Shown: one piece after another, positions 1 through 49,818 of the stretch
How positions within the stretch are numbered: the stretch's first letter is position 1
Layout of the letters: each line of letters begins with the position of its first letter
Assembly (NCBI RefSeq): GCF_018063565.1
Contig: NZ_JAGPBB010000020.1
Span: 1 to 49,818, forward strand
Source of the DNA: Rhodoferax sp.
Lineage (GTDB): Bacteria > Pseudomonadota > Gammaproteobacteria > Burkholderiales > Burkholderiaceae_C
Direction of reading: 5' to 3'
Length of the DNA stretch: 49,818 bases
Position numbers and translations under genes: made by a program
Notes under the pieces: model-generated
Database searches by the model: none
What the model saw: only the letters and a program-made list of their open reading frames with translations
What the model was told of the DNA's origin: nothing

Positions 1-98
1 TCAAGGCTGTCACGCAAAACCACATGACCACCCTCGCCGCCAATCCGGCCAGAGTGGTGTCCTACTTCCAAGATCCGCGAGTCAAGTATGCCGCTTGA
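1..98 (+). CDS. 3' end of an unidentified gene (partial)
   Basis: The window opens inside a reading frame (first complete codon at position 3) that stops with TGA at 96-98 after 31 visible codons. The tail ends ARVVSYFQDPRVKYAA. I do not recognise the family from this short piece. The product-like composition and the stop just before a pseudogene remnant suggest a real gene whose body lies to the left. The next 30 bases show no terminator. Confidence 0.4.
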   Translation, partial: KAVTQNHMTTLAANPARVVSYFQDPRVKYAA

Positions 99-128
99 CG
101 TTCATTACTTTGTTGCCGGGTGAATAGG

Positions 129-326
129 TCGATGCCAACGCCGATCGTCGCCAGACTGTCCCGTCTTGCCAGCGAGGTGGCTCGCTCGGCCGAGGTGCGG
201 CAAAAACTGTTTTCCCAGGGCTGGCAAGTGGTGGGCTCCTCCCCGGAAGGCCTGACCAATCGCATCAAGTCAGATACTGTGCTGTTTGGCAGCCTGATCC
301 GAGCACTGGCCATCTCAACGCAGTAG
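129..326 (+). pseudogene. C-terminal remnant of a Bug/TctC-family tricarboxylate-type solute-binding protein
   Basis: About 65 codons encode what looks like the C-terminal lobe of a Bug (TctC-type) periplasmic receptor. The stretch starting MPTPIVARLSR, followed by EVRQKLFSQGW and SPEGLTNRIKSD, matches the usual tail of that family (a proline-rich lead, 'sLs.e...a...pevr..l...G', then a final helix). Normal members are about 320 residues, so roughly 80 percent is missing. Upstream of 129 the frame no longer looks like the family, so the break is near there. GTG at 120 or ATG at 132 could start translation, but a protein this short could not bind ligand. It reads as a deletion scar. Confidence 0.65.
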
Positions 327-563
327 CTTCAGGTAGCGGCCACGTTGCCGCATCTCCTGCTCATCTGCCGCTGCACCTGAAAACGGATTCGGCCACCATT
401 CATCAGTGGCCAAGACTGTTTCCAGCATGTCTCCCCATGTCAACGCTCTTTGCCAGCCGTACTGTGTCAGCCGATGTGTCGGTGCCCACAATATCCCCCA
501 ACCCAGGTCAGCGGGGTATTTTGGGTAAAGCCAAGTCGGTCGCCGGAGCTGATTGGAAAAAGA
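315..563 (-). other. Open frame without a convincing start, possible gene remnant
   Basis: Reading leftwards from the TGA of the next minus-strand gene (564-566), the same frame stays open for about 82 codons to a TGA at 315-317. The translation looks protein-like and rich in tryptophan (for example GWQRALTWGDMLETV and TDEWWPNPF near the end). The only ATG codons lie in the second half, leaving about 41 codons, and none has a ribosome binding site. It overlaps the tail of the Bug remnant on the other strand. I do not recognise it. It may be the end of a decayed gene or chance openness in GC-rich DNA. Confidence 0.2.
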
Positions 564-881
564 TCAATCGCGCCAGTCGGAGTGCTTTTCACAAATTTTG
601 TTGGTGGCCTTGCCTTTCGGACTTTCGGAGAACTTAGCCAGATCACCTTTGAAGTCCTCTGGTGTTTCATTCCACATACAGGTGCAAAAAGCCTGTGCCT
701 TGGTCTGTCCGGCCACAGGGCTCTTCTCGTCGCCACCCTCGTAGTTCTTTTTGGAATATGCCAGACAAGCGGCATATTGCTTGTCTCCGGCGGGCACCTT
801 GTTGTAGTCGTCAGCCGCAAACGCCGTCACAGCGCTCGTTAAAAGGAGGGTCGAAAGGAGGGGAGCCAGAAATTTATTCAT
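564..881 (-). CDS. Small exported four-cysteine protein, unknown function
   Basis: 105 residues. The N-terminus MNKFLAPLLSTLLLTS followed by AVTAFAA is a clear Sec signal peptide with an AxA site, so the mature product (about 82 residues) should be periplasmic. The mature part contains four cysteines, in ACLAYSKKN, AFCTCMWNET and KICEKHSD, enough for two disulfides. I do not recognise a named family. The frame is open further upstream, but ATG at 881 places the signal peptide at the start and is preferred; no strong Shine-Dalgarno precedes it. It lies downstream of two other small minus-strand frames. Confidence 0.6.
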   Translation of the reverse strand: MNKFLAPLLSTLLLTSAVTAFAADDYNKVPAGDKQYAACLAYSKKNYEGGDEKSPVAGQTKAQAFCTCMWNETPEDFKGDLAKFSESPKGKATNKICEKHSDWRD

Positions 882-964
882 GATCAGAAAGGAAAAATGG
901 GCTGTATGGAGAGTGAATCGATGAAGGCATGTGGCGTCCGGCGCCCAGGGCACAGTCCAGCGGA

Positions 965-1180
965 TCACCAGGAAGATGGATAGGTGTTGCACGTCTCCTT
1001 CAAAAAATGGCCAGGCCTGTTCTCAGTGAGTTCGGTGGTTTTGACAAACAGGTGATTGATCAACAAGGACGTCAATCCAGTCACGAGCACCAAGCTGAGC
1101 AACAGGGCGGCCAGCACACTGCGTTGCACTTCATGATTATGTGGCGTGGGCGTTGTAGTCAAGCTGTGCCCCGCTGCCAA
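965..1180 (-). CDS. Possible small single-pass membrane protein
   Basis: 71 codons from a TTG start with one hydrophobic stretch (about residues 20-42, VLAALLLSLVLVTGLTSLLI) and a basic/polar C-terminus. It sits between two small exported-protein genes on the same strand, which is the main reason for listing it. There is no in-frame ATG and no evident ribosome binding site before the TTG, so it could be a chance frame. No family recognised. Confidence 0.3.
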   Translation of the reverse strand: MAAGHSLTTTPTPHNHEVQRSVLAALLLSLVLVTGLTSLLINHLFVKTTELTENRPGHFLKETCNTYPSSW

Positions 1181-1197
1181 GCAGGGCTCGTCCGGGT

Positions 1198-1566
1198 TTA
1201 TTCGACGTCGGCTGACACAGTGCGGTTTTTCCTGCTGTATTTAAGGGTAATCTTGTTGATTTCGCACAAGTCAAATTCCTCCCACACCACTTCCGACTCG
1301 TCGTCATCAAACACCACCTTCAGGTCCTGCTGACAGGCACTCTTGGGCGAAAATTTGAACAGCCGGGACTTGCCGTTTTCCAGATAGCCCTGACCCATGC
1401 GATCATTGCCCCACGAGTCCTTGTGAGAGGGTGAAAGATAGACTTCTCGCAAGGTGTAGCCAGTCCTGTTGACCAGGGTGAAATCGGCGGCGCCAGCCAA
1501 CACAACGCCAGAGAAGCTGGTCAATGCCATGGCGGACAGCAAGACAGCGCGATTCATCAGTTTCAT
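1198..1566 (-). CDS. Exported protein of the small beta-rich family often mislabelled argininosuccinate lyase
   Basis: 122 residues with a Sec signal peptide (MKLMNRAVLLSAMALTS then AGA cleavage region). The mature part begins FTLVNRTGYTLREVYLSPS and continues with DSWGNDRMG and DLKVVFDDDES, a pattern I know from small periplasmic proteins of proteobacteria that databases frequently call 'argininosuccinate lyase' by error. There is no lyase domain here, and function is unknown. Two cysteines (SACQQ, DLCEI) may pair. The ATG at 1566 is preceded at a good distance by AGAAGGA, supporting the MKLM start. Confidence 0.75.
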   Translation of the reverse strand: MKLMNRAVLLSAMALTSFSGVVLAGAADFTLVNRTGYTLREVYLSPSHKDSWGNDRMGQGYLENGKSRLFKFSPKSACQQDLKVVFDDDESEVVWEEFDLCEINKITLKYSRKNRTVSADVE

Positions 1567-1660
1567 CAGGTATTCCTTCTAGAGTGGTTTGGGTCCAAAT
1601 TCCAAGCTGCACCAGAGTTTGCAGCAGCACCAACTCTAGTTGACGCGAACCGGTATGTCT

Positions 1661-1678
1661 GTCACTAGAACTGGTGAC
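1661..1678. promoter_or_regulatory. Inverted repeat in the divergent promoter region
   Basis: GTCAC (1661-1665) and GTGAC (1674-1678) form a short inverted repeat, extendable by one pair to TGTCAC/GTGACA, in the 215-bp region between the divergent exported-protein gene (start 1566) and response regulator (start 1782). It could be an operator, but the arms are short and no matching regulator is known. Confidence 0.25.
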
Positions 1679-1781
1679 ATCCCCAAACGCTGAAGGATGC
1701 CAACATCATCGCCACAATCGACCTGCCGAGACTTGCCGATAATTCCACGAATACCCTCCCGATCTGCGCCTGCCTCTTTCC

Positions 1782-2471
1782 ATGTCCGCCAATGCCACCC
1801 CCCCCACGATCCGAGTGGTCCTCGTGGAAGATGATGTCAGTTTTCAGCAGGCGTTGATCGAGACGATTCAGGGCGCGCCTGACATGGTGTTGCAGTCGGT
1901 GGCTAATTGCCGGGCCAAGGGCCTACAGGTGCTTGAGCTGGCACCTGTCGACGTTCTGCTGGTGGATTTGGGCTTGCCGGACGGCTCTGGTATAGACGTC
2001 ATCCGAGCCGCCCACGCTCGCTGGCCGCAGTGTGGCATCATGGTCAGTACGGCTTTTGGGGATGAACTGCACGTCATGCAATCGCTGGAGGCGGGTGCCG
2101 CAGGTTACCTGCTCAAAGACAGCGCCCCACAAAACATGCTGGCCGAAATTCGCAGTCTGCATGCTGGTGGCAGCCCCATCAGCCCACTGATTGCGCGCCA
2201 GATCCTGAATCGCTTTCGCGCCCAGGACAAACCAACGTCGGTCACGATGCTGGCCGCACCTGGCAAACCGCGGGCAGCGCTGTCGGCACGGGAGCAAGAG
2301 GTGCTGGAGTTCATTACCAAGGGCTTTACTTCAGATGAAATCGCGGTGCTGATGTCGGTGTCAAAACACACGGTGCTGACTTTTGTGCGGCGTATCTACA
2401 GCAAGCTTGAGGTGAACTCCAAAGCCGAGGCGATTTTTGAGGCACGTTATCAAGGACTGCTGGATGCGTGA
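1782..2471 (+). CDS. Response regulator, NarL/LuxR type
   Basis: 229 residues. An N-terminal receiver domain (about 10-125) has the acidic pair in VLVEDDVSF, the phospho-acceptor Asp62 in LLVDLGLPDG, the switch Thr/Ser near IMVSTAFGD and the conserved Lys in GYLLKDSAP. A linker leads to a LuxR-type helix-turn-helix (about 165-225) with LSAREQEVLEFI and SDEIAVLMSVSKHTV. It should therefore be a phosphorylation-dependent DNA-binding regulator. Its stop overlaps the start of the next gene by 8 bp, so it is very likely co-translated with, and phosphorylated by, that sensor kinase. No strong ribosome binding site precedes the ATG. Targets are unknown; the urt operon lies convergently downstream. 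Confidence 0.9.
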   Translation: MSANATPPTIRVVLVEDDVSFQQALIETIQGAPDMVLQSVANCRAKGLQVLELAPVDVLLVDLGLPDGSGIDVIRAAHARWPQCGIMVSTAFGDELHVMQSLEAGAAGYLLKDSAPQNMLAEIRSLHAGGSPISPLIARQILNRFRAQDKPTSVTMLAAPGKPRAALSAREQEVLEFITKGFTSDEIAVLMSVSKHTVLTFVRRIYSKLEVNSKAEAIFEARYQGLLDA

Positions 2472-4425
2472 AACCTGTCGGCGCTGGTTGGGTTATGCGC
2501 TGCTGTGCTGGGCGCTGATGCCTCTGCCGGGGTGGGCTCTGGCACCCCTCCACTTTGTGCGGGCCGAGTTGCTCGAAACGCCAAGCCATGGCTATACCCC
2601 ACCCCCTTACGAAGCCCACGACAGCGAGCTCACGGCTGCCTGGACCGAAGTGGTCCTGCCGCATGCGCCCATCCGTCATATCCTGCCTGCAACACCGCCA
2701 GACAACCATCCACTCCCACGCACCGTGACCAGTTGGTACCGGCTGCAACTGCCCGACCTGGGCGTCTCGGCCGATCCACGCTACCTCTACCTGGCGCGGT
2801 GGAAAACAGACGGTCAGTTGGCCGTGTACGGCGATGGTCGACTTCTGTACCAATCGCACGCCAGTATTTTTTGGAACGGCTGGAATATTCCTTTGTTGAT
2901 CCCATTGGATGAAACGGCCGATGCGGTGACGCCGCGAGTTATCCTGCTGCGAATCGAACGCCCGCAAGACGCAGGTGGCGGCATTTCGACGGTGTGGGTG
3001 GGCGACGAAGACAGTATCAGCTGGCGCTACCACCTGCGTTACCTGTTGCAGGTTCAGCTGCCCTACATCAGCAGCGCAGCGTTTTTGGGGGCCGGTCTGT
3101 TTTCCTTGCTAGTGTGGTTCAGACAGCGGGGTGACACCTTGTACTGGCTGTTTTTTTGCGTCTCACTGACGTCATTCTTGCGTACGCTGCACTACCATGT
3201 TGGAAAAAACCGACTGCTGGTACCTGATGAGTGGTTTAGCTGGCTCACTGTCAACTCGCTGTTCTGGCTGATCGCGGTGGTGCATCTGTTTCTGAACTCC
3301 CTGCATCGTCGACCCTTACCTTGGCTCAATCGGGCGGTGCTCGCCATGACAGTGGGTACCAGCGTGGTCACTCTGCCCCTGACGACTTCCCTGCCCAGTG
3401 TGTATTTGCTGTCACCGCTGGCCTATGTTTTCCTGATGTTCATGGGAACCACGGTGGGGGTGGTTGGTTTGATTCAGTCTCGCCGCGCCGGGTCACAAGA
3501 TGGGCAACTACTTAGCGGCTGGTGCTTGATCGGTATGGTGTTCTGGCTGTATGACTGGATGCTGCAAACCAATCGCATCGACATTGAAGGCATTTATCTC
3601 GGTCCTTATACCAATCTGGTGGCTTTCTTGCTGTTCTTGAGCATCATGTTTCGCCGCTACGTCGGCGCGCTGGACGGCATCAAGCAAGTCAATGCCAGCT
3701 TGGCCGAGCGTTTGCGTGCACGTGAAGCCGAGCTGCGGGAGAGCCACCGCATCCAGCGTGACATTGCCCATCGCCAAACGCTGGCCGATGAACGGCAACG
3801 CATGATGCAGGACATGCACGATGGCATGGGCTCATCGCTGCGAACGGCCTTGCTGGCGATTGAAAAAGGTCAACTGGATGCCAATGATGTGGCCGACGTC
3901 ATTCGGGGCTGCCTCGACGACCTCAAGCTCGCCATCGATACCATGGAACCTTTGCAGGCCGATCTGCTCTTGCTGTTGGCAACACTTCGCTATCGGCTGG
4001 GGCCGCGCCTGGAAGCCGCCGGCATTGCGCTGCGCTGGGAGGTTCAAAGTGTGCCAGAACTTGATTGGCTTGATCCCCGCAATGCGCTGCATATCCTGCG
4101 GATTGTGCAAGAGGCCTTGACCAACATCATCAAACATACGCAGGCCAGCGTCATTCGGGTCGCAACCCGGGTTGACGGGGCGAATGTCGTCATCTCTGTG
4201 ATTGACAACGGACATGGATTTGACACCGCGCAAGGACTCGGTGGCTGCGGCAAAGGAATGAGCAACCAACAACGTCGAGCCGATTCCATCGGCGCTCAGA
4301 TCGACTGGCAGTCCACGCCGCAAGGGACTTGCATGACCGTGCGCCTGCCGATCCGGCGTCCGACAAGCCCTTTGACCAGTGCTGAACCCGCAGACACTGT
4401 AAGCACAGACCTTGCAGCGGTCTGA
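2464..4425 (+). CDS. Membrane sensor histidine kinase, HisKA_3-like, with multi-helix (DISM-like) sensor
   Basis: 653 residues. After a signal anchor (about 6-27) comes a roughly 170-residue periplasmic domain, then about seven hydrophobic helices (about 205-405), a layout like 7TM-DISM receptors. A coiled coil follows, then the phospho-acceptor region MQDMHDGMGSSLRTA with His452. The ATPase domain shows the N box (Asn554 in NIIKHTQAS), the G1 box DNGHGFD at about 581 and the G2-like GKGMSNQQRRA. This fits a NarX/DesK-class kinase working with the overlapping LuxR-type regulator. ATG at 2464 is chosen because it overlaps the regulator stop and starts just before the signal anchor; a GTG/ATG further up would only add residues inside the previous gene. 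Ligand unknown. Confidence 0.88.
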   Translation: MRETCRRWLGYALLCWALMPLPGWALAPLHFVRAELLETPSHGYTPPPYEAHDSELTAAWTEVVLPHAPIRHILPATPPDNHPLPRTVTSWYRLQLPDLGVSADPRYLYLARWKTDGQLAVYGDGRLLYQSHASIFWNGWNIPLLIPLDETADAVTPRVILLRIERPQDAGGGISTVWVGDEDSISWRYHLRYLLQVQLPYISSAAFLGAGLFSLLVWFRQRGDTLYWLFFCVSLTSFLRTLHYHVGKNRLLVPDEWFSWLTVNSLFWLIAVVHLFLNSLHRRPLPWLNRAVLAMTVGTSVVTLPLTTSLPSVYLLSPLAYVFLMFMGTTVGVVGLIQSRRAGSQDGQLLSGWCLIGMVFWLYDWMLQTNRIDIEGIYLGPYTNLVAFLLFLSIMFRRYVGALDGIKQVNASLAERLRAREAELRESHRIQRDIAHRQTLADERQRMMQDMHDGMGSSLRTALLAIEKGQLDANDVADVIRGCLDDLKLAIDTMEPLQADLLLLLATLRYRLGPRLEAAGIALRWEVQSVPELDWLDPRNALHILRIVQEALTNIIKHTQASVIRVATRVDGANVVISVIDNGHGFDTAQGLGGCGKGMSNQQRRADSIGAQIDWQSTPQGTCMTVRLPIRRPTSPLTSAEPADTVSTDLAAV

Positions 4426-4443
4426 ATCAAAAACGGAACCCGC

Positions 4444-4466
4444 CCAGGCGGAGCGGCACCGCCTGG
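4444..4466. terminator. Hairpin between convergent genes, possible bidirectional terminator
   Basis: CCAGGCGG (4444-4451) and CCGCCTGG (4459-4466) form a perfect 8-bp stem with a 7-nt loop, 19 bp after the sensor kinase stop and 57 bp before the end of convergent urtE. There is no clear T-run on either side, so it is a weak intrinsic terminator or a 3'-end stabiliser. Confidence 0.4.
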
Positions 4467-4522
4467 TGGTTCATTGCTACAGGCGATGGTGCATTACCGA
4501 TCGTCCGCACCGTACAGCCAAG

Positions 4523-5221
4523 TCAGATTGCCACCATCTGCCGCACGCCATCAGATTCCATGTTGGCACCTTCACCCCGTGCCTTGACCGCACCACGCTC
4601 CATCACCACATACTGGTCGGCCAGTTCTTGGGCAAAGTCGTAATACTGCTCAACCAGCACAATCGCCATCGTGCCACGGTCTGCCAGCATGCGGATGACG
4701 CGTCCAATGTCTTTGATGATGCTGGGCTGAATGCCCTCAGTGGGTTCATCCAGTACCAATAGCTTGGGCCCGGCAGCCAAAGCCCGGGCAATGGCCAACT
4801 GCTGCTGCTGCCCACCCGACAAATCGCCGCCACGACGGACCAGCATTTGCTTCAGGACCGGGAAAAGCTCAAACAGTTCGGACGGAATCGGCGTGCCGGC
4901 AGGTTTGTAGGCCAGGCCCATGCGCAGGTTTTCTTCGACCGTGAGTCTTGCAAAAATCTCGCGGCCCTGCGGCACGAAACCAATGCCGGCTCGTGCACGC
5001 TCGTAGGGCGTCGCGGCATGAATGGGTTTGCCATCGAACTCAATTGCGCCAGTCCGAATTGGGACAAGCCCCATCAGACTTTTGAGCAAGGTGGTTTTGC
5101 CCACCCCGTTGCGACCAAGTATCACGGTGATCTTGCCCAGCTCAGCCTGCAAGTTGACGTCACGCAGAATGTGCGAGCCGCCGTAGTATTGATTGATGTT
5201 GGTGACGTTCAGCATGCTCAT
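4523..5221 (-). CDS. urtE: Urea ABC transporter ATP-binding protein UrtE
   Basis: 232 residues, a complete branched-chain-amino-acid-type (LivF-like) ABC ATPase. Walker A is GRNGVGKT (36-43), the signature LSGGQQQQLAIARAL lies near 134, and Walker B is KLLVLDEPTEG near 155. The N-terminal MLNVTNINQYYGGSHILRD and the SIIKDIGRVIRML segment are typical of UrtE. It is the last gene of urtABCDE; its ATG overlaps the urtD stop (ATGA, 5218-5221), implying translational coupling. With UrtD it should hydrolyse ATP at the cytoplasmic face to drive urea uptake. The operon ends here against a convergent kinase gene; urease genes are not in the window. Confidence 0.95.
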   Translation of the reverse strand: MSMLNVTNINQYYGGSHILRDVNLQAELGKITVILGRNGVGKTTLLKSLMGLVPIRTGAIEFDGKPIHAATPYERARAGIGFVPQGREIFARLTVEENLRMGLAYKPAGTPIPSELFELFPVLKQMLVRRGGDLSGGQQQQLAIARALAAGPKLLVLDEPTEGIQPSIIKDIGRVIRMLADRGTMAIVLVEQYYDFAQELADQYVVMERGAVKARGEGANMESDGVRQMVAI

Positions 5222-6099
5222 CTTCCCAAGTAAACCTCAATCACCCGCTCATCTGCTTGAACCTGCGCCAGCGTCCCCTGCGCCAGCACCGAACCGTCGC
5301 ACAACACCGTGACGATGTCCGAAATGGTGTTGATGAAGCTCATGTCATGCTCCACCACCATCAGCGAATGCTGCCCCTTCAGCGTCAAAAACAGCTCGGC
5401 CGTCCGGTGCGTCTCTTCGTCGGTCATACCCGCCACCGGCTCATCGAGCAGCAGCAGTTTGGGATCCTGCATCAGCAGCATGCCGATCTCCAGCCATTGC
5501 TTTTGCCCGTGGCTCAGGTACCCGGCTTGGCGCGCCACGCTCTCGGCCAAATGGATGGTGTGCAATACCGAGGCAAGTCGGTCGCTCTGGGCAGAGTCCA
5601 GCTTGAAGCGCATGGCCGCGCCCACCGCCTTGTTGGTCTTGAGCGCCAGCTCCAGGTTTTCAAACACCGTCAACTGCTCAAACACCGTGGGCTTTTGGAA
5701 CTTGCGGCCGATGCCCATCTGCGCAATCTCGGCCTCCTTGTAGCGCAGCAGGTCGATGGTGCTGCCAAAAAACACACGCCCCTCGTCCGGGCGCGTCTTG
5801 CCCGTAATGATGTCCATCATCGTCGTCTTGCCGGCCCCGTTGGGGCCGATGATGCAGCGCAACTCGCCCGGCGCAATGTCCAGGCTCAGCTTGTTGATGG
5901 CTTTGAAGCCGTCAAAACTCACGCTCACATCTTCCAGGTACAAGATGCGGCCATGGGTGACGTCCACCTCACCGGGAATTGCCAGTCGCGAGAAACCCGC
6001 AGTGCGCCCGCCCGACTCGGTCGCAGCACCTTTGACCGGATGCGCCGCCTGGTAGGCCTGAATGCGCTGGGCGCCCTGCTCCATCAAATCAGGCGTCAT
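5218..6099 (-). CDS. urtD: Urea ABC transporter ATP-binding protein UrtD
   Basis: 293 residues. An N-terminal extension of about 45 residues precedes an LivG-like ATPase with Walker A GPNGAGKT, the UrtD-style signature LSHGQKQWLEIGM (a variant of LSGGQ seen in this subfamily) and Walker B LLLLDEPVAGM. ATG at 6099 overlaps the urtC stop as ATGA (6096-6099). The open frame runs on upstream to 6822, but that part lies antisense-frame inside urtC and is not coding. Pairs with UrtE on the UrtB/UrtC channel. Confidence 0.95.
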   Translation of the reverse strand: MTPDLMEQGAQRIQAYQAAHPVKGAATESGGRTAGFSRLAIPGEVDVTHGRILYLEDVSVSFDGFKAINKLSLDIAPGELRCIIGPNGAGKTTMMDIITGKTRPDEGRVFFGSTIDLLRYKEAEIAQMGIGRKFQKPTVFEQLTVFENLELALKTNKAVGAAMRFKLDSAQSDRLASVLHTIHLAESVARQAGYLSHGQKQWLEIGMLLMQDPKLLLLDEPVAGMTDEETHRTAELFLTLKGQHSLMVVEHDMSFINTISDIVTVLCDGSVLAQGTLAQVQADERVIEVYLGR

Positions 6100-7217
6100 T
6101 TCGCACCGCCTTTGATCTTTTTGATCAAGCCCACCACGCCATCGGGCAAAAACAACGTCACCCCAATAAACAGCGCGCCCAGAAAATACAGCCAGAACTC
6201 CGGGTAGGCCACGGTCAACCAACTTTTGGCACCGCTGACAATGAACGCACCGACGATTGGACCGATCAGCGTGGCACGCCCACCCACCGCCGCCCAGATG
6301 GCAATTTCGATCGAGTTGGCCGGGCTCATCTCGCTCGGATTGATGATGCCCACTTGCGGTACATACAAGGCCCCCGCCACCCCACACATCATGGCCGAGA
6401 TCGTCCAGATGGTGAGCTTGTAGCCCACGGGCGAGTAGCCGCAAAACATCACCCGCGTCTCGGCATCGCGCACGGCCTGCAGCACCCGGCCAAACTTGCT
6501 GGTGACCAACCAGCGCGCCATCAGAAAGAAACCCAGCAGCGTCAACCCGGTCAGCACAAACAGCGTCATACGCATCGACGGTGTGGCCACCGGAATGTCC
6601 AGAATCCGCTTGAAATCGGTGAACCCGTTGTTGCCACCAAAGCCGGTTTCGTTCCTGAAAAAGAGCAGCATCGCGGCAAAGGTCATGGCCTGGGTGATGA
6701 TGGAGAAATACACCCCCTTGATGCGCGAGCGAAAGGCAAAGTAGCCAAACACAAAGGCCACCAGGCCAGGCACCGCCACAATCAGAAACAGCGTGGCGAC
6801 AAAGTTGTCGCTGAACGTCCAATGCCAGGGCAACTCTTTCCAGTCCAGGAACACCATGAAGTCCGGCAGGTCGCTCTTGTAGTTGCCGTCACGCCCAATC
6901 TGGCGCATCAAATACATGCCCATGGCGTAGCCACCCAGCGCAAAAAACAACCCGTGCCCCAAACTCAGAATACCGGTAAAGCCCCAGATCAGGTCCATGG
7001 CCAGCGCGCAAATGGCGTAGCACATGATGCGCCCCACCAGGCCGACGCCATAGTCGCTCAGGTGAAACACACTGTCGGCGGGCACCACCAGGTTCAGGAC
7101 TGGCGCCAGCGCACAGACTCCGATCAGCGCGAGCAAAAAGGCAGCCCAGCCGGTACGACCTAGCAAGGGTGCCGGTGTTGGCAGGGCAAAGGCGTTTGTT
7201 GGGGTTGTCATGTTCAC
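6096..7217 (-). CDS. urtC: Urea ABC transporter permease UrtC
   Basis: 373 residues with about ten hydrophobic segments and LivM-type motifs: GFTGILSLGHGLFFALGGYA near the first third and the EAA-like region FGRVLQAVRDAETRVMFCGY. It forms the membrane channel with UrtB. The start is GTG at 7217, overlapping the urtB stop as GTGA (7214-7217); an ATG two codons later (7211) is the alternative. The GTGA overlap fits the same pattern as the other junctions of this operon, which favours GTG. Confidence 0.95.
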   Translation of the reverse strand: MNMTTPTNAFALPTPAPLLGRTGWAAFLLALIGVCALAPVLNLVVPADSVFHLSDYGVGLVGRIMCYAICALAMDLIWGFTGILSLGHGLFFALGGYAMGMYLMRQIGRDGNYKSDLPDFMVFLDWKELPWHWTFSDNFVATLFLIVAVPGLVAFVFGYFAFRSRIKGVYFSIITQAMTFAAMLLFFRNETGFGGNNGFTDFKRILDIPVATPSMRMTLFVLTGLTLLGFFLMARWLVTSKFGRVLQAVRDAETRVMFCGYSPVGYKLTIWTISAMMCGVAGALYVPQVGIINPSEMSPANSIEIAIWAAVGGRATLIGPIVGAFIVSGAKSWLTVAYPEFWLYFLGALFIGVTLFLPDGVVGLIKKIKGGAK

Positions 7218-8785
7218 GCCTCCGCCGAACGGCCCTTCATGGCAAAAATGCCCTGGGGTCGCTTTTGAATAAAGATGATGATGAACACCAGCACCGCAAT
7301 CTTGGCCAGCACAGCGCCGGCCCAGCCCTCCAGAAACTTGTTCAGGACGCCCAGCCCCAGCGCGGCGTAGACCGTGCCAGCCAATTGCCCCACGCCGCCC
7401 AGCACCACCACCATGAACGCATCGACGATATAGCCCTGACCCAGGTCTGGCCCCACATTGCCCACCTGGCTCAACGCACAGCCCGCCAGCCCGGCAATGC
7501 CCGAGCCCAGCGCAAAGGCGTAGGTGTCAATGCGCGCGGTGTTCACCCCCATGCAGGCAGCAATCGGCCGGTTTTGCGTCACGCCTCGCACAAACAGGCC
7601 CAGGCGGGTTTTGCCAATCATCCACGCCACCGCGCCCAATACAAACAACGCAAAGCCGATGATCACCAGACGGTTAAACGGCAGCGACAGGTTGCCCAGC
7701 ACCTGCACGCCACCGCTCATCCACACCGGATTTTCCACCCCGACGTTTTGCGCACCAAACACGCTGCGCACCAGTTGCATCAGCATCAGGCTGATGCCCC
7801 AGGTGGCCAGCAGCGTCTCGAGCGGGCGGCCATACAGAAAGCGGATGACCGAGCGCTCCAGCGCCGCCCCCATCAACGCGGCAGCGGCAAACGACACCGG
7901 CACGGCGGCCAGCAAATACCAGTCAAACGCGCCGGGCAGGTACTTTTGAAACAGACCCTGCACCACATAGGTGGCGTAGGCGCCAATCATCATCAGCTCG
8001 CCATGCGCCATGTTGATCACACCCATCAGCCCGTAGGTAATGGCCAGGCCAAGCGCCACCAGCAACAAGATCGAGCCCAAGCTGATGCCGCTGAAGATTG
8101 CCCCCAGCCGGTCGCCCCAGGCCAGGGCAGACTCGACCTGGCGCAGCGCAGCGCCCAGCGCCGCCTTCACCTCGGGGTCTGTTTCTTGCTCCAGGCGCGC
8201 CAGCAGCATGGTTTTGGTGTTGGCCTGGCCACTGCCCGCCAACTGCTTGGCGGCCGCAAGGCGCTTGCCCCGATCGGCGCTGCCCAGCAGGGCTGCCGCA
8301 CGCACCATACCCAGCTGGTCTTTGATGCTGGCGTTTTGCTCGGTGGCCAAGGCTTTTTCGATCAAGGGCAGCTTGGTTTCATCAGCATCACTTTGCAGTT
8401 GCTTGACTGCGGCGGCGCGCACCGTGTCGTCTTTGGAAAACAGCTTGAGCGCTGCCAGCGCCGAGTCGATCTCACCACGCATGCGGTTGTTGTTGATCAC
8501 ATCTTCGGCCTCTGCAGGCAATGGCAGCTCGGTGCCCGTGACCGCATCAAAGGCCTTGTCGTCCTTAACCACCAATACTTTGTCGCCAGCGACCTTGACG
8601 GCATCGTCGGCGAGCGCCTGAAGAAATGCGGCGGACTTTTCATCAGCCGTCAGCATCGCTTTGCCCAGCGCCTCAACGCGCGCATCCGTCTCGCCGATTG
8701 TGATGCCTTTTACCTCATCAGCGCTTATGGCATAAGCGTGACCAGCTACAAATAGCAAAGCAGTGACGAGAAATTTATAGAGCAT
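7214..8785 (-). CDS. urtB: Urea ABC transporter permease UrtB with periplasmic N-terminal extension
   Basis: 523 residues. The N-terminus is a Sec signal peptide (MLYKFLVTALLFVAGHAYA) followed by a helical domain of about 200 residues rich in Ala/Leu/Lys, as usual for proteobacterial UrtB, then a LivH-like permease with GLAITYGLMGVINMAHGELM and GVNTARIDTYAFALGSGIAG. ATG at 8785 is chosen because it starts the signal peptide; a frame-open ATG at 8818 lies inside a hairpin and would add 11 residues before it. No clear Shine-Dalgarno precedes 8785. The codons for the signal-peptide cleavage region lie in an interspersed repeat (8720-8756). Works with UrtA, C, D and E in high-affinity urea import. 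Confidence 0.94.
   Translation of the reverse strand: MLYKFLVTALLFVAGHAYAISADEVKGITIGETDARVEALGKAMLTADEKSAAFLQALADDAVKVAGDKVLVVKDDKAFDAVTGTELPLPAEAEDVINNNRMRGEIDSALAALKLFSKDDTVRAAAVKQLQSDADETKLPLIEKALATEQNASIKDQLGMVRAAALLGSADRGKRLAAAKQLAGSGQANTKTMLLARLEQETDPEVKAALGAALRQVESALAWGDRLGAIFSGISLGSILLLVALGLAITYGLMGVINMAHGELMMIGAYATYVVQGLFQKYLPGAFDWYLLAAVPVSFAAAALMGAALERSVIRFLYGRPLETLLATWGISLMLMQLVRSVFGAQNVGVENPVWMSGGVQVLGNLSLPFNRLVIIGFALFVLGAVAWMIGKTRLGLFVRGVTQNRPIAACMGVNTARIDTYAFALGSGIAGLAGCALSQVGNVGPDLGQGYIVDAFMVVVLGGVGQLAGTVYAALGLGVLNKFLEGWAGAVLAKIAVLVFIIIFIQKRPQGIFAMKGRSAEA
8720..8756. repeat. Interspersed palindromic repeat inside the urtB signal-peptide coding region
   Basis: CGCTTATG (8722-8729), one base, then CATAAGCG (8731-8738), followed by AGCTA and ATAGC. 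The same order of elements (AGCGCTTAT, palindrome partner, AGCTA/TAGC) occurs near 25926, and degenerate versions occur near 34508, 36344 and 43197. Here it is translated in frame as part of the UrtB signal peptide (residues about 14-23). Confidence 0.6.
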
Positions 8786-8798
8786 AGTAAGAACCTGT

Positions 8799-8827
8799 AG
8801 CGTAGGCACGGCATCCATGCCTACGCT
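8799..8827 (-). promoter_or_regulatory. Intercistronic hairpin just upstream of urtB
   Basis: AGCGTAGGCA (8799-8808) and TGCCTACGCT (8818-8827) make a perfect 10-bp stem with a 9-nt loop, 14 bp upstream of the urtB ATG in the urtA-urtB gap. In the mRNA it would sit next to the ribosome entry region of urtB and could dampen its translation or block 3' exonuclease from urtA. It may also be a partial terminator, although no T-run follows. Confidence 0.6.
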
Positions 8828-8866
8828 GCAATTTCCTGACGGTCATGGTCCATGGTCTTCTAAACC

Positions 8867-8927
8867 GCAAGAATGGGGGGCAGAGCCGACTCCGCTGGGC
8901 TGCGCGGATCCGACCCCCAACTCTTGC
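8867..8927 (-). repeat. Long imperfect palindrome (REP-like) after urtA
   Basis: Only 10 bp beyond the urtA stop the outer arms GCAAGA (8867-8872) and TCTTGC (8922-8927) and inner arms TGGGGG (8874-8879) and CCCCCA (8914-8919) pair with a 1/2-nt bulge, and the interior can pair further (TCCGC with GCGGA). The element is about 61 nt long with GGGG.CAGAGCCGACTCCGC content resembling REP elements. It lacks a following T-run, so read-through to urtB is expected, with protection of upstream urtA mRNA. Confidence 0.55.
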
Positions 8928-8937
8928 TACGTTGCGC

Positions 8938-10212
8938 TTACTTCTTCGCGGGCTCGTCAGGCTTCTTGTCGTTGCCTTCGATGAACGGGCTCCACGGCTT
9001 GGCTTTCACCGGGCCGGGGGTTTTCCAGACCACGTTGAACTGGCCATCGGCCTTGATTTCGCCAATAAACACGCTCTTGTGCAGGTGGTGATTTTTCTCA
9101 TCCATCTTGCTCACGATGCCGCTCGGTGCCTTGAAGGTCTGGCCGGCCATGGCGGCAATCACCTTGTCCACATCCGTCGACTTGGCTTTTTCAACGGCCT
9201 GCTTCCACATGTTGATGCCGATGTAAGTGGCTTCCATGGGGTCGTTGGTGAGCGGTTTGTCTTTATGGCCGGCAATGCCCTTGGCTTTGGCGTAGTCAGA
9301 CCATTTTTTGATGAACTCGGTGTTGGTCGGGTTCTTGATGGACTGGAAGTAGTTCCAGGCAGCCAGGTGGCCCACCAGCGGCTTGGTATCGACGCCGCGC
9401 AGTTCTTCTTCACCCACGCTGAAGGCCACCACCGGCACGTCCTTGGCTTTCAGGCCAGCGTTGCCAAGTTCCTTGTAGAACGGCACGTTGGAGTCGCCAT
9501 TGATGGTCGACACCACAGCGGTCTTGCCACCAGCGCTGAACTTCTTGATGTCAGCCACAATGGTCTGGTAATCCGAGTGGCCAAACGGGGTGTATTTTTC
9601 GTCGATATCGGTTTCTTTCACGCCCTTGGATTTAAGGTAGGCGCGCAAGATTTTGTTGGTGGTGCGCGGGTACACGTAGTCGGTGCCCAGCAACACCCAG
9701 CGCTTGGCCGCGCCGCCGTCTTTGCTCATCAAATAGTCCACCGCGGGAATGGCTTGCTGGTTGGGCGCAGCGCCGGTGTAAAACACGTTTTTCGAGAGTT
9801 CTTCACCTTCGTACTGCACTGGGTAAAACAGCAGGCCGTTCATTTCTTCCACGACCGGCAGCACGGACTTGCGGCTCACCGAAGTCCAGCAGCCAAAAAT
9901 CACGTCAACCTTGTCTTGTCCCAGCAGTTGTTTGGTCTTTTCGGCAAACAGCGGCCAGTTGGACGCCGGGTCGACCACCACGGGTTCGAGCTTTTTGCCC
10001 AGCACGCCGCCCTTGGCGTTGATTTCGTCAATGGCCATGAGCACGGTGTCTTTCAACACGGTTTCAGAAATGGCCATGGTGCCCGACAGGCTGTGCAAAA
10101 TGCCGACCTTGATGGTGTCGGCCGCCAGCGCGGGCAGCGCCGAGAGGGTGGAAAGCGCCACAGCAGCGGTGAGCGCCTTGAGCGTGAAACGACGTGAGTT
10201 CAAAGTTGACAT
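8938..10212 (-). CDS. urtA: Urea ABC transporter substrate-binding protein UrtA
   Basis: 424 residues, the periplasmic urea receptor. The start MSTLNSRRFTLKALTAAV has a twin-arginine-like motif and a hydrophobic core ending in LPALAA, so export may be by Tat or Sec. The mature protein begins DTIKVGILHSLSGTMAISE, diagnostic of the UrtA/AmiC-type Peripla_BP_5 family, with the conserved GCWTSVSRKSVLPVVEE and TDYVYPRTTNKI segments. ATG at 10212 is preceded by TCTGGAG at good spacing, better than an upstream in-frame start. It leads the operon; a 152-bp gap with two hairpins separates it from urtB, which is likely to give more UrtA than permease. Confidence 0.96.
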   Translation of the reverse strand: MSTLNSRRFTLKALTAAVALSTLSALPALAADTIKVGILHSLSGTMAISETVLKDTVLMAIDEINAKGGVLGKKLEPVVVDPASNWPLFAEKTKQLLGQDKVDVIFGCWTSVSRKSVLPVVEEMNGLLFYPVQYEGEELSKNVFYTGAAPNQQAIPAVDYLMSKDGGAAKRWVLLGTDYVYPRTTNKILRAYLKSKGVKETDIDEKYTPFGHSDYQTIVADIKKFSAGGKTAVVSTINGDSNVPFYKELGNAGLKAKDVPVVAFSVGEEELRGVDTKPLVGHLAAWNYFQSIKNPTNTEFIKKWSDYAKAKGIAGHKDKPLTNDPMEATYIGINMWKQAVEKAKSTDVDKVIAAMAGQTFKAPSGIVSKMDEKNHHLHKSVFIGEIKADGQFNVVWKTPGPVKAKPWSPFIEGNDKKPDEPAKK

Positions 10213-10323
10213 GGGTACGACTCCAGAGTTGATGAAACCGATGTCGCTGGTGGTCTGGCACTGATGGGTGACAGGAGAAATGCAGCGATGGGTCAACTTT
10301 AGGTATCCTCAGCCATTTGTGAA

Positions 10324-10341
10324 ATACGCCGAGTGGCGTAT
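10324..10341. promoter_or_regulatory. 18-bp palindrome between divergent urtA and kinase genes, candidate operator
   Basis: ATACGCC (10324-10330), GAGT, GGCGTAT (10335-10341) is a perfect inverted repeat in the 176-bp region shared by urtA (minus) and the hybrid kinase (plus). Its ATAC-N10-GTAT form recalls LysR-type sites, but spacing differs from the classical T-N11-A, and no regulator gene lies nearby. It could control both directions. No convincing sigma-54 promoter was seen for urtA. Confidence 0.4.
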
Positions 10342-10388
10342 GCAGGTGGCTTGTTCAGTATCATGTACTGCCAGAAGCGGAGACATCC

Positions 10389-12371
10389 ATGCCAGATCCG
10401 AGATCCTCACCTAAGGCTTGCGCGGCGTCCAGCGCCGAGCACAATTTGGCGCTGTTCCAGGCGGTTTTCGACGAGATCCCCGACGTCATCGTCCTGAAAG
10501 ATGCACGCGGTGATTTCCTTTTGTGCAACCAGACCGTGGCACGGCTATATGGCACGACGCCGGAGGCCATGGTGGGCAAACACGACGACGATTTTGGTGT
10601 ACCCAAGGAAGTAGCCGATGGCTTTAGGGAAAACGTGCTGGGCATCATGGCACGCGGTCAGACGGAAGTGGTGTTCGAGAACAGTCTGGATGCAGCCACC
10701 GGAGAGTGGCGGCACTACAAATCGATCAAACGTCCGTTCAAGGATGCCAATGGCAACAACCAGATCCTGGTCATCGCGCATGACATCACCGATGTCGTCA
10801 AAGCCCAGCAAAAGGTGACCGAAAGCGAAAAGCGCCTGCGCGATGTCATGGCCGCGACACAAGAAGGCATCTGGGACTGGCAGGTCGACACCGGCATCGT
10901 CAGGCACAACGACCAGTGGTACCGGCTGTTGGGTTTTTCTGAGGGTGAAATTGCCGACAACGTCGCGGCGTTTTCCGCGCATGTGCACGCTGACGACCGG
11001 CAAATGGTGTGGCAGCGCATCCAGGCCCTGATGAGTGGCGCGACCGACACCTACCACTCAGAGCACCGCATGGTGCAAAAAGATGGCACGGTGATCTGGG
11101 TGCAAGATCGGGGTCGCATTGCCGAGCGCGACGCGCAGGGCCAGCCCGCGCGCGTGGTGGGGGCCTACGCCAATATCACCGACCGCAAGAAGCAACAAGC
11201 CGACCTGGAACAGGCGCTGAGTTCGGCGCAGGACGCCACCCGCGCCAAGAGCGACTTTTTGGCCACCATGAGCCATGAGCTGCGCACGCCGCTCAACGGC
11301 ATCCTGGGCATGGCGCAAATGCTGCAATTGCCGCAAGTCGACGAAGCAACCCGCCATGACTACGCCCGCACCATCTTGAATTCGGGGCAAAGCCTGCTGC
11401 GACTGCTCAACGACATTCTGGACCTCAGCAAGGTCGAAGCCGGCCGACTGGAGCTGGACCAAAGCGTGTTTGACCTCAAGCAACTGGTGGCCGACACCAC
11501 CTTGGCCTTTGAAGAACTGGCGCAAAGCAAGGGCTTGACGCTGGAGACCCGCTTTTGTCATTTGCGCAGCAGCCACTACAAGGGCGACCCGCTGCGACTG
11601 CGCCAGATGATCTCCAACTATCTTGGCAACGCCATCAAATTCACCCCTCAGGGCAAAGTCGAGCTTGAGGTCGGCGAAGTCAGCCTTGACGGCAAAACAC
11701 CTCAGCTTGAATTTTCTGTGAGCGACAGCGGCATTGGCATCGCGCCGGACAAGCAGGCGCTCCTGTTCAAGCCGTTCACCCAGGCCGACAGCTCGACCAC
11801 GCGACAGTTTGGTGGCACCGGGTTGGGCCTGTCAATCGTGGCACGACTCGCCGAACTGATGGGCGGCCAGGTCGGACTGGAAAGCGGTGTTGGCATTGGC
11901 TCACGCTTCTGGTTCCGGGTGGCCACCGAACCGCAGGCGAGCCCGCAAAGGCTGCCGGCCACAGCGGCCAGGCCGATCGACGCCACAGCGTTGACGGGGC
12001 GGATTCTGGTCGCCGAAGACAACCCGGTCAACCGGATGGTGGCCAAAGCGTTGCTGGAAAGCCAAAACCTGACCGCAGACTTTGTGGAAGACGGACAGGC
12101 CGCTGTCGACGCCGTGACTGGCGGGACCAATTACGATCTGATCCTGATGGATATCCTGATGCCCGTGATGGATGGCCTGCAGGCGACGCGCTGCATCCGC
12201 AACTGGGAAGCGGCGAACGGTTTGCAGCGGTGCGCCATCGTCGCGCTGACCGCCGGAGCGTTTGAAGATGACAAACAGCGCTGCGCAGAAGCAGGCATGG
12301 ACGACTTTCTGGCCAAACCGATCGAGCTGGCAAGCCTGGTCTCGTTGTTGTCCAACTGGCTTGCCGTTTAG
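10389..12371 (+). CDS. Cytosolic hybrid sensor kinase, PAS-PAS-HisKA-HATPase-REC
   Basis: 660 residues with no membrane segment. Two PAS domains (about 20-140 and 148-275; the second ends with the PAC-like GAYANITDRKKQ) precede HisKA with ATMSHELRTPLNG (His296), an ATPase domain with N box NYLGNAIKFT and G boxes DSGIGIA and FGGTGLGLS, and a receiver (about 538-658) with Asp588 in LILMDILMPVMDG and Lys in DFLAKPIEL. No HPt domain, so phosphate would have to pass to another protein. GGAGA 6 bp before ATG supports the start. First of four signalling genes on this strand, divergent from urtA. Its catalytic core closely resembles that of the kinase at 30017-32344. Confidence 0.9.
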   Translation: MPDPRSSPKACAASSAEHNLALFQAVFDEIPDVIVLKDARGDFLLCNQTVARLYGTTPEAMVGKHDDDFGVPKEVADGFRENVLGIMARGQTEVVFENSLDAATGEWRHYKSIKRPFKDANGNNQILVIAHDITDVVKAQQKVTESEKRLRDVMAATQEGIWDWQVDTGIVRHNDQWYRLLGFSEGEIADNVAAFSAHVHADDRQMVWQRIQALMSGATDTYHSEHRMVQKDGTVIWVQDRGRIAERDAQGQPARVVGAYANITDRKKQQADLEQALSSAQDATRAKSDFLATMSHELRTPLNGILGMAQMLQLPQVDEATRHDYARTILNSGQSLLRLLNDILDLSKVEAGRLELDQSVFDLKQLVADTTLAFEELAQSKGLTLETRFCHLRSSHYKGDPLRLRQMISNYLGNAIKFTPQGKVELEVGEVSLDGKTPQLEFSVSDSGIGIAPDKQALLFKPFTQADSSTTRQFGGTGLGLSIVARLAELMGGQVGLESGVGIGSRFWFRVATEPQASPQRLPATAARPIDATALTGRILVAEDNPVNRMVAKALLESQNLTADFVEDGQAAVDAVTGGTNYDLILMDILMPVMDGLQATRCIRNWEAANGLQRCAIVALTAGAFEDDKQRCAEAGMDDFLAKPIELASLVSLLSNWLAV

Positions 12372-12439
12372 GTGGCACGCTTGCGGCCCGTTTGCCACGC
12401 CACTTGATCGCGCCCGGACAGATCCACCAGCCCAGCGCC

Positions 12440-14329
<1,890 letters not shown>

Positions 14330-14374
14330 CATGGCGCGATCATGGTGTTAGAGTTATTTCCAGAGCCTTCCGCC

Positions 14375-17300
14375 ATGTCACCCAGCCATCTCCAGCGTTT
14401 GTCCATCAAGACCCGGGTCACCCTGTTCACGCTGGTGATCTTTCTGGCAAGTCTGTGGTCGCTGGCGTATTTGGCCTCCCGAATGTTGCGCGCAGACTTG
14501 GAACAAGTCTTCGGACAGCAGCAGTTCGCAACCGTGTCTTTGGTGGCCGCGCAGGTCAACCACGACTTTGAGATTCGCAGCAAGGCCCTTGAGAAAATGG
14601 CAGCAACATCTGCTGCTGCCCTTCAAGCCGGCTCTGCTGCGATGCAGACTCTGCTGGAGCAGAACGTCACACTGGCGGACTTATTCAACTTTGGCGTATT
14701 GGCCTACGGCGCCGACGGCACCGCCATTGCCGATGTGCCCCGTAACACCGGGCGGATTGGCGTGAACTACCTGGACAACCCGACCGTGATTGCCGCATTG
14801 AGGGAAGGGAAATCAACGCTCAGTGAGGTCCACCTTGGTAAAGTCTTGCGTGCGCCGGTGTTTGGGATGACCGTGCCGATTCGCGACACCCATGGACAGG
14901 TCATTGGCGCCTTGTCGGGCGTCATTGACTTGGGCAAGCCCAGTTTTCTGGACAATGTTTTTACCAATCGATACGGCGAGGCTGGTGGATATTTGCTGGT
15001 TGCACCCAGACAACGTCTGATTGTCGCGGCCACAGACAAGTCACGCATCATGGAGCAACTGCCACCGAAAGGCTTCAATGCAACGCTTGACCGTTTTATC
15101 GAGGGTCAAGACGGGTCAGCCATTTTTGTCAATCCGCGCCAGGTGGAGGTGATGGTCTCCGACAAACATATGCCCGATGTCGGTTGGATCGTGGCTGCCG
15201 TATTGCCCACCAGTGAGGCCTTTGCACCCATTCGCGCCATGCAACAGCGCCTGCTGCTGGCCACTTTGCTGTTGACCGTTTTGGCCGGTACCCTGACTTG
15301 GTGGATGCTGCGTCGCCAACTCGCGCCGATGCTCGATACAGTGCAGATGCTGCTGAGCCTGGCCGACAGCAATGAAACGCCGCAAGCGCTTCCGGTGCGA
15401 CGCCCGGACGAACTGGGTCACTTGGTGGACGGCTTCAACCGCTTGCTGCAAACACTCGCGCTGCGCGAATCTGCTCTGAAAGAAAGCTCCAGACACTATC
15501 GTCAGCTGGTTACGGATCTTCAGGTTGGTGTGGTGATTCAATCGCCCAGCTCGGAGATCGTAATGAGCAACCAGCTGGCGCTGGAGCTACTCGGTCTGAG
15601 TGAAGACCAGCTGTTGGGAAGAACCTCGATGGACCCCGGCTGGGACGTGATTCATGAGGACGGCTCGCCCTTCCCCGGCCCGACCCACCCGGTATCTCAA
15701 GCCATCTCGACCCTAAAGGCCATTGAAAATGTGGTGATGGGGGTATTCAGACCCACCAAACAAAACAGAGTCTGGCTGCTGGTCACGGCCAAGCCACAGT
15801 TCCACCCCGATGGCAGCCTGCATCAAGTGGTGGTCACCTTCAGCGACATCAGCAAGCGCAAGCAGGCTGAAGCCGCCCTGGCCAAGAGCGAGGCTTTCAA
15901 GAACACCATCCTGGATTCACTCACCGCCGAAATCGCCGTGGTAGACAGCCAGGGCATCATTCAAGCCGTTAACGAAAGCTGGCAACGCTTCTTGCTTGAC
16001 AACTCAGCTGGCCCAGGGTCCGCGATGCCGCTGATCGGTGTTGGCGCCAATTACCTGACGGCCTGCCGTTCCCAAAACAAGGCGCATGCCAGCAGTAGCC
16101 TGGAGGCCAGCACGGGCATTCAGGCGGTGCTTGGTGGTCGTCTTCCTCACTTCAACCTGGAATACCCGTGCGACTCGCCGAAGCAAAAGCGCTGGTTTGC
16201 CATGACGGTGGTGCCCCTTGGCCAGAATGTTCGCGACGGTGCGGTCATTTCACACACCGACATCACCAAATTGAAGCAGGCCACACAAGATGAACATCTT
16301 CGCAATCACATTCTTGAGCTGCTGGCAAGCGATCAAACCCTTTTGACGATTCTTGAACAATTGGTTCTGGGTGTTGAGAAACTGCAATCCAGTGCCTATT
16401 GCAGCATCCTGTTGCTCAGCGATGATGGGCGTTACCTCGAACACGGAATCGGTCCAAGCCTGCCTGCAACCTACAACGCCGCGCTGGAAGGCATAGAAAT
16501 CGGCATGGGCGTCGGGTCGTGCGGCACAGCAGCGTTCACAGGTGAGAGAGTAGTGGTTGAAGACATCTCCACTCATCCGTACTGGGCGCCGTATCTGGAC
16601 CTGGCCCGCAACGCCGGATTGGGCTCATGCTGGTCGCAACCGATTTTGGCTGCCAGCGGCCAGGTGCTGGGCACGTTCGCCATCTACCACCCTACACCCC
16701 ATTCACCCGAAGTGTCCGACATCGCACGAATCGAACAGTCGGCGCGACTGGCCAGCATTGCCATCGAGAAAAGCAGATGGTTGCAATTGCTCCGCGACAG
16801 CGAAGTACGGTTTCGCAGCATGATGGAAGACGTCGCCGGCGTGGCGGTACAAGGCTACGCGATGGACGGCACCATCACCTTCTGGAACCGTGCCTCTGAA
16901 CGGCTGTACGGCTTCAGCGCCCAGGATGCCATCGGCAGCAACTTGCTTGACTTGATCATTCCTGTCGAAATGCGCGAGGGAGTTGCCGCCGCGATGGCTG
17001 AGATGGCCACAACTGGCGTGGCCATTCCAGCCGGTGAATTGACGCTCCAAACTCGCGGTGGCGGTCGGGTTCAGGTTTTTTCCAACCATGTGCTGGTCAA
17101 GCCCGCAATGGGTGCTGTCGAAATGTTCTGCCTCGACATTGACCTGACAGAGCGAAAAGAGATGGAAGACCAGGTGCGACAGCTGGCCTTTTTTGACCCC
17201 CTGACCAAGCTGCCAAACCGTCGGGTGCTGGATGACCGGCTCAAACTGACCATGGCCAGCAGCAGTCGTACCGGCCGCTACGGCGCCTTGATCTTTCTTG

Positions 17301-17740
17301 ATCTCGATAATTTCAAACCACTCAACGACAGCCACGGTCACGATGCCGGTGACCTGCTGCTGATCGAGGTGGCGCGGCGACTCACTGCCTGCGTGCGGGA
17401 GATGGACACGGTGGTCCGCATGGGCGGTGACGAGTTCGTCGTCATGCTCGGTGAGCTCAAGACTGAACGCCATGAATCACATACACAGGCGGGCGTGATT
17501 GCCGAGAAAATTCGCATGGCACTCGCCCAGGCCTACACGCTCACCGTACGCCGCGAGGGTTTGCCAGAGATCACGGTGCAACACCATTGCTCTGCCAGCC
17601 TGGGTGTCGCACTCTTTGTCAACCACGAGAACAGTCAGGCGGACATATTGAAATGGGCTGATGCCGCCATGTACGCGGCCAAAGATGCTGGTCGCAACCG
17701 CGTACGGTTCCACGCCCCGGAAGGTACACCCGCAGCATGA
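14375..17740 (+). CDS. Diguanylate cyclase with dCache, HAMP, PAS, GAF and GGDEF domains
   Basis: 1121 residues. A first membrane helix (about 12-33), a large periplasmic dCache-like domain (about 35-290), a second helix (about 290-313) and HAMP (about 315-365) are followed by two PAS domains (375-500, 505-640), a GAF domain (645-800, YCSILLLSDDGRYLEHGIG), another PAS (808-930) and GGDEF (935-1110). The active motif MGGDEF is intact (1017-1021) and the allosteric I-site RxxD (REMD) lies five residues before it, so product inhibition by c-di-GMP is expected. No EAL domain. The start follows the kinase stop by 45 bp, and the stop overlaps the next gene by 4 bp. Confidence 0.92.
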   Translation: MSPSHLQRLSIKTRVTLFTLVIFLASLWSLAYLASRMLRADLEQVFGQQQFATVSLVAAQVNHDFEIRSKALEKMAATSAAALQAGSAAMQTLLEQNVTLADLFNFGVLAYGADGTAIADVPRNTGRIGVNYLDNPTVIAALREGKSTLSEVHLGKVLRAPVFGMTVPIRDTHGQVIGALSGVIDLGKPSFLDNVFTNRYGEAGGYLLVAPRQRLIVAATDKSRIMEQLPPKGFNATLDRFIEGQDGSAIFVNPRQVEVMVSDKHMPDVGWIVAAVLPTSEAFAPIRAMQQRLLLATLLLTVLAGTLTWWMLRRQLAPMLDTVQMLLSLADSNETPQALPVRRPDELGHLVDGFNRLLQTLALRESALKESSRHYRQLVTDLQVGVVIQSPSSEIVMSNQLALELLGLSEDQLLGRTSMDPGWDVIHEDGSPFPGPTHPVSQAISTLKAIENVVMGVFRPTKQNRVWLLVTAKPQFHPDGSLHQVVVTFSDISKRKQAEAALAKSEAFKNTILDSLTAEIAVVDSQGIIQAVNESWQRFLLDNSAGPGSAMPLIGVGANYLTACRSQNKAHASSSLEASTGIQAVLGGRLPHFNLEYPCDSPKQKRWFAMTVVPLGQNVRDGAVISHTDITKLKQATQDEHLRNHILELLASDQTLLTILEQLVLGVEKLQSSAYCSILLLSDDGRYLEHGIGPSLPATYNAALEGIEIGMGVGSCGTAAFTGERVVVEDISTHPYWAPYLDLARNAGLGSCWSQPILAASGQVLGTFAIYHPTPHSPEVSDIARIEQSARLASIAIEKSRWLQLLRDSEVRFRSMMEDVAGVAVQGYAMDGTITFWNRASERLYGFSAQDAIGSNLLDLIIPVEMREGVAAAMAEMATTGVAIPAGELTLQTRGGGRVQVFSNHVLVKPAMGAVEMFCLDIDLTERKEMEDQVRQLAFFDPLTKLPNRRVLDDRLKLTMASSSRTGRYGALIFLDLDNFKPLNDSHGHDAGDLLLIEVARRLTACVREMDTVVRMGGDEFVVMLGELKTERHESHTQAGVIAEKIRMALAQAYTLTVRREGLPEITVQHHCSASLGVALFVNHENSQADILKWADAAMYAAKDAGRNRVRFHAPEGTPAA

Positions 17741-20700
17741 GCCGACCCGACGCTGCGTCTCCATCCATCCAGACTGCACCAACCTTGAGCTGGGGCATTG
17801 GCGCTGTGCTGACCACTTTGTCGCTGTTGTTGCTGCTGCCGTTGCTGGTTTTCTTGCTGTGGAGCGTCAGGGACGAAGCCAAGCGCATCCAGAGCCGCAC
17901 CGAATCCGTGGCCATGAGTCTGGCGCAGATTTCAGCCCATACGCTGGAGCGCAAGCTCAGTGACACCCAGCACTTCTTGGCCACGATGTCGGCCCGCGCC
18001 AGTGTTCGCGCGCTCGACAGCGCCCGCTGCGACCCGGTTTTTGGTGATTTTCAGAAGTCGCACCCCGGCTTCACCGTGTTGACCACATCGACGCTGGACG
18101 GTCAACTCATTTGCGGTGTGGTCGGTGCTGCCGCCGATCGCCCTCGACTGTCAGCACCGCTGACCTCCGGCCCCGCCAGCGGGGCACCGCAGTTTCAACT
18201 GGGACACGCACAAAAGGGGACAATCTCCGGACGCTGGGTCATGCCCATCAGCCTGCCGCTGTTGGACGACAGCGGCGCCCCACGCGGTGCCATTGCCGCC
18301 TGGATTGATCTGACACGGCTGAGCCCGCTCAATGAAAGTGCCCTGAACCGCATGCCCAAGGACACCGTCAGCACGGTATTTGACGACGATGGTGTCATTC
18401 TGGCCCGCTCGCGCGATGCCAACAAAATGGTTGGAGAAAATCGCAGCGGCTTCCCCCAGGCCACGCAGGCGCTCCAACAACGTCAGGGCTTCTTCCAGAC
18501 CACTTCACAAACCGACGGCATCCATCGTCTCTACGCTGTGGTGCCGGTGGAGGGCACCCGCTGGATCGTGTCGATGGGCATCCCCACCACTGCCATGGAT
18601 GCAGAACTGGCGCTGGCCCGGCAGCAGAATTTCGCGCTGTTTGGCGGCCCTGTGCTCTTCACCGGACTGATGCTTTGGCTGGTACGACGCTATACGGTGC
18701 GCCCAATACAGATTGGTGCAGCTGTGACACAGGCGGTCAAGGAGGGTGACCTGCAGCGCCGCATTCCACTGGAATCCGTCGGTCATCTCAGTGAATTGAA
18801 AAGCATCGCCATCGGCTTCAATGCCATGCTCGACACCCTGGTCGATGAACGGGTCCGACTGACACAAAGCGAGGCAGATTTTCGCACCCTGTTCACTGAA
18901 ATGCGCAGTGGTTTTGCCGTGCATGAGCTGATTTTTGACACTGCAGGGGTAGCCGTTGACTACCGCTTTCTCGCGGTCAACCCGGCGTTTGAGGCCATGA
19001 CCGGTCTGCGCGCCAGTACCTTGATTGGCAAACGGGTGCTCGAGGTGCTGACCACGCTGGAGCCCATCTGGATTGAGCGCTATGGCCGTGTCACATTGAC
19101 CGGCGAGCCAGCGGCGTTTGAGGACTACAGCGCCGAATTGAAAAAGTATTTTGACGTGCGCGCTTTTCGCATTCGCCCCGGACAATTTGCCGTGATGACA
19201 CTTGACATCACCGATCGCCGCTTGGCGGAGAATGCGCTGGCCCGTGAACGTGCCCTGTTACGCCGGGTGATGGACAGTATTCCGGACCTGATTTTCTTCA
19301 AGGACATCAACGGACATTATCTCGGCTGCAACAAGGCATTTGAAGCGTTTGCCGGGCGTGACGAGCAGGCGCAGGTGGGCAGAACCGACTTCGATTTTTT
19401 TGACGCCAAGACCGCCAGCTTTTTTCGCGAGCAAGACCAGAAAATGCTGCAGAGTGGTGAGGCGCGTCAGAACGAAGAGTGGGTGACTTACCCCGACAGC
19501 CGGCAGGTGCTGCTGCAAACCATCAAGACACCGTTCAGCATCATGCAGGGCGAGTCAATCGGCATCCTGGGCATTAGCCGCGACATCACAGCGCAGCATC
19601 TGGCGCAGATCGAGATCAAAGCCAGCAACCAGACTTACCAGGCCATTCTTGCCACGGCACTTGATGGCTTCTGGATAGCCGACCTGCAGGGCCAGTTGCA
19701 CGAGGTAAATGACGCCTATATTGCGATGTCAGGCTTTTCGCGCGAAGAATTGCTACAGAAACATGTTTCCGATCTGGATATACAGGACCCACCCGATGTT
19801 GCCCGTCGCCGTCTTGAACGCATCAAGCTGATCGGCAGCGACCTGTTTGAGACCCGGCATCGGCGCAAAGGCGGCGAACTGTGGGATGCAGAGGTCAGCA
19901 CCAACTACTGGGCCGAGCAAGACCGGCTCTTCATCTTTATCCGTGACATCAGCGCACGAAAACAGGCCGAAGGCCAGTTGCAACAAGCGGCTGCCGTGTT
20001 TGAGAACACCCAGGAAGGCATGATGGTGACCGACACACAGGACATCATCGTGCGGATCAACCCGGCCTTCACCATTCTGACTGGGTTCAGTGCCGAAGAC
20101 GCCATTGGCAAAACGCCGTCGATTCTGAACTCACCGCAACAGGATGCATCGCTATTTGTCATGATGCGAAAGTCCCTGGCGCGAAGCGGCCAATGGAAGG
20201 GTGAAATCATCAATCGCCGCAAAGACGGCACGGATTTTTCGCAGTGGATGACGATTTCATCGATTCTGGACTCGGCAGGCGAAGTTAGCCACTACGTGTC
20301 AACCTTCACTGACATCTCGCAGCTTAAGGATGCCCAGGCCAAGATTCACAACCTGGCTTTCTTCGATCCGCTGACCCAGTTGCCCAATCGCCGGCTGATG
20401 CTGGACCGCCTGCACCGCTCGGTAGCGCTATGCGCCAGACGCAAGAGTTGTGGCGCTGTGCTTCTGATTGATTTGGATAATTTCAAGCTGATCAACGACA
20501 CCGAAGGCCATGAAGTCGGCGACATGTTGCTGGTGGAGGTGGCACGCCGCCTTAAGAGCTGTGTGCGCGAGCAGGATAGTCTGGCGCACCAGGGTGGAGA
20601 TGAATTCATCATCATCCTGGACGACCTGGGGCACGAACTCCACGAGGCGGCGAGTCGCGCTGAACTGGTGGCTGAAAAGATCATGCAGTCGCTGCGCGAG

Positions 20701-21648
20701 AGTTACCAACTTGGCTTGCTTGAACACCACAGTCAGGCCAGCATCGGTGTGGCCACCTTCCAGGATCCGACCGACAACGCCGAAGAAATACTCAAACGCG
20801 CCGATACGGCCATGTACCGCGCCAAAGCCGAAGGTCGCAATACCGTGCGTTTTTTTGACCCGGCCATGCAGGCTGCGCTGCAGCAACGCATCAAACTTGA
20901 AACTGAATTGCGTCACGCCCTACCGGGCAATGAACTCCAGCTCTATTACCAGGCGCAAGTCGATGGCGACGGCAAGGTGCTCAGCGCCGAGGTCCTGATC
21001 CGCTGGCAACATCCACAACGCGGGCTGGTGTCACCCGTACAGTTCATTCCGTTGGCCGAAGAGTCCGGCTTGATTTTGCCGATTGGGGCCTGGGTACTGG
21101 AAACCGCCTGCGCACAACTCAAGGCATGGGAAAACCACCCACTTGCCCGTGATCTGAAGCTGGCGGTTAACGTCAGTGCGCGCCAATTCCGGCAAGACGA
21201 TTTTGTATCGATAACCAAACATGTCGTTGATCAAAGCGGCATTGATCCCACTCGCCTGAAACTGGAGCTGACGGAAAGTATCGTCATCAACAACGTGGCG
21301 GACACGATCGAAAAGATGCATCAACTCAAAGTGCTGGGATTGACTTTTTCGATGGACGACTTTGGCACCGGTTACTCATCACTGGCCTACCTGAAACGTC
21401 TGCCGCTGGATCAGCTCAAGATCGACCAGTCGTTTGTACGAGACATCAGTCACGACCCCAGTGACGCCGCCATCGTGCAAACCATCATCACCATGGGCAA
21501 CACGCTGGGCTTGAACGTGATTGCGGAGGGTGTGGAAACCCAGGTACAGCTGGATTTTCTGCAGAAACACGGCTGCAAGACCTTCCAGGGCTATTTGTTC
21601 AGCCGCCCGGTGCCGCTCGCCGAGTTTGAGAAACTGTTGATTGCTTGA
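17737..21648 (+). CDS. Dual GGDEF-EAL protein with dCache, HAMP and four PAS domains
   Basis: 1303 residues, start overlapping the previous stop (ATGA). A membrane helix (about 18-45), periplasmic dCache-like domain (46-300), second helix (about 301-320) and HAMP (320-375) precede four PAS domains (about 385-500, 505-625, 628-745, 748-868), GGDEF (868-1040) and EAL (1055-1303). GGDEF is intact (QGGDEF, 953-957) with an I-site REQD five residues ahead. The EAL signature reads EVL (AEVLIRW, Glu1085) but other catalytic residues appear kept: NVSARQF, ELTES, MDDFGTGYSS, LKIDQSFV and IAEGVET. Both c-di-GMP synthesis and breakdown are therefore possible. Last gene of the four-gene run; it converges on the aldehyde dehydrogenase gene. 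Confidence 0.92.
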   Translation: MSRPDAASPSIQTAPTLSWGIGAVLTTLSLLLLLPLLVFLLWSVRDEAKRIQSRTESVAMSLAQISAHTLERKLSDTQHFLATMSARASVRALDSARCDPVFGDFQKSHPGFTVLTTSTLDGQLICGVVGAAADRPRLSAPLTSGPASGAPQFQLGHAQKGTISGRWVMPISLPLLDDSGAPRGAIAAWIDLTRLSPLNESALNRMPKDTVSTVFDDDGVILARSRDANKMVGENRSGFPQATQALQQRQGFFQTTSQTDGIHRLYAVVPVEGTRWIVSMGIPTTAMDAELALARQQNFALFGGPVLFTGLMLWLVRRYTVRPIQIGAAVTQAVKEGDLQRRIPLESVGHLSELKSIAIGFNAMLDTLVDERVRLTQSEADFRTLFTEMRSGFAVHELIFDTAGVAVDYRFLAVNPAFEAMTGLRASTLIGKRVLEVLTTLEPIWIERYGRVTLTGEPAAFEDYSAELKKYFDVRAFRIRPGQFAVMTLDITDRRLAENALARERALLRRVMDSIPDLIFFKDINGHYLGCNKAFEAFAGRDEQAQVGRTDFDFFDAKTASFFREQDQKMLQSGEARQNEEWVTYPDSRQVLLQTIKTPFSIMQGESIGILGISRDITAQHLAQIEIKASNQTYQAILATALDGFWIADLQGQLHEVNDAYIAMSGFSREELLQKHVSDLDIQDPPDVARRRLERIKLIGSDLFETRHRRKGGELWDAEVSTNYWAEQDRLFIFIRDISARKQAEGQLQQAAAVFENTQEGMMVTDTQDIIVRINPAFTILTGFSAEDAIGKTPSILNSPQQDASLFVMMRKSLARSGQWKGEIINRRKDGTDFSQWMTISSILDSAGEVSHYVSTFTDISQLKDAQAKIHNLAFFDPLTQLPNRRLMLDRLHRSVALCARRKSCGAVLLIDLDNFKLINDTEGHEVGDMLLVEVARRLKSCVREQDSLAHQGGDEFIIILDDLGHELHEAASRAELVAEKIMQSLRESYQLGLLEHHSQASIGVATFQDPTDNAEEILKRADTAMYRAKAEGRNTVRFFDPAMQAALQQRIKLETELRHALPGNELQLYYQAQVDGDGKVLSAEVLIRWQHPQRGLVSPVQFIPLAEESGLILPIGAWVLETACAQLKAWENHPLARDLKLAVNVSARQFRQDDFVSITKHVVDQSGIDPTRLKLELTESIVINNVADTIEKMHQLKVLGLTFSMDDFGTGYSSLAYLKRLPLDQLKIDQSFVRDISHDPSDAAIVQTIITMGNTLGLNVIAEGVETQVQLDFLQKHGCKTFQGYLFSRPVPLAEFEKLLIA

Positions 21649-21673
21649 CGCCTTGCCACAACCCGTGCCAACA

Positions 21674-23095
21674 CTATCGAATCAGGAACTTCAGGACGCC
21701 CTCGGCAAACTTGCCGTAGGGTGGCCATAAAAATCGCATGGAGCTCAGGCGCGTCTGGTAGAACACCGGACGCATCTTGGAAAAGGTCTCAAAACCCTCA
21801 TGCCCATGGTAGTGACCCATGCCCGAGTCGCCCACCCCACCAAATGGCAAGTCGTGCTGCCCGACATGGAACAGCGCATCATTGACCGACACACCACCGC
21901 TCATCACATGGTCAATGATGTACTGAACTTTATCGTTTTGATAGCTGAAAGGGTACACCGCCAAAGGGCGTGGCCCTGAATTGATACATGAAATGACCTC
22001 ATCCAGTTCACTGTAGGTGCGCAGCGGCAGGATCGGACCAAAAATCTCGCGCTGCATCATCACACTGTCGGGTGGTGCGTCGAGCACGATATGCGGGGCG
22101 ATCTTGCGCGTTGCGGCGTCAAAGGCAGGGCCGTCCAGCAGGCTCAACACGCGTGCACCGCGGCTGCGGGCATCTTCCAGGGCGGCCAGCAAGCGTTCAA
22201 AAGAGCGCTGATCAATGATCGAGGTGTAGTCCAGGGAGCTCAGGCTGGGGTAGCGCGTTACCGCCAGGCTGCGTGCCATGTCAACAAAGGTGTCCACCTT
22301 GCCCACGGGCAGCCAGGCATGGTCAACGGTGGTGCAAATCTGCCCGGCGTTGAGCAGTTTGACGAAGAGAATTCGCTCCACCGCCGTCTTGAGCGGAAAG
22401 TCGTCGCAGACGATGGCCGGCGCTTTGCCGCCCAACTCCAGCGTGACCGGACACAGATTTTGCGCTGCGGCTGCCATAACCGCTTTGCCCGTCTGGCCCG
22501 ATCCGGTGAACAACAGGTGGTCAAATTTGAGTTTTGAAAACTCCACCCCCACACCACCGGTCTCGTCAAAAAACCGTAGCTTCTCGGGTGGGAAGTAAGC
22601 CGGCATGTGGGTTATCAGGTACGCTGCCAGATGCCGCGAGTTCTCACTCATCTTGACCATGGCGCGGTTACCAGCGGCAAAGATGTAGCTCAAGGGCACC
22701 AGGCTCAGGTTGAGCGGAAAGTTCCACGGCACGATAACGCCGACCACACCCAGCGGTTGCGCCACGACGCGGTTGCTGGCGCCAAAAAAACTGCGCCAGT
22801 CAACCGAGCGGCGCTGCGGACGCATCCAGCGGCGCAAATGACTCAGGATGTGGTCAATGCCGCTCACGGCCGGGTACACCTCGGCCAGCAGCGTCTCGTG
22901 GCGCGAGCGGTGGCCGTAGTCGGCACTGATGGCGTCGCACAGCGCCTCCTGGTGGTCAAGGATAAACCGCTTGAGCTTCAACAAGTCGGCTCGCCGCTGG
23001 GCATAGTCGGGCACCGGATCGGCCAGATAGGTCTGGCGTTGCAAGGTCAATGCCTCTGACAGGGCAGGATTGGAGGAGAGCGTGATGGTATTCAT
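21674..23095 (-). CDS. Coniferyl-aldehyde-type dehydrogenase
   Basis: 473 residues, class-3-like NAD(P)-dependent aldehyde dehydrogenase. The catalytic Cys254 is in NAGQICTTVDHAWLP and the general base Glu220 in TLELGGKAPAIV; PWNFPLNLSLVPL and the lack of the last strands typical of larger ALDHs match coniferyl aldehyde dehydrogenases (CalB type), which oxidise aromatic or fatty aldehydes. ATG at 23095 is the natural start; the frame stays open upstream without family similarity. Substrate cannot be fixed from sequence. Single gene, convergent with the GGDEF-EAL gene (25 bp apart) and 68 bp downstream of msrA on the same strand. Confidence 0.85.
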   Translation of the reverse strand: MNTITLSSNPALSEALTLQRQTYLADPVPDYAQRRADLLKLKRFILDHQEALCDAISADYGHRSRHETLLAEVYPAVSGIDHILSHLRRWMRPQRRSVDWRSFFGASNRVVAQPLGVVGVIVPWNFPLNLSLVPLSYIFAAGNRAMVKMSENSRHLAAYLITHMPAYFPPEKLRFFDETGGVGVEFSKLKFDHLLFTGSGQTGKAVMAAAAQNLCPVTLELGGKAPAIVCDDFPLKTAVERILFVKLLNAGQICTTVDHAWLPVGKVDTFVDMARSLAVTRYPSLSSLDYTSIIDQRSFERLLAALEDARSRGARVLSLLDGPAFDAATRKIAPHIVLDAPPDSVMMQREIFGPILPLRTYSELDEVISCINSGPRPLAVYPFSYQNDKVQYIIDHVMSGGVSVNDALFHVGQHDLPFGGVGDSGMGHYHGHEGFETFSKMRPVFYQTRLSSMRFLWPPYGKFAEGVLKFLIR

Positions 23096-23163
23096 GGCGT
23101 TTTTCAGTGTAGACCTGAAACATCCTTGCTGCGACCGGTACGCAGGTGATTGAACGTGACGCT

Positions 23164-23853
23164 CTAACGGGGCTGCGCGCCCCACAGCTGCAGCAGACGG
23201 GCATCACGGCCGCAACTGCTACGGTAATAGCTGTAACGCACCGGGTTCTTCAGGTGGTAATCCTGGTGATAAGCCTCAGCCGCGTAAAAATCTCCGGCGG
23301 TTTCGACCGGGGTGAGGATAGGCTCTTTGAAAGGTTTCGATTGCTCAACCGCGGTGCGTGACGCCAGCGCTTGGGCCATCTGCGTCGCGTTGATGGCAAA
23401 GATGGCCGTGCGGTACGGTGTGCCGTGGTCGCAAAACTGTCGATCACGCATGGTCGGGTCGATGGTGCGCCAAAAGTGGTCCACCAGTTGGCGGTAACTC
23501 AGCCTGGCCGGATCGAACACTATTTTGACCGCTTCGGCATGGCCCGTGACGTGGCTTGACACCTCTTCATAGGTGGGGTTGGCCGTCTTGCCGCCGGTGT
23601 AACCGGAAGTGGTCGAAATCACGCCCGGCAACTTGTCGAAATCGGCCTCAACACACCAAAAGCAACCGCCTGCCAGAATTGCTATTTCATGGCCGTCTGC
23701 GGCGGCCGCCTCGGCCTGGGGTATCGGCAGTGGATGCGGTGCCCGTTGCGCGGCCAGTTCCCACCAGCCAATGAGCAGCAGCACAAACGCCAAAGCGAGC
23801 CAAAGCGTCAAGCGAGATTTTCTGGTCCGGACAGGAAGATTTTTTGGCGTCAT
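23164..23853 (-). CDS. msrA: Membrane-anchored peptide methionine sulfoxide reductase MsrA
   Basis: 229 residues. A basic N-terminus (RTRKSRL) and one hydrophobic helix (about 16-32) anchor or export the enzyme; cytoplasmic MsrA proteins lack this. The catalytic motif AGGCFWCVEADF has nucleophile Cys64, and Cys214 in SSCGRDA may be the resolving cysteine. YTGGKTANPTYEEV, DHFWRTIDPT and RTAIFAI are family hallmarks. It should reduce oxidised methionine on the periplasmic side if the helix is a signal anchor. Redox partner not found nearby. Confidence 0.93.
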   Translation of the reverse strand: MTPKNLPVRTRKSRLTLWLALAFVLLLIGWWELAAQRAPHPLPIPQAEAAAADGHEIAILAGGCFWCVEADFDKLPGVISTTSGYTGGKTANPTYEEVSSHVTGHAEAVKIVFDPARLSYRQLVDHFWRTIDPTMRDRQFCDHGTPYRTAIFAINATQMAQALASRTAVEQSKPFKEPILTPVETAGDFYAAEAYHQDYHLKNPVRYSYYRSSCGRDARLLQLWGAQPR

Positions 23854-24060
23854 GCCGCATCATAAAAAGCACCGGCAAAGACCGTTGCCCACGGGGGCAT
23901 TTTGGCGACCGAGGCCGCTGAGCCGTCGTTTCACACACTCTGTCACTACCACGCCGCTGATGCTGGCGGGGCTGGCTTGGCGAGCGCTGCCGGGATTCTT
24001 GCCGGCACAACGCCGCAAGTCAAAACAAGCCGCGCGCGCCGGCAGAGGTGTGCGCCGATG

Positions 24061-25401
24061 TCAGATCAATCCGAAAGCTGCAGCCAGCAAGTAACCTGCC
24101 ACACACGAAGTGCCAACGCCGATCAAACCCGGCAGGATGAAACTGTGGTTGATCACATACTTGCCAATACGGGTGGTGCCGGAGCGGTCGAACTGGATGG
24201 CGGCCAGGTCACTGGGGTAAGTGGGCAGAATGTAATAACCGTATGCCGCTGCTGCATACGCCACCACATACCCCGGTGGCACGCCGATGGCCAAACCCAC
24301 CGGCACCATGGCGCTGATGGCGGCGGCCTGTGAATTCACCAGCTTGGAGACCAGCAACAAAACCAGTGCATAGGTCCACGGCTGCGACTTGACCAGGTCC
24401 GTCAATGCCGCCTTGAGGGTTGGAAGATGTGATTCGAATACGGTGTCGGCCATCCAGGCCACACCAAACACCGCCACCACGGCAATCATGCCGGCGCGAA
24501 ACACCTCGGTCTTGCCAATCTGCGAAGCGTCGGTGGGGGTAAACAGAATGATCAAGGTGCCCGCCAACAGCATAAACATCTGGATGGCCAGCACCATCGA
24601 CATCGGCTTGCCATCAAACACCGGGCGCATTCCAGGGAAGGCACCCAACATGGAAACCAGTGCAATTGCGCCCAGGAAAATCCACATGGCAGTCCATTGA
24701 CCAGCCGTGAGCGTTTTGCCCATCAACGACGTGCTGTCACCATAAATCAGCCTGCGCTGCTCGGGGTCGGCAATACGCCGTTGGAACTCGGGGTCCTTAT
24801 CCAGGTCTTTGCCCCGGAACCAGCTAAAAATTCCGATCATCAACACACCGGCCAAGGTGGATGGCACCGTGACCGACAGCACCTGCACGAAGTCGATCAC
24901 CGGTGTGCCCTCAGGAACCTTGGCCAAAAATGCCACCAATGAGACCACGGCCACCGACACCGGGCTGGCAAGAATGCCCATTTGCGCTGAAATCGAGGCA
25001 GCCGCCATGGGTCGCTCTGGCCGGATGTTGTTCTTGATGGCGATATCGTAGATGATGGGCAACATGGTGTACACCACATGCCCGGTGCCACACAAGATGG
25101 TCAGGGTACAAGTGACAAACGGCGCCAGGATCGACACGTAACGCGGGTTGCGCCGCAACAACTTTTCAGCCCCCTTGAGCATCACTTCCAGGCCGCCAGA
25201 CGCCTGCAAGGTGGCCGATGCTGCCACCACTGCGATGATGGTCAACATCACGTCAACCGGTGGTTTGCCGGGTTTGAGGCCAAACGTGAACACCATCAGC
25301 ACCAGACCGGCACCGCCCAGTAAACCTAGGGCGACTCCGCCCTTGCGAGCGCCGTAAAACAGGCAGACCAGAATAATTGCCAACTGCAGGAAGATATCCA
25401 T
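24061..25401 (-). CDS. Dcu-family C4-dicarboxylate carrier (DcuA/DcuB type)
   Basis: 446 residues, about ten to twelve membrane helices. The N-terminal [36 protein letters not shown] and the pair [15 protein letters not shown] with [19 protein letters not shown] are characteristic of Dcu carriers, which exchange fumarate, malate, aspartate and succinate across the inner membrane. C-terminal [26 protein letters not shown] is also conserved. DcuA versus DcuB cannot be separated safely. The ATG is preceded by GAAAGGAACTC. The promoter carries a perfect palindrome (25442-25455). A 207-bp gap separates its stop from msrA. Confidence 0.92.
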
Positions 25402-25424
25402 ACCGAGTTCCTTTCGAGGCGGCC

Positions 25425-25455
25425 ATTGTATTTTTGATACCTAGGGTTAACCCTA
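25425..25455 (-). promoter_or_regulatory. dcu promoter with a 14-bp operator-like palindrome
   Basis: TAGGGTTAACCCTA (25442-25455) is a perfect palindrome 40 bp upstream of the carrier's ATG. On the minus strand a -10-like TACAAT (25425-25430) lies 17 bp from GGGTTA, so the palindrome covers the weak -35 position. That geometry suits either an activator touching RNA polymerase or a repressor. The regulator is not identifiable here; the FNR consensus TTGAT-N4-ATCAA is not present. Confidence 0.5.
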
Positions 25456-25460
25456 ATCTA

Positions 25461-25925
25461 TTCGAGCAACATCTGATCTGAGTCAATGTCCCTTTACATT
25501 GGTCCTTGGTGATATACAAAGCAGTTCGCGGCTGTGGTGCACCGCGTTGCGGTGACCCGGCGTCGCCGAATCTGCGCCTCTGACCCACATCATTGAGCGT
25601 CGATGAAACTCAACCCTCTGTACGTCTTGATTCACAATGGCCTGCGAAAAAGGCTGGTCTGTGGCCGGGTTGGCCGACGTCAGCAACCATGCACTGAGCA
25701 CCCTGATGCACGGCACTAGATTCGCGTGCCGCGACGGTTGGATGGAACTGCGCCACACCCAGTCCATGTCAGGCGCCTTTACCGAGGTGCAACTGCAAGT
25801 CCCAATTGCATCCACCCAGACTCCCGCGCCAGCACTCCATGGCGCGCACTGCACAACTACTGCTGGGGATGAAGCAACGAAAAGAGGCCGTTTCGGGCAG
25901 CCAGGTTGTAGGAAGTTTTGGCCAA
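25461..25925. other. Intergenic stretch without a recognisable gene
   Basis: About 465 bp between the dcu promoter and the repeat at the end of the diguanylate cyclase gene. Short open frames exist on both strands, but none has a ribosome binding site, protein-like composition or recognisable motif. I see no tRNA or clear hairpin here. Confidence 0.5.
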
Positions 25926-25976
25926 TAGCGCTTATCCGGTATGCGATAAGCGCTACAAAACAATTAGCTTTTTGGT
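25926..25976. repeat. Interspersed palindromic repeat at the 3' end of a GGDEF gene
   Basis: TAGCGCTTATC (25926-25936) and GATAAGCGCTA (25945-25955) form an 11-bp stem with an 8-nt loop, followed by ACAAAACAATTAGCTTTTTGGTAGC. It is the best-preserved copy of the element seen at 8720, 34508, 36344 and 43197. The right part runs into the GGDEF gene, so the last codons (LPKS) and the TAA stop lie in it. In the mRNA the stem would form directly after the stop. Confidence 0.65.
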
Positions 25977-26791
25977 AGCGGCGCAGCATTGTCAGCCAGG
26001 TGGACCCGGTTGCGCCCGGCACTCTTGGCTGCATATAGCGCGGTGTCAGCGCTGTGCAACAGCGACGTCAGGTCATCGTGGTGCGCACCCAGCGCCGCCA
26101 CCCCGATCGAGACGGTGATGGCAATGGGCACGCCTGCGGCCACTGGCAAGGTCTGCACGGCGACTGCCGCACGCAGCCGCTCCGCCACCTCCAAGGCACG
26201 CACCGAACCGGTGTCGGGCAGCAGAATGGCGAATTCCTCGCCGCCCAGACGCCCGGCGAGGTCGATCGAGCGAATGTTTTGCTGGCAGATGCGGCACAAG
26301 CCCTGCAGCACCTGGTCACCGGCCTGATGCCCGTGGCGGTCGTTCACGGCCTTGAAAAAGTCAATGTCAAGCATCAACACCGCCAATTCGCTGCCGTGAC
26401 GCCGTGTGCGCACCAGCTCGCGCTCGCCGATCTCGAAGAAATCGCGCCGGTTGTGCAATCCGGTCAGAAAGTCGGTGTGAGCCTGACGCGCCATCTCGGC
26501 CTCTTGTGCGCGCAAGTGGTCGAACAAGCGGCGCAATCCCACCATGCCATACAGCATCAGCAGCGAGATCAACAAGCCCATCAGCGAGTTGATGGCATTC
26601 ACGTTGCCGTGATGCAGCCATTGCCAGATCTCGGTGGCGCGGCGCAGAATCATCAGCAGCAGTGCCAGCGACACGCTGATCCACGCCAGCCAGAAGCGCC
26701 CGGTTTCGCGCAGCCGCGAAAGCGCGATGGCCGCAGCAGCCAACTGCGCGGCGATCGAACAGACAATGGTGACCAGCAGCAGGAGATTCAT
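25964..26791 (-). CDS. Membrane-bound diguanylate cyclase (GGEEF)
   Basis: 275 residues. Three hydrophobic helices (about 2-22, 34-48 and 65-85) form a small membrane sensor, followed by a GGDEF domain (about 105-265): HTDFLTGLHNRRDFFE, LMLDIDFFKAVNDRHGHQAGD and the active motif LGGEEFAILLP. The I-site RSID lies five residues before GGEEF. It should make c-di-GMP in the cytoplasm. The stop codon lies in an interspersed repeat. Single gene with 328 bp of non-coding DNA upstream. Confidence 0.9.
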   Translation of the reverse strand: MNLLLLVTIVCSIAAQLAAAAIALSRLRETGRFWLAWISVSLALLLMILRRATEIWQWLHHGNVNAINSLMGLLISLLMLYGMVGLRRLFDHLRAQEAEMARQAHTDFLTGLHNRRDFFEIGERELVRTRRHGSELAVLMLDIDFFKAVNDRHGHQAGDQVLQGLCRICQQNIRSIDLAGRLGGEEFAILLPDTGSVRALEVAERLRAAVAVQTLPVAAGVPIAITVSIGVAALGAHHDDLTSLLHSADTALYAAKSAGRNRVHLADNAAPLPKS

Positions 26792-27119
26792 GGCGCAGGA
26801 CAGGGATATGTGGCAATGCCAAACTGTAACCGTGCCGTGTCAATCCTTGCCAGCGGTCTTTTTCATCCAAACGACTGGAATATTGAACCGTTTGCCTGCC
26901 AGACAACGCAGATCGATTCGGCCAGTGTCAGGCGGCAAGTCAAGTCATGTGCCAAACACAATTGGGGGGAGTTGGTGGCCCGCAACGTGACCAGGGGCAC
27001 CTTCTGGCAGGCGCAGAGTGGGACAGCAGTGAACGAAAGTGGCTACCATCTCACTGAAATGTTGACTGGCGCAGGGCGACATCGGCCAGTGGAGATCCAT
27101 TCACCAACCAGGAGCAGGC
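26792..27119. other. Divergent intergenic region
   Basis: 328 bp between the diguanylate cyclase start and the YkuD-type gene start. It should hold promoters for both. A -10-like TACCAT near 27044 could serve the plus-strand gene, but no good -35 partner is visible. I see no convincing small gene or RNA. Confidence 0.4.
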
Positions 27120-27644
27120 ATGGCGATCAGGAAAGAAGATGCACGAACAGATCCGATCAGGCCGGAAGACACGATGTTCCACTTTCATGCAGACCAGCAG
27201 AAACTCAAATGTTTCCACGGTAACGGCATGATGCAGTGGTGGGTCACTGCCAAGGGCATCGGCTCACGCATGGACTTCGGGGTCAACGGCAACACGCCGC
27301 CAGGGCTCTACGAACTTGAGCAACCCCAGCCGATTTCGCCACGCGACGAAAAAGCCCCCGCACTGGGTCTGTGGTTCGTACCACTCAAGCCGTTTATCTC
27401 GCACGATTGCGTGAAGTTTGGCCGCAAAGACATCGGGATTCACGGCGGTGGGTCCGACTTGCCACAACCGCTCGCACCACGACAGGGTTGGGAGAGCACA
27501 CTCGGATGTATCCGCGTTCAAAATCAGGATTTGCTGCGGGTCACAACGGCTGTGGCAAATGCACTCGGCAAAGGGCATCACGCGTGGTTGCTGGTGAGCT
27601 GGATCGAGTTTGTGGCGGGCAGACAGCAGATTCGCTCGTATTAG
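27120..27644 (+). CDS. YkuD-type (L,D-transpeptidase fold) protein without signal peptide
   Basis: 174 residues. The catalytic signature of YkuD domains is recognisable: His108 in DIGIHGGGSD and Cys130 in STLGCIRVQN, the usual HxG...S/TxGC(I/V)R with Thr in place of Ser. Upstream, TPPGLYELEQPQPI resembles the 'tP.G.Y' strand of this fold. There is no signal peptide or membrane helix, unusual for a cell-wall enzyme. AGGAG precedes the ATG at 27120. The downstream membrane-protein gene starts 24 bp later, suggesting one operon. It could be a transpeptidase exported by another route, a secreted effector, or an enzyme with a different cytoplasmic substrate. Confidence 0.7.
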   Translation: MAIRKEDARTDPIRPEDTMFHFHADQQKLKCFHGNGMMQWWVTAKGIGSRMDFGVNGNTPPGLYELEQPQPISPRDEKAPALGLWFVPLKPFISHDCVKFGRKDIGIHGGGSDLPQPLAPRQGWESTLGCIRVQNQDLLRVTTAVANALGKGHHAWLLVSWIEFVAGRQQIRSY

Positions 27645-27668
27645 AGAACAGCCGTCGCGGTATCCACC

Positions 27669-28649
27669 ATGAAGTTGCCGACATGGCACCTGTTGCTCTG
27701 GATGTTACTGGGCTGGCCAATCCCGGCTGTGCTGGCACATGCAATGGGCTGGCACGCGATCTGGGGCAGTGGGTCGGTTGCACTGGACTACCTGTTGCCG
27801 ATACCGGTTGCTGCCGGTGTGTTGCATGTGCCCTCGTTTGTGCTCTGCACGATCGGCCTTTGGCAACTGCCAACCGTGTCTGCAAAAACGTCGGGGCGCC
27901 TGCGCGCGGCAGCCTGGGGTCTGGCACTCGCCAGCGGTCTGGGCTTGCTCAGGCTTGATGAAGCATTAATTGCGGTCCGCAGTGGTGGTGCATGGTCTGG
28001 CACGCTGTGGCAGGAAAACCCCTTGGCCTTGTTTGTGTTGACCGACGCGGGATTGGCATTGCTGATGAGTGTTGGGCGTACGGTGGATGCGCCCGGGGGG
28101 CGTGACCCGGTTCGCTGGCTGTTGTGGCTTTGCCCGGGGTTGGGGGTGTTGGTGTTGGCCTGGCAAATGGCACCAGCGGCAGACGCGTTTCTTCCGGGTG
28201 CAGTTCGTCCGGGTCTGGCGCGAGGTGATGAACAGTGGATGGTCTATACAGGGCAAGACATCAAAGCCCCTGAATTTCAGCCGAAAGCGACCATTTGGGC
28301 ACAACAACGGCATCGTTCTGGTCTGGGTCTTGGAGGCGACATGGCCATTCTTTTCAGCCAAAGCCGGGATGCAGTGAAGCGTTCTGACATGGAGCGCGCA
28401 CAGCTGACGCTTTGCCTTTTTGACGATGACACGCCCCCACGTTGGTTGCCGGGCGCTCAGTCCCTGGCATGTTTCGACGGGCATCAGAATTTCAGCGAAG
28501 AAGTGGACATTGCGATTGCCAGCCAGGCTGCCGACTTGCCCATTGATAAACGCCACGCGAATGCACAGCGGCAAGTCTGTTCCGAACGCGGTCGTCGCAC
28601 ATCCACCACCCAAGCCTACGGACCCTGTGCAGCACCGATACTGCCATAG
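27669..28649 (+). CDS. Multi-pass membrane protein, unknown function
   Basis: 326 residues with about five hydrophobic helices in the first 170 (for example LLLWMLLGWPIPAVLAHAMG and WLLWLCPGLGVLVLAW) and a soluble C-terminal half of about 155 residues containing four cysteines. No family recognised. It lies 24 bp after the YkuD-type gene on the same strand, so the two are probably co-expressed. The first ATG has no strong ribosome binding site, which also suggests coupling. It ends 11 bp from the convergent VF530 gene. Confidence 0.6.
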   Translation: MKLPTWHLLLWMLLGWPIPAVLAHAMGWHAIWGSGSVALDYLLPIPVAAGVLHVPSFVLCTIGLWQLPTVSAKTSGRLRAAAWGLALASGLGLLRLDEALIAVRSGGAWSGTLWQENPLALFVLTDAGLALLMSVGRTVDAPGGRDPVRWLLWLCPGLGVLVLAWQMAPAADAFLPGAVRPGLARGDEQWMVYTGQDIKAPEFQPKATIWAQQRHRSGLGLGGDMAILFSQSRDAVKRSDMERAQLTLCLFDDDTPPRWLPGAQSLACFDGHQNFSEEVDIAIASQAADLPIDKRHANAQRQVCSERGRRTSTTQAYGPCAAPILP

Positions 28650-28660
28650 TCGCAGGGCAG

Positions 28661-28960
28661 TTACGACTCTGGTACAGCGTTTGTGGGTTCACCCGGATTT
28701 TGGTTGCGACGCTTCTCCCGCAGCATATAGAGGTATAGACTTTCCACCTTTTCTCGCGCCCAGGGTGTCTTGCGCAAGAACTTCAGACTCGACTTGACGC
28801 TGGGGTCCAAGGCAAAACAGCGTATTGGAATGCGCTGCGCCAAGCCTGGCCAGCCGTAATGTTCGTACAGACACGTGACAAGGCGCTCCAGGGTCACCCC
28901 GTGCAGAGGGTTGCGCGCTTGGGTTGCGGAGGGCATCGACGCAGAAGGCAAATCGGGCAT
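28661..28960 (-). CDS. VF530-family (DUF2132) protein
   Basis: 99 residues. The stretch [20 protein letters not shown] followed by [20 protein letters not shown] matches the VF530 family, small helical proteins described as DNA-binding by fold. The family core is about 65 residues; the extra N-terminal 15 and C-terminal 20 are low-complexity. ATG at 28960 is used; a second in-frame ATG at 28936 would still keep the core. Role unknown. Confidence 0.85.
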
Positions 28961-28974
28961 TGGGTCAGACTCAA

Positions 28975-29003
28975 GTCAGAATGGGCAACGTTTGGGCTAT
29001 AGT
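28975..29003 (+). promoter_or_regulatory. Candidate sigma-70 promoter of the binding-protein/kinase operon
   Basis: TATAGT (28998-29003), 17 bp after a weak -35-like GTCAGA (28975-28980), lies 29 bp ahead of the lipoprotein ATG. The -10 is good, the -35 poor, which could mean activator dependence. Confidence 0.4.
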
Positions 29004-29032
29004 TGATCATAGAAGTAGCAGAGGACATCATC

Positions 29033-30013
29033 ATGCGACTCTTTCGTTGGATTCCCACCCTGTTGATGGGTTTGGGTTTGATGGCTTGTGGCGAAGCCAG
29101 CGGACCCAGCGTCAAGACCGCGACGGTGCCTGCAGCGGCGGCATCCGCGCCATTGCCACAGACTGCGATCGGTCTGGTGATGAAAACGCTCACCAATCCG
29201 TTCTTTGTCGAAATGGAAAAGGGTGCCCGCCGTGCTGAAAAAGAGCTGGGCATCACCCTGACCGTCAAGACGGCAGCACAGGAAACCTCGATCGAGCAGC
29301 AAATCCAGCTGGTTGAAGACCTGATTTCGGCCCGGGTCAACGCCATTGTGATCGCCCCGGGTGACTCGCAGCGTCTGGTCCCAGCGCTAAAGAAAGCGGC
29401 TGATGCCGGCATCAGGATCATCAACATTGACAACCGACTCGATGCCAAGACGGTCGCGCAGGCAGGTTTGGCACCGGTGCCTTTTATCAGCGTTGACAAT
29501 GATGCGGGTGCCTTTAAAGCCGGGCAGTTTTTGGCCAGAGAAATCACCAAGCCCACGCAGGCAGCCATACTGGAGGGCATTCGCAGCGCTGACAATGCCC
29601 GGCAGCGTGCCCAGGGTGCGCTGCGCGGTTTGCAGGAGAACAAGGTCATCAAGGTGGTCGCCTCCGAAACGGCCAACTGGAAAATCGACGAGGCCTACAC
29701 GGTCACCAAGCAGATTTTTGCCAGGAACCCTGAGGTCAAACTGCTTTTTGCGTCAAACGATGTGATGGCCATTGGTGCCATCAAGTACCTCGCTGAAGCC
29801 CGGCGTCGCGATGTCAAGGTGGCCGGGTATGACGCGCTGAGCGAGGCGATCACTGAGATCAAGGCCGGTCGTATGGCGGCCACGGTTGACCAGCAAGCGG
29901 CAGAACAAGGTTACCAGGGCGTGGCTCTGGCCTTGCGTTTGACGCGGGGCGAGGCGGTCCCTGCGGTGACAACGATTGAGACACAACTGATTACGGCGGC
30001 CAATGCCCCCTGA
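29033..30013 (+). CDS. Sugar-binding-type periplasmic lipoprotein (RbsB/LuxP-like)
   Basis: 326 residues. A lipoprotein signal ends in the lipobox LMAC with Cys19; the next residue is Gly, so outer-membrane or periplasmic-facing anchoring is expected. The body is a Peripla_BP_4 (ribose-binding-like) fold: AIGLVMKTLTNPFFVEMEKG, RVNAIVIAPGDSQRLVPAL, IINIDNRLD, and the second-lobe VKLLFASNDVMAIGAI and VAGYDAL. GAGG 8 bp before the ATG at 29033 supports the start. The kinase gene begins 3 bp after its stop, and no transporter permease or ATPase is adjacent. It probably presents a ligand to the kinase rather than to an importer. Confidence 0.9.
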   Translation: MRLFRWIPTLLMGLGLMACGEASGPSVKTATVPAAAASAPLPQTAIGLVMKTLTNPFFVEMEKGARRAEKELGITLTVKTAAQETSIEQQIQLVEDLISARVNAIVIAPGDSQRLVPALKKAADAGIRIINIDNRLDAKTVAQAGLAPVPFISVDNDAGAFKAGQFLAREITKPTQAAILEGIRSADNARQRAQGALRGLQENKVIKVVASETANWKIDEAYTVTKQIFARNPEVKLLFASNDVMAIGAIKYLAEARRRDVKVAGYDALSEAITEIKAGRMAATVDQQAAEQGYQGVALALRLTRGEAVPAVTTIETQLITAANAP

Positions 30014-30016
30014 GTC

Positions 30017-32344
30017 GTGAAGTGGCGTTCTGACATCACGGCAAAGCTGCTGGCATTCTTGCTGGTGGCTGGGGTACTGCCCCTGATCCTGTTGGGAGTC
30101 TCGGCCTTTGAGTATTCCAAGCGCGTCATCATTGAGCAGGCCGAGTTGGAAAACGCCCGCTTGCTGGCAAGTCTGGCGTCGTACCTGAAGCTATACCAGG
30201 AACAGATCGAAGACCTGGCGGCCAACATCGCGGGCAACACCAGCATTGGTGCGACCTTGCATCATGCGAGTACGCAGACCGCCAATAGCTTTGATTCTCT
30301 TGAAACCAAGGCACAGATGGGATATGCCCTGAACAACTATGTGCGCGTCAAGGGCCTGGTGTCGATCAACGTCTTTGCGCGCAGCGGTGCCCGCTTTCAG
30401 GTGGGTGAATCGCTGGATGTCAGCGATGTTGACCCGGCGCTGGTCGCGCAGTTACTACATGAAGCCAGTCAGACACGCGCGCCGGTGCTGTGGCGTGGGG
30501 TGGGTGACAATCTCAATACGCGTTCCAAACACGCCAAAGTCGTCAACGTCCTGCGCACCATCCTGCATTTTTCGCCTGAAACCGGGCAATCTGATGTCGT
30601 GGGGGTACTGGTCATCAGCCTCAACAACGACATCATGCGCGGTTTTCTGGATGCGGCACCGCTGCCCGATGGCACACAGCTGCTCGAGCTCGACCACCAT
30701 GGTCGCATTGCGCTGCATTCGGAAGATCAACGGGTGGGTCGGCCGATGTTGCCTGCCATGCTGCAATTGATTGGCGCACAGCCTCCGGTTCGCCAGTTGG
30801 TGCTTGGTGGCGAAGACATGCTCATGCGGGTCTCCTCCATCAACCAGCGACAAAGCCAGCTGGTGGTGCTGTCTCCAAGACGCACACTCACTGAAAAGGT
30901 CAACCAGCTGGCGCTGCTCACCACCGGACTGGTGGCACTGGCGCTGATATGCACATTGGCGCTGGCATGGTACTTTGCCCGCACAGTCGTACGCCCGATC
31001 GGCGCCGTATCACAGGGCTTCCGGCAAATCGCCTTCGCCCCACAGGCACAACATCTGCCATTGCCCACTGGCGCGGCACCCGACGAGATCGCCCGTCTGA
31101 TTCACGGCTACAACAACCACCTCAGTGCGCTGCAAACACAGGCAGCCGCTGCCGAGGAACTGCGCCTGGCCAAAACCGCCGCAGAGTCGGCCAACGTGGC
31201 AAAAAGCCGCTTTCTGGCCACCATGTCACACGAAATTCGCACCCCGATGAACGGCATTCTGGGTATGGCGCAAATGCTGCTCGCGCCAAACCTGACGACC
31301 AAAGAACGGGAGCACTATGTCAACACCATCCTGTCGTCGGGTCAGACGCTGTTGACCCTGTTGAACGACATCCTGGACATCTCCAAGATCGAAGCGGACA
31401 AAATCCATCTTGAGGCGGTACTGACCGATCCGGTGCAACTGTTGAGCGATGTTCAGGCTCTGTTCGCCAATCAAGCCAATGCCAAACAGTTGCGGCTGGA
31501 ACAACAATGGCACGGGCCGGTGGGGCAACACTACCTGCTCGATGCCCACCGGCTGCGCCAGATGCTCTCCAACCTGACCGGGAATGGCATCAAGTTCACC
31601 GAGACCGGTTCGGTACGCATCGAGGGCCGAGAACTACGCCGCGACGCCGAGCAGGCAGATCTTGAGTTTTCCGTGACCGACACAGGGCTCGGCATTGCCC
31701 CCGACCAGCAGGCGCTGCTGTTTCAGCCCTTTTCCCAAGCCGACAGTTCCACAACGCGACGCTTTGGTGGCTCGGGCCTGGGCCTGTCCATTGTGCGAAG
31801 CCTTGCACATCTGATGCACGGTGACGTGGGTGTCAGCAGCGCTTCAGGGCAAGGCTCGCGCTTCTGGTTTCGCATCCGGGTCACCTGCTCTTCCGAGTGC
31901 CTGGCGCAAACACCACCTGCCGCCCATCGGGTGGCGACCGCGTCGCCGGTCGACCGACCCGTTGGTGGACGGGTGCTGGTGGCCGAGGACAACCTGGTCA
32001 ATGGTATGGTGATCGAAGCACTGCTGAAACAGCTGGGTCTCGATGTGCAGCTGGTGACTGACGGCCAACAGGCCGTTGATGTGCTCACCAGCGGGGAGAT
32101 TCCGGATGTCATCCTGATGGACATCCAGATGCCGGTGTTGGATGGCTACGCGGCGACCGAGCATATCCGCCAATGGGAAGAGCGACATGACCGGCCACGT
32201 ACACCCATCATTGCACTCACTGCGGATGCATTCGAGGAAGACCGGCAACATTGTTTTGCCGTTGGGATGGACGCCTTTCTGACCAAACCGGTGGCGATGG
32301 AAGCATTGCGCGCAGCGTTGAGCCCGTGGGTCACCCCGGCCTGA
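30017..32344 (+). CDS. Hybrid sensor kinase with periplasmic dCache-like domain, LuxQ-like layout
   Basis: 775 residues from a GTG start 3 bp after the lipoprotein stop. Membrane helix (about 9-30), periplasmic sensor domain (31-290), second helix (296-320) and HAMP (318-372) precede HisKA with [13 protein letters not shown] (His405), ATPase with NLTGNGIKFT, DTGLGIA and FGGSGLGLS, and a receiver with Asp702 in VILMDIQMPVLDG and FLTKPV. The binding protein and kinase form a tight pair as in LuxP-LuxQ. No HPt or response regulator is in the neighbourhood. The catalytic core closely parallels the kinase at 10389-12371, suggesting a duplication. Confidence 0.9.
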   Translation: MKWRSDITAKLLAFLLVAGVLPLILLGVSAFEYSKRVIIEQAELENARLLASLASYLKLYQEQIEDLAANIAGNTSIGATLHHASTQTANSFDSLETKAQMGYALNNYVRVKGLVSINVFARSGARFQVGESLDVSDVDPALVAQLLHEASQTRAPVLWRGVGDNLNTRSKHAKVVNVLRTILHFSPETGQSDVVGVLVISLNNDIMRGFLDAAPLPDGTQLLELDHHGRIALHSEDQRVGRPMLPAMLQLIGAQPPVRQLVLGGEDMLMRVSSINQRQSQLVVLSPRRTLTEKVNQLALLTTGLVALALICTLALAWYFARTVVRPIGAVSQGFRQIAFAPQAQHLPLPTGAAPDEIARLIHGYNNHLSALQTQAAAAEELRLAKTAAESANVAKSRFLATMSHEIRTPMNGILGMAQMLLAPNLTTKEREHYVNTILSSGQTLLTLLNDILDISKIEADKIHLEAVLTDPVQLLSDVQALFANQANAKQLRLEQQWHGPVGQHYLLDAHRLRQMLSNLTGNGIKFTETGSVRIEGRELRRDAEQADLEFSVTDTGLGIAPDQQALLFQPFSQADSSTTRRFGGSGLGLSIVRSLAHLMHGDVGVSSASGQGSRFWFRIRVTCSSECLAQTPPAAHRVATASPVDRPVGGRVLVAEDNLVNGMVIEALLKQLGLDVQLVTDGQQAVDVLTSGEIPDVILMDIQMPVLDGYAATEHIRQWEERHDRPRTPIIALTADAFEEDRQHCFAVGMDAFLTKPVAMEALRAALSPWVTPA

Positions 32345-32380
32345 ACCAGCCCCACGGCAGATCAACGCCCTTGCCGAACT

Positions 32381-32854
32381 TCAGCGTTGCCAGAAGTTCA
32401 GGTGCGGTGCCATCAGCTCTTCGCCCAACTCGGCAAACGGCCCGCTGACCCTGATGGCTTTCTGACCCCTGGCAAACAGCTCCCGGCACGGAAGATTGAG
32501 GGTCGGGTTATCGGCTGCATTTCCGGTAAGGGCCAGCAACTGCTCTTCTGCCGCGCCATAGACCAGGTGGCCGATGTTGGCCCAATACAGGGTACCCGCA
32601 CACATGGCACAGGGCTCGAAGCTGGTCACCAAGGTGCATTCCCAGAGATAGTCGCGGCTGTAATTGAGCGACACCGTGCGTGCGAGAGTGGCCTCGGCAT
32701 GGTGCACGGTATCAATGTTGCCCTGCTCGGCCAGTACGGTTTCACCGTCGGGGGCGACCAACAATGCACCAAACGGGTGCCTTCCAAGGCTCGCTGCACG
32801 CAGGGCAACGTCATTGGCACGACGCAGGTGGCGCAGGCATTGCTCGGTATTCAT
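32381..32854 (-). CDS. Zinc-dependent nucleoside/base deaminase (cytidine-deaminase superfamily)
   Basis: 157 residues with the zinc site of the superfamily: HAE (VHHAEATLA; His ligand and catalytic Glu) and PCxxC (FEPCAMCAGTLYW). LGRHPFGALLVAPDG is typical of GuaD/TadA-like deaminases. Start ATG 32854 follows AAAGGAC; an in-frame TTG at 32884 would overlap the permease stop as TTGA and add ten residues, and cannot be excluded. As the last gene of the ABC importer operon it may act on the imported compound, for example a purine or pyrimidine base. Confidence 0.85.
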   Translation of the reverse strand: MNTEQCLRHLRRANDVALRAASLGRHPFGALLVAPDGETVLAEQGNIDTVHHAEATLARTVSLNYSRDYLWECTLVTSFEPCAMCAGTLYWANIGHLVYGAAEEQLLALTGNAADNPTLNLPCRELFARGQKAIRVSGPFAELGEELMAPHLNFWQR

Positions 32855-32880
32855 GGCATGAGTGTCCTTTGACAGGGAGG

Positions 32881-33651
32881 TCAATGGTTGTTCGAACCAC
32901 GGTGCGCCCAGGCCGTGGTGTGTTTCTCGATGGCAGAAAACAGCTCATACATACCCATCGCCATCGCGCCCACCACCACCAGGCCGGCAAACGCCAACCC
33001 CATTTGCATCGATGAGCCGGCGGAAATCAACAGGTAGCCGATGCCCTCGTTGGCCGCTGTCATTTCGCTGACCGTGGTGCCGACAAACGCCAGCGTGATG
33101 GCGACTTTGAGCGAGCCGTAAAAATACGGCATGGAGCGTGGCAGACCCACCTTGACCAAAACGTCCCAGCGCTTGGCACCCAGCACCCGCAATACGTCTT
33201 CCAGCTCAGGCTCCAAGGTTGCCAATCCCGTGGCAATGTTCACCATGATTGGGAAAAAACTGATGAGAAACGCCGTCAGAATGGCCGGACCCACGCCAAT
33301 GCCAAACCACACCACCAGAATAGGCACAAACGCCGCCTTGGGCAAGGCGTTAAACGCCGTCATCACCGGGTACACCGCCGCGTAGGCCAGGCGCGAGCTG
33401 CCGATGACAAAACCCAGCAGCACGCCGACCACAATCGCCAGCGCAAAACCCACCATCGTCACCCAGAAGGTGCGCCACGCGTGGCCGGCAATGTTGTCAC
33501 GAAACTCCCAGAACTGCGTCCAGATGCGCCACGGGCTGGGGAAAATGAACTCTGACACCTCAAACGCCGAACACAGGATCTGCCAGATGGCAATGATGGC
33601 GATCAGCAGCAACCACGGTGACCACAGGATGACCTGATTTCGTTTCAGCAT
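32881..33651 (-). CDS. ABC importer permease, NitT/TauT type
   Basis: 256 residues, six predicted helices, of the SsuC/TauC/ThiX permease family. FIFPSPWRIWTQFWE near the N-terminus and the EAA loop (ATLEPELEDVLRVLGAKRWDVL...GLPRSMPYF) are characteristic. It sits between the ATPase gene (11 bp upstream) and the deaminase gene. The substrate cannot be set from the permease alone. Confidence 0.92.
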   Translation of the reverse strand: MLKRNQVILWSPWLLLIAIIAIWQILCSAFEVSEFIFPSPWRIWTQFWEFRDNIAGHAWRTFWVTMVGFALAIVVGVLLGFVIGSSRLAYAAVYPVMTAFNALPKAAFVPILVVWFGIGVGPAILTAFLISFFPIMVNIATGLATLEPELEDVLRVLGAKRWDVLVKVGLPRSMPYFYGSLKVAITLAFVGTTVSEMTAANEGIGYLLISAGSSMQMGLAFAGLVVVGAMAMGMYELFSAIEKHTTAWAHRGSNNH

Positions 33652-33662
33652 GACGCAAACCC

Positions 33663-34490
33663 TTACTGGTTGATCACTGCACCGGCCTGGCGCATGGCGC
33701 CAATGTGGCCGCGCAGTTCGTGCACGATATTGGTGAATGCGGGCGTGTAAGTGATCTCCAGGTCCCGCGGGCGTGGCAGGTCAATCTCACGGCGCACCAC
33801 AAAACGACCGGGGCTCTTGCTCATCACGTACACCGTGTCGGCCAGGAAAACGCTTTCACGCAGGTCGTGTGTGACCAGAATGACGTTGAATTTCTGCTCG
33901 GTCCACAGGTCACGCAGAATGCACCACAGCTCTTCGCGGGTGAAGGCGTCGAGTGCGCCAAAGGGTTCGTCCAACAACAGCATCTTGGGTTCGTGGATCA
34001 GGGCGCGGCAAATACTCGCGCGCTGCTGCATGCCACCCGACAGTTGCCAGGGGAACTTGTCCTCGTAACCACCCAGCCCCACCTTTTGCAGCAGCTTGCG
34101 GGCACGCTCTTCGTACTGACGGCGATGGGTTTTGAAGTTGCTGCGGTAGGGCTCCACAATTTCCAGCGGTAACAACACGTTGTCGACGGTGGTGCGCCAC
34201 GGCAGCAGGCTCGGTGCCTGAAACGCCATGCCGGATATTTTGAGGGGACCGGTGACCGGCTGCTGGTCGATCAGAATCTTGCCCATGGAGGGCATCTTCA
34301 GCCCGGTGGTGAGCTTCATGAAGGTGGACTTGCCGCAGCCCGACGGCCCGACGATGGCAATGAACTCGCCCTGGCGCACCTTCAGGTCGATGGCCTCCAC
34401 GGCAAACTGATTGGCAACCAGCAACTCTTCGTTATAGGCCAGCCATACGTCGCGAAAATCAACAAACCAGGGCGTGTCGTCGTGCATCAT
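33663..34490 (-). CDS. ABC importer ATP-binding protein, NitT/TauT type
   Basis: 275 residues. Walker A GPSGCGKST, signature LSGGMQQRASICRAL, Walker B MLLLDEPFGALD and switch His in ILVTHDLRESVFLAD are all intact. The start MMHDDTPW at 34490 is chosen; the frame continues upstream through a repeat (34508-34545) to 34628 without family similarity. The repeat lies in the 85-bp gap between this gene and the binding-protein gene. Confidence 0.92.
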   Translation of the reverse strand: MMHDDTPWFVDFRDVWLAYNEELLVANQFAVEAIDLKVRQGEFIAIVGPSGCGKSTFMKLTTGLKMPSMGKILIDQQPVTGPLKISGMAFQAPSLLPWRTTVDNVLLPLEIVEPYRSNFKTHRRQYEERARKLLQKVGLGGYEDKFPWQLSGGMQQRASICRALIHEPKMLLLDEPFGALDAFTREELWCILRDLWTEQKFNVILVTHDLRESVFLADTVYVMSKSPGRFVVRREIDLPRPRDLEITYTPAFTNIVHELRGHIGAMRQAGAVINQ

Positions 34491-34507
34491 TTGTCCATAA
34501 AAACAGG

Positions 34508-34545
34508 CTCCAGCGCATATGAATAGAGCTTTATCAGCTATCAAA
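34508..34545. repeat. Degenerate interspersed repeat between two ABC transporter genes
   Basis: CTCCAGCGCATATG (34508-34521) and AGCTATCAAA (34536-34545) have the order and spacing of the interspersed element at 25926 but the palindrome is decayed. It lies in the gap between the solute-binding gene and its ATPase gene. Confidence 0.45.
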
Positions 34546-34575
34546 GATTGAGCTTTTGCCGACTTCCTGTTGCGC

Positions 34576-35604
34576 TCATTTCTTGGGCAATACGTCCAGC
34601 TCGGCCTTGGAGGGCAGGAAAGCGCCATTCCACACGGCGTCGGCGTCGACCCGGTTCTTGGTGTTGAAAGCGTCAGACACCTGGCTGGCCATCAGCGACA
34701 GGCGTGGACCATTCACCTGACCAAAACCCTCGCTGCGGGCATTGGCACTGTTGATGACGGTGTCGATGGCCAGTTTCAGGCGACGGGTTTCAAGCTCAAC
34801 ATTGACAATGCCGTCGCGTGCTTTGACATCCGCAATGGCCGCTGCCGGATCGGCAATCACCAGTTTGGCGCCTTTGGCGAAAGCCGCCAGAAAGGCCTTC
34901 ACGGCCGCCGGGTTGTCCTTGATCATCTTCGGGCTGGCGATGATCACATTGCCGTAGAGCTTGACGCCATAACTGGGGTACGGCAACACCACCACATCGG
35001 CCGCTTTGATACCCCGCGCCTCGAGATTGAGCAGTGAGGTGAAGGTAAAGCCGGTGATCGCGTCGACATCACCGCGCACCAGCATGGTCTCGCGCAGCGG
35101 CGGGTCCATCGCGGTCCAGTTCACACCGCTGATGTTGTTGGCTTTGGAGAAGATCGGAAACGCCCGACGACCAGCATCAAACACCGGCGCACCGAGTTTC
35201 TTGCCATTCAGATCGGCCGGCGTCTTGATGCCGGACTTCTTCAGCGCCATCACCGAGGCCGGTGTGTCGTTGTAGACCATCATCACCGCCACCGGCTTGT
35301 TGGGTGCATCGGGGTTATTGGCGTGAAACTCCATCAGCGCGGCCAGATCGGCAAAACCCATGTCGTAAGCCCCCGAGGCCACGCGCGTCACCGTGCCACC
35401 CGAACCATTGCCGGCGTCCACCGTCACATCGAGTTTGGCATCCTTGAAATAGCCTTTGGCCACAGGGGTCAAGAACAGCGCACTGGGTCCCTCAAAACGC
35501 CAGTCAAGCTGGAACTTGATGGGTGTGGTTTGTGCCTGGACGGCTCCCATCAGCGTAAGGGCGATGGCAGCGACCGATGTCTTGAGCAGATGACGTTTGT
35601 TCAT
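34576..35604 (-). CDS. ABC importer solute-binding protein, NMT1/THI5-like
   Basis: 342 residues with a Sec signal peptide (MNKRHLLKTSVAAIALTLMG, then AVQAQ). The mature part starts IKFQLDWRFEGPSALFLTP, typical of NMT1/THI5-like binding proteins of the nitrate/taurine/thiamine-precursor group, and continues SGAYDMGFADLAALMEF. Such proteins bind sulfonates, pyrimidines or aromatic compounds; with a base deaminase in the same operon, a heterocyclic base or thiamine-pyrimidine-like ligand is my guess. First gene of the four-gene operon. ATG 35604 is preferred over an upstream in-frame ATG because the signal peptide starts there. Confidence 0.9.
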   Translation of the reverse strand: MNKRHLLKTSVAAIALTLMGAVQAQTTPIKFQLDWRFEGPSALFLTPVAKGYFKDAKLDVTVDAGNGSGGTVTRVASGAYDMGFADLAALMEFHANNPDAPNKPVAVMMVYNDTPASVMALKKSGIKTPADLNGKKLGAPVFDAGRRAFPIFSKANNISGVNWTAMDPPLRETMLVRGDVDAITGFTFTSLLNLEARGIKAADVVVLPYPSYGVKLYGNVIIASPKMIKDNPAAVKAFLAAFAKGAKLVIADPAAAIADVKARDGIVNVELETRRLKLAIDTVINSANARSEGFGQVNGPRLSLMASQVSDAFNTKNRVDADAVWNGAFLPSKAELDVLPKK

Positions 35605-35669
35605 GGTAATGGCTTTGCAAATGAGGAAATTGGACACAAGTTACCCCAAAGCAAAAACAATGCCTGAAA

Positions 35670-36281
35670 CTATTTCGCGGGCTCCCGACACAACAAATGG
35701 GCGTGGACCGCACCCGCCTTCAGATACCGGTGCAAACGCAGCCCCAGGGTTGCCAGCCGTTCATCACTCCAGCGCAACGGCGCCTCCAGGTAGATCAGGC
35801 CGGCAGACTGCAGTGCGGGCACTGCGGCCTCAAGCGCCGGTGCAAACAAGTCAGAGTCAAAGGGCGGGTCCAGCAACACCAGGTCCAGACTGTGGGGCGC
35901 CTGCTGGCGCAGTGCGCCAAGTCCATCGGTATGCTGAATGCTCACCGCCTGCGCCTTGAGCTGGGCCTGATTGCGCTGCAACTGGGCAACCAGAGTGCGA
36001 TCCAGTTCTACCAGACACACCTCGCGAGCCCCCCGCGAAGCGGCTTCAAAACCCAGTGCTCCGGTACCGGCAAACGCGTCCAGACAACGCCAGCCGCTCA
36101 GGTCCTGGCCCAGCCAGTTGAACAGGGTTTCACGCACGCGGTCCGGCGTTGGCCGCAAACCCGGCTTATTTGCCACGGGCAACTTGCTGCGCTTGAACTG
36201 ACCGCCAATGATGCGCACGGCGTGGCTTTGTGGTTTGTGTGCCTGGACCGGCAGCGGTGAGCGATGCTTGGAAGTTGTCAT
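35670..36281 (-). CDS. rsmD: 16S rRNA (guanine966-N2)-methyltransferase RsmD
   Basis: 203 residues. HAVRIIGGQFKRSKLPV and GLRPTPDRVRETLFNWL open the family domain, the SAM-binding motif is CLDAFAGTGALGFEAASRGA, and the catalytic motif IV is LLDPPF. It methylates G966 of 16S rRNA during 30S assembly. Divergent from ftsY, as in many proteobacteria, with a 310-bp AT-rich gap between them. Confidence 0.94.
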   Translation of the reverse strand: MTTSKHRSPLPVQAHKPQSHAVRIIGGQFKRSKLPVANKPGLRPTPDRVRETLFNWLGQDLSGWRCLDAFAGTGALGFEAASRGAREVCLVELDRTLVAQLQRNQAQLKAQAVSIQHTDGLGALRQQAPHSLDLVLLDPPFDSDLFAPALEAAVPALQSAGLIYLEAPLRWSDERLATLGLRLHRYLKAGAVHAHLLCREPAK

Positions 36282-36591
36282 GTGCCGGATGGAAGGTAGG
36301 ACTCGACCGCGACAGTCTGATTTGCAAAATTCCCAATAAATATGCCATTAGCGCATATTCCAATTATGTTATTAGCTATATTTTTCATATCATTTTTGGC
36401 ATACATTTGCCAGCCTTGGCACGGTCACCACCAGGTTTTAACACGCCGGCGTGGCGCTGCCCTGGCGCTCACGCACCCGTCACCCACACCAGCCCGGCAG
36501 CGCTGGACCAGGCCACCATTGACTGGCAAGACCGGTTTGCTCTGGCGCGATGCGCTGTTTCATAGAATGCAGCTCCACCACGAAACGCAAA
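36282..36591. promoter_or_regulatory. AT-rich divergent rsmD-ftsY intergenic region with a candidate ftsY -10
   Basis: 310 bp, noticeably AT-rich between about 36320 and 36410 compared with the surrounding GC-rich DNA. It includes a degenerate interspersed repeat (36344-36386). A -10-like TAGAAT (36563-36568) lies 23 bp before the ftsY ATG; no good -35 is visible at 17 bp. I see no gene here. Confidence 0.35.
36344..36386. repeat. Degenerate interspersed repeat
   Basis: GCCATTAGCGCATATTCC followed after a short gap by TTAGCTATATTTTT keeps the AGCGC-ATAT ... TAGCTAT order of the repeat family but is AT-drifted and lacks the full palindrome. It lies in the rsmD-ftsY gap. Confidence 0.35.
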
Positions 36592-37677
36592 ATGTTCAGT
36601 TTCTTCAAGAAAAAGTTCCTCTCCGAGGTACCCCCCACCGATCCGGCCGTCGTTCCTGATACCGCGGCTGGCGCTTTGTCTGCGCCAGTCCCGGTGATGC
36701 CAGCCCATGCAGCGCTCTCTGGCCACAAGGTGTCAGGGCAGGAGGTGGTGCCAGCGGTCCGAGGGTCCTGGATGGACAAGCTCAAGACCGGATTGAAAAA
36801 AACCGGAACCAGCATTGCCACAGTCTTCACCGGCGCACAAATTGACGATGCACTGTACGAAGATCTGGAAGCGGCGTTGCTGCAGGCCGATACGGGCGTC
36901 AAAGCCACCACTGCGCTATTGGTTGACCTGAAGTTTCGCGTCAAGGACAGTGGCGCCACCAAGCCGACCGCCGTCAAGGGCTTGCTGATTGATGCCCTGA
37001 CCCACATGCTCACCCCCCTGCAAAAATCACTGGTAGTGGGGCAGTTTTCGCCCACGGTGGTGATGGTGGCGGGTGTCAACGGCGCGGGCAAAACCACCTC
37101 GATTGGCAAACTCACCCGTCACCTGGCGGATTCGGGGGCCAGCGTACTGCTGGCGGCGGCGGACACCTTTCGGGCGGCTGCACGCGAACAGCTCGGTGTC
37201 TGGGCCGACCGCAACACGGTCGACATCATCAGCCAGGACGGTGGTGACCCGGCGGCCGTTGCGTTTGACGCGGTCAGCGCGGGCAAAGCACGCGGGCGTG
37301 ATGTGGTGCTGGTGGACACCGCAGGGCGTCTGCCCACGCAGTTACACCTGATGGAGGAGCTGAAGAAGATCAAGCGGGTGATCCAGAAGACCGGGCCGCT
37401 GGCCGATGCTGGCAGCGGCACCCCCCCGCACGAGATCCTGCTGGTGATTGACGGCAACACCGGGCAAAACGCGCTCACCCAGGTCAAGGCCTTTGACGAT
37501 GCGCTGGGTCTGACGGGGCTGATTGTGACCAAACTGGACGGCACCGCCAAGGGTGGCGTGCTGGCCGCGATCGCGCGCGAACGGCCCATACCGGTATATT
37601 TCATCGGGGTTGGCGAAAAGCTCGAAGACCTGGAAACCTTCAATGCGCGCGAGTTTGCCCAGGCGCTGCTCAACTGA
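36592..37677 (+). CDS. ftsY: Signal recognition particle receptor FtsY
   Basis: 361 residues. A short N-terminal part (MFSFFKKKFLS, then about 60 Pro/Ala-rich residues) replaces the long acidic A domain of E. coli FtsY. The N domain (about 65-150) leads to the GTPase G domain: G1 GVNGAGKT (161-168), the insertion-box region DTFRAAAREQL, G3 DTAGR, G4 TKLDG. It docks ribosome-SRP complexes at the membrane. ATG 36592 is chosen because MFSFFKKK is the usual FtsY start. Confidence 0.96.
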   Translation: MFSFFKKKFLSEVPPTDPAVVPDTAAGALSAPVPVMPAHAALSGHKVSGQEVVPAVRGSWMDKLKTGLKKTGTSIATVFTGAQIDDALYEDLEAALLQADTGVKATTALLVDLKFRVKDSGATKPTAVKGLLIDALTHMLTPLQKSLVVGQFSPTVVMVAGVNGAGKTTSIGKLTRHLADSGASVLLAAADTFRAAAREQLGVWADRNTVDIISQDGGDPAAVAFDAVSAGKARGRDVVLVDTAGRLPTQLHLMEELKKIKRVIQKTGPLADAGSGTPPHEILLVIDGNTGQNALTQVKAFDDALGLTGLIVTKLDGTAKGGVLAAIARERPIPVYFIGVGEKLEDLETFNAREFAQALLN

Positions 37678-37734
37678 AGAGGGTATGCGGGCGGCATCCA
37701 GCACGGCACGACTCAGGTAGTACATTCGCACCTT

Positions 37735-39465
37735 ATGCCCACCCACGACACGCCTGTTGTGAACGAACCGACTGACGCTTTACCCGGCGTCGGGCGGGCA
37801 CTGGTGGCGGCAGGCCAGCTGGACCTGCACTTTGCCCAGGGGATTTACCGCAAGGCCCTGGCCAATCGCGCCAGTTTTGTGGCCGAGTTGACCGGCTCGG
37901 GCGCGGTGTCGGCCAGCGATCTGGCCCATACGCTGGCACGGGCATTTGCCTTGCCGCTGCTGGACCTGGATGCGGTCGATGCCGATCGTCTGCCCAAGGA
38001 CCTGCTGGACAAAAAAATCTGTCAGGACTACCGCGTGCTGGCGCTCGGCAAGCGGCAAAACCGGATCATTGTCGGCACGGCTGACCCGTCTGACCAGCAG
38101 GCAGCAGAGAAGATCAAGTTTGCCACCGGCCTGAGTGTGGACTGGGTGGTTGCCGAGTACGACAAACTGCTAAAGCTGGTATCCAAAAATACGGTGACGG
38201 CAACCGAAACCATCGAAAGTATCGTGGGTGACGGCTTCGCATTCGACGATCTGAGCACCGAACCGATCACCGAAAACGTGGCGGCGGCGTCTGAAGTCGA
38301 CGATGCGCCGGTGGTCAGGTTCCTGCAGAAGATGCTGGTGGATGCGGTCGGTATGCGCGCGTCCGATTTGCATTTTGAGCCCTACGAACACACTTACCGG
38401 GTACGTTTTCGCATCGACGGCGAGCTGCGTGAGATTGCCTCACCACCGGTGGCCATCAAGGACAAGCTGGCGTCACGTATCAAGGTGATCTCGAAGATGG
38501 ACATCTCCGAGAAGCGCATCCCGCAGGATGGCCGCATGAAGCTGAAAATCGGCCCCGAGCGGGTGATTGATTTCCGGGTCAGCACCCTGCCAACGCTGTT
38601 TGGCGAGAAGATCGTGATTCGCATACTGGACCCCAGCAGCGCCAGACTGGGGATCGATGCGCTGGGTTACGATCCTGTCGAGAAAGGGCATTTGCTCAAA
38701 GCCATCGGCCGCCCTTACGGCATGATTCTGGTGACCGGGCCGACAGGTTCAGGCAAGACGGTGTCGCTCTATACCTGCCTGAACCTGCTCAATCAGCCTG
38801 GTGTGAACATTGCCACCGCCGAGGATCCGTCGGAGATCAACCTGCCCGGCGTCAACCAGGTCAATGTCAACGAGAAAGCCGGTCTGACCTTTGCCGCCGC
38901 CCTGCGCTCTTTTTTGCGCCAGGATCCAGACATCATCATGGTCGGCGAGATCCGGGACCTGGAAACGGCCGATATCGCCATCAAGGCGGCACAAACCGGC
39001 CACCTGGTGCTGTCAACCTTGCATACCAATGACGCGCCGTCCACCCTGACCCGTCTGCGCCACATGGGCATTGCGCCCTTCAATATTGCCGCCAGCGTGA
39101 TACTGATCACGGCGCAACGACTGGCGCGACGGCTCTGCCCGCTGTGCAAGCGCGAGGCGGACGTCGAACGTCCGGCACTGCTGGAGGCCGGATTTCGCCA
39201 GCAGGATCTGGACGGCAGCTGGAAGCCGTATCGTCCGGTCGGTTGCAGTGCGTGCAACAATGGCTACAAGGGCCGGATCGGTCTGTACCAGGTGATGCCG
39301 ATCACCGAGGAAATTCAGCGCATCATCCTGCGTGACGGGAACGCCCTGGAGATCGCCGATCAGGCCCGGCGTGAAGGGGTGAAAACCCTGCGCGAGGCCG
39401 GGCTGCAAAAGGCGAAAATGGGGCTGACCTCCATTGAAGAAGTTCTGGCAGTCACCAACGAATAA
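37735..39465 (+). CDS. pilB: Type IV pilus assembly ATPase PilB
   Basis: 576 residues, the length of PilB. An N-terminal MshE/GspE_N domain (about 20-160) precedes the ATPase: Walker A GPTGSGKT (335-342), Asp box, Walker B DPDIIMVGEIRD and His box STLHTNDAPSTLTRL. The zinc-binding tetracysteine CPLCK ... CSAC is present. It powers pilus extension. It starts 57 bp after ftsY and is followed by pilC and pilD. No pilA or pilT is in the window. Confidence 0.96.
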   Translation: MPTHDTPVVNEPTDALPGVGRALVAAGQLDLHFAQGIYRKALANRASFVAELTGSGAVSASDLAHTLARAFALPLLDLDAVDADRLPKDLLDKKICQDYRVLALGKRQNRIIVGTADPSDQQAAEKIKFATGLSVDWVVAEYDKLLKLVSKNTVTATETIESIVGDGFAFDDLSTEPITENVAAASEVDDAPVVRFLQKMLVDAVGMRASDLHFEPYEHTYRVRFRIDGELREIASPPVAIKDKLASRIKVISKMDISEKRIPQDGRMKLKIGPERVIDFRVSTLPTLFGEKIVIRILDPSSARLGIDALGYDPVEKGHLLKAIGRPYGMILVTGPTGSGKTVSLYTCLNLLNQPGVNIATAEDPSEINLPGVNQVNVNEKAGLTFAAALRSFLRQDPDIIMVGEIRDLETADIAIKAAQTGHLVLSTLHTNDAPSTLTRLRHMGIAPFNIAASVILITAQRLARRLCPLCKREADVERPALLEAGFRQQDLDGSWKPYRPVGCSACNNGYKGRIGLYQVMPITEEIQRIILRDGNALEIADQARREGVKTLREAGLQKAKMGLTSIEEVLAVTNE

Positions 39466-39505
39466 TCGGTACGGCGAGCAATTCAAACCAAAGCAGTCAC
39501 TCACT

Positions 39506-40723
39506 ATGGCCACTGAAAAAACCAAAAACCCCACTGAGTTTGTTTTCGAGTGGGAGGGCAAGGACCGCAACGGCAAACAGGTACGCGGTGAAATGCGCGC
39601 TGGGGGTGAGAACCAGGTGCAGGCCGCGTTGCGGCGCCAGGGCGTCATACCGTCCAAGGTCAAGAAACGGCGCATGAGTTCGGGCAAAGCGATCAAGCCC
39701 AAGGACATGGCCATTTTCACGCGCCAGCTGGCCACCATGATGAAAGCCGGTGTGCCCTTGCTGCAGGCGTTTGACATCGTTGGCCGCGGCAACCCGAATC
39801 CAAGTGTGACGCGACTGCTCAACGACATCCGCACCGATGTGGAAACCGGCACCTCGCTGAGCGCCGCATTCCGCAAGTACCCTCTGTACTTTGACAACCT
39901 GTATTGCAATCTGGTGGAGGCTGGCGAGGCGGCCGGTATTCTGGACCAGTTGCTGGACCGGCTGGCGGTCTACATGGAAAAGACCGAGGCCATGAAGTCA
40001 AAAATCAAGTCCGCCCTGATGTACCCGATCTCGGTGCTGATTGTGGCTTTTGTGGTCACGGCGGTGATCATGATTTTTGTGGTCCCGTCCTTCAAACAGG
40101 TGTTCACCAGCTTCGGTGCCGATCTGCCAGCACCCACTTTGCTGGTGATTGCTGTCAGCGAGTTTTTTGTCTCTTACTGGTGGCTGATTTTTGGTGGCCT
40201 GGGCGGTGGATTCTATTTTTTCATGCAGGCCTGGCGACGCAACCAGAAGGTGCAGATTTTCATGGACAAGTTGATGCTCAAGATGCCCATCTTTGGCGTA
40301 CTGGTCGAAAAATCCAGCATCGCACGCTGGACGCGTACCCTTTCCACCATGTTTGCAGCCGGTGTACCACTGGTCGAGGCACTGGACTCGGTGGGTGGCG
40401 CTGCCGGCAACTGGGTGTTTGAGTCTGCGACGATCAAGATCCAGCAAGAGGTTTCGACCGGCACCGCGTTGACCGTGGCCATGACCAACGCGAACCTGTT
40501 TCCGTCGATGGTGCTGCAGATGTGTGCCATCGGCGAGGAGTCGGGATCGATTGACCACATGCTGGGCAAGTCGGCAGACTTTTATGAGTCGGAAGTGGAC
40601 GACATGGTGGCGGGTATTTCCAGCCTGATGGAGCCCATCATCATCGTGGTGCTCGGTGGCGTCATTGGTGGCATCGTGGTGGCCATGTACCTGCCGATCT
40701 TCAAATTGGGTCAGGTGGTCTGA
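39506..40723 (+). CDS. pilC: Type IV pilus inner-membrane platform protein PilC
   Basis: 405 residues with two GspF domains (about 75-195 and 275-400), each with the family's membrane helices, e.g. FTRQLATMMKAGVPLLQAFD and its repeat ARWTRTLSTMFAAGVPLVEA. The N-terminal EFVFEWEGKDRNGKQVRGEM is typical of PilC. ATG 39506 starts 40 bp after pilB; an earlier in-frame ATG at 39434 lies inside pilB and is not preferred. The stop overlaps the pilD start by one base (TGATGG context). Confidence 0.96.
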   Translation: MATEKTKNPTEFVFEWEGKDRNGKQVRGEMRAGGENQVQAALRRQGVIPSKVKKRRMSSGKAIKPKDMAIFTRQLATMMKAGVPLLQAFDIVGRGNPNPSVTRLLNDIRTDVETGTSLSAAFRKYPLYFDNLYCNLVEAGEAAGILDQLLDRLAVYMEKTEAMKSKIKSALMYPISVLIVAFVVTAVIMIFVVPSFKQVFTSFGADLPAPTLLVIAVSEFFVSYWWLIFGGLGGGFYFFMQAWRRNQKVQIFMDKLMLKMPIFGVLVEKSSIARWTRTLSTMFAAGVPLVEALDSVGGAAGNWVFESATIKIQQEVSTGTALTVAMTNANLFPSMVLQMCAIGEESGSIDHMLGKSADFYESEVDDMVAGISSLMEPIIIVVLGGVIGGIVVAMYLPIFKLGQVV

Positions 40724-41565
40724 TGGAGTTTGCTGCACCGTGGAATGCCAGCCTGCTGGGCTTGCTGGGTCTGTTGATTGGCAGCTTTCTGAACGTGGTG
40801 ATTTACCGCTTGCCGGTGATGATGCAGGCGCAGTGGCGTGCCGAATGTGCAGATTTGTCTGGTACGCCCGCGCCAGATTCACCCGTTTTTAACCTGATGA
40901 CACCCCGCTCGCGCTGCCAGCACTGCCAGCACCAGCTCAGCTGGTTCGACAATATTCCTGTGCTCAGCTATTTGCTGCTGCGTGGCAAGTGCCGCTACTG
41001 CCGGGCACCAATCAGCCCGCGCTATGCGGCAGTGGAACTGGCCACTGCGGCACTGTTTTTTTACTGTGGTTGGCGCTTCGGCGCTACGCCACTGGCCTTG
41101 TTATGGAGCGGTTTTGCCGCCACCCTGCTGACGCTGGCGCTGATCGACTGGGACACCACCCTGTTGCCTGATGACATCACACTGCCTTTGTTGTGGGCGG
41201 GTCTTATCGCTGCAGCGACACATTGGAGTGGTGTGTCACTGGCCGATGCGGTATGGGGTGCCGTCGGTGGTTACCTGTCGTTGTGGCTGGTTTATTGGGG
41301 TTTCAAACTGGTCACCGGGAAGGAAGGGATGGGATTTGGCGACTTCAAGCTGTATGCCGCCCTGGGTGCCTGGTTTGGCTGGCCGGCGCTGGTGCCGATC
41401 ATTCTGATGGCCTCGGTGATTGGTGCGGTGGTGGGTATCGGCATGAAGTTCTCGAGCGGTTTGCGCGAAGGTTCCTATGTGCCTTTTGGCCCCTTTCTCG
41501 CCGGCGCAGGTTTGACGGTGATGGTGACGGGCCCACAGGCACTGTTGCAAGCGATGGGGCTATAG
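40723..41565 (+). CDS. pilD: Prepilin peptidase / N-methyltransferase PilD
   Basis: 280 residues, about seven helices. The N-terminal methyltransferase-associated region has GSFLNVVIYRLP and two CxxC pairs (CQHCQ, CRYCR). The two catalytic aspartates of the aspartic peptidase are in LIDWDTTLLPDD and GMGFGDFKLY. It cleaves and N-methylates type IV prepilins and often type II pseudopilins. Confidence 0.96.
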   Translation: MEFAAPWNASLLGLLGLLIGSFLNVVIYRLPVMMQAQWRAECADLSGTPAPDSPVFNLMTPRSRCQHCQHQLSWFDNIPVLSYLLLRGKCRYCRAPISPRYAAVELATAALFFYCGWRFGATPLALLWSGFAATLLTLALIDWDTTLLPDDITLPLLWAGLIAAATHWSGVSLADAVWGAVGGYLSLWLVYWGFKLVTGKEGMGFGDFKLYAALGAWFGWPALVPIILMASVIGAVVGIGMKFSSGLREGSYVPFGPFLAGAGLTVMVTGPQALLQAMGL

Positions 41566-41568
41566 GTC

Positions 41569-42213
41569 ATGGGGCGGGCCTTCAAGCTCGGGTTGACCGG
41601 CGGTATTGGCAGTGGCAAAAGCACGGTTGCGGCCCTACTGGCACAACTGGGTGCCGTGGTGCTGGATGCAGATGCCATCTCGCGCGCACTCACGGCACCG
41701 GGCGGTGCTGCCATCGACCCGATTCGGCACAGCTTTGGCGATGCGTTCATCAGCCCGAGCGGTGCGCTTGATCGCGACCTGATGCGCACCAGGGTCTACG
41801 CCGAACCGGCTGCCAGACAACGCCTGGAAGCCATCATCCACCCTCTGGTGCAACAAGACATCTGGCGTCAGGCCGGGACGGCCGAAGCCGCTGGTGCACC
41901 GTGTCTGGTGTTTGATGTGCCCTTGCTGGTGGAGTCAAAAAGCTGGCAACAGCGGGTTGACAAAATTCTGGTCATTGACTGCAGCCCCGAGACGCAAATC
42001 AGTCGGGTACAGGCACGCAGCGGGCTGAGCCGTGTTGCCGTTGAGGCCATCATGGCAACCCAGGCCAGCCGGGCACAGCGCCTAGCCGTCGCCGACCATG
42101 TGATTTTGAATGACGGTATCTCGCTGGAGATACTGGATGAACAGGTGCGGCAGCTGGCACCCGCCTTCGGGCTATCATTGCCACACCCAACTGCACCCGG
42201 CACATCAGCGTGA
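41569..42213 (+). CDS. coaE: Dephospho-CoA kinase CoaE
   Basis: 214 residues. P-loop LTGGIGSGKSTVA at the start (about 9-21), then DADAISRALTAPGG and FDVPLLVES, all characteristic of CoaE, which phosphorylates dephospho-CoA in the last step of CoA synthesis. Begins 3 bp after pilD and overlaps zapD by 4 bp (GTGA), so it is in the same transcript. Confidence 0.96.
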   Translation: MGRAFKLGLTGGIGSGKSTVAALLAQLGAVVLDADAISRALTAPGGAAIDPIRHSFGDAFISPSGALDRDLMRTRVYAEPAARQRLEAIIHPLVQQDIWRQAGTAEAAGAPCLVFDVPLLVESKSWQQRVDKILVIDCSPETQISRVQARSGLSRVAVEAIMATQASRAQRLAVADHVILNDGISLEILDEQVRQLAPAFGLSLPHPTAPGTSA

Positions 42214-42965
42214 TCCTTTACGAATACCCCCTGCACGAACGCATCCGTACCTATTTACGGCTTGAACACCTGTTTGTGCGCCTGCATCAACTGGCAGCGC
42301 GCATGGATGACCTTGACCACCACTTTGCCCTGGCCACATTGTTCGAAATCATGGACGTGGCTGCGCGTGCCGACCTGAAGTCTGACCTGCTGAAGGATCT
42401 GGACAAACAGCGGCACCTGCTGGACGCTTATCGCGGCAATCCGGCCATTGCCGAATCGGTGCTGGACCAGGTGATTGGCGAACTGGATGCGTGTTTTGAA
42501 GCCCTGAACCACCACCCTGGCAAAGCCGGGCAGGCGCTGACGGAAAACGAGTGGCTGATGAGTATCCGTAGCCGTATCTGTATTCCGGGCGGCACCTGTG
42601 AATTTGACCTGCCATCGTATTACGCCTGGCAACACCAAACCGGGGTGAGCCGCCAGGCAGACCTGAACCTGTGGATTGGCACGCTGAGCCCGTTAGGGGA
42701 TGCCGTGCACTTGCTATTGAAGTTGTTGCGCGATTCAGGCACGCCGCAAAAGGTCATGGCCGTCGGTGGCCAATTCCAGCAAAACCTGCCGCAGGGTCGT
42801 ACCTTCCTGCTGGTGCGTCTGGCGCTGGAGGTGTCGCAACAGCTGATTCCTGAAATCAGCGGCAACCGGTTGATGGTGTCGGTGCGCTTGATGCGCCAAG
42901 GCGAAGACTACCGGGCGCAGCCCGTAAATGACGATGTGGCATTTGAACTGGCGCTTTGCTCATGA
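42210..42965 (+). CDS. zapD: Cell division protein ZapD
   Basis: 251 residues, starting with GTG that overlaps the coaE stop. ILYEYPLHERIRTYLRLEHL and the central FDLPSYYAWQHQ, with a C-terminal RLMRQ, match ZapD (YacF/DUF1342), which bundles FtsZ filaments. The coaE-zapD-yacG order is widespread in beta- and gammaproteobacteria. Confidence 0.95.
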   Translation: MILYEYPLHERIRTYLRLEHLFVRLHQLAARMDDLDHHFALATLFEIMDVAARADLKSDLLKDLDKQRHLLDAYRGNPAIAESVLDQVIGELDACFEALNHHPGKAGQALTENEWLMSIRSRICIPGGTCEFDLPSYYAWQHQTGVSRQADLNLWIGTLSPLGDAVHLLLKLLRDSGTPQKVMAVGGQFQQNLPQGRTFLLVRLALEVSQQLIPEISGNRLMVSVRLMRQGEDYRAQPVNDDVAFELALCS

Positions 42966-43162
42966 CCGGTCAGCTGGACGCCACAAACATCGCAACACGC
43001 TGGGTGGAATGCCCTACCTGTGGCGGAGACAGCGCCTACAGCAGCAACCCGTTTCGACCCTTCTGCTGTGAGAAATGCAAGCTGATGGATCTGGGTGCCT
43101 GGGCAAGCGAACGGTTTGCGCTGGCTGCCGCAGACACACCGGAAGAACCGCCGACCCACTGA
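42962..43162 (+). CDS. yacG: DNA gyrase inhibitor YacG
   Basis: 66 residues with the zinc-ribbon cysteines CPTCGGDS and CCEKCKLMDLGAWA, characteristic of YacG, which binds the GyrB subunit. ATG at 42962 overlaps the zapD stop as ATGA; a TTG two codons earlier is less likely. The last gene of this strand's run; an interspersed repeat follows. Confidence 0.94.
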   Translation: MTGQLDATNIATRWVECPTCGGDSAYSSNPFRPFCCEKCKLMDLGAWASERFALAAADTPEEPPTH

Positions 43163-43196
43163 AAACACCGGCAACGCACCTGGGTAAAGTAAGTAA

Positions 43197-43249
43197 AAAT
43201 GCCTCCAGCCCAATGGGTAATTGCTTTTATAGCTACCTAATGTGTAGCC
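43197..43249. repeat. Interspersed repeat between convergent yacG and mutT-like genes
   Basis: ATGCCTCCAGCCCAATGG, then TATAGCTACC and TGTGTAGCC, has the CTCCAGC ... ATAGCTA ... TAGC order of this repeat family. The stop (TAG, 43237-43239) and last codons of the nudix gene lie inside it. With the yacG stop at 43162 the repeat fills the convergent gap. Confidence 0.5.
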
Positions 43250-43710
43250 AAATAAAACCCTCGCTCCTGCGCCAGCCACTGCAACACCGGCACCGTGCCT
43301 GGCAGTACCGGACGCACTGACACCGGCAGACGTTGCCAGGAAAAAGTTTGCGACTCGCGCATTTGCAGTTCACCGCGCCAATCCAAGACCTTGCAAAAAT
43401 GCAAACGGACCAGCGCGTGCGGGTAATCCACCAACTCTTCACGCCAGGGTGTCACCGCGCCGATGTCGATGCCCAGTTCTTCGTGCAGTTCACGCGTCAG
43501 CGCCATGGCGACAGTTTCGCCTGGCTCCAGTTTGCCTCCTGGAAACTCCCAGTAACCCGCATAGACCTTGCCCGCCGGGCGCGAGGTGAGCAGGAAATCG
43601 CCATCGGGCTGAATCAGCACGCCCACGGCAACATCAACCACCTGGCGGTCCGGTCCACCCTGGCGTGCTTCATGGGCATCCGCCACCAGGGGTGTTGCAG
43701 GCGCGTTCAT
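43237..43710 (-). CDS. Nudix hydrolase, MutT-like
   Basis: 157 residues. The nudix box is complete: G-x5-E-x7-REL-xEELG-like in GGKLEPGETVAMALTREL followed by HEELGI. VDVAVGVLIQPDGDFLLTSRP and YAGYWEFPGGK place it with MutT (8-oxo-dGTP hydrolases). The final residues (ATH) and the stop are encoded by an interspersed repeat, so the natural C-terminus may have been longer or different. Last gene of the secA-argJ-ATPase operon on this strand. Confidence 0.9.
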   Translation of the reverse strand: MNAPATPLVADAHEARQGGPDRQVVDVAVGVLIQPDGDFLLTSRPAGKVYAGYWEFPGGKLEPGETVAMALTRELHEELGIDIGAVTPWREELVDYPHALVRLHFCKVLDWRGELQMRESQTFSWQRLPVSVRPVLPGTVPVLQWLAQERGFYLATH

Positions 43711-43728
43711 GAGAAGGCGTTGAAACCG

Positions 43729-44619
43729 TCAGGCCAGCGCCGGCCCGACCGGCGCTTGCTGCCCGGCAAAGTCGCGCGCAAACTGGTAGGCGACACGGCC
43801 GCTTCGGGCACCACGCTCCAGCGCCCACACCAGGGCTTGTGCGCGGGCGTCATCAATGCTTTTGGCATCCACGCCAAAAGAATCCAGCCACTGCGCCACG
43901 ATGGCCAGATACTCATCCTGGCTGAATGAATAAAAGCTCACCCACAGGCCAAATCGCTCCGACAGCGATATCTTTTCTTCGATCACCTCACCCGGATGCA
44001 CCTCACCGTCGGGGGTGTGGGTGTAGCTGAGGTTGTCCTTCATGTGCTCAGGCAGCAGGTGGCGGCGGTTGCTGGTGGCGTAAATCAGCACATTGGCTGT
44101 GGTCGCCGCCACCGAACCATCCAAAATCGACTTGAGCGCCTTGTAACCAGGCTCGCCGTCTTCAAAACTCAGATCGTCACAGAAGACGATAAACTTTTCA
44201 GGCCGGTCACAGACCAGATCGACAATATCGGGTAAATCCACCAGATCCAGCTTGTCGACCTCGATCAGGCGCAGGCCCAGGTGTGCGTACTCGTTCAGGC
44301 AGGCGCGCACCAGCGAAGACTTGCCGGTGCCCCGCGCCCCGGTCAGCAGGACGTTGTTGGCCAGGTCGCCGCGAACAAACTGCAACGTGTTGCGCTGGAT
44401 TTTTTCTTTTTGGGCGTCGATCTCCTTGAGGTCGCTCAACTTCATGGCACCAATGTGGCGCACCGGCTCCAGGCTACTGCGCCCGGCGCTGCGTTGCCGA
44501 TAGCGAAACGCGGTGGATGCCACCCAATCGGGGGCAGGTAAAGGCTGCGGCAGCACCGCCTCAATCCTGCCCATCAGTTGCTCGGCACGTGCCAGCAACT
44601 GGTCAAACCGCTCGCTCAT
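43729..44619 (-). CDS. DUF815-family AAA-type ATPase
   Basis: 296 residues. The P-loop [13 protein letters not shown] and Walker B-like [15 protein letters not shown], with [12 protein letters not shown], fit the DUF815 (putative ATPase) family, often found between argJ and mutT in Burkholderiales. Function is not known. ATG at 44619 overlaps the argJ stop as ATGA (44616-44619). Confidence 0.9.
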
Positions 44620-45848
44620 GAGCGATAGTCGGCGTTGATCGAGACGTAGTCGTGGCTCAGGTCGCAAGTCCACACGGTGTCGGCGGCGGTACCGCGCCCC
44701 AGCACCACACGCACGGTGATTTCGCTTTGTTTCATGACACGTTGGCCCTCGGCTTCAAGGTACTCGGGGTTGCGGCCACCCTGTTTGGCGACCAGGACCT
44801 CGTCGAGATACAAGTCGATCTGTGTTTGATCCAGGTCCGCAATACCGGCATAGCCGACCGCCGCAAGAATGCGCCCGAGGTTGGGGTCGCTGGCAAAGAA
44901 CGCCGTCTTGACCAAAGGTGAATGGGCAATCGCGTACGCCACCTGACGGCACTCAGCCTGGTTTTGCCCACCTTCGACCCGAATAGCAATAAACTTGGTA
45001 GCACCCTCCCCGTCTCTGACAATGGCTTGAGCCAGTTTTTGTGCAACACCGAGCATGGCCATGCGCAATGCCTGACCGGCTGGGCTGTCCAGTGAGTCGA
45101 TGGCGGGGTGACCCGCGCGGTGGGTGGCAATGACCACAAAGGAGTCATTGGTTGAGGTGTCACCGTCGACGGTCACACGGTTGAATGAACCTTCAGCCAG
45201 TTCTGTGGCAAGCTGTTTCATCAACGCCGGCGCCACGCAGGCATCGGTGGCCATGAAGCCCAGCATGGTGGCCATGTTGGGGCGGATCATGCCCGCGCCC
45301 TTGCTGATGCCAGTGATGCTCACGGGTTTGCCGTCCAGCATCACCTGTGCGCCAAACGCCTTGGGTGCGGTATCGGTGGTCATGATGGCCTCGGCCGCGC
45401 GTAGCCAGTGGTCGGCCCGAGCGTCGGCAATGGCCGCATCCAGGCCGGCTTCAATGCGCTCAATTGGCAAGGTCTCCATGATGACACCGGTCGAAAACGG
45501 CAATACCTGCTGCGCACTGACACCCGCACGCGCCGCCAACGCCGCACAGGTTTGACGGGCACGCGCCAAGCCATCGGCTCCCGTGCCGGCATTGGCATTG
45601 CCGGTATTGATGACCATTGCCCGAATGGATGACCCCGGCGCACCCAGATGCTCGCTGCAAATTTGCACCGGTGCGGCGCAAAAACGGTTCTGCGTGAAGA
45701 CCCCCGCCACAGTGGCCCCCTCGTCGATCAGGACCACGGTAAGGTCCTTGCGGTTGACTTTGCGGATACCCGCCTCGGTGACGCCGATGCGCACGCCGGC
45801 GATAGGGTACAACTCGTTGGGATTGGGTGCAGCGAGATTGACGGGCAT
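44616..45848 (-). CDS. argJ: Bifunctional ornithine acetyltransferase / N-acetylglutamate synthase ArgJ
   Basis: 410 residues. The autocleavage site is in [16 protein letters not shown] with the nucleophile Thr194, giving alpha and beta chains. [12 protein letters not shown] and the C-terminal [13 protein letters not shown] are conserved. It transfers acetyl groups from N-acetylornithine to glutamate in the cyclic arginine pathway. ATG 45848 lies 11 bp after the secA stop. Confidence 0.96.
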
Positions 45849-45859
45849 GGTGATTTCTT

Positions 45860-48604
45860 TCAGGCCAGTTTGCCGTGGCAGTGCTTGTATTTCTTGCCGC
45901 TGCCACAAGGGCATGCGTCGTTGCGGCCAACGCGCGGCACCGCCTGGGCCACGGTGCTGGCGTCAACCACGGTTTCGACTTCGCCCGTTTCCGTGGGGGC
46001 TGAATAGGTCACGTTGGAGATGCGCTCAGCACGGCTTTCCATGTCTGCCGCGGCCTGGCTGACTTCGTCGTTGGACTGGATGCGCACCGTCATCAGCACC
46101 TTGGTGACTTCGTTCTTCACAGCATCAAGCATCTGGCCAAACAGCTCGAACGCCTCGCGCTTGTACTCCTGCTTGGGTTGCTTTTGCGCGTAACCCCGCA
46201 AGTGAATACCCTGGCGCAAATAGTCCAGCGCACTGAGGTGGTCACGCCAATTAGTGTCGATACTTTGCAGCAACACCATGCGCTCAAACTGGGTGAAGTT
46301 CTCATTGCCCACCAGCGCCACCTTGGCTTCAAATACCTGGTTGGCGTGCTGCAAAACAGTGTCCAGCAGGTCCTGGTCCACAATGGCAGTGGCGGCATTC
46401 ACCTGATGCTGCAGCGCCAGGGTGATTTGCCACTCGTCCTGCAATACCTTCTCAAGGGCTGGCAGGTTCCATTGCTCCTCAACCGACTCCACCGGAACGT
46501 GCTGGCGCACGATGTCTTCGAAACAGCCTTCACGCAAACCCTGAATTTGCGCCGACAAGTCTGATGCATCCAGAATTTCGTTGCGCTGCTGATAGATCAC
46601 CTTACGCTGATCGTTGGCCACATCATCGTACTCGAGCAGCTGTTTGCGCATGTCAAAGTTGCGCGCTTCCACTTTGCGCTGGGCGCTTTCGATCGAGCGG
46701 GTCACAATTCCGGCTTCGATGGCTTCCCCTTCGGGCATTTTCAGGCGGTCCATGATGGCCTTGACCCGGTCACCGGCAAAGATGCGCATCAGGGAGTCGT
46801 CCAGACTCAGGTAGAAACGCGACGAACCCGGGTCACCCTGGCGCCCGGAGCGTCCGCGCAGCTGGTTGTCGATACGGCGCGACTCGTGCCGCTCGGTGGC
46901 AATAATGCGCAACCCTCCCAGACTGGTCACCAATTCATGGTCTTTGGTCCACTGCGCACGCAGCGCGTCGATCTGCTGCTGCTGCTGCGTGGCATCCAGA
47001 GAAGTGTCAAGCTCCACGGCTTCGATGGATTTGCTGATGTTGCCACCCAGAACAATGTCGGTGCCGCGCCCCGCCATATTGGTGGCAATGGTGATCATCT
47101 TGGTACGCCCGGCCTGGGCCACGATGTCGGCTTCGCGCGCATGTTGCTTGGCATTGAGCACCTGGTGCGGCAATTTTTCCTTTTCCAGCAATTGCGCAAT
47201 GATTTCCGAGTTTTCAATCGACGTGGTTCCCACCAGCACGGGCTGTCCGCGCTCATAACACTCGCGGATATCCTGAATCGCGGCCTTGTATTTTTCGGCA
47301 GTGGTTTTGTAGACCCGATCGAACTGGTCGTCACGACGACTCGGCTGATTCGGCGGAATCACCACCGTCTCCAGGCCATAGATCTCCTGAAATTCGTAGG
47401 CTTCGGTGTCGGCCGTGCCAGTCATGCCTGCCAGCTTGCCGTAAAGACGGAAGTAGTTTTGGAAGGTGATCGACGCCATGGTCTGGTTTTCCGGCTGGAT
47501 GGCGACACCCTCCTTGGCCTCGACCGCCTGGTGCAACCCGTCACTCCAGCGCCGTCCTGTCATCAGGCGTCCGGTGAACTCGTCCACAATCACAATCTCA
47601 CCGGCTTGCACCACATAGTGCTGGTCGCGGTGATACAGGTGCTGTGCCCGCAACGCCGCATACAAATGGTGCATCAACGTGATGTTGGACGGGTCGTACA
47701 GGCTGGCCCCTTCGGGCAACAGCCCCAGCTCAAACAGGATGCGCTCGGAATTCTCGTGACCACGCTCGGTCAGGAATACCTGGTGACTCTTCTCATCGAT
47801 GGTGAAGTCACCCGGCTTGGTGATGCCCTCCCCCGTATGCGGGTCCGCTTCCCCCTCCTGCTTTTCCAGCTTGGGCACGACCCGTTTGATCGACAGGTAC
47901 AAGTCTGTCTGGTCTTCAGCCTGGCCGCTGATGATGAGTGGCGTGCGAGCCTCGTCGATCAAAATTGAATCCACTTCGTCGACGATGGCGAAGTTCAGGC
48001 CACGCTGCACCCGGTCAGCCGCCTCGTAGACCATGTTGTCACGCAGGTAATCAAAGCCGTATTCGTTGTTGGTACCGTAGGTGATGTCGGCCCGATAGGC
48101 CGCCTGCTTGTCCTCGCGCGACATCTGCGGCAGGTTGATACCCACCGACAAACCCAGAAAGTTATACAGCTTGCCCATCCACTGGGCATCGCGACCTGCA
48201 AGGTAGTCGTTCACGGTCACCACATGCACCCCTTTGCCCGTCAGTGCATTGAGGTAGACCGGCAGCGTCGCCGTCAGGGTCTTGCCTTCGCCGGTGCCCA
48301 TTTCAGAGATCTTGCCATAGTGCAGCGACATGCCGCCGAGCAACTGCACATCAAAGTGGCGCATCTTCATGACACGCTTGGAGCCCTCGCGCACCACAGC
48401 GAACGCTTCAGGTAGCAGGTCATCGAGGCTCGCACCCTGTGTCGAACGCTGCCTGAACTCGTCGGTTTTGCCCCTCAAGGCGTCATCCGACAGTTGCTCA
48501 AATTCCTTTTCCAGGGCATTGATCTTGACAATGGCGTGGCGATATTTTTTGAGCAGGCGGTCATTGCGACTGCCAAATATTTTGGTGAGAAAGTTGGTTG
48601 CCAT
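45860..48604 (-). CDS. secA: Protein translocase motor ATPase SecA
   Basis: 914 residues, full length. Walker A MGTGEGKT (102-109), Walker B-like LIDEART, the preprotein cross-linking and helical scaffold regions, helicase motif [11 protein letters not shown], and the C-terminal SEC-C zinc motif [17 protein letters not shown]. It drives Sec-dependent export through SecYEG. ATG 48604 starts [16 protein letters not shown], the usual N-terminus; the frame continues upstream for 9 codons without similarity. 172 bp separate it from the M23 gene. Confidence 0.97.
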
Positions 48605-48760
48605 GAATACGGGGCGATTGGTTCTGACCACAACGGGCCAAACTGCAACGCAGTCCTTTTTTTACGATCTAACTGATATGGGGATAACCCGGGGTAACAC
48701 AAGCTCTGGCGCACCGACGCGGCGTGAACTGCTTCTGCACGATTTTAGCTGTGCCTTGCC

Positions 48761-48776
48761 GGCCATCCGAATGGCC
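48761..48776 (-). terminator. Hairpin after the M23 peptidase gene
   Basis: GGCCAT (48761-48766), CCGA, ATGGCC (48771-48776) forms a perfect 6-bp stem with a tight four-base loop, directly after the M23 stop codon and 156 bp before secA. No T-run follows on the minus strand, so it may weaken read-through from the peptidase gene to secA rather than stop it. Confidence 0.35.
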
Positions 48777-49757
48777 TCACCTGGCTGTGCCGGTTGCTGG
48801 CCTCAGCGGCGATTTTCCGGCATTCACAGATGCCGTCAGCTGGCCAGCCAACTGTTCACCGGCGGACAGGAATTTGTGCGGGTCCTGCGGTATGCCTTGA
48901 ACCAGCACCTCAAAATGCAGGTGAGCACCGGTCGAGCGCCCGGTGTTTCCCAATTCAGCAATGGCTTGCCCGCGTTTGACCAGGTCGCCCTTCTTGACCA
49001 GCACCCGAGACACATGGGCATAACGGGTGACCAGTTCATTGCCATGATCAACCTCGACCATTTTGCCGTAGCTGGGATGGTATTCCTCAGCCACAACAAC
49101 GCCGCCCGCAGCCGCCAATATGGGGGTGCCGACCGGGCCCGGGAAGTCCAGTCCGGTGTGAAGCGCAGACTGACCGGTCATGGGGTCAAGACGCCAGCCA
49201 AACGGCGAGCCGACCTCGCCCTGGGCCACCGGGCGCGAGGTTGGAACCATCATGCTTTTCATCCGACGCTCAAACAAACGGGATTCCAGCACCGTCAGCA
49301 AGTCAGTCCGTTGATGGGTCAGGCTTTCCAAATCGTCCATCGCGGCTTTGACCTGGTCCAGTGACAAGCTATGTGCACCAATCTGTATGCCCCCTTGACC
49401 TGGCGTGGATCTGAGCGGTGCCACGCTCACACCTGCCAAGCCCGAAACCCTTTCGCCCAGCGACTCGAGCTGCGTCAGTTTGGCCTGCATTTCGCCCAAC
49501 TGGCGAGCCATCAGGTCAAGGTTCTCGCGCAGGTAACGATCGCGTTGGTCAAATTCGTCTTTGGTCACAAGCTTGATGACCGACCCGATAATCGGCCAGC
49601 CCTCGCGAGCACCCTTCAGGAAAACCCAGTGATACAAACCGAGTGCCGTCAGCATCAGTACCAGCGCCGCCAACAGGAACGCCAGCACCATCTGGACGCC
49701 ACTCAGATGAACGGCCCGGGTTTTGGCCAGCCATGTATCCGTGATGATCAATTGCAT
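48777..49757 (-). CDS. M23-family (LytM-type) metallopeptidase with membrane anchor
   Basis: 326 residues. A signal anchor (about 22-45) is followed by a coiled-coil segment (about 62-100, RYLRENLDLMARQLGEMQAKL) and an M23 domain with zinc ligands in SALHTGLDFPGP (His and Asp) and AHLHFEVL (HxH). All ligand positions are kept, so it may be an active peptidoglycan endopeptidase rather than an EnvC-like activator. ATG 49757 follows ACAGGAGA; the frame is open 14 codons further. It lies just upstream of secA, as in other Burkholderiales. Confidence 0.93.
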   Translation of the reverse strand: MQLIITDTWLAKTRAVHLSGVQMVLAFLLAALVLMLTALGLYHWVFLKGAREGWPIIGSVIKLVTKDEFDQRDRYLRENLDLMARQLGEMQAKLTQLESLGERVSGLAGVSVAPLRSTPGQGGIQIGAHSLSLDQVKAAMDDLESLTHQRTDLLTVLESRLFERRMKSMMVPTSRPVAQGEVGSPFGWRLDPMTGQSALHTGLDFPGPVGTPILAAAGGVVVAEEYHPSYGKMVEVDHGNELVTRYAHVSRVLVKKGDLVKRGQAIAELGNTGRSTGAHLHFEVLVQGIPQDPHKFLSAGEQLAGQLTASVNAGKSPLRPATGTAR

Positions 49758-49777
49758 TTGTTGTCGTCTCCTGTCAC

Positions 49778-49818
49778 ATGAATCCCCACCGCAGTTCATT
49801 CACCCTGTTGCAAGCGAG
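49778..49818 (+). CDS. Start of a probable DUF721/DciA-family gene (partial)
   Basis: The last 41 bases read MNPHRSSFTLLQA from an ATG at 49778 and remain open at the edge. Betaproteobacterial DUF721 (DciA-like helicase-loading) proteins typically begin with a short basic leader and 'sFTLQQA', and this family commonly stands divergent from the M23 gene next to secA. The assignment rests on 13 residues plus context. Confidence 0.5.
   Translation, partial: MNPHRSSFTLLQA

Follow-up and report, generated by a model that had tools for sequence, protein, structure and literature searches.

The question raised by this locus is whether a lipoprotein related to sugar-importer binding proteins and the hybrid histidine kinase encoded directly after it form a single receptor, and what such a receptor would control. 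The pair lies in a Rhodoferax sp. contig of which a stretch of 49,818 nucleotides (hereafter the window) was analysed. An earlier note on this DNA described an LMAC lipoprotein followed 3 bp later by a GTG-started hybrid kinase, and both the open reading frames and a Peripla_BP_4 match in the binding protein (Pfam E 9e-59) agree with that description. The binding-protein frame, counted from its ATG, begins with MRLFRWIPTLLMGLGLMAC followed by GEASG, and an in-frame TTG at 29003 is an alternative start that would add 10 aa. Its TGA stop (30011-30013) is separated from the kinase GTG at 30017 by a 3-nt gap, GTC. No structured 5' leader was indicated (z -0.15). The features of the pair are as follows.

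29033..30013, + strand: lipoprotein sugar-binding protein (Peripla_BP_4), 326 aa (sequence and profile matches; alignment with 67 relatives)
29078..29089, + strand: predicted lipobox LMAC, lipidated Cys19, +2 residue Gly (from sequence)
29168..29953, + strand: ligand-binding domain, residues 46-307 (Pfam match)
within 29168..29953, + strand: pocket residues K51, N55, F57, F58, D133, N134, R192, W216, N242, D267 and Q287 (alignment columns)
30017..32344, + strand: dCache-HAMP hybrid histidine kinase with receiver, 775 aa, GTG start (profile matches)
30044..30106, + strand: transmembrane helix 1, residues ~10-30 (hydrophobic stretch inside model helix 7-72; limits by eye)
30113..30877, + strand: periplasmic dCache sensor domain, residues ~33-287 (AlphaFold2, Foldseek, dCache_1 in relatives)
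30899..30970, + strand: transmembrane helix 2, residues ~295-318 (hydrophobic stretch inside model helix 288-340; limits by eye)
30974..31117, + strand: HAMP linker, residues 320-367 (Pfam HAMP)
31199..31396, + strand: HisKA (Pfam)
31541..31882, + strand: HATPase_c (Pfam)
31973..32320, + strand: receiver domain (Pfam)

Apart from Peripla_BP_4, the only Pfam families matching the binding protein at 1e-3 are Peripla_BP_1 and Peripla_BP_3. In the kinase, HisKA, HATPase_c and Response_reg each score above their Pfam cut-offs, as the earlier note had proposed, but its HAMP assignment is weaker (E 6e-4; 20.5 bits, under the cut-off of 25). When matches with E up to 10 are counted, HAMP is found in 55 of 66 aligned sensors, the window kinase among them, and dCache_1 in 63 of 66 (E 0.034 in the window kinase; best E 5.5e-18). 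The AlphaFold2 model of the sensor domain (pLDDT 89.3) adopts a dCache fold, in which a long N-terminal helix carries a pair of Cache modules, and its Foldseek matches include dCache structures. The dCache-like periplasmic sensor that had been suggested is thus borne out.

A genome search for the same pair free of transporter genes, one of the checks proposed earlier, found that all 68 relatives with a binding protein at ~48% identity or more carry this sensor domain at the locus; such a search returns mainly close kin of the query. These 68 loci remained from 73 after leaving out one binding protein cut at a contig end (L105), two importers (L104 and L108) and two proteins of 23-24% identity that are LacI-like by eye (L109 and L110). 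Near copies (L009, L011, L012 and L014) were omitted from trees and alignments. At one locus (L038), the sensor kinase is divided between two frames. From the sensor side, all five strong matches among 369 genomes of the class (own genome included) have an adjacent binding protein, as do two further strong matches in 399 genomes of the order, giving 7/7. Strong matches score at least 373 bits, and the next best in the class-genome search scores 90. Sensors lacking a binding protein may be missed, because every sensor used to build the profile had been reached through its binding protein. In one genome (G334), the binding protein lies on contig C172 with no sensor within 16 kb, and the only strong sensor is on C261; the two are unlinked yet both present. 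An ABC ATPase adjoins 21 of 22 transport-type binding proteins (37-42% identity), and the sensor adjoins none. Binding-protein and sensor distances correlate (r 0.77; 0 of 2000 shuffles as high), although tree agreement of this kind is expected from genetic linkage alone. The pairing of the two proteins is more than chance, and it occurs in Pseudomonadota, Chloroflexota, Bacillota, Cyanobacteriota and perhaps other phyla.

The binding proteins of these pairs also differ from their transport-type relatives in how they are anchored. A lipobox was found by script in 74 of 77 sensor-type proteins, and in 2 more by eye, but in 0 of 22 transport-type proteins; the L096 protein and the unlinked G334 protein both lack one. 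The lipid anchor divides sensing from importing relatives in the compared sets, which suggests a simple sequence rule for spotting signalling binding proteins. The earlier note had presented lipid anchoring as a variant of the LuxPQ theme; the lipobox is real, but anchoring is not unique, since GlnH of Corynebacterium is a signalling binding protein shown to be a lipoprotein (excerpt of PMC9769921).

The binding protein scores highest with allose and ribose models, and PDB 5dte matches it at E 7e-57. Pocket positions were named after the RbsB residues that we take to line its pocket. At 12 of these 15 positions, all 22 transport-type rows and 97-100% of the 66 sensor-type rows share one residue. 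The remaining positions are 154 and 183, at which sensor-type rows differ from transport-type rows, and 266, which is variable among sensor-type rows. The Peripla_BP_4 fold and sugar pocket of CUT2 importer binding proteins are therefore present, and from fold and pocket we infer that this allose/ribose-type protein would take a small sugar as its ligand.

In receptors activated by binding proteins, the ligand-loaded protein contacts the sensor domain. The constant pairing and a joined AlphaFold2 model (740 residues, pTM 0.78) suggest that such contact may occur here. The complex prediction proposed earlier was thereby carried out on relative L053 rather than on the window pair, with an artificial read-through linker, disordered in the model, and without a mispaired control. 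By our estimate, this pTM corresponds to a confident relative placement, and the model suggests that the binding protein may dock on the sensor domain.

The output side of the receptor varies. Relatives carry hybrid kinases with or without HPt, HWE-type kinases, and GGDEF-EAL or GGDEF-HD-GYP fusions. On a quick tree with many weak forks, the output class changes 6 times. A c-di-GMP enzyme is fused in 11 of 66 pairs, and a gene for one adjoins 10 of 54 kinase-type loci; in some, a REC-PAS-GGDEF-EAL gene comes after that of the hybrid kinase. The best reading is that the pair feeds c-di-GMP in part of the relatives. This step is the weakest, because no c-di-GMP gene adjoins the window's kinase, and none is present at 44/54 kinase-type loci, some of them cut at contig ends. 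Elsewhere in the own genome, contig C78 encodes an unlinked REC-PAS-PAS-GGDEF-EAL protein. In Rhodoferax antarcticus a regulator is encoded after the kinase, and the C78 protein shares 53% identity with it over the REC-PAS part, the best of 130 matches. The kinase encoded beside the C78 protein has 59% identity to the window HK-REC. With less certainty, the C78 protein is a candidate partner of the window kinase.

These findings favour the interpretation, which we consider probable, that the two genes encode one receptor in which an anchored binding protein is dedicated to a dCache sensor for signalling rather than import, with c-di-GMP the likely output. On the outer side of the inner membrane, the lipid-anchored protein would catch a small sugar and dock on the dCache domain of its neighbour, as the constant pairing and the joined model support. 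Docking would alter the dCache-HAMP-HisKA transmitter, which, following established hybrid-kinase logic, would hand phosphate to its own receiver and onward to a partner. The presence of sugar would then likely change c-di-GMP and alter surface or motile behaviour. In the relatives, binding protein and sensor are kept together while the output is exchanged.

Importers had to be weighed against this interpretation. The earlier statement that no ABC permease or ATPase is adjacent is incorrect: the minus strand carries, 0.5 kb downstream, a permease (32881-33651) and an ATPase (33663-34628) alongside an NMT1-type binding protein (34576-35637, minus strand), with a deaminase (32381-32884) standing between them and the kinase gene. 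Permease, ATPase and NMT1-type protein make up a distinct importer that belongs to another class. Joint operation with the pair was rejected because this importer (32881-35637) is on the opposite strand and has its own binding protein, and because its ATPase as query finds matches in only 8/68 pair loci (31-84 bits), none with an RbsC-type permease. It would also be conceivable that the lipoprotein delivers its ligand to an unlinked CUT2 permease and ATPase and informs the kinase of import. In ChvE-VirA, an importer's binding protein also signals. BctC-BctE is another precedent (excerpt of PMC9602780). Most pocket columns are indeed common to the 22 importer-type relatives, and an RbsC-type permease (E 1e-20 or better) is present in 14/20 pair-bearing genomes, several of them MAGs, where sharing with an importer is possible. 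The other 6 have none at that threshold, however, and the co-occurrence check proposed earlier found no RbsC-type permease beside the pair in any of the 68 loci (flanks up to 6 kb, many ended by contig ends), so that the pair lacks the linked RbsA/RbsC-type ATPase and permease of CUT2 systems. The own genome's sole RbsC-type permease adjoins another binding protein and a gene that is PfkB-like by eye, and none of the importer-type relatives has a lipobox. A partner importer on another contig is weakened by these results, and we regard this alternative as unlikely.

Three further readings were weighed. The dCache domain might sense its own ligand, an amino acid or AI-2, with the binding protein only modulating or co-sensing; direct binding of small ligands, AI-2 included, is known for dCache domains (excerpt of PMC7584622). 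The amino-acid/AI-2 pocket pattern (R.W, then Y.D), written by us as a regular expression after residues in the same excerpt, occurs in 0/66 sensors, which removes that route. Solved dCache sequences match the sensor profile chiefly in its membrane-proximal half (20 PDB profile matches), and a binding protein accompanies the sensor in 7/7 genomes reached from the sensor side, making direct sensing quite unlikely. Alternatively, a lipoprotein sorted to the outer membrane could reach over the periplasm to dock, and the pair would then report envelope spacing as well. In E. coli, retention in the inner membrane is classically signalled by Asp at +2, and the window protein and 45 of 74 lipoboxes have Gly there, with Asp in 6 only; a tail of ~25 residues also precedes the folded domain. 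Yet Gly at +2 can also retain a lipoprotein in E. coli. Bacillota and Chloroflexota, many of which have a single membrane, carry this pair too, which means that one membrane has to suffice for it; we judge this sorting very unlikely. Last, the pair might be a true LuxPQ-type quorum receptor, with the lipoprotein binding AI-2 and the kinase reporting to a LuxU/LuxO-like relay. The LuxPQ plan comprises a ribose-type binding protein and a hybrid kinase with a two-domain periplasmic sensor and one receiver, without an importer, and the window has the same plan. The LuxQ model aligns across the transmitter, and the pair might eavesdrop on foreign AI-2. That alignment reaches only 325.4 bits against an equivalog cut-off of 1200, however, and is limited to residues 378-769. 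LuxS is found in 0/20 pair-bearing genomes (the control matched 5/14 genomes, including E. coli), the binding protein scores 41 bits with the LsrB model and 177 with the allose model, and LuxQ is absent from the 20 PDB profile matches and the best 50 of 117 Foldseek matches. The search for a LuxU-like HPt that had been proposed gave 19 matches in the own genome, all in stop-to-stop frames of at least 334 codons, so no LuxU-sized protein was seen there. The AI-2/LuxPQ identity is accordingly dropped as highly improbable. What survives of the earlier proposal is a lipoprotein that would report its ligand to the kinase, now dedicated to a dCache sensor and probably without an importer.

Several phyla retain this combination of binding protein and sensor through changes of output class, so the input half of this dedicated receptor is a defined, portable unit, and its occurrence in distant bacteria with different outputs makes it probably a general plug-in sensor. 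Sensor-type members have nearly identical pockets, close to those of their importer relatives, so screening a single purified protein for ligands could point to a signal read by dozens of kinases and c-di-GMP enzymes. More tentatively, the pairs may constitute a single family of surface receptors that spans phyla and has a near-invariant sugar pocket, a binding protein fixed to one dCache sensor and freely swapped outputs. Their shared ligand might be a widespread extracellular cue, perhaps serving as a signal rather than a nutrient, which unrelated bacteria would read into c-di-GMP or phosphorelay decisions. No published work on this exact pair was found in the literature covered, outside which most subscription journals and preprints lie. 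For binding-protein receptors that signal with kinases in general, about ten cases are characterised (excerpt of PMC9602780).

Among known systems, LuxP-LuxQ shares with the pair all the parts of the plan named above and the missing importer (excerpt of PMC7584622). Unlike it, the pair is lipid-anchored and has no LuxS in the 20 pair-bearing genomes, its sensor matches dCache_1 with no LuxQ match to the sensor seen, its binding protein is nearest to allose/ribose models, and its output varies among relatives. NspS, a PotD-like binding protein of the polyamine type, drives the membrane c-di-GMP enzyme MbaA, as the binding proteins of the GGDEF-EAL relatives would. NspS binds polyamines (excerpts of PMC5646818 and PMC9993111). 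In contrast, the protein here is of the Peripla_BP_4 sugar type rather than the PotD kind, and most relatives use kinases. TorT-TorS also joins an importer-free Peripla_BP-type protein to a hybrid kinase. TorS is the best NCBIfam match of the window transmitter (371.1 bits, residues 380-769 only), and the TorT model gives 46.3 bits on the binding protein; both fall below their equivalog cut-offs (676.5 and 200). XylFII-LytS and GlnH-GlnX likewise have binding proteins that signal to membrane receptors but belong to Gram-positive lineages, the XylFII host among them. Their LytS and GlnX sensors are four-helix bundles (excerpt of PMC9769921) as against dCache here. AlsB and RbsB, the D-allose/ribose ABC binding proteins (PDB 5dte, 4yle and 2ioy), share the fold and much of the pocket, whereas the protein here misses their equivalog cut-offs, has no permease or ATPase partner, and carries a lipid anchor and sensor-specific columns. 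By analogy, the pair would work like LuxPQ, TorTS or NspS-MbaA, but it departs from LuxPQ itself in score, type of binding protein and genomic company.

The binding protein and the periplasmic dCache sensor of its kinase form a unit. Sequence and Pfam analysis confirmed the arrangement proposed in the earlier note, in which a Peripla_BP_4 lipoprotein gene is followed 3 nt on, in frame, by a GTG-started hybrid kinase gene:

29033-30013, + strand, binding-protein lipoprotein, Peripla_BP_4 (gene call, Pfam)
30017-32344, + strand, hybrid kinase, GTG start, with HisKA, HATPase and receiver domains (gene call, Pfam)

A collection scan with the window's binding protein as query yielded 73 loci, of which five were dropped (L104 and L108, importers; L109 and L110, LacI-like; L105, cut by a contig end). 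All 68 loci kept, with the binding protein at about 48% identity or more, carry the sensor domain, including four in which several hundred bases separate the two genes (L044, L053, L093, L095) and two from Elainella (L087, L103) in which the sensor kinase gene lies upstream. At family level, 60 of 399 genomes match the binding protein at E 1e-30, and these matches form two classes. The sensor adjoins the binding protein in seven of the eight at 57-100% identity (own genome included); the remainder lie at 32-42%, and among 22 loci fetched from them an ABC ATPase is present in 21 and the sensor in none.

Searches with a sensor profile gave strong matches (at least 382 bits) in 5 of 369 genomes at class level, own included, and the binding protein adjoins the sensor in all five. 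Thirteen further class genomes have weak matches only, which cover the membrane-proximal half plus HAMP at 58-90 bits, none with the binding protein alongside. Two additional strong matches, both beside a binding protein, were found at order level (399 genomes), and the own genome was the sole match at phylum level (398 genomes). Because the profile was made from sensors located via their binding protein, more distant sensors without this partner may be missed. The single exception to adjacency is G334, a MAG (86% complete), where the binding protein lies on contig C172 with no sensor in 16 kb, and the only strong sensor on contig C261 with no binding protein in 14 kb; the partners are unlinked yet both there. 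In G334 (loci L134 and L143, on contigs C172 and C261), the N-terminus of the binding protein is hydrophobic but lacks a lipobox cysteine, and a transmembrane anchor perhaps replaces the lipid.

The pair's binding protein probably serves signalling, not import. No RbsC-type permease occurs in the 68 pair loci, and ABC ATPases of other kinds occur in eight. The earlier note's statement that no permease or ATPase is adjacent has to be corrected, as an NMT1-type importer lies 0.5 kb downstream on the minus strand:

32381-35637, importer on - strand, NMT1-type ABC importer genes (permease, ATPase, binding protein) lined up with a cytidine-deaminase-like gene (Pfam)

This cluster perhaps takes up a pyrimidine or thiamine precursor. 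Elsewhere in the pair-bearing genomes, several of which are MAGs, an RbsC-type permease (E 1e-20) is present in 14 of 20 and absent from six, R. antarcticus among them. BPD_transp_2 matches number 17 in the own genome, and 16 appear from their pairing to be LivHM pairs; the single RbsC-type match adjoins a different binding protein and a gene that is PfkB-like by eye.

A lipobox was detected by script in 74 of 77 sensor-type binding proteins and by eye in L013 and L099, but not in L096, and in none of the 22 transport-type proteins, a contrast that is clean but narrow because all 22 come from one bacterial family. Binding proteins of single-membrane lineages are usually lipoproteins. One 39% relative (L104, a Gemmatimonadetes MAG) has permease and ATPase genes alongside yet carries a lipobox, and is possibly an intermediate between importing and sensing forms.

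The top NCBIfam match of the binding protein is the D-allose binding protein model (177 bits, cut-off 335), followed by RbsB (154), TorT (46) and LsrB (41 bits). Its nearest solved relatives in a PDB search are 5dte, 4yle and 2ioy, the first of which we take to contain D-allose. Of 15 presumed RbsB pocket positions, 12 agree between classes, with the same residue in 22/22 transport-type rows and 97-100% of the 66 sensor-type rows (K51, N55, F57, F58, A108, D133, N134, R192, W216, N242, D267, Q287). Positions 154 (V vs P) and 183 (I vs V) differ between sensor and transport types, and 266 is variable in sensors (Y in 59%) and Y in 22/22 transport-type rows. Five positions (51, 108, 134, 154, 216) are unlike E. 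coli RbsB itself, and therefore ribose is not a given. Further class-distinguishing columns lie in helix 1 and near 86-89, 220, 252 and 294. We read these alignments as suggesting that both types share one ligand type, with an altered surface that may be the interface to the sensor. AI-2 is unlikely as the ligand, because LuxS is absent from 20/20 pair genomes while control matches occur in 5/14.

The kinase N-terminal part matched no PDB sequence at E < 1 (a single match at 1.7). An AlphaFold2 model built from an alignment of 66 sensors (pLDDT 89.3, pTM 0.78) predicts a dCache fold; the best 50 of 117 Foldseek matches (E <= 0.001) are mostly chemoreceptor dCache domains, and also include a diguanylate cyclase (7k5n), DctB and rpHK1S. 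Pfam finds dCache_1 in 63 and HAMP in 55 of the 66 sensors (E up to 10). The sensor profile matches solved dCache sequences chiefly in the membrane-proximal half, with one weak match to 7w0w (E 0.018) spanning 62-237, a bias that would fit adaptation of the membrane-distal half to the binding protein.

The suggested structure prediction of the complex was run on the cognate pair of a relative, L053, fused by reading through stops so that the 258-nt gap became a loose linker of considerable length; the alignment added 22 further in-frame pairs (the window's included) and 30 single rows. The model reached pLDDT 88.5 and pTM 0.78 over 740 residues, with the linker disordered. Because a pTM of about 0.5 is expected without fixed domain placement (our estimate from domain sizes), it probably sees an interface. 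Across 66 pairs, distances among binding proteins track those among sensors (r 0.77), as they do inside three subsets (0.82-0.86), with 0/2000 shuffles as high, although genetic linkage alone would yield such agreement.

Output varies among the 66 pairs (kinase 54, c-di-GMP enzyme 11, unclassed 1), and six changes between the two classes are needed on a quick tree in which 26 of 63 inner branches are open. On this tree, L070 (Aeromicrobium MAG) partners a Pseudomonadota row, at odds with its phylum label, and Pseudomonadota-labelled L077, L092 and L097 fall among Chloroflexota with weak support; transfer, a weak tree or binning errors may account for these mismatches. In the 54 kinase-type loci, 45 of them by our count with at least 1.5 kb of downstream sequence, the next gene encodes GGDEF, EAL or HD-GYP in 10, another receiver, kinase or HPt in 12, and none of these in 32. 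By Pfam, neighbours include REC-PAS-GGDEF in five (three with EAL too), HK-REC-HPt in L045 and L058, GGDEF-HD in L099 and REC-SpoIIE in L101.

No GGDEF, EAL or HD-GYP neighbour was found beside the window's kinase. Among 130 own-genome matches to the REC-PAS region of the regulator that follows the R. antarcticus kinase, the best (53% identity) is a REC-PAS-PAS-GGDEF-EAL gene on contig C78. Beside it lies a kinase that has receiver and PAS domains; its HK-REC part shares 59% identity with that of the window's kinase, comparable to the 58-61% of four orthologous kinases. These two similarities make the C78 protein a tentative candidate partner. The window also holds a second binding-protein and c-di-GMP cluster (5221-21648):

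5221-8818, BPD_transp_2 permease and ABC ATPase, with the Peripla_BP_5 gene
8941-10296, - strand, Peripla_BP_5 (urea/amide-type) binding protein
10389-14329, two hybrid kinases, back to back with the Peripla_BP_5 gene
14342-17740, dCache protein ending in GGDEF
17737-21648, dCache protein ending in GGDEF-EAL

This exact pair was not described in the literature searched. Activation of kinases, cyclases and chemoreceptors by binding proteins is accepted as a class, with about 10 characterised kinase cases (PMC9602780), and NspS-MbaA works in this way via c-di-GMP (PMC5646818, PMC9993111). The mechanism is thus of a known kind, and what is new is a cross-phylum, output-swapping, lipid-anchored dCache version of it.
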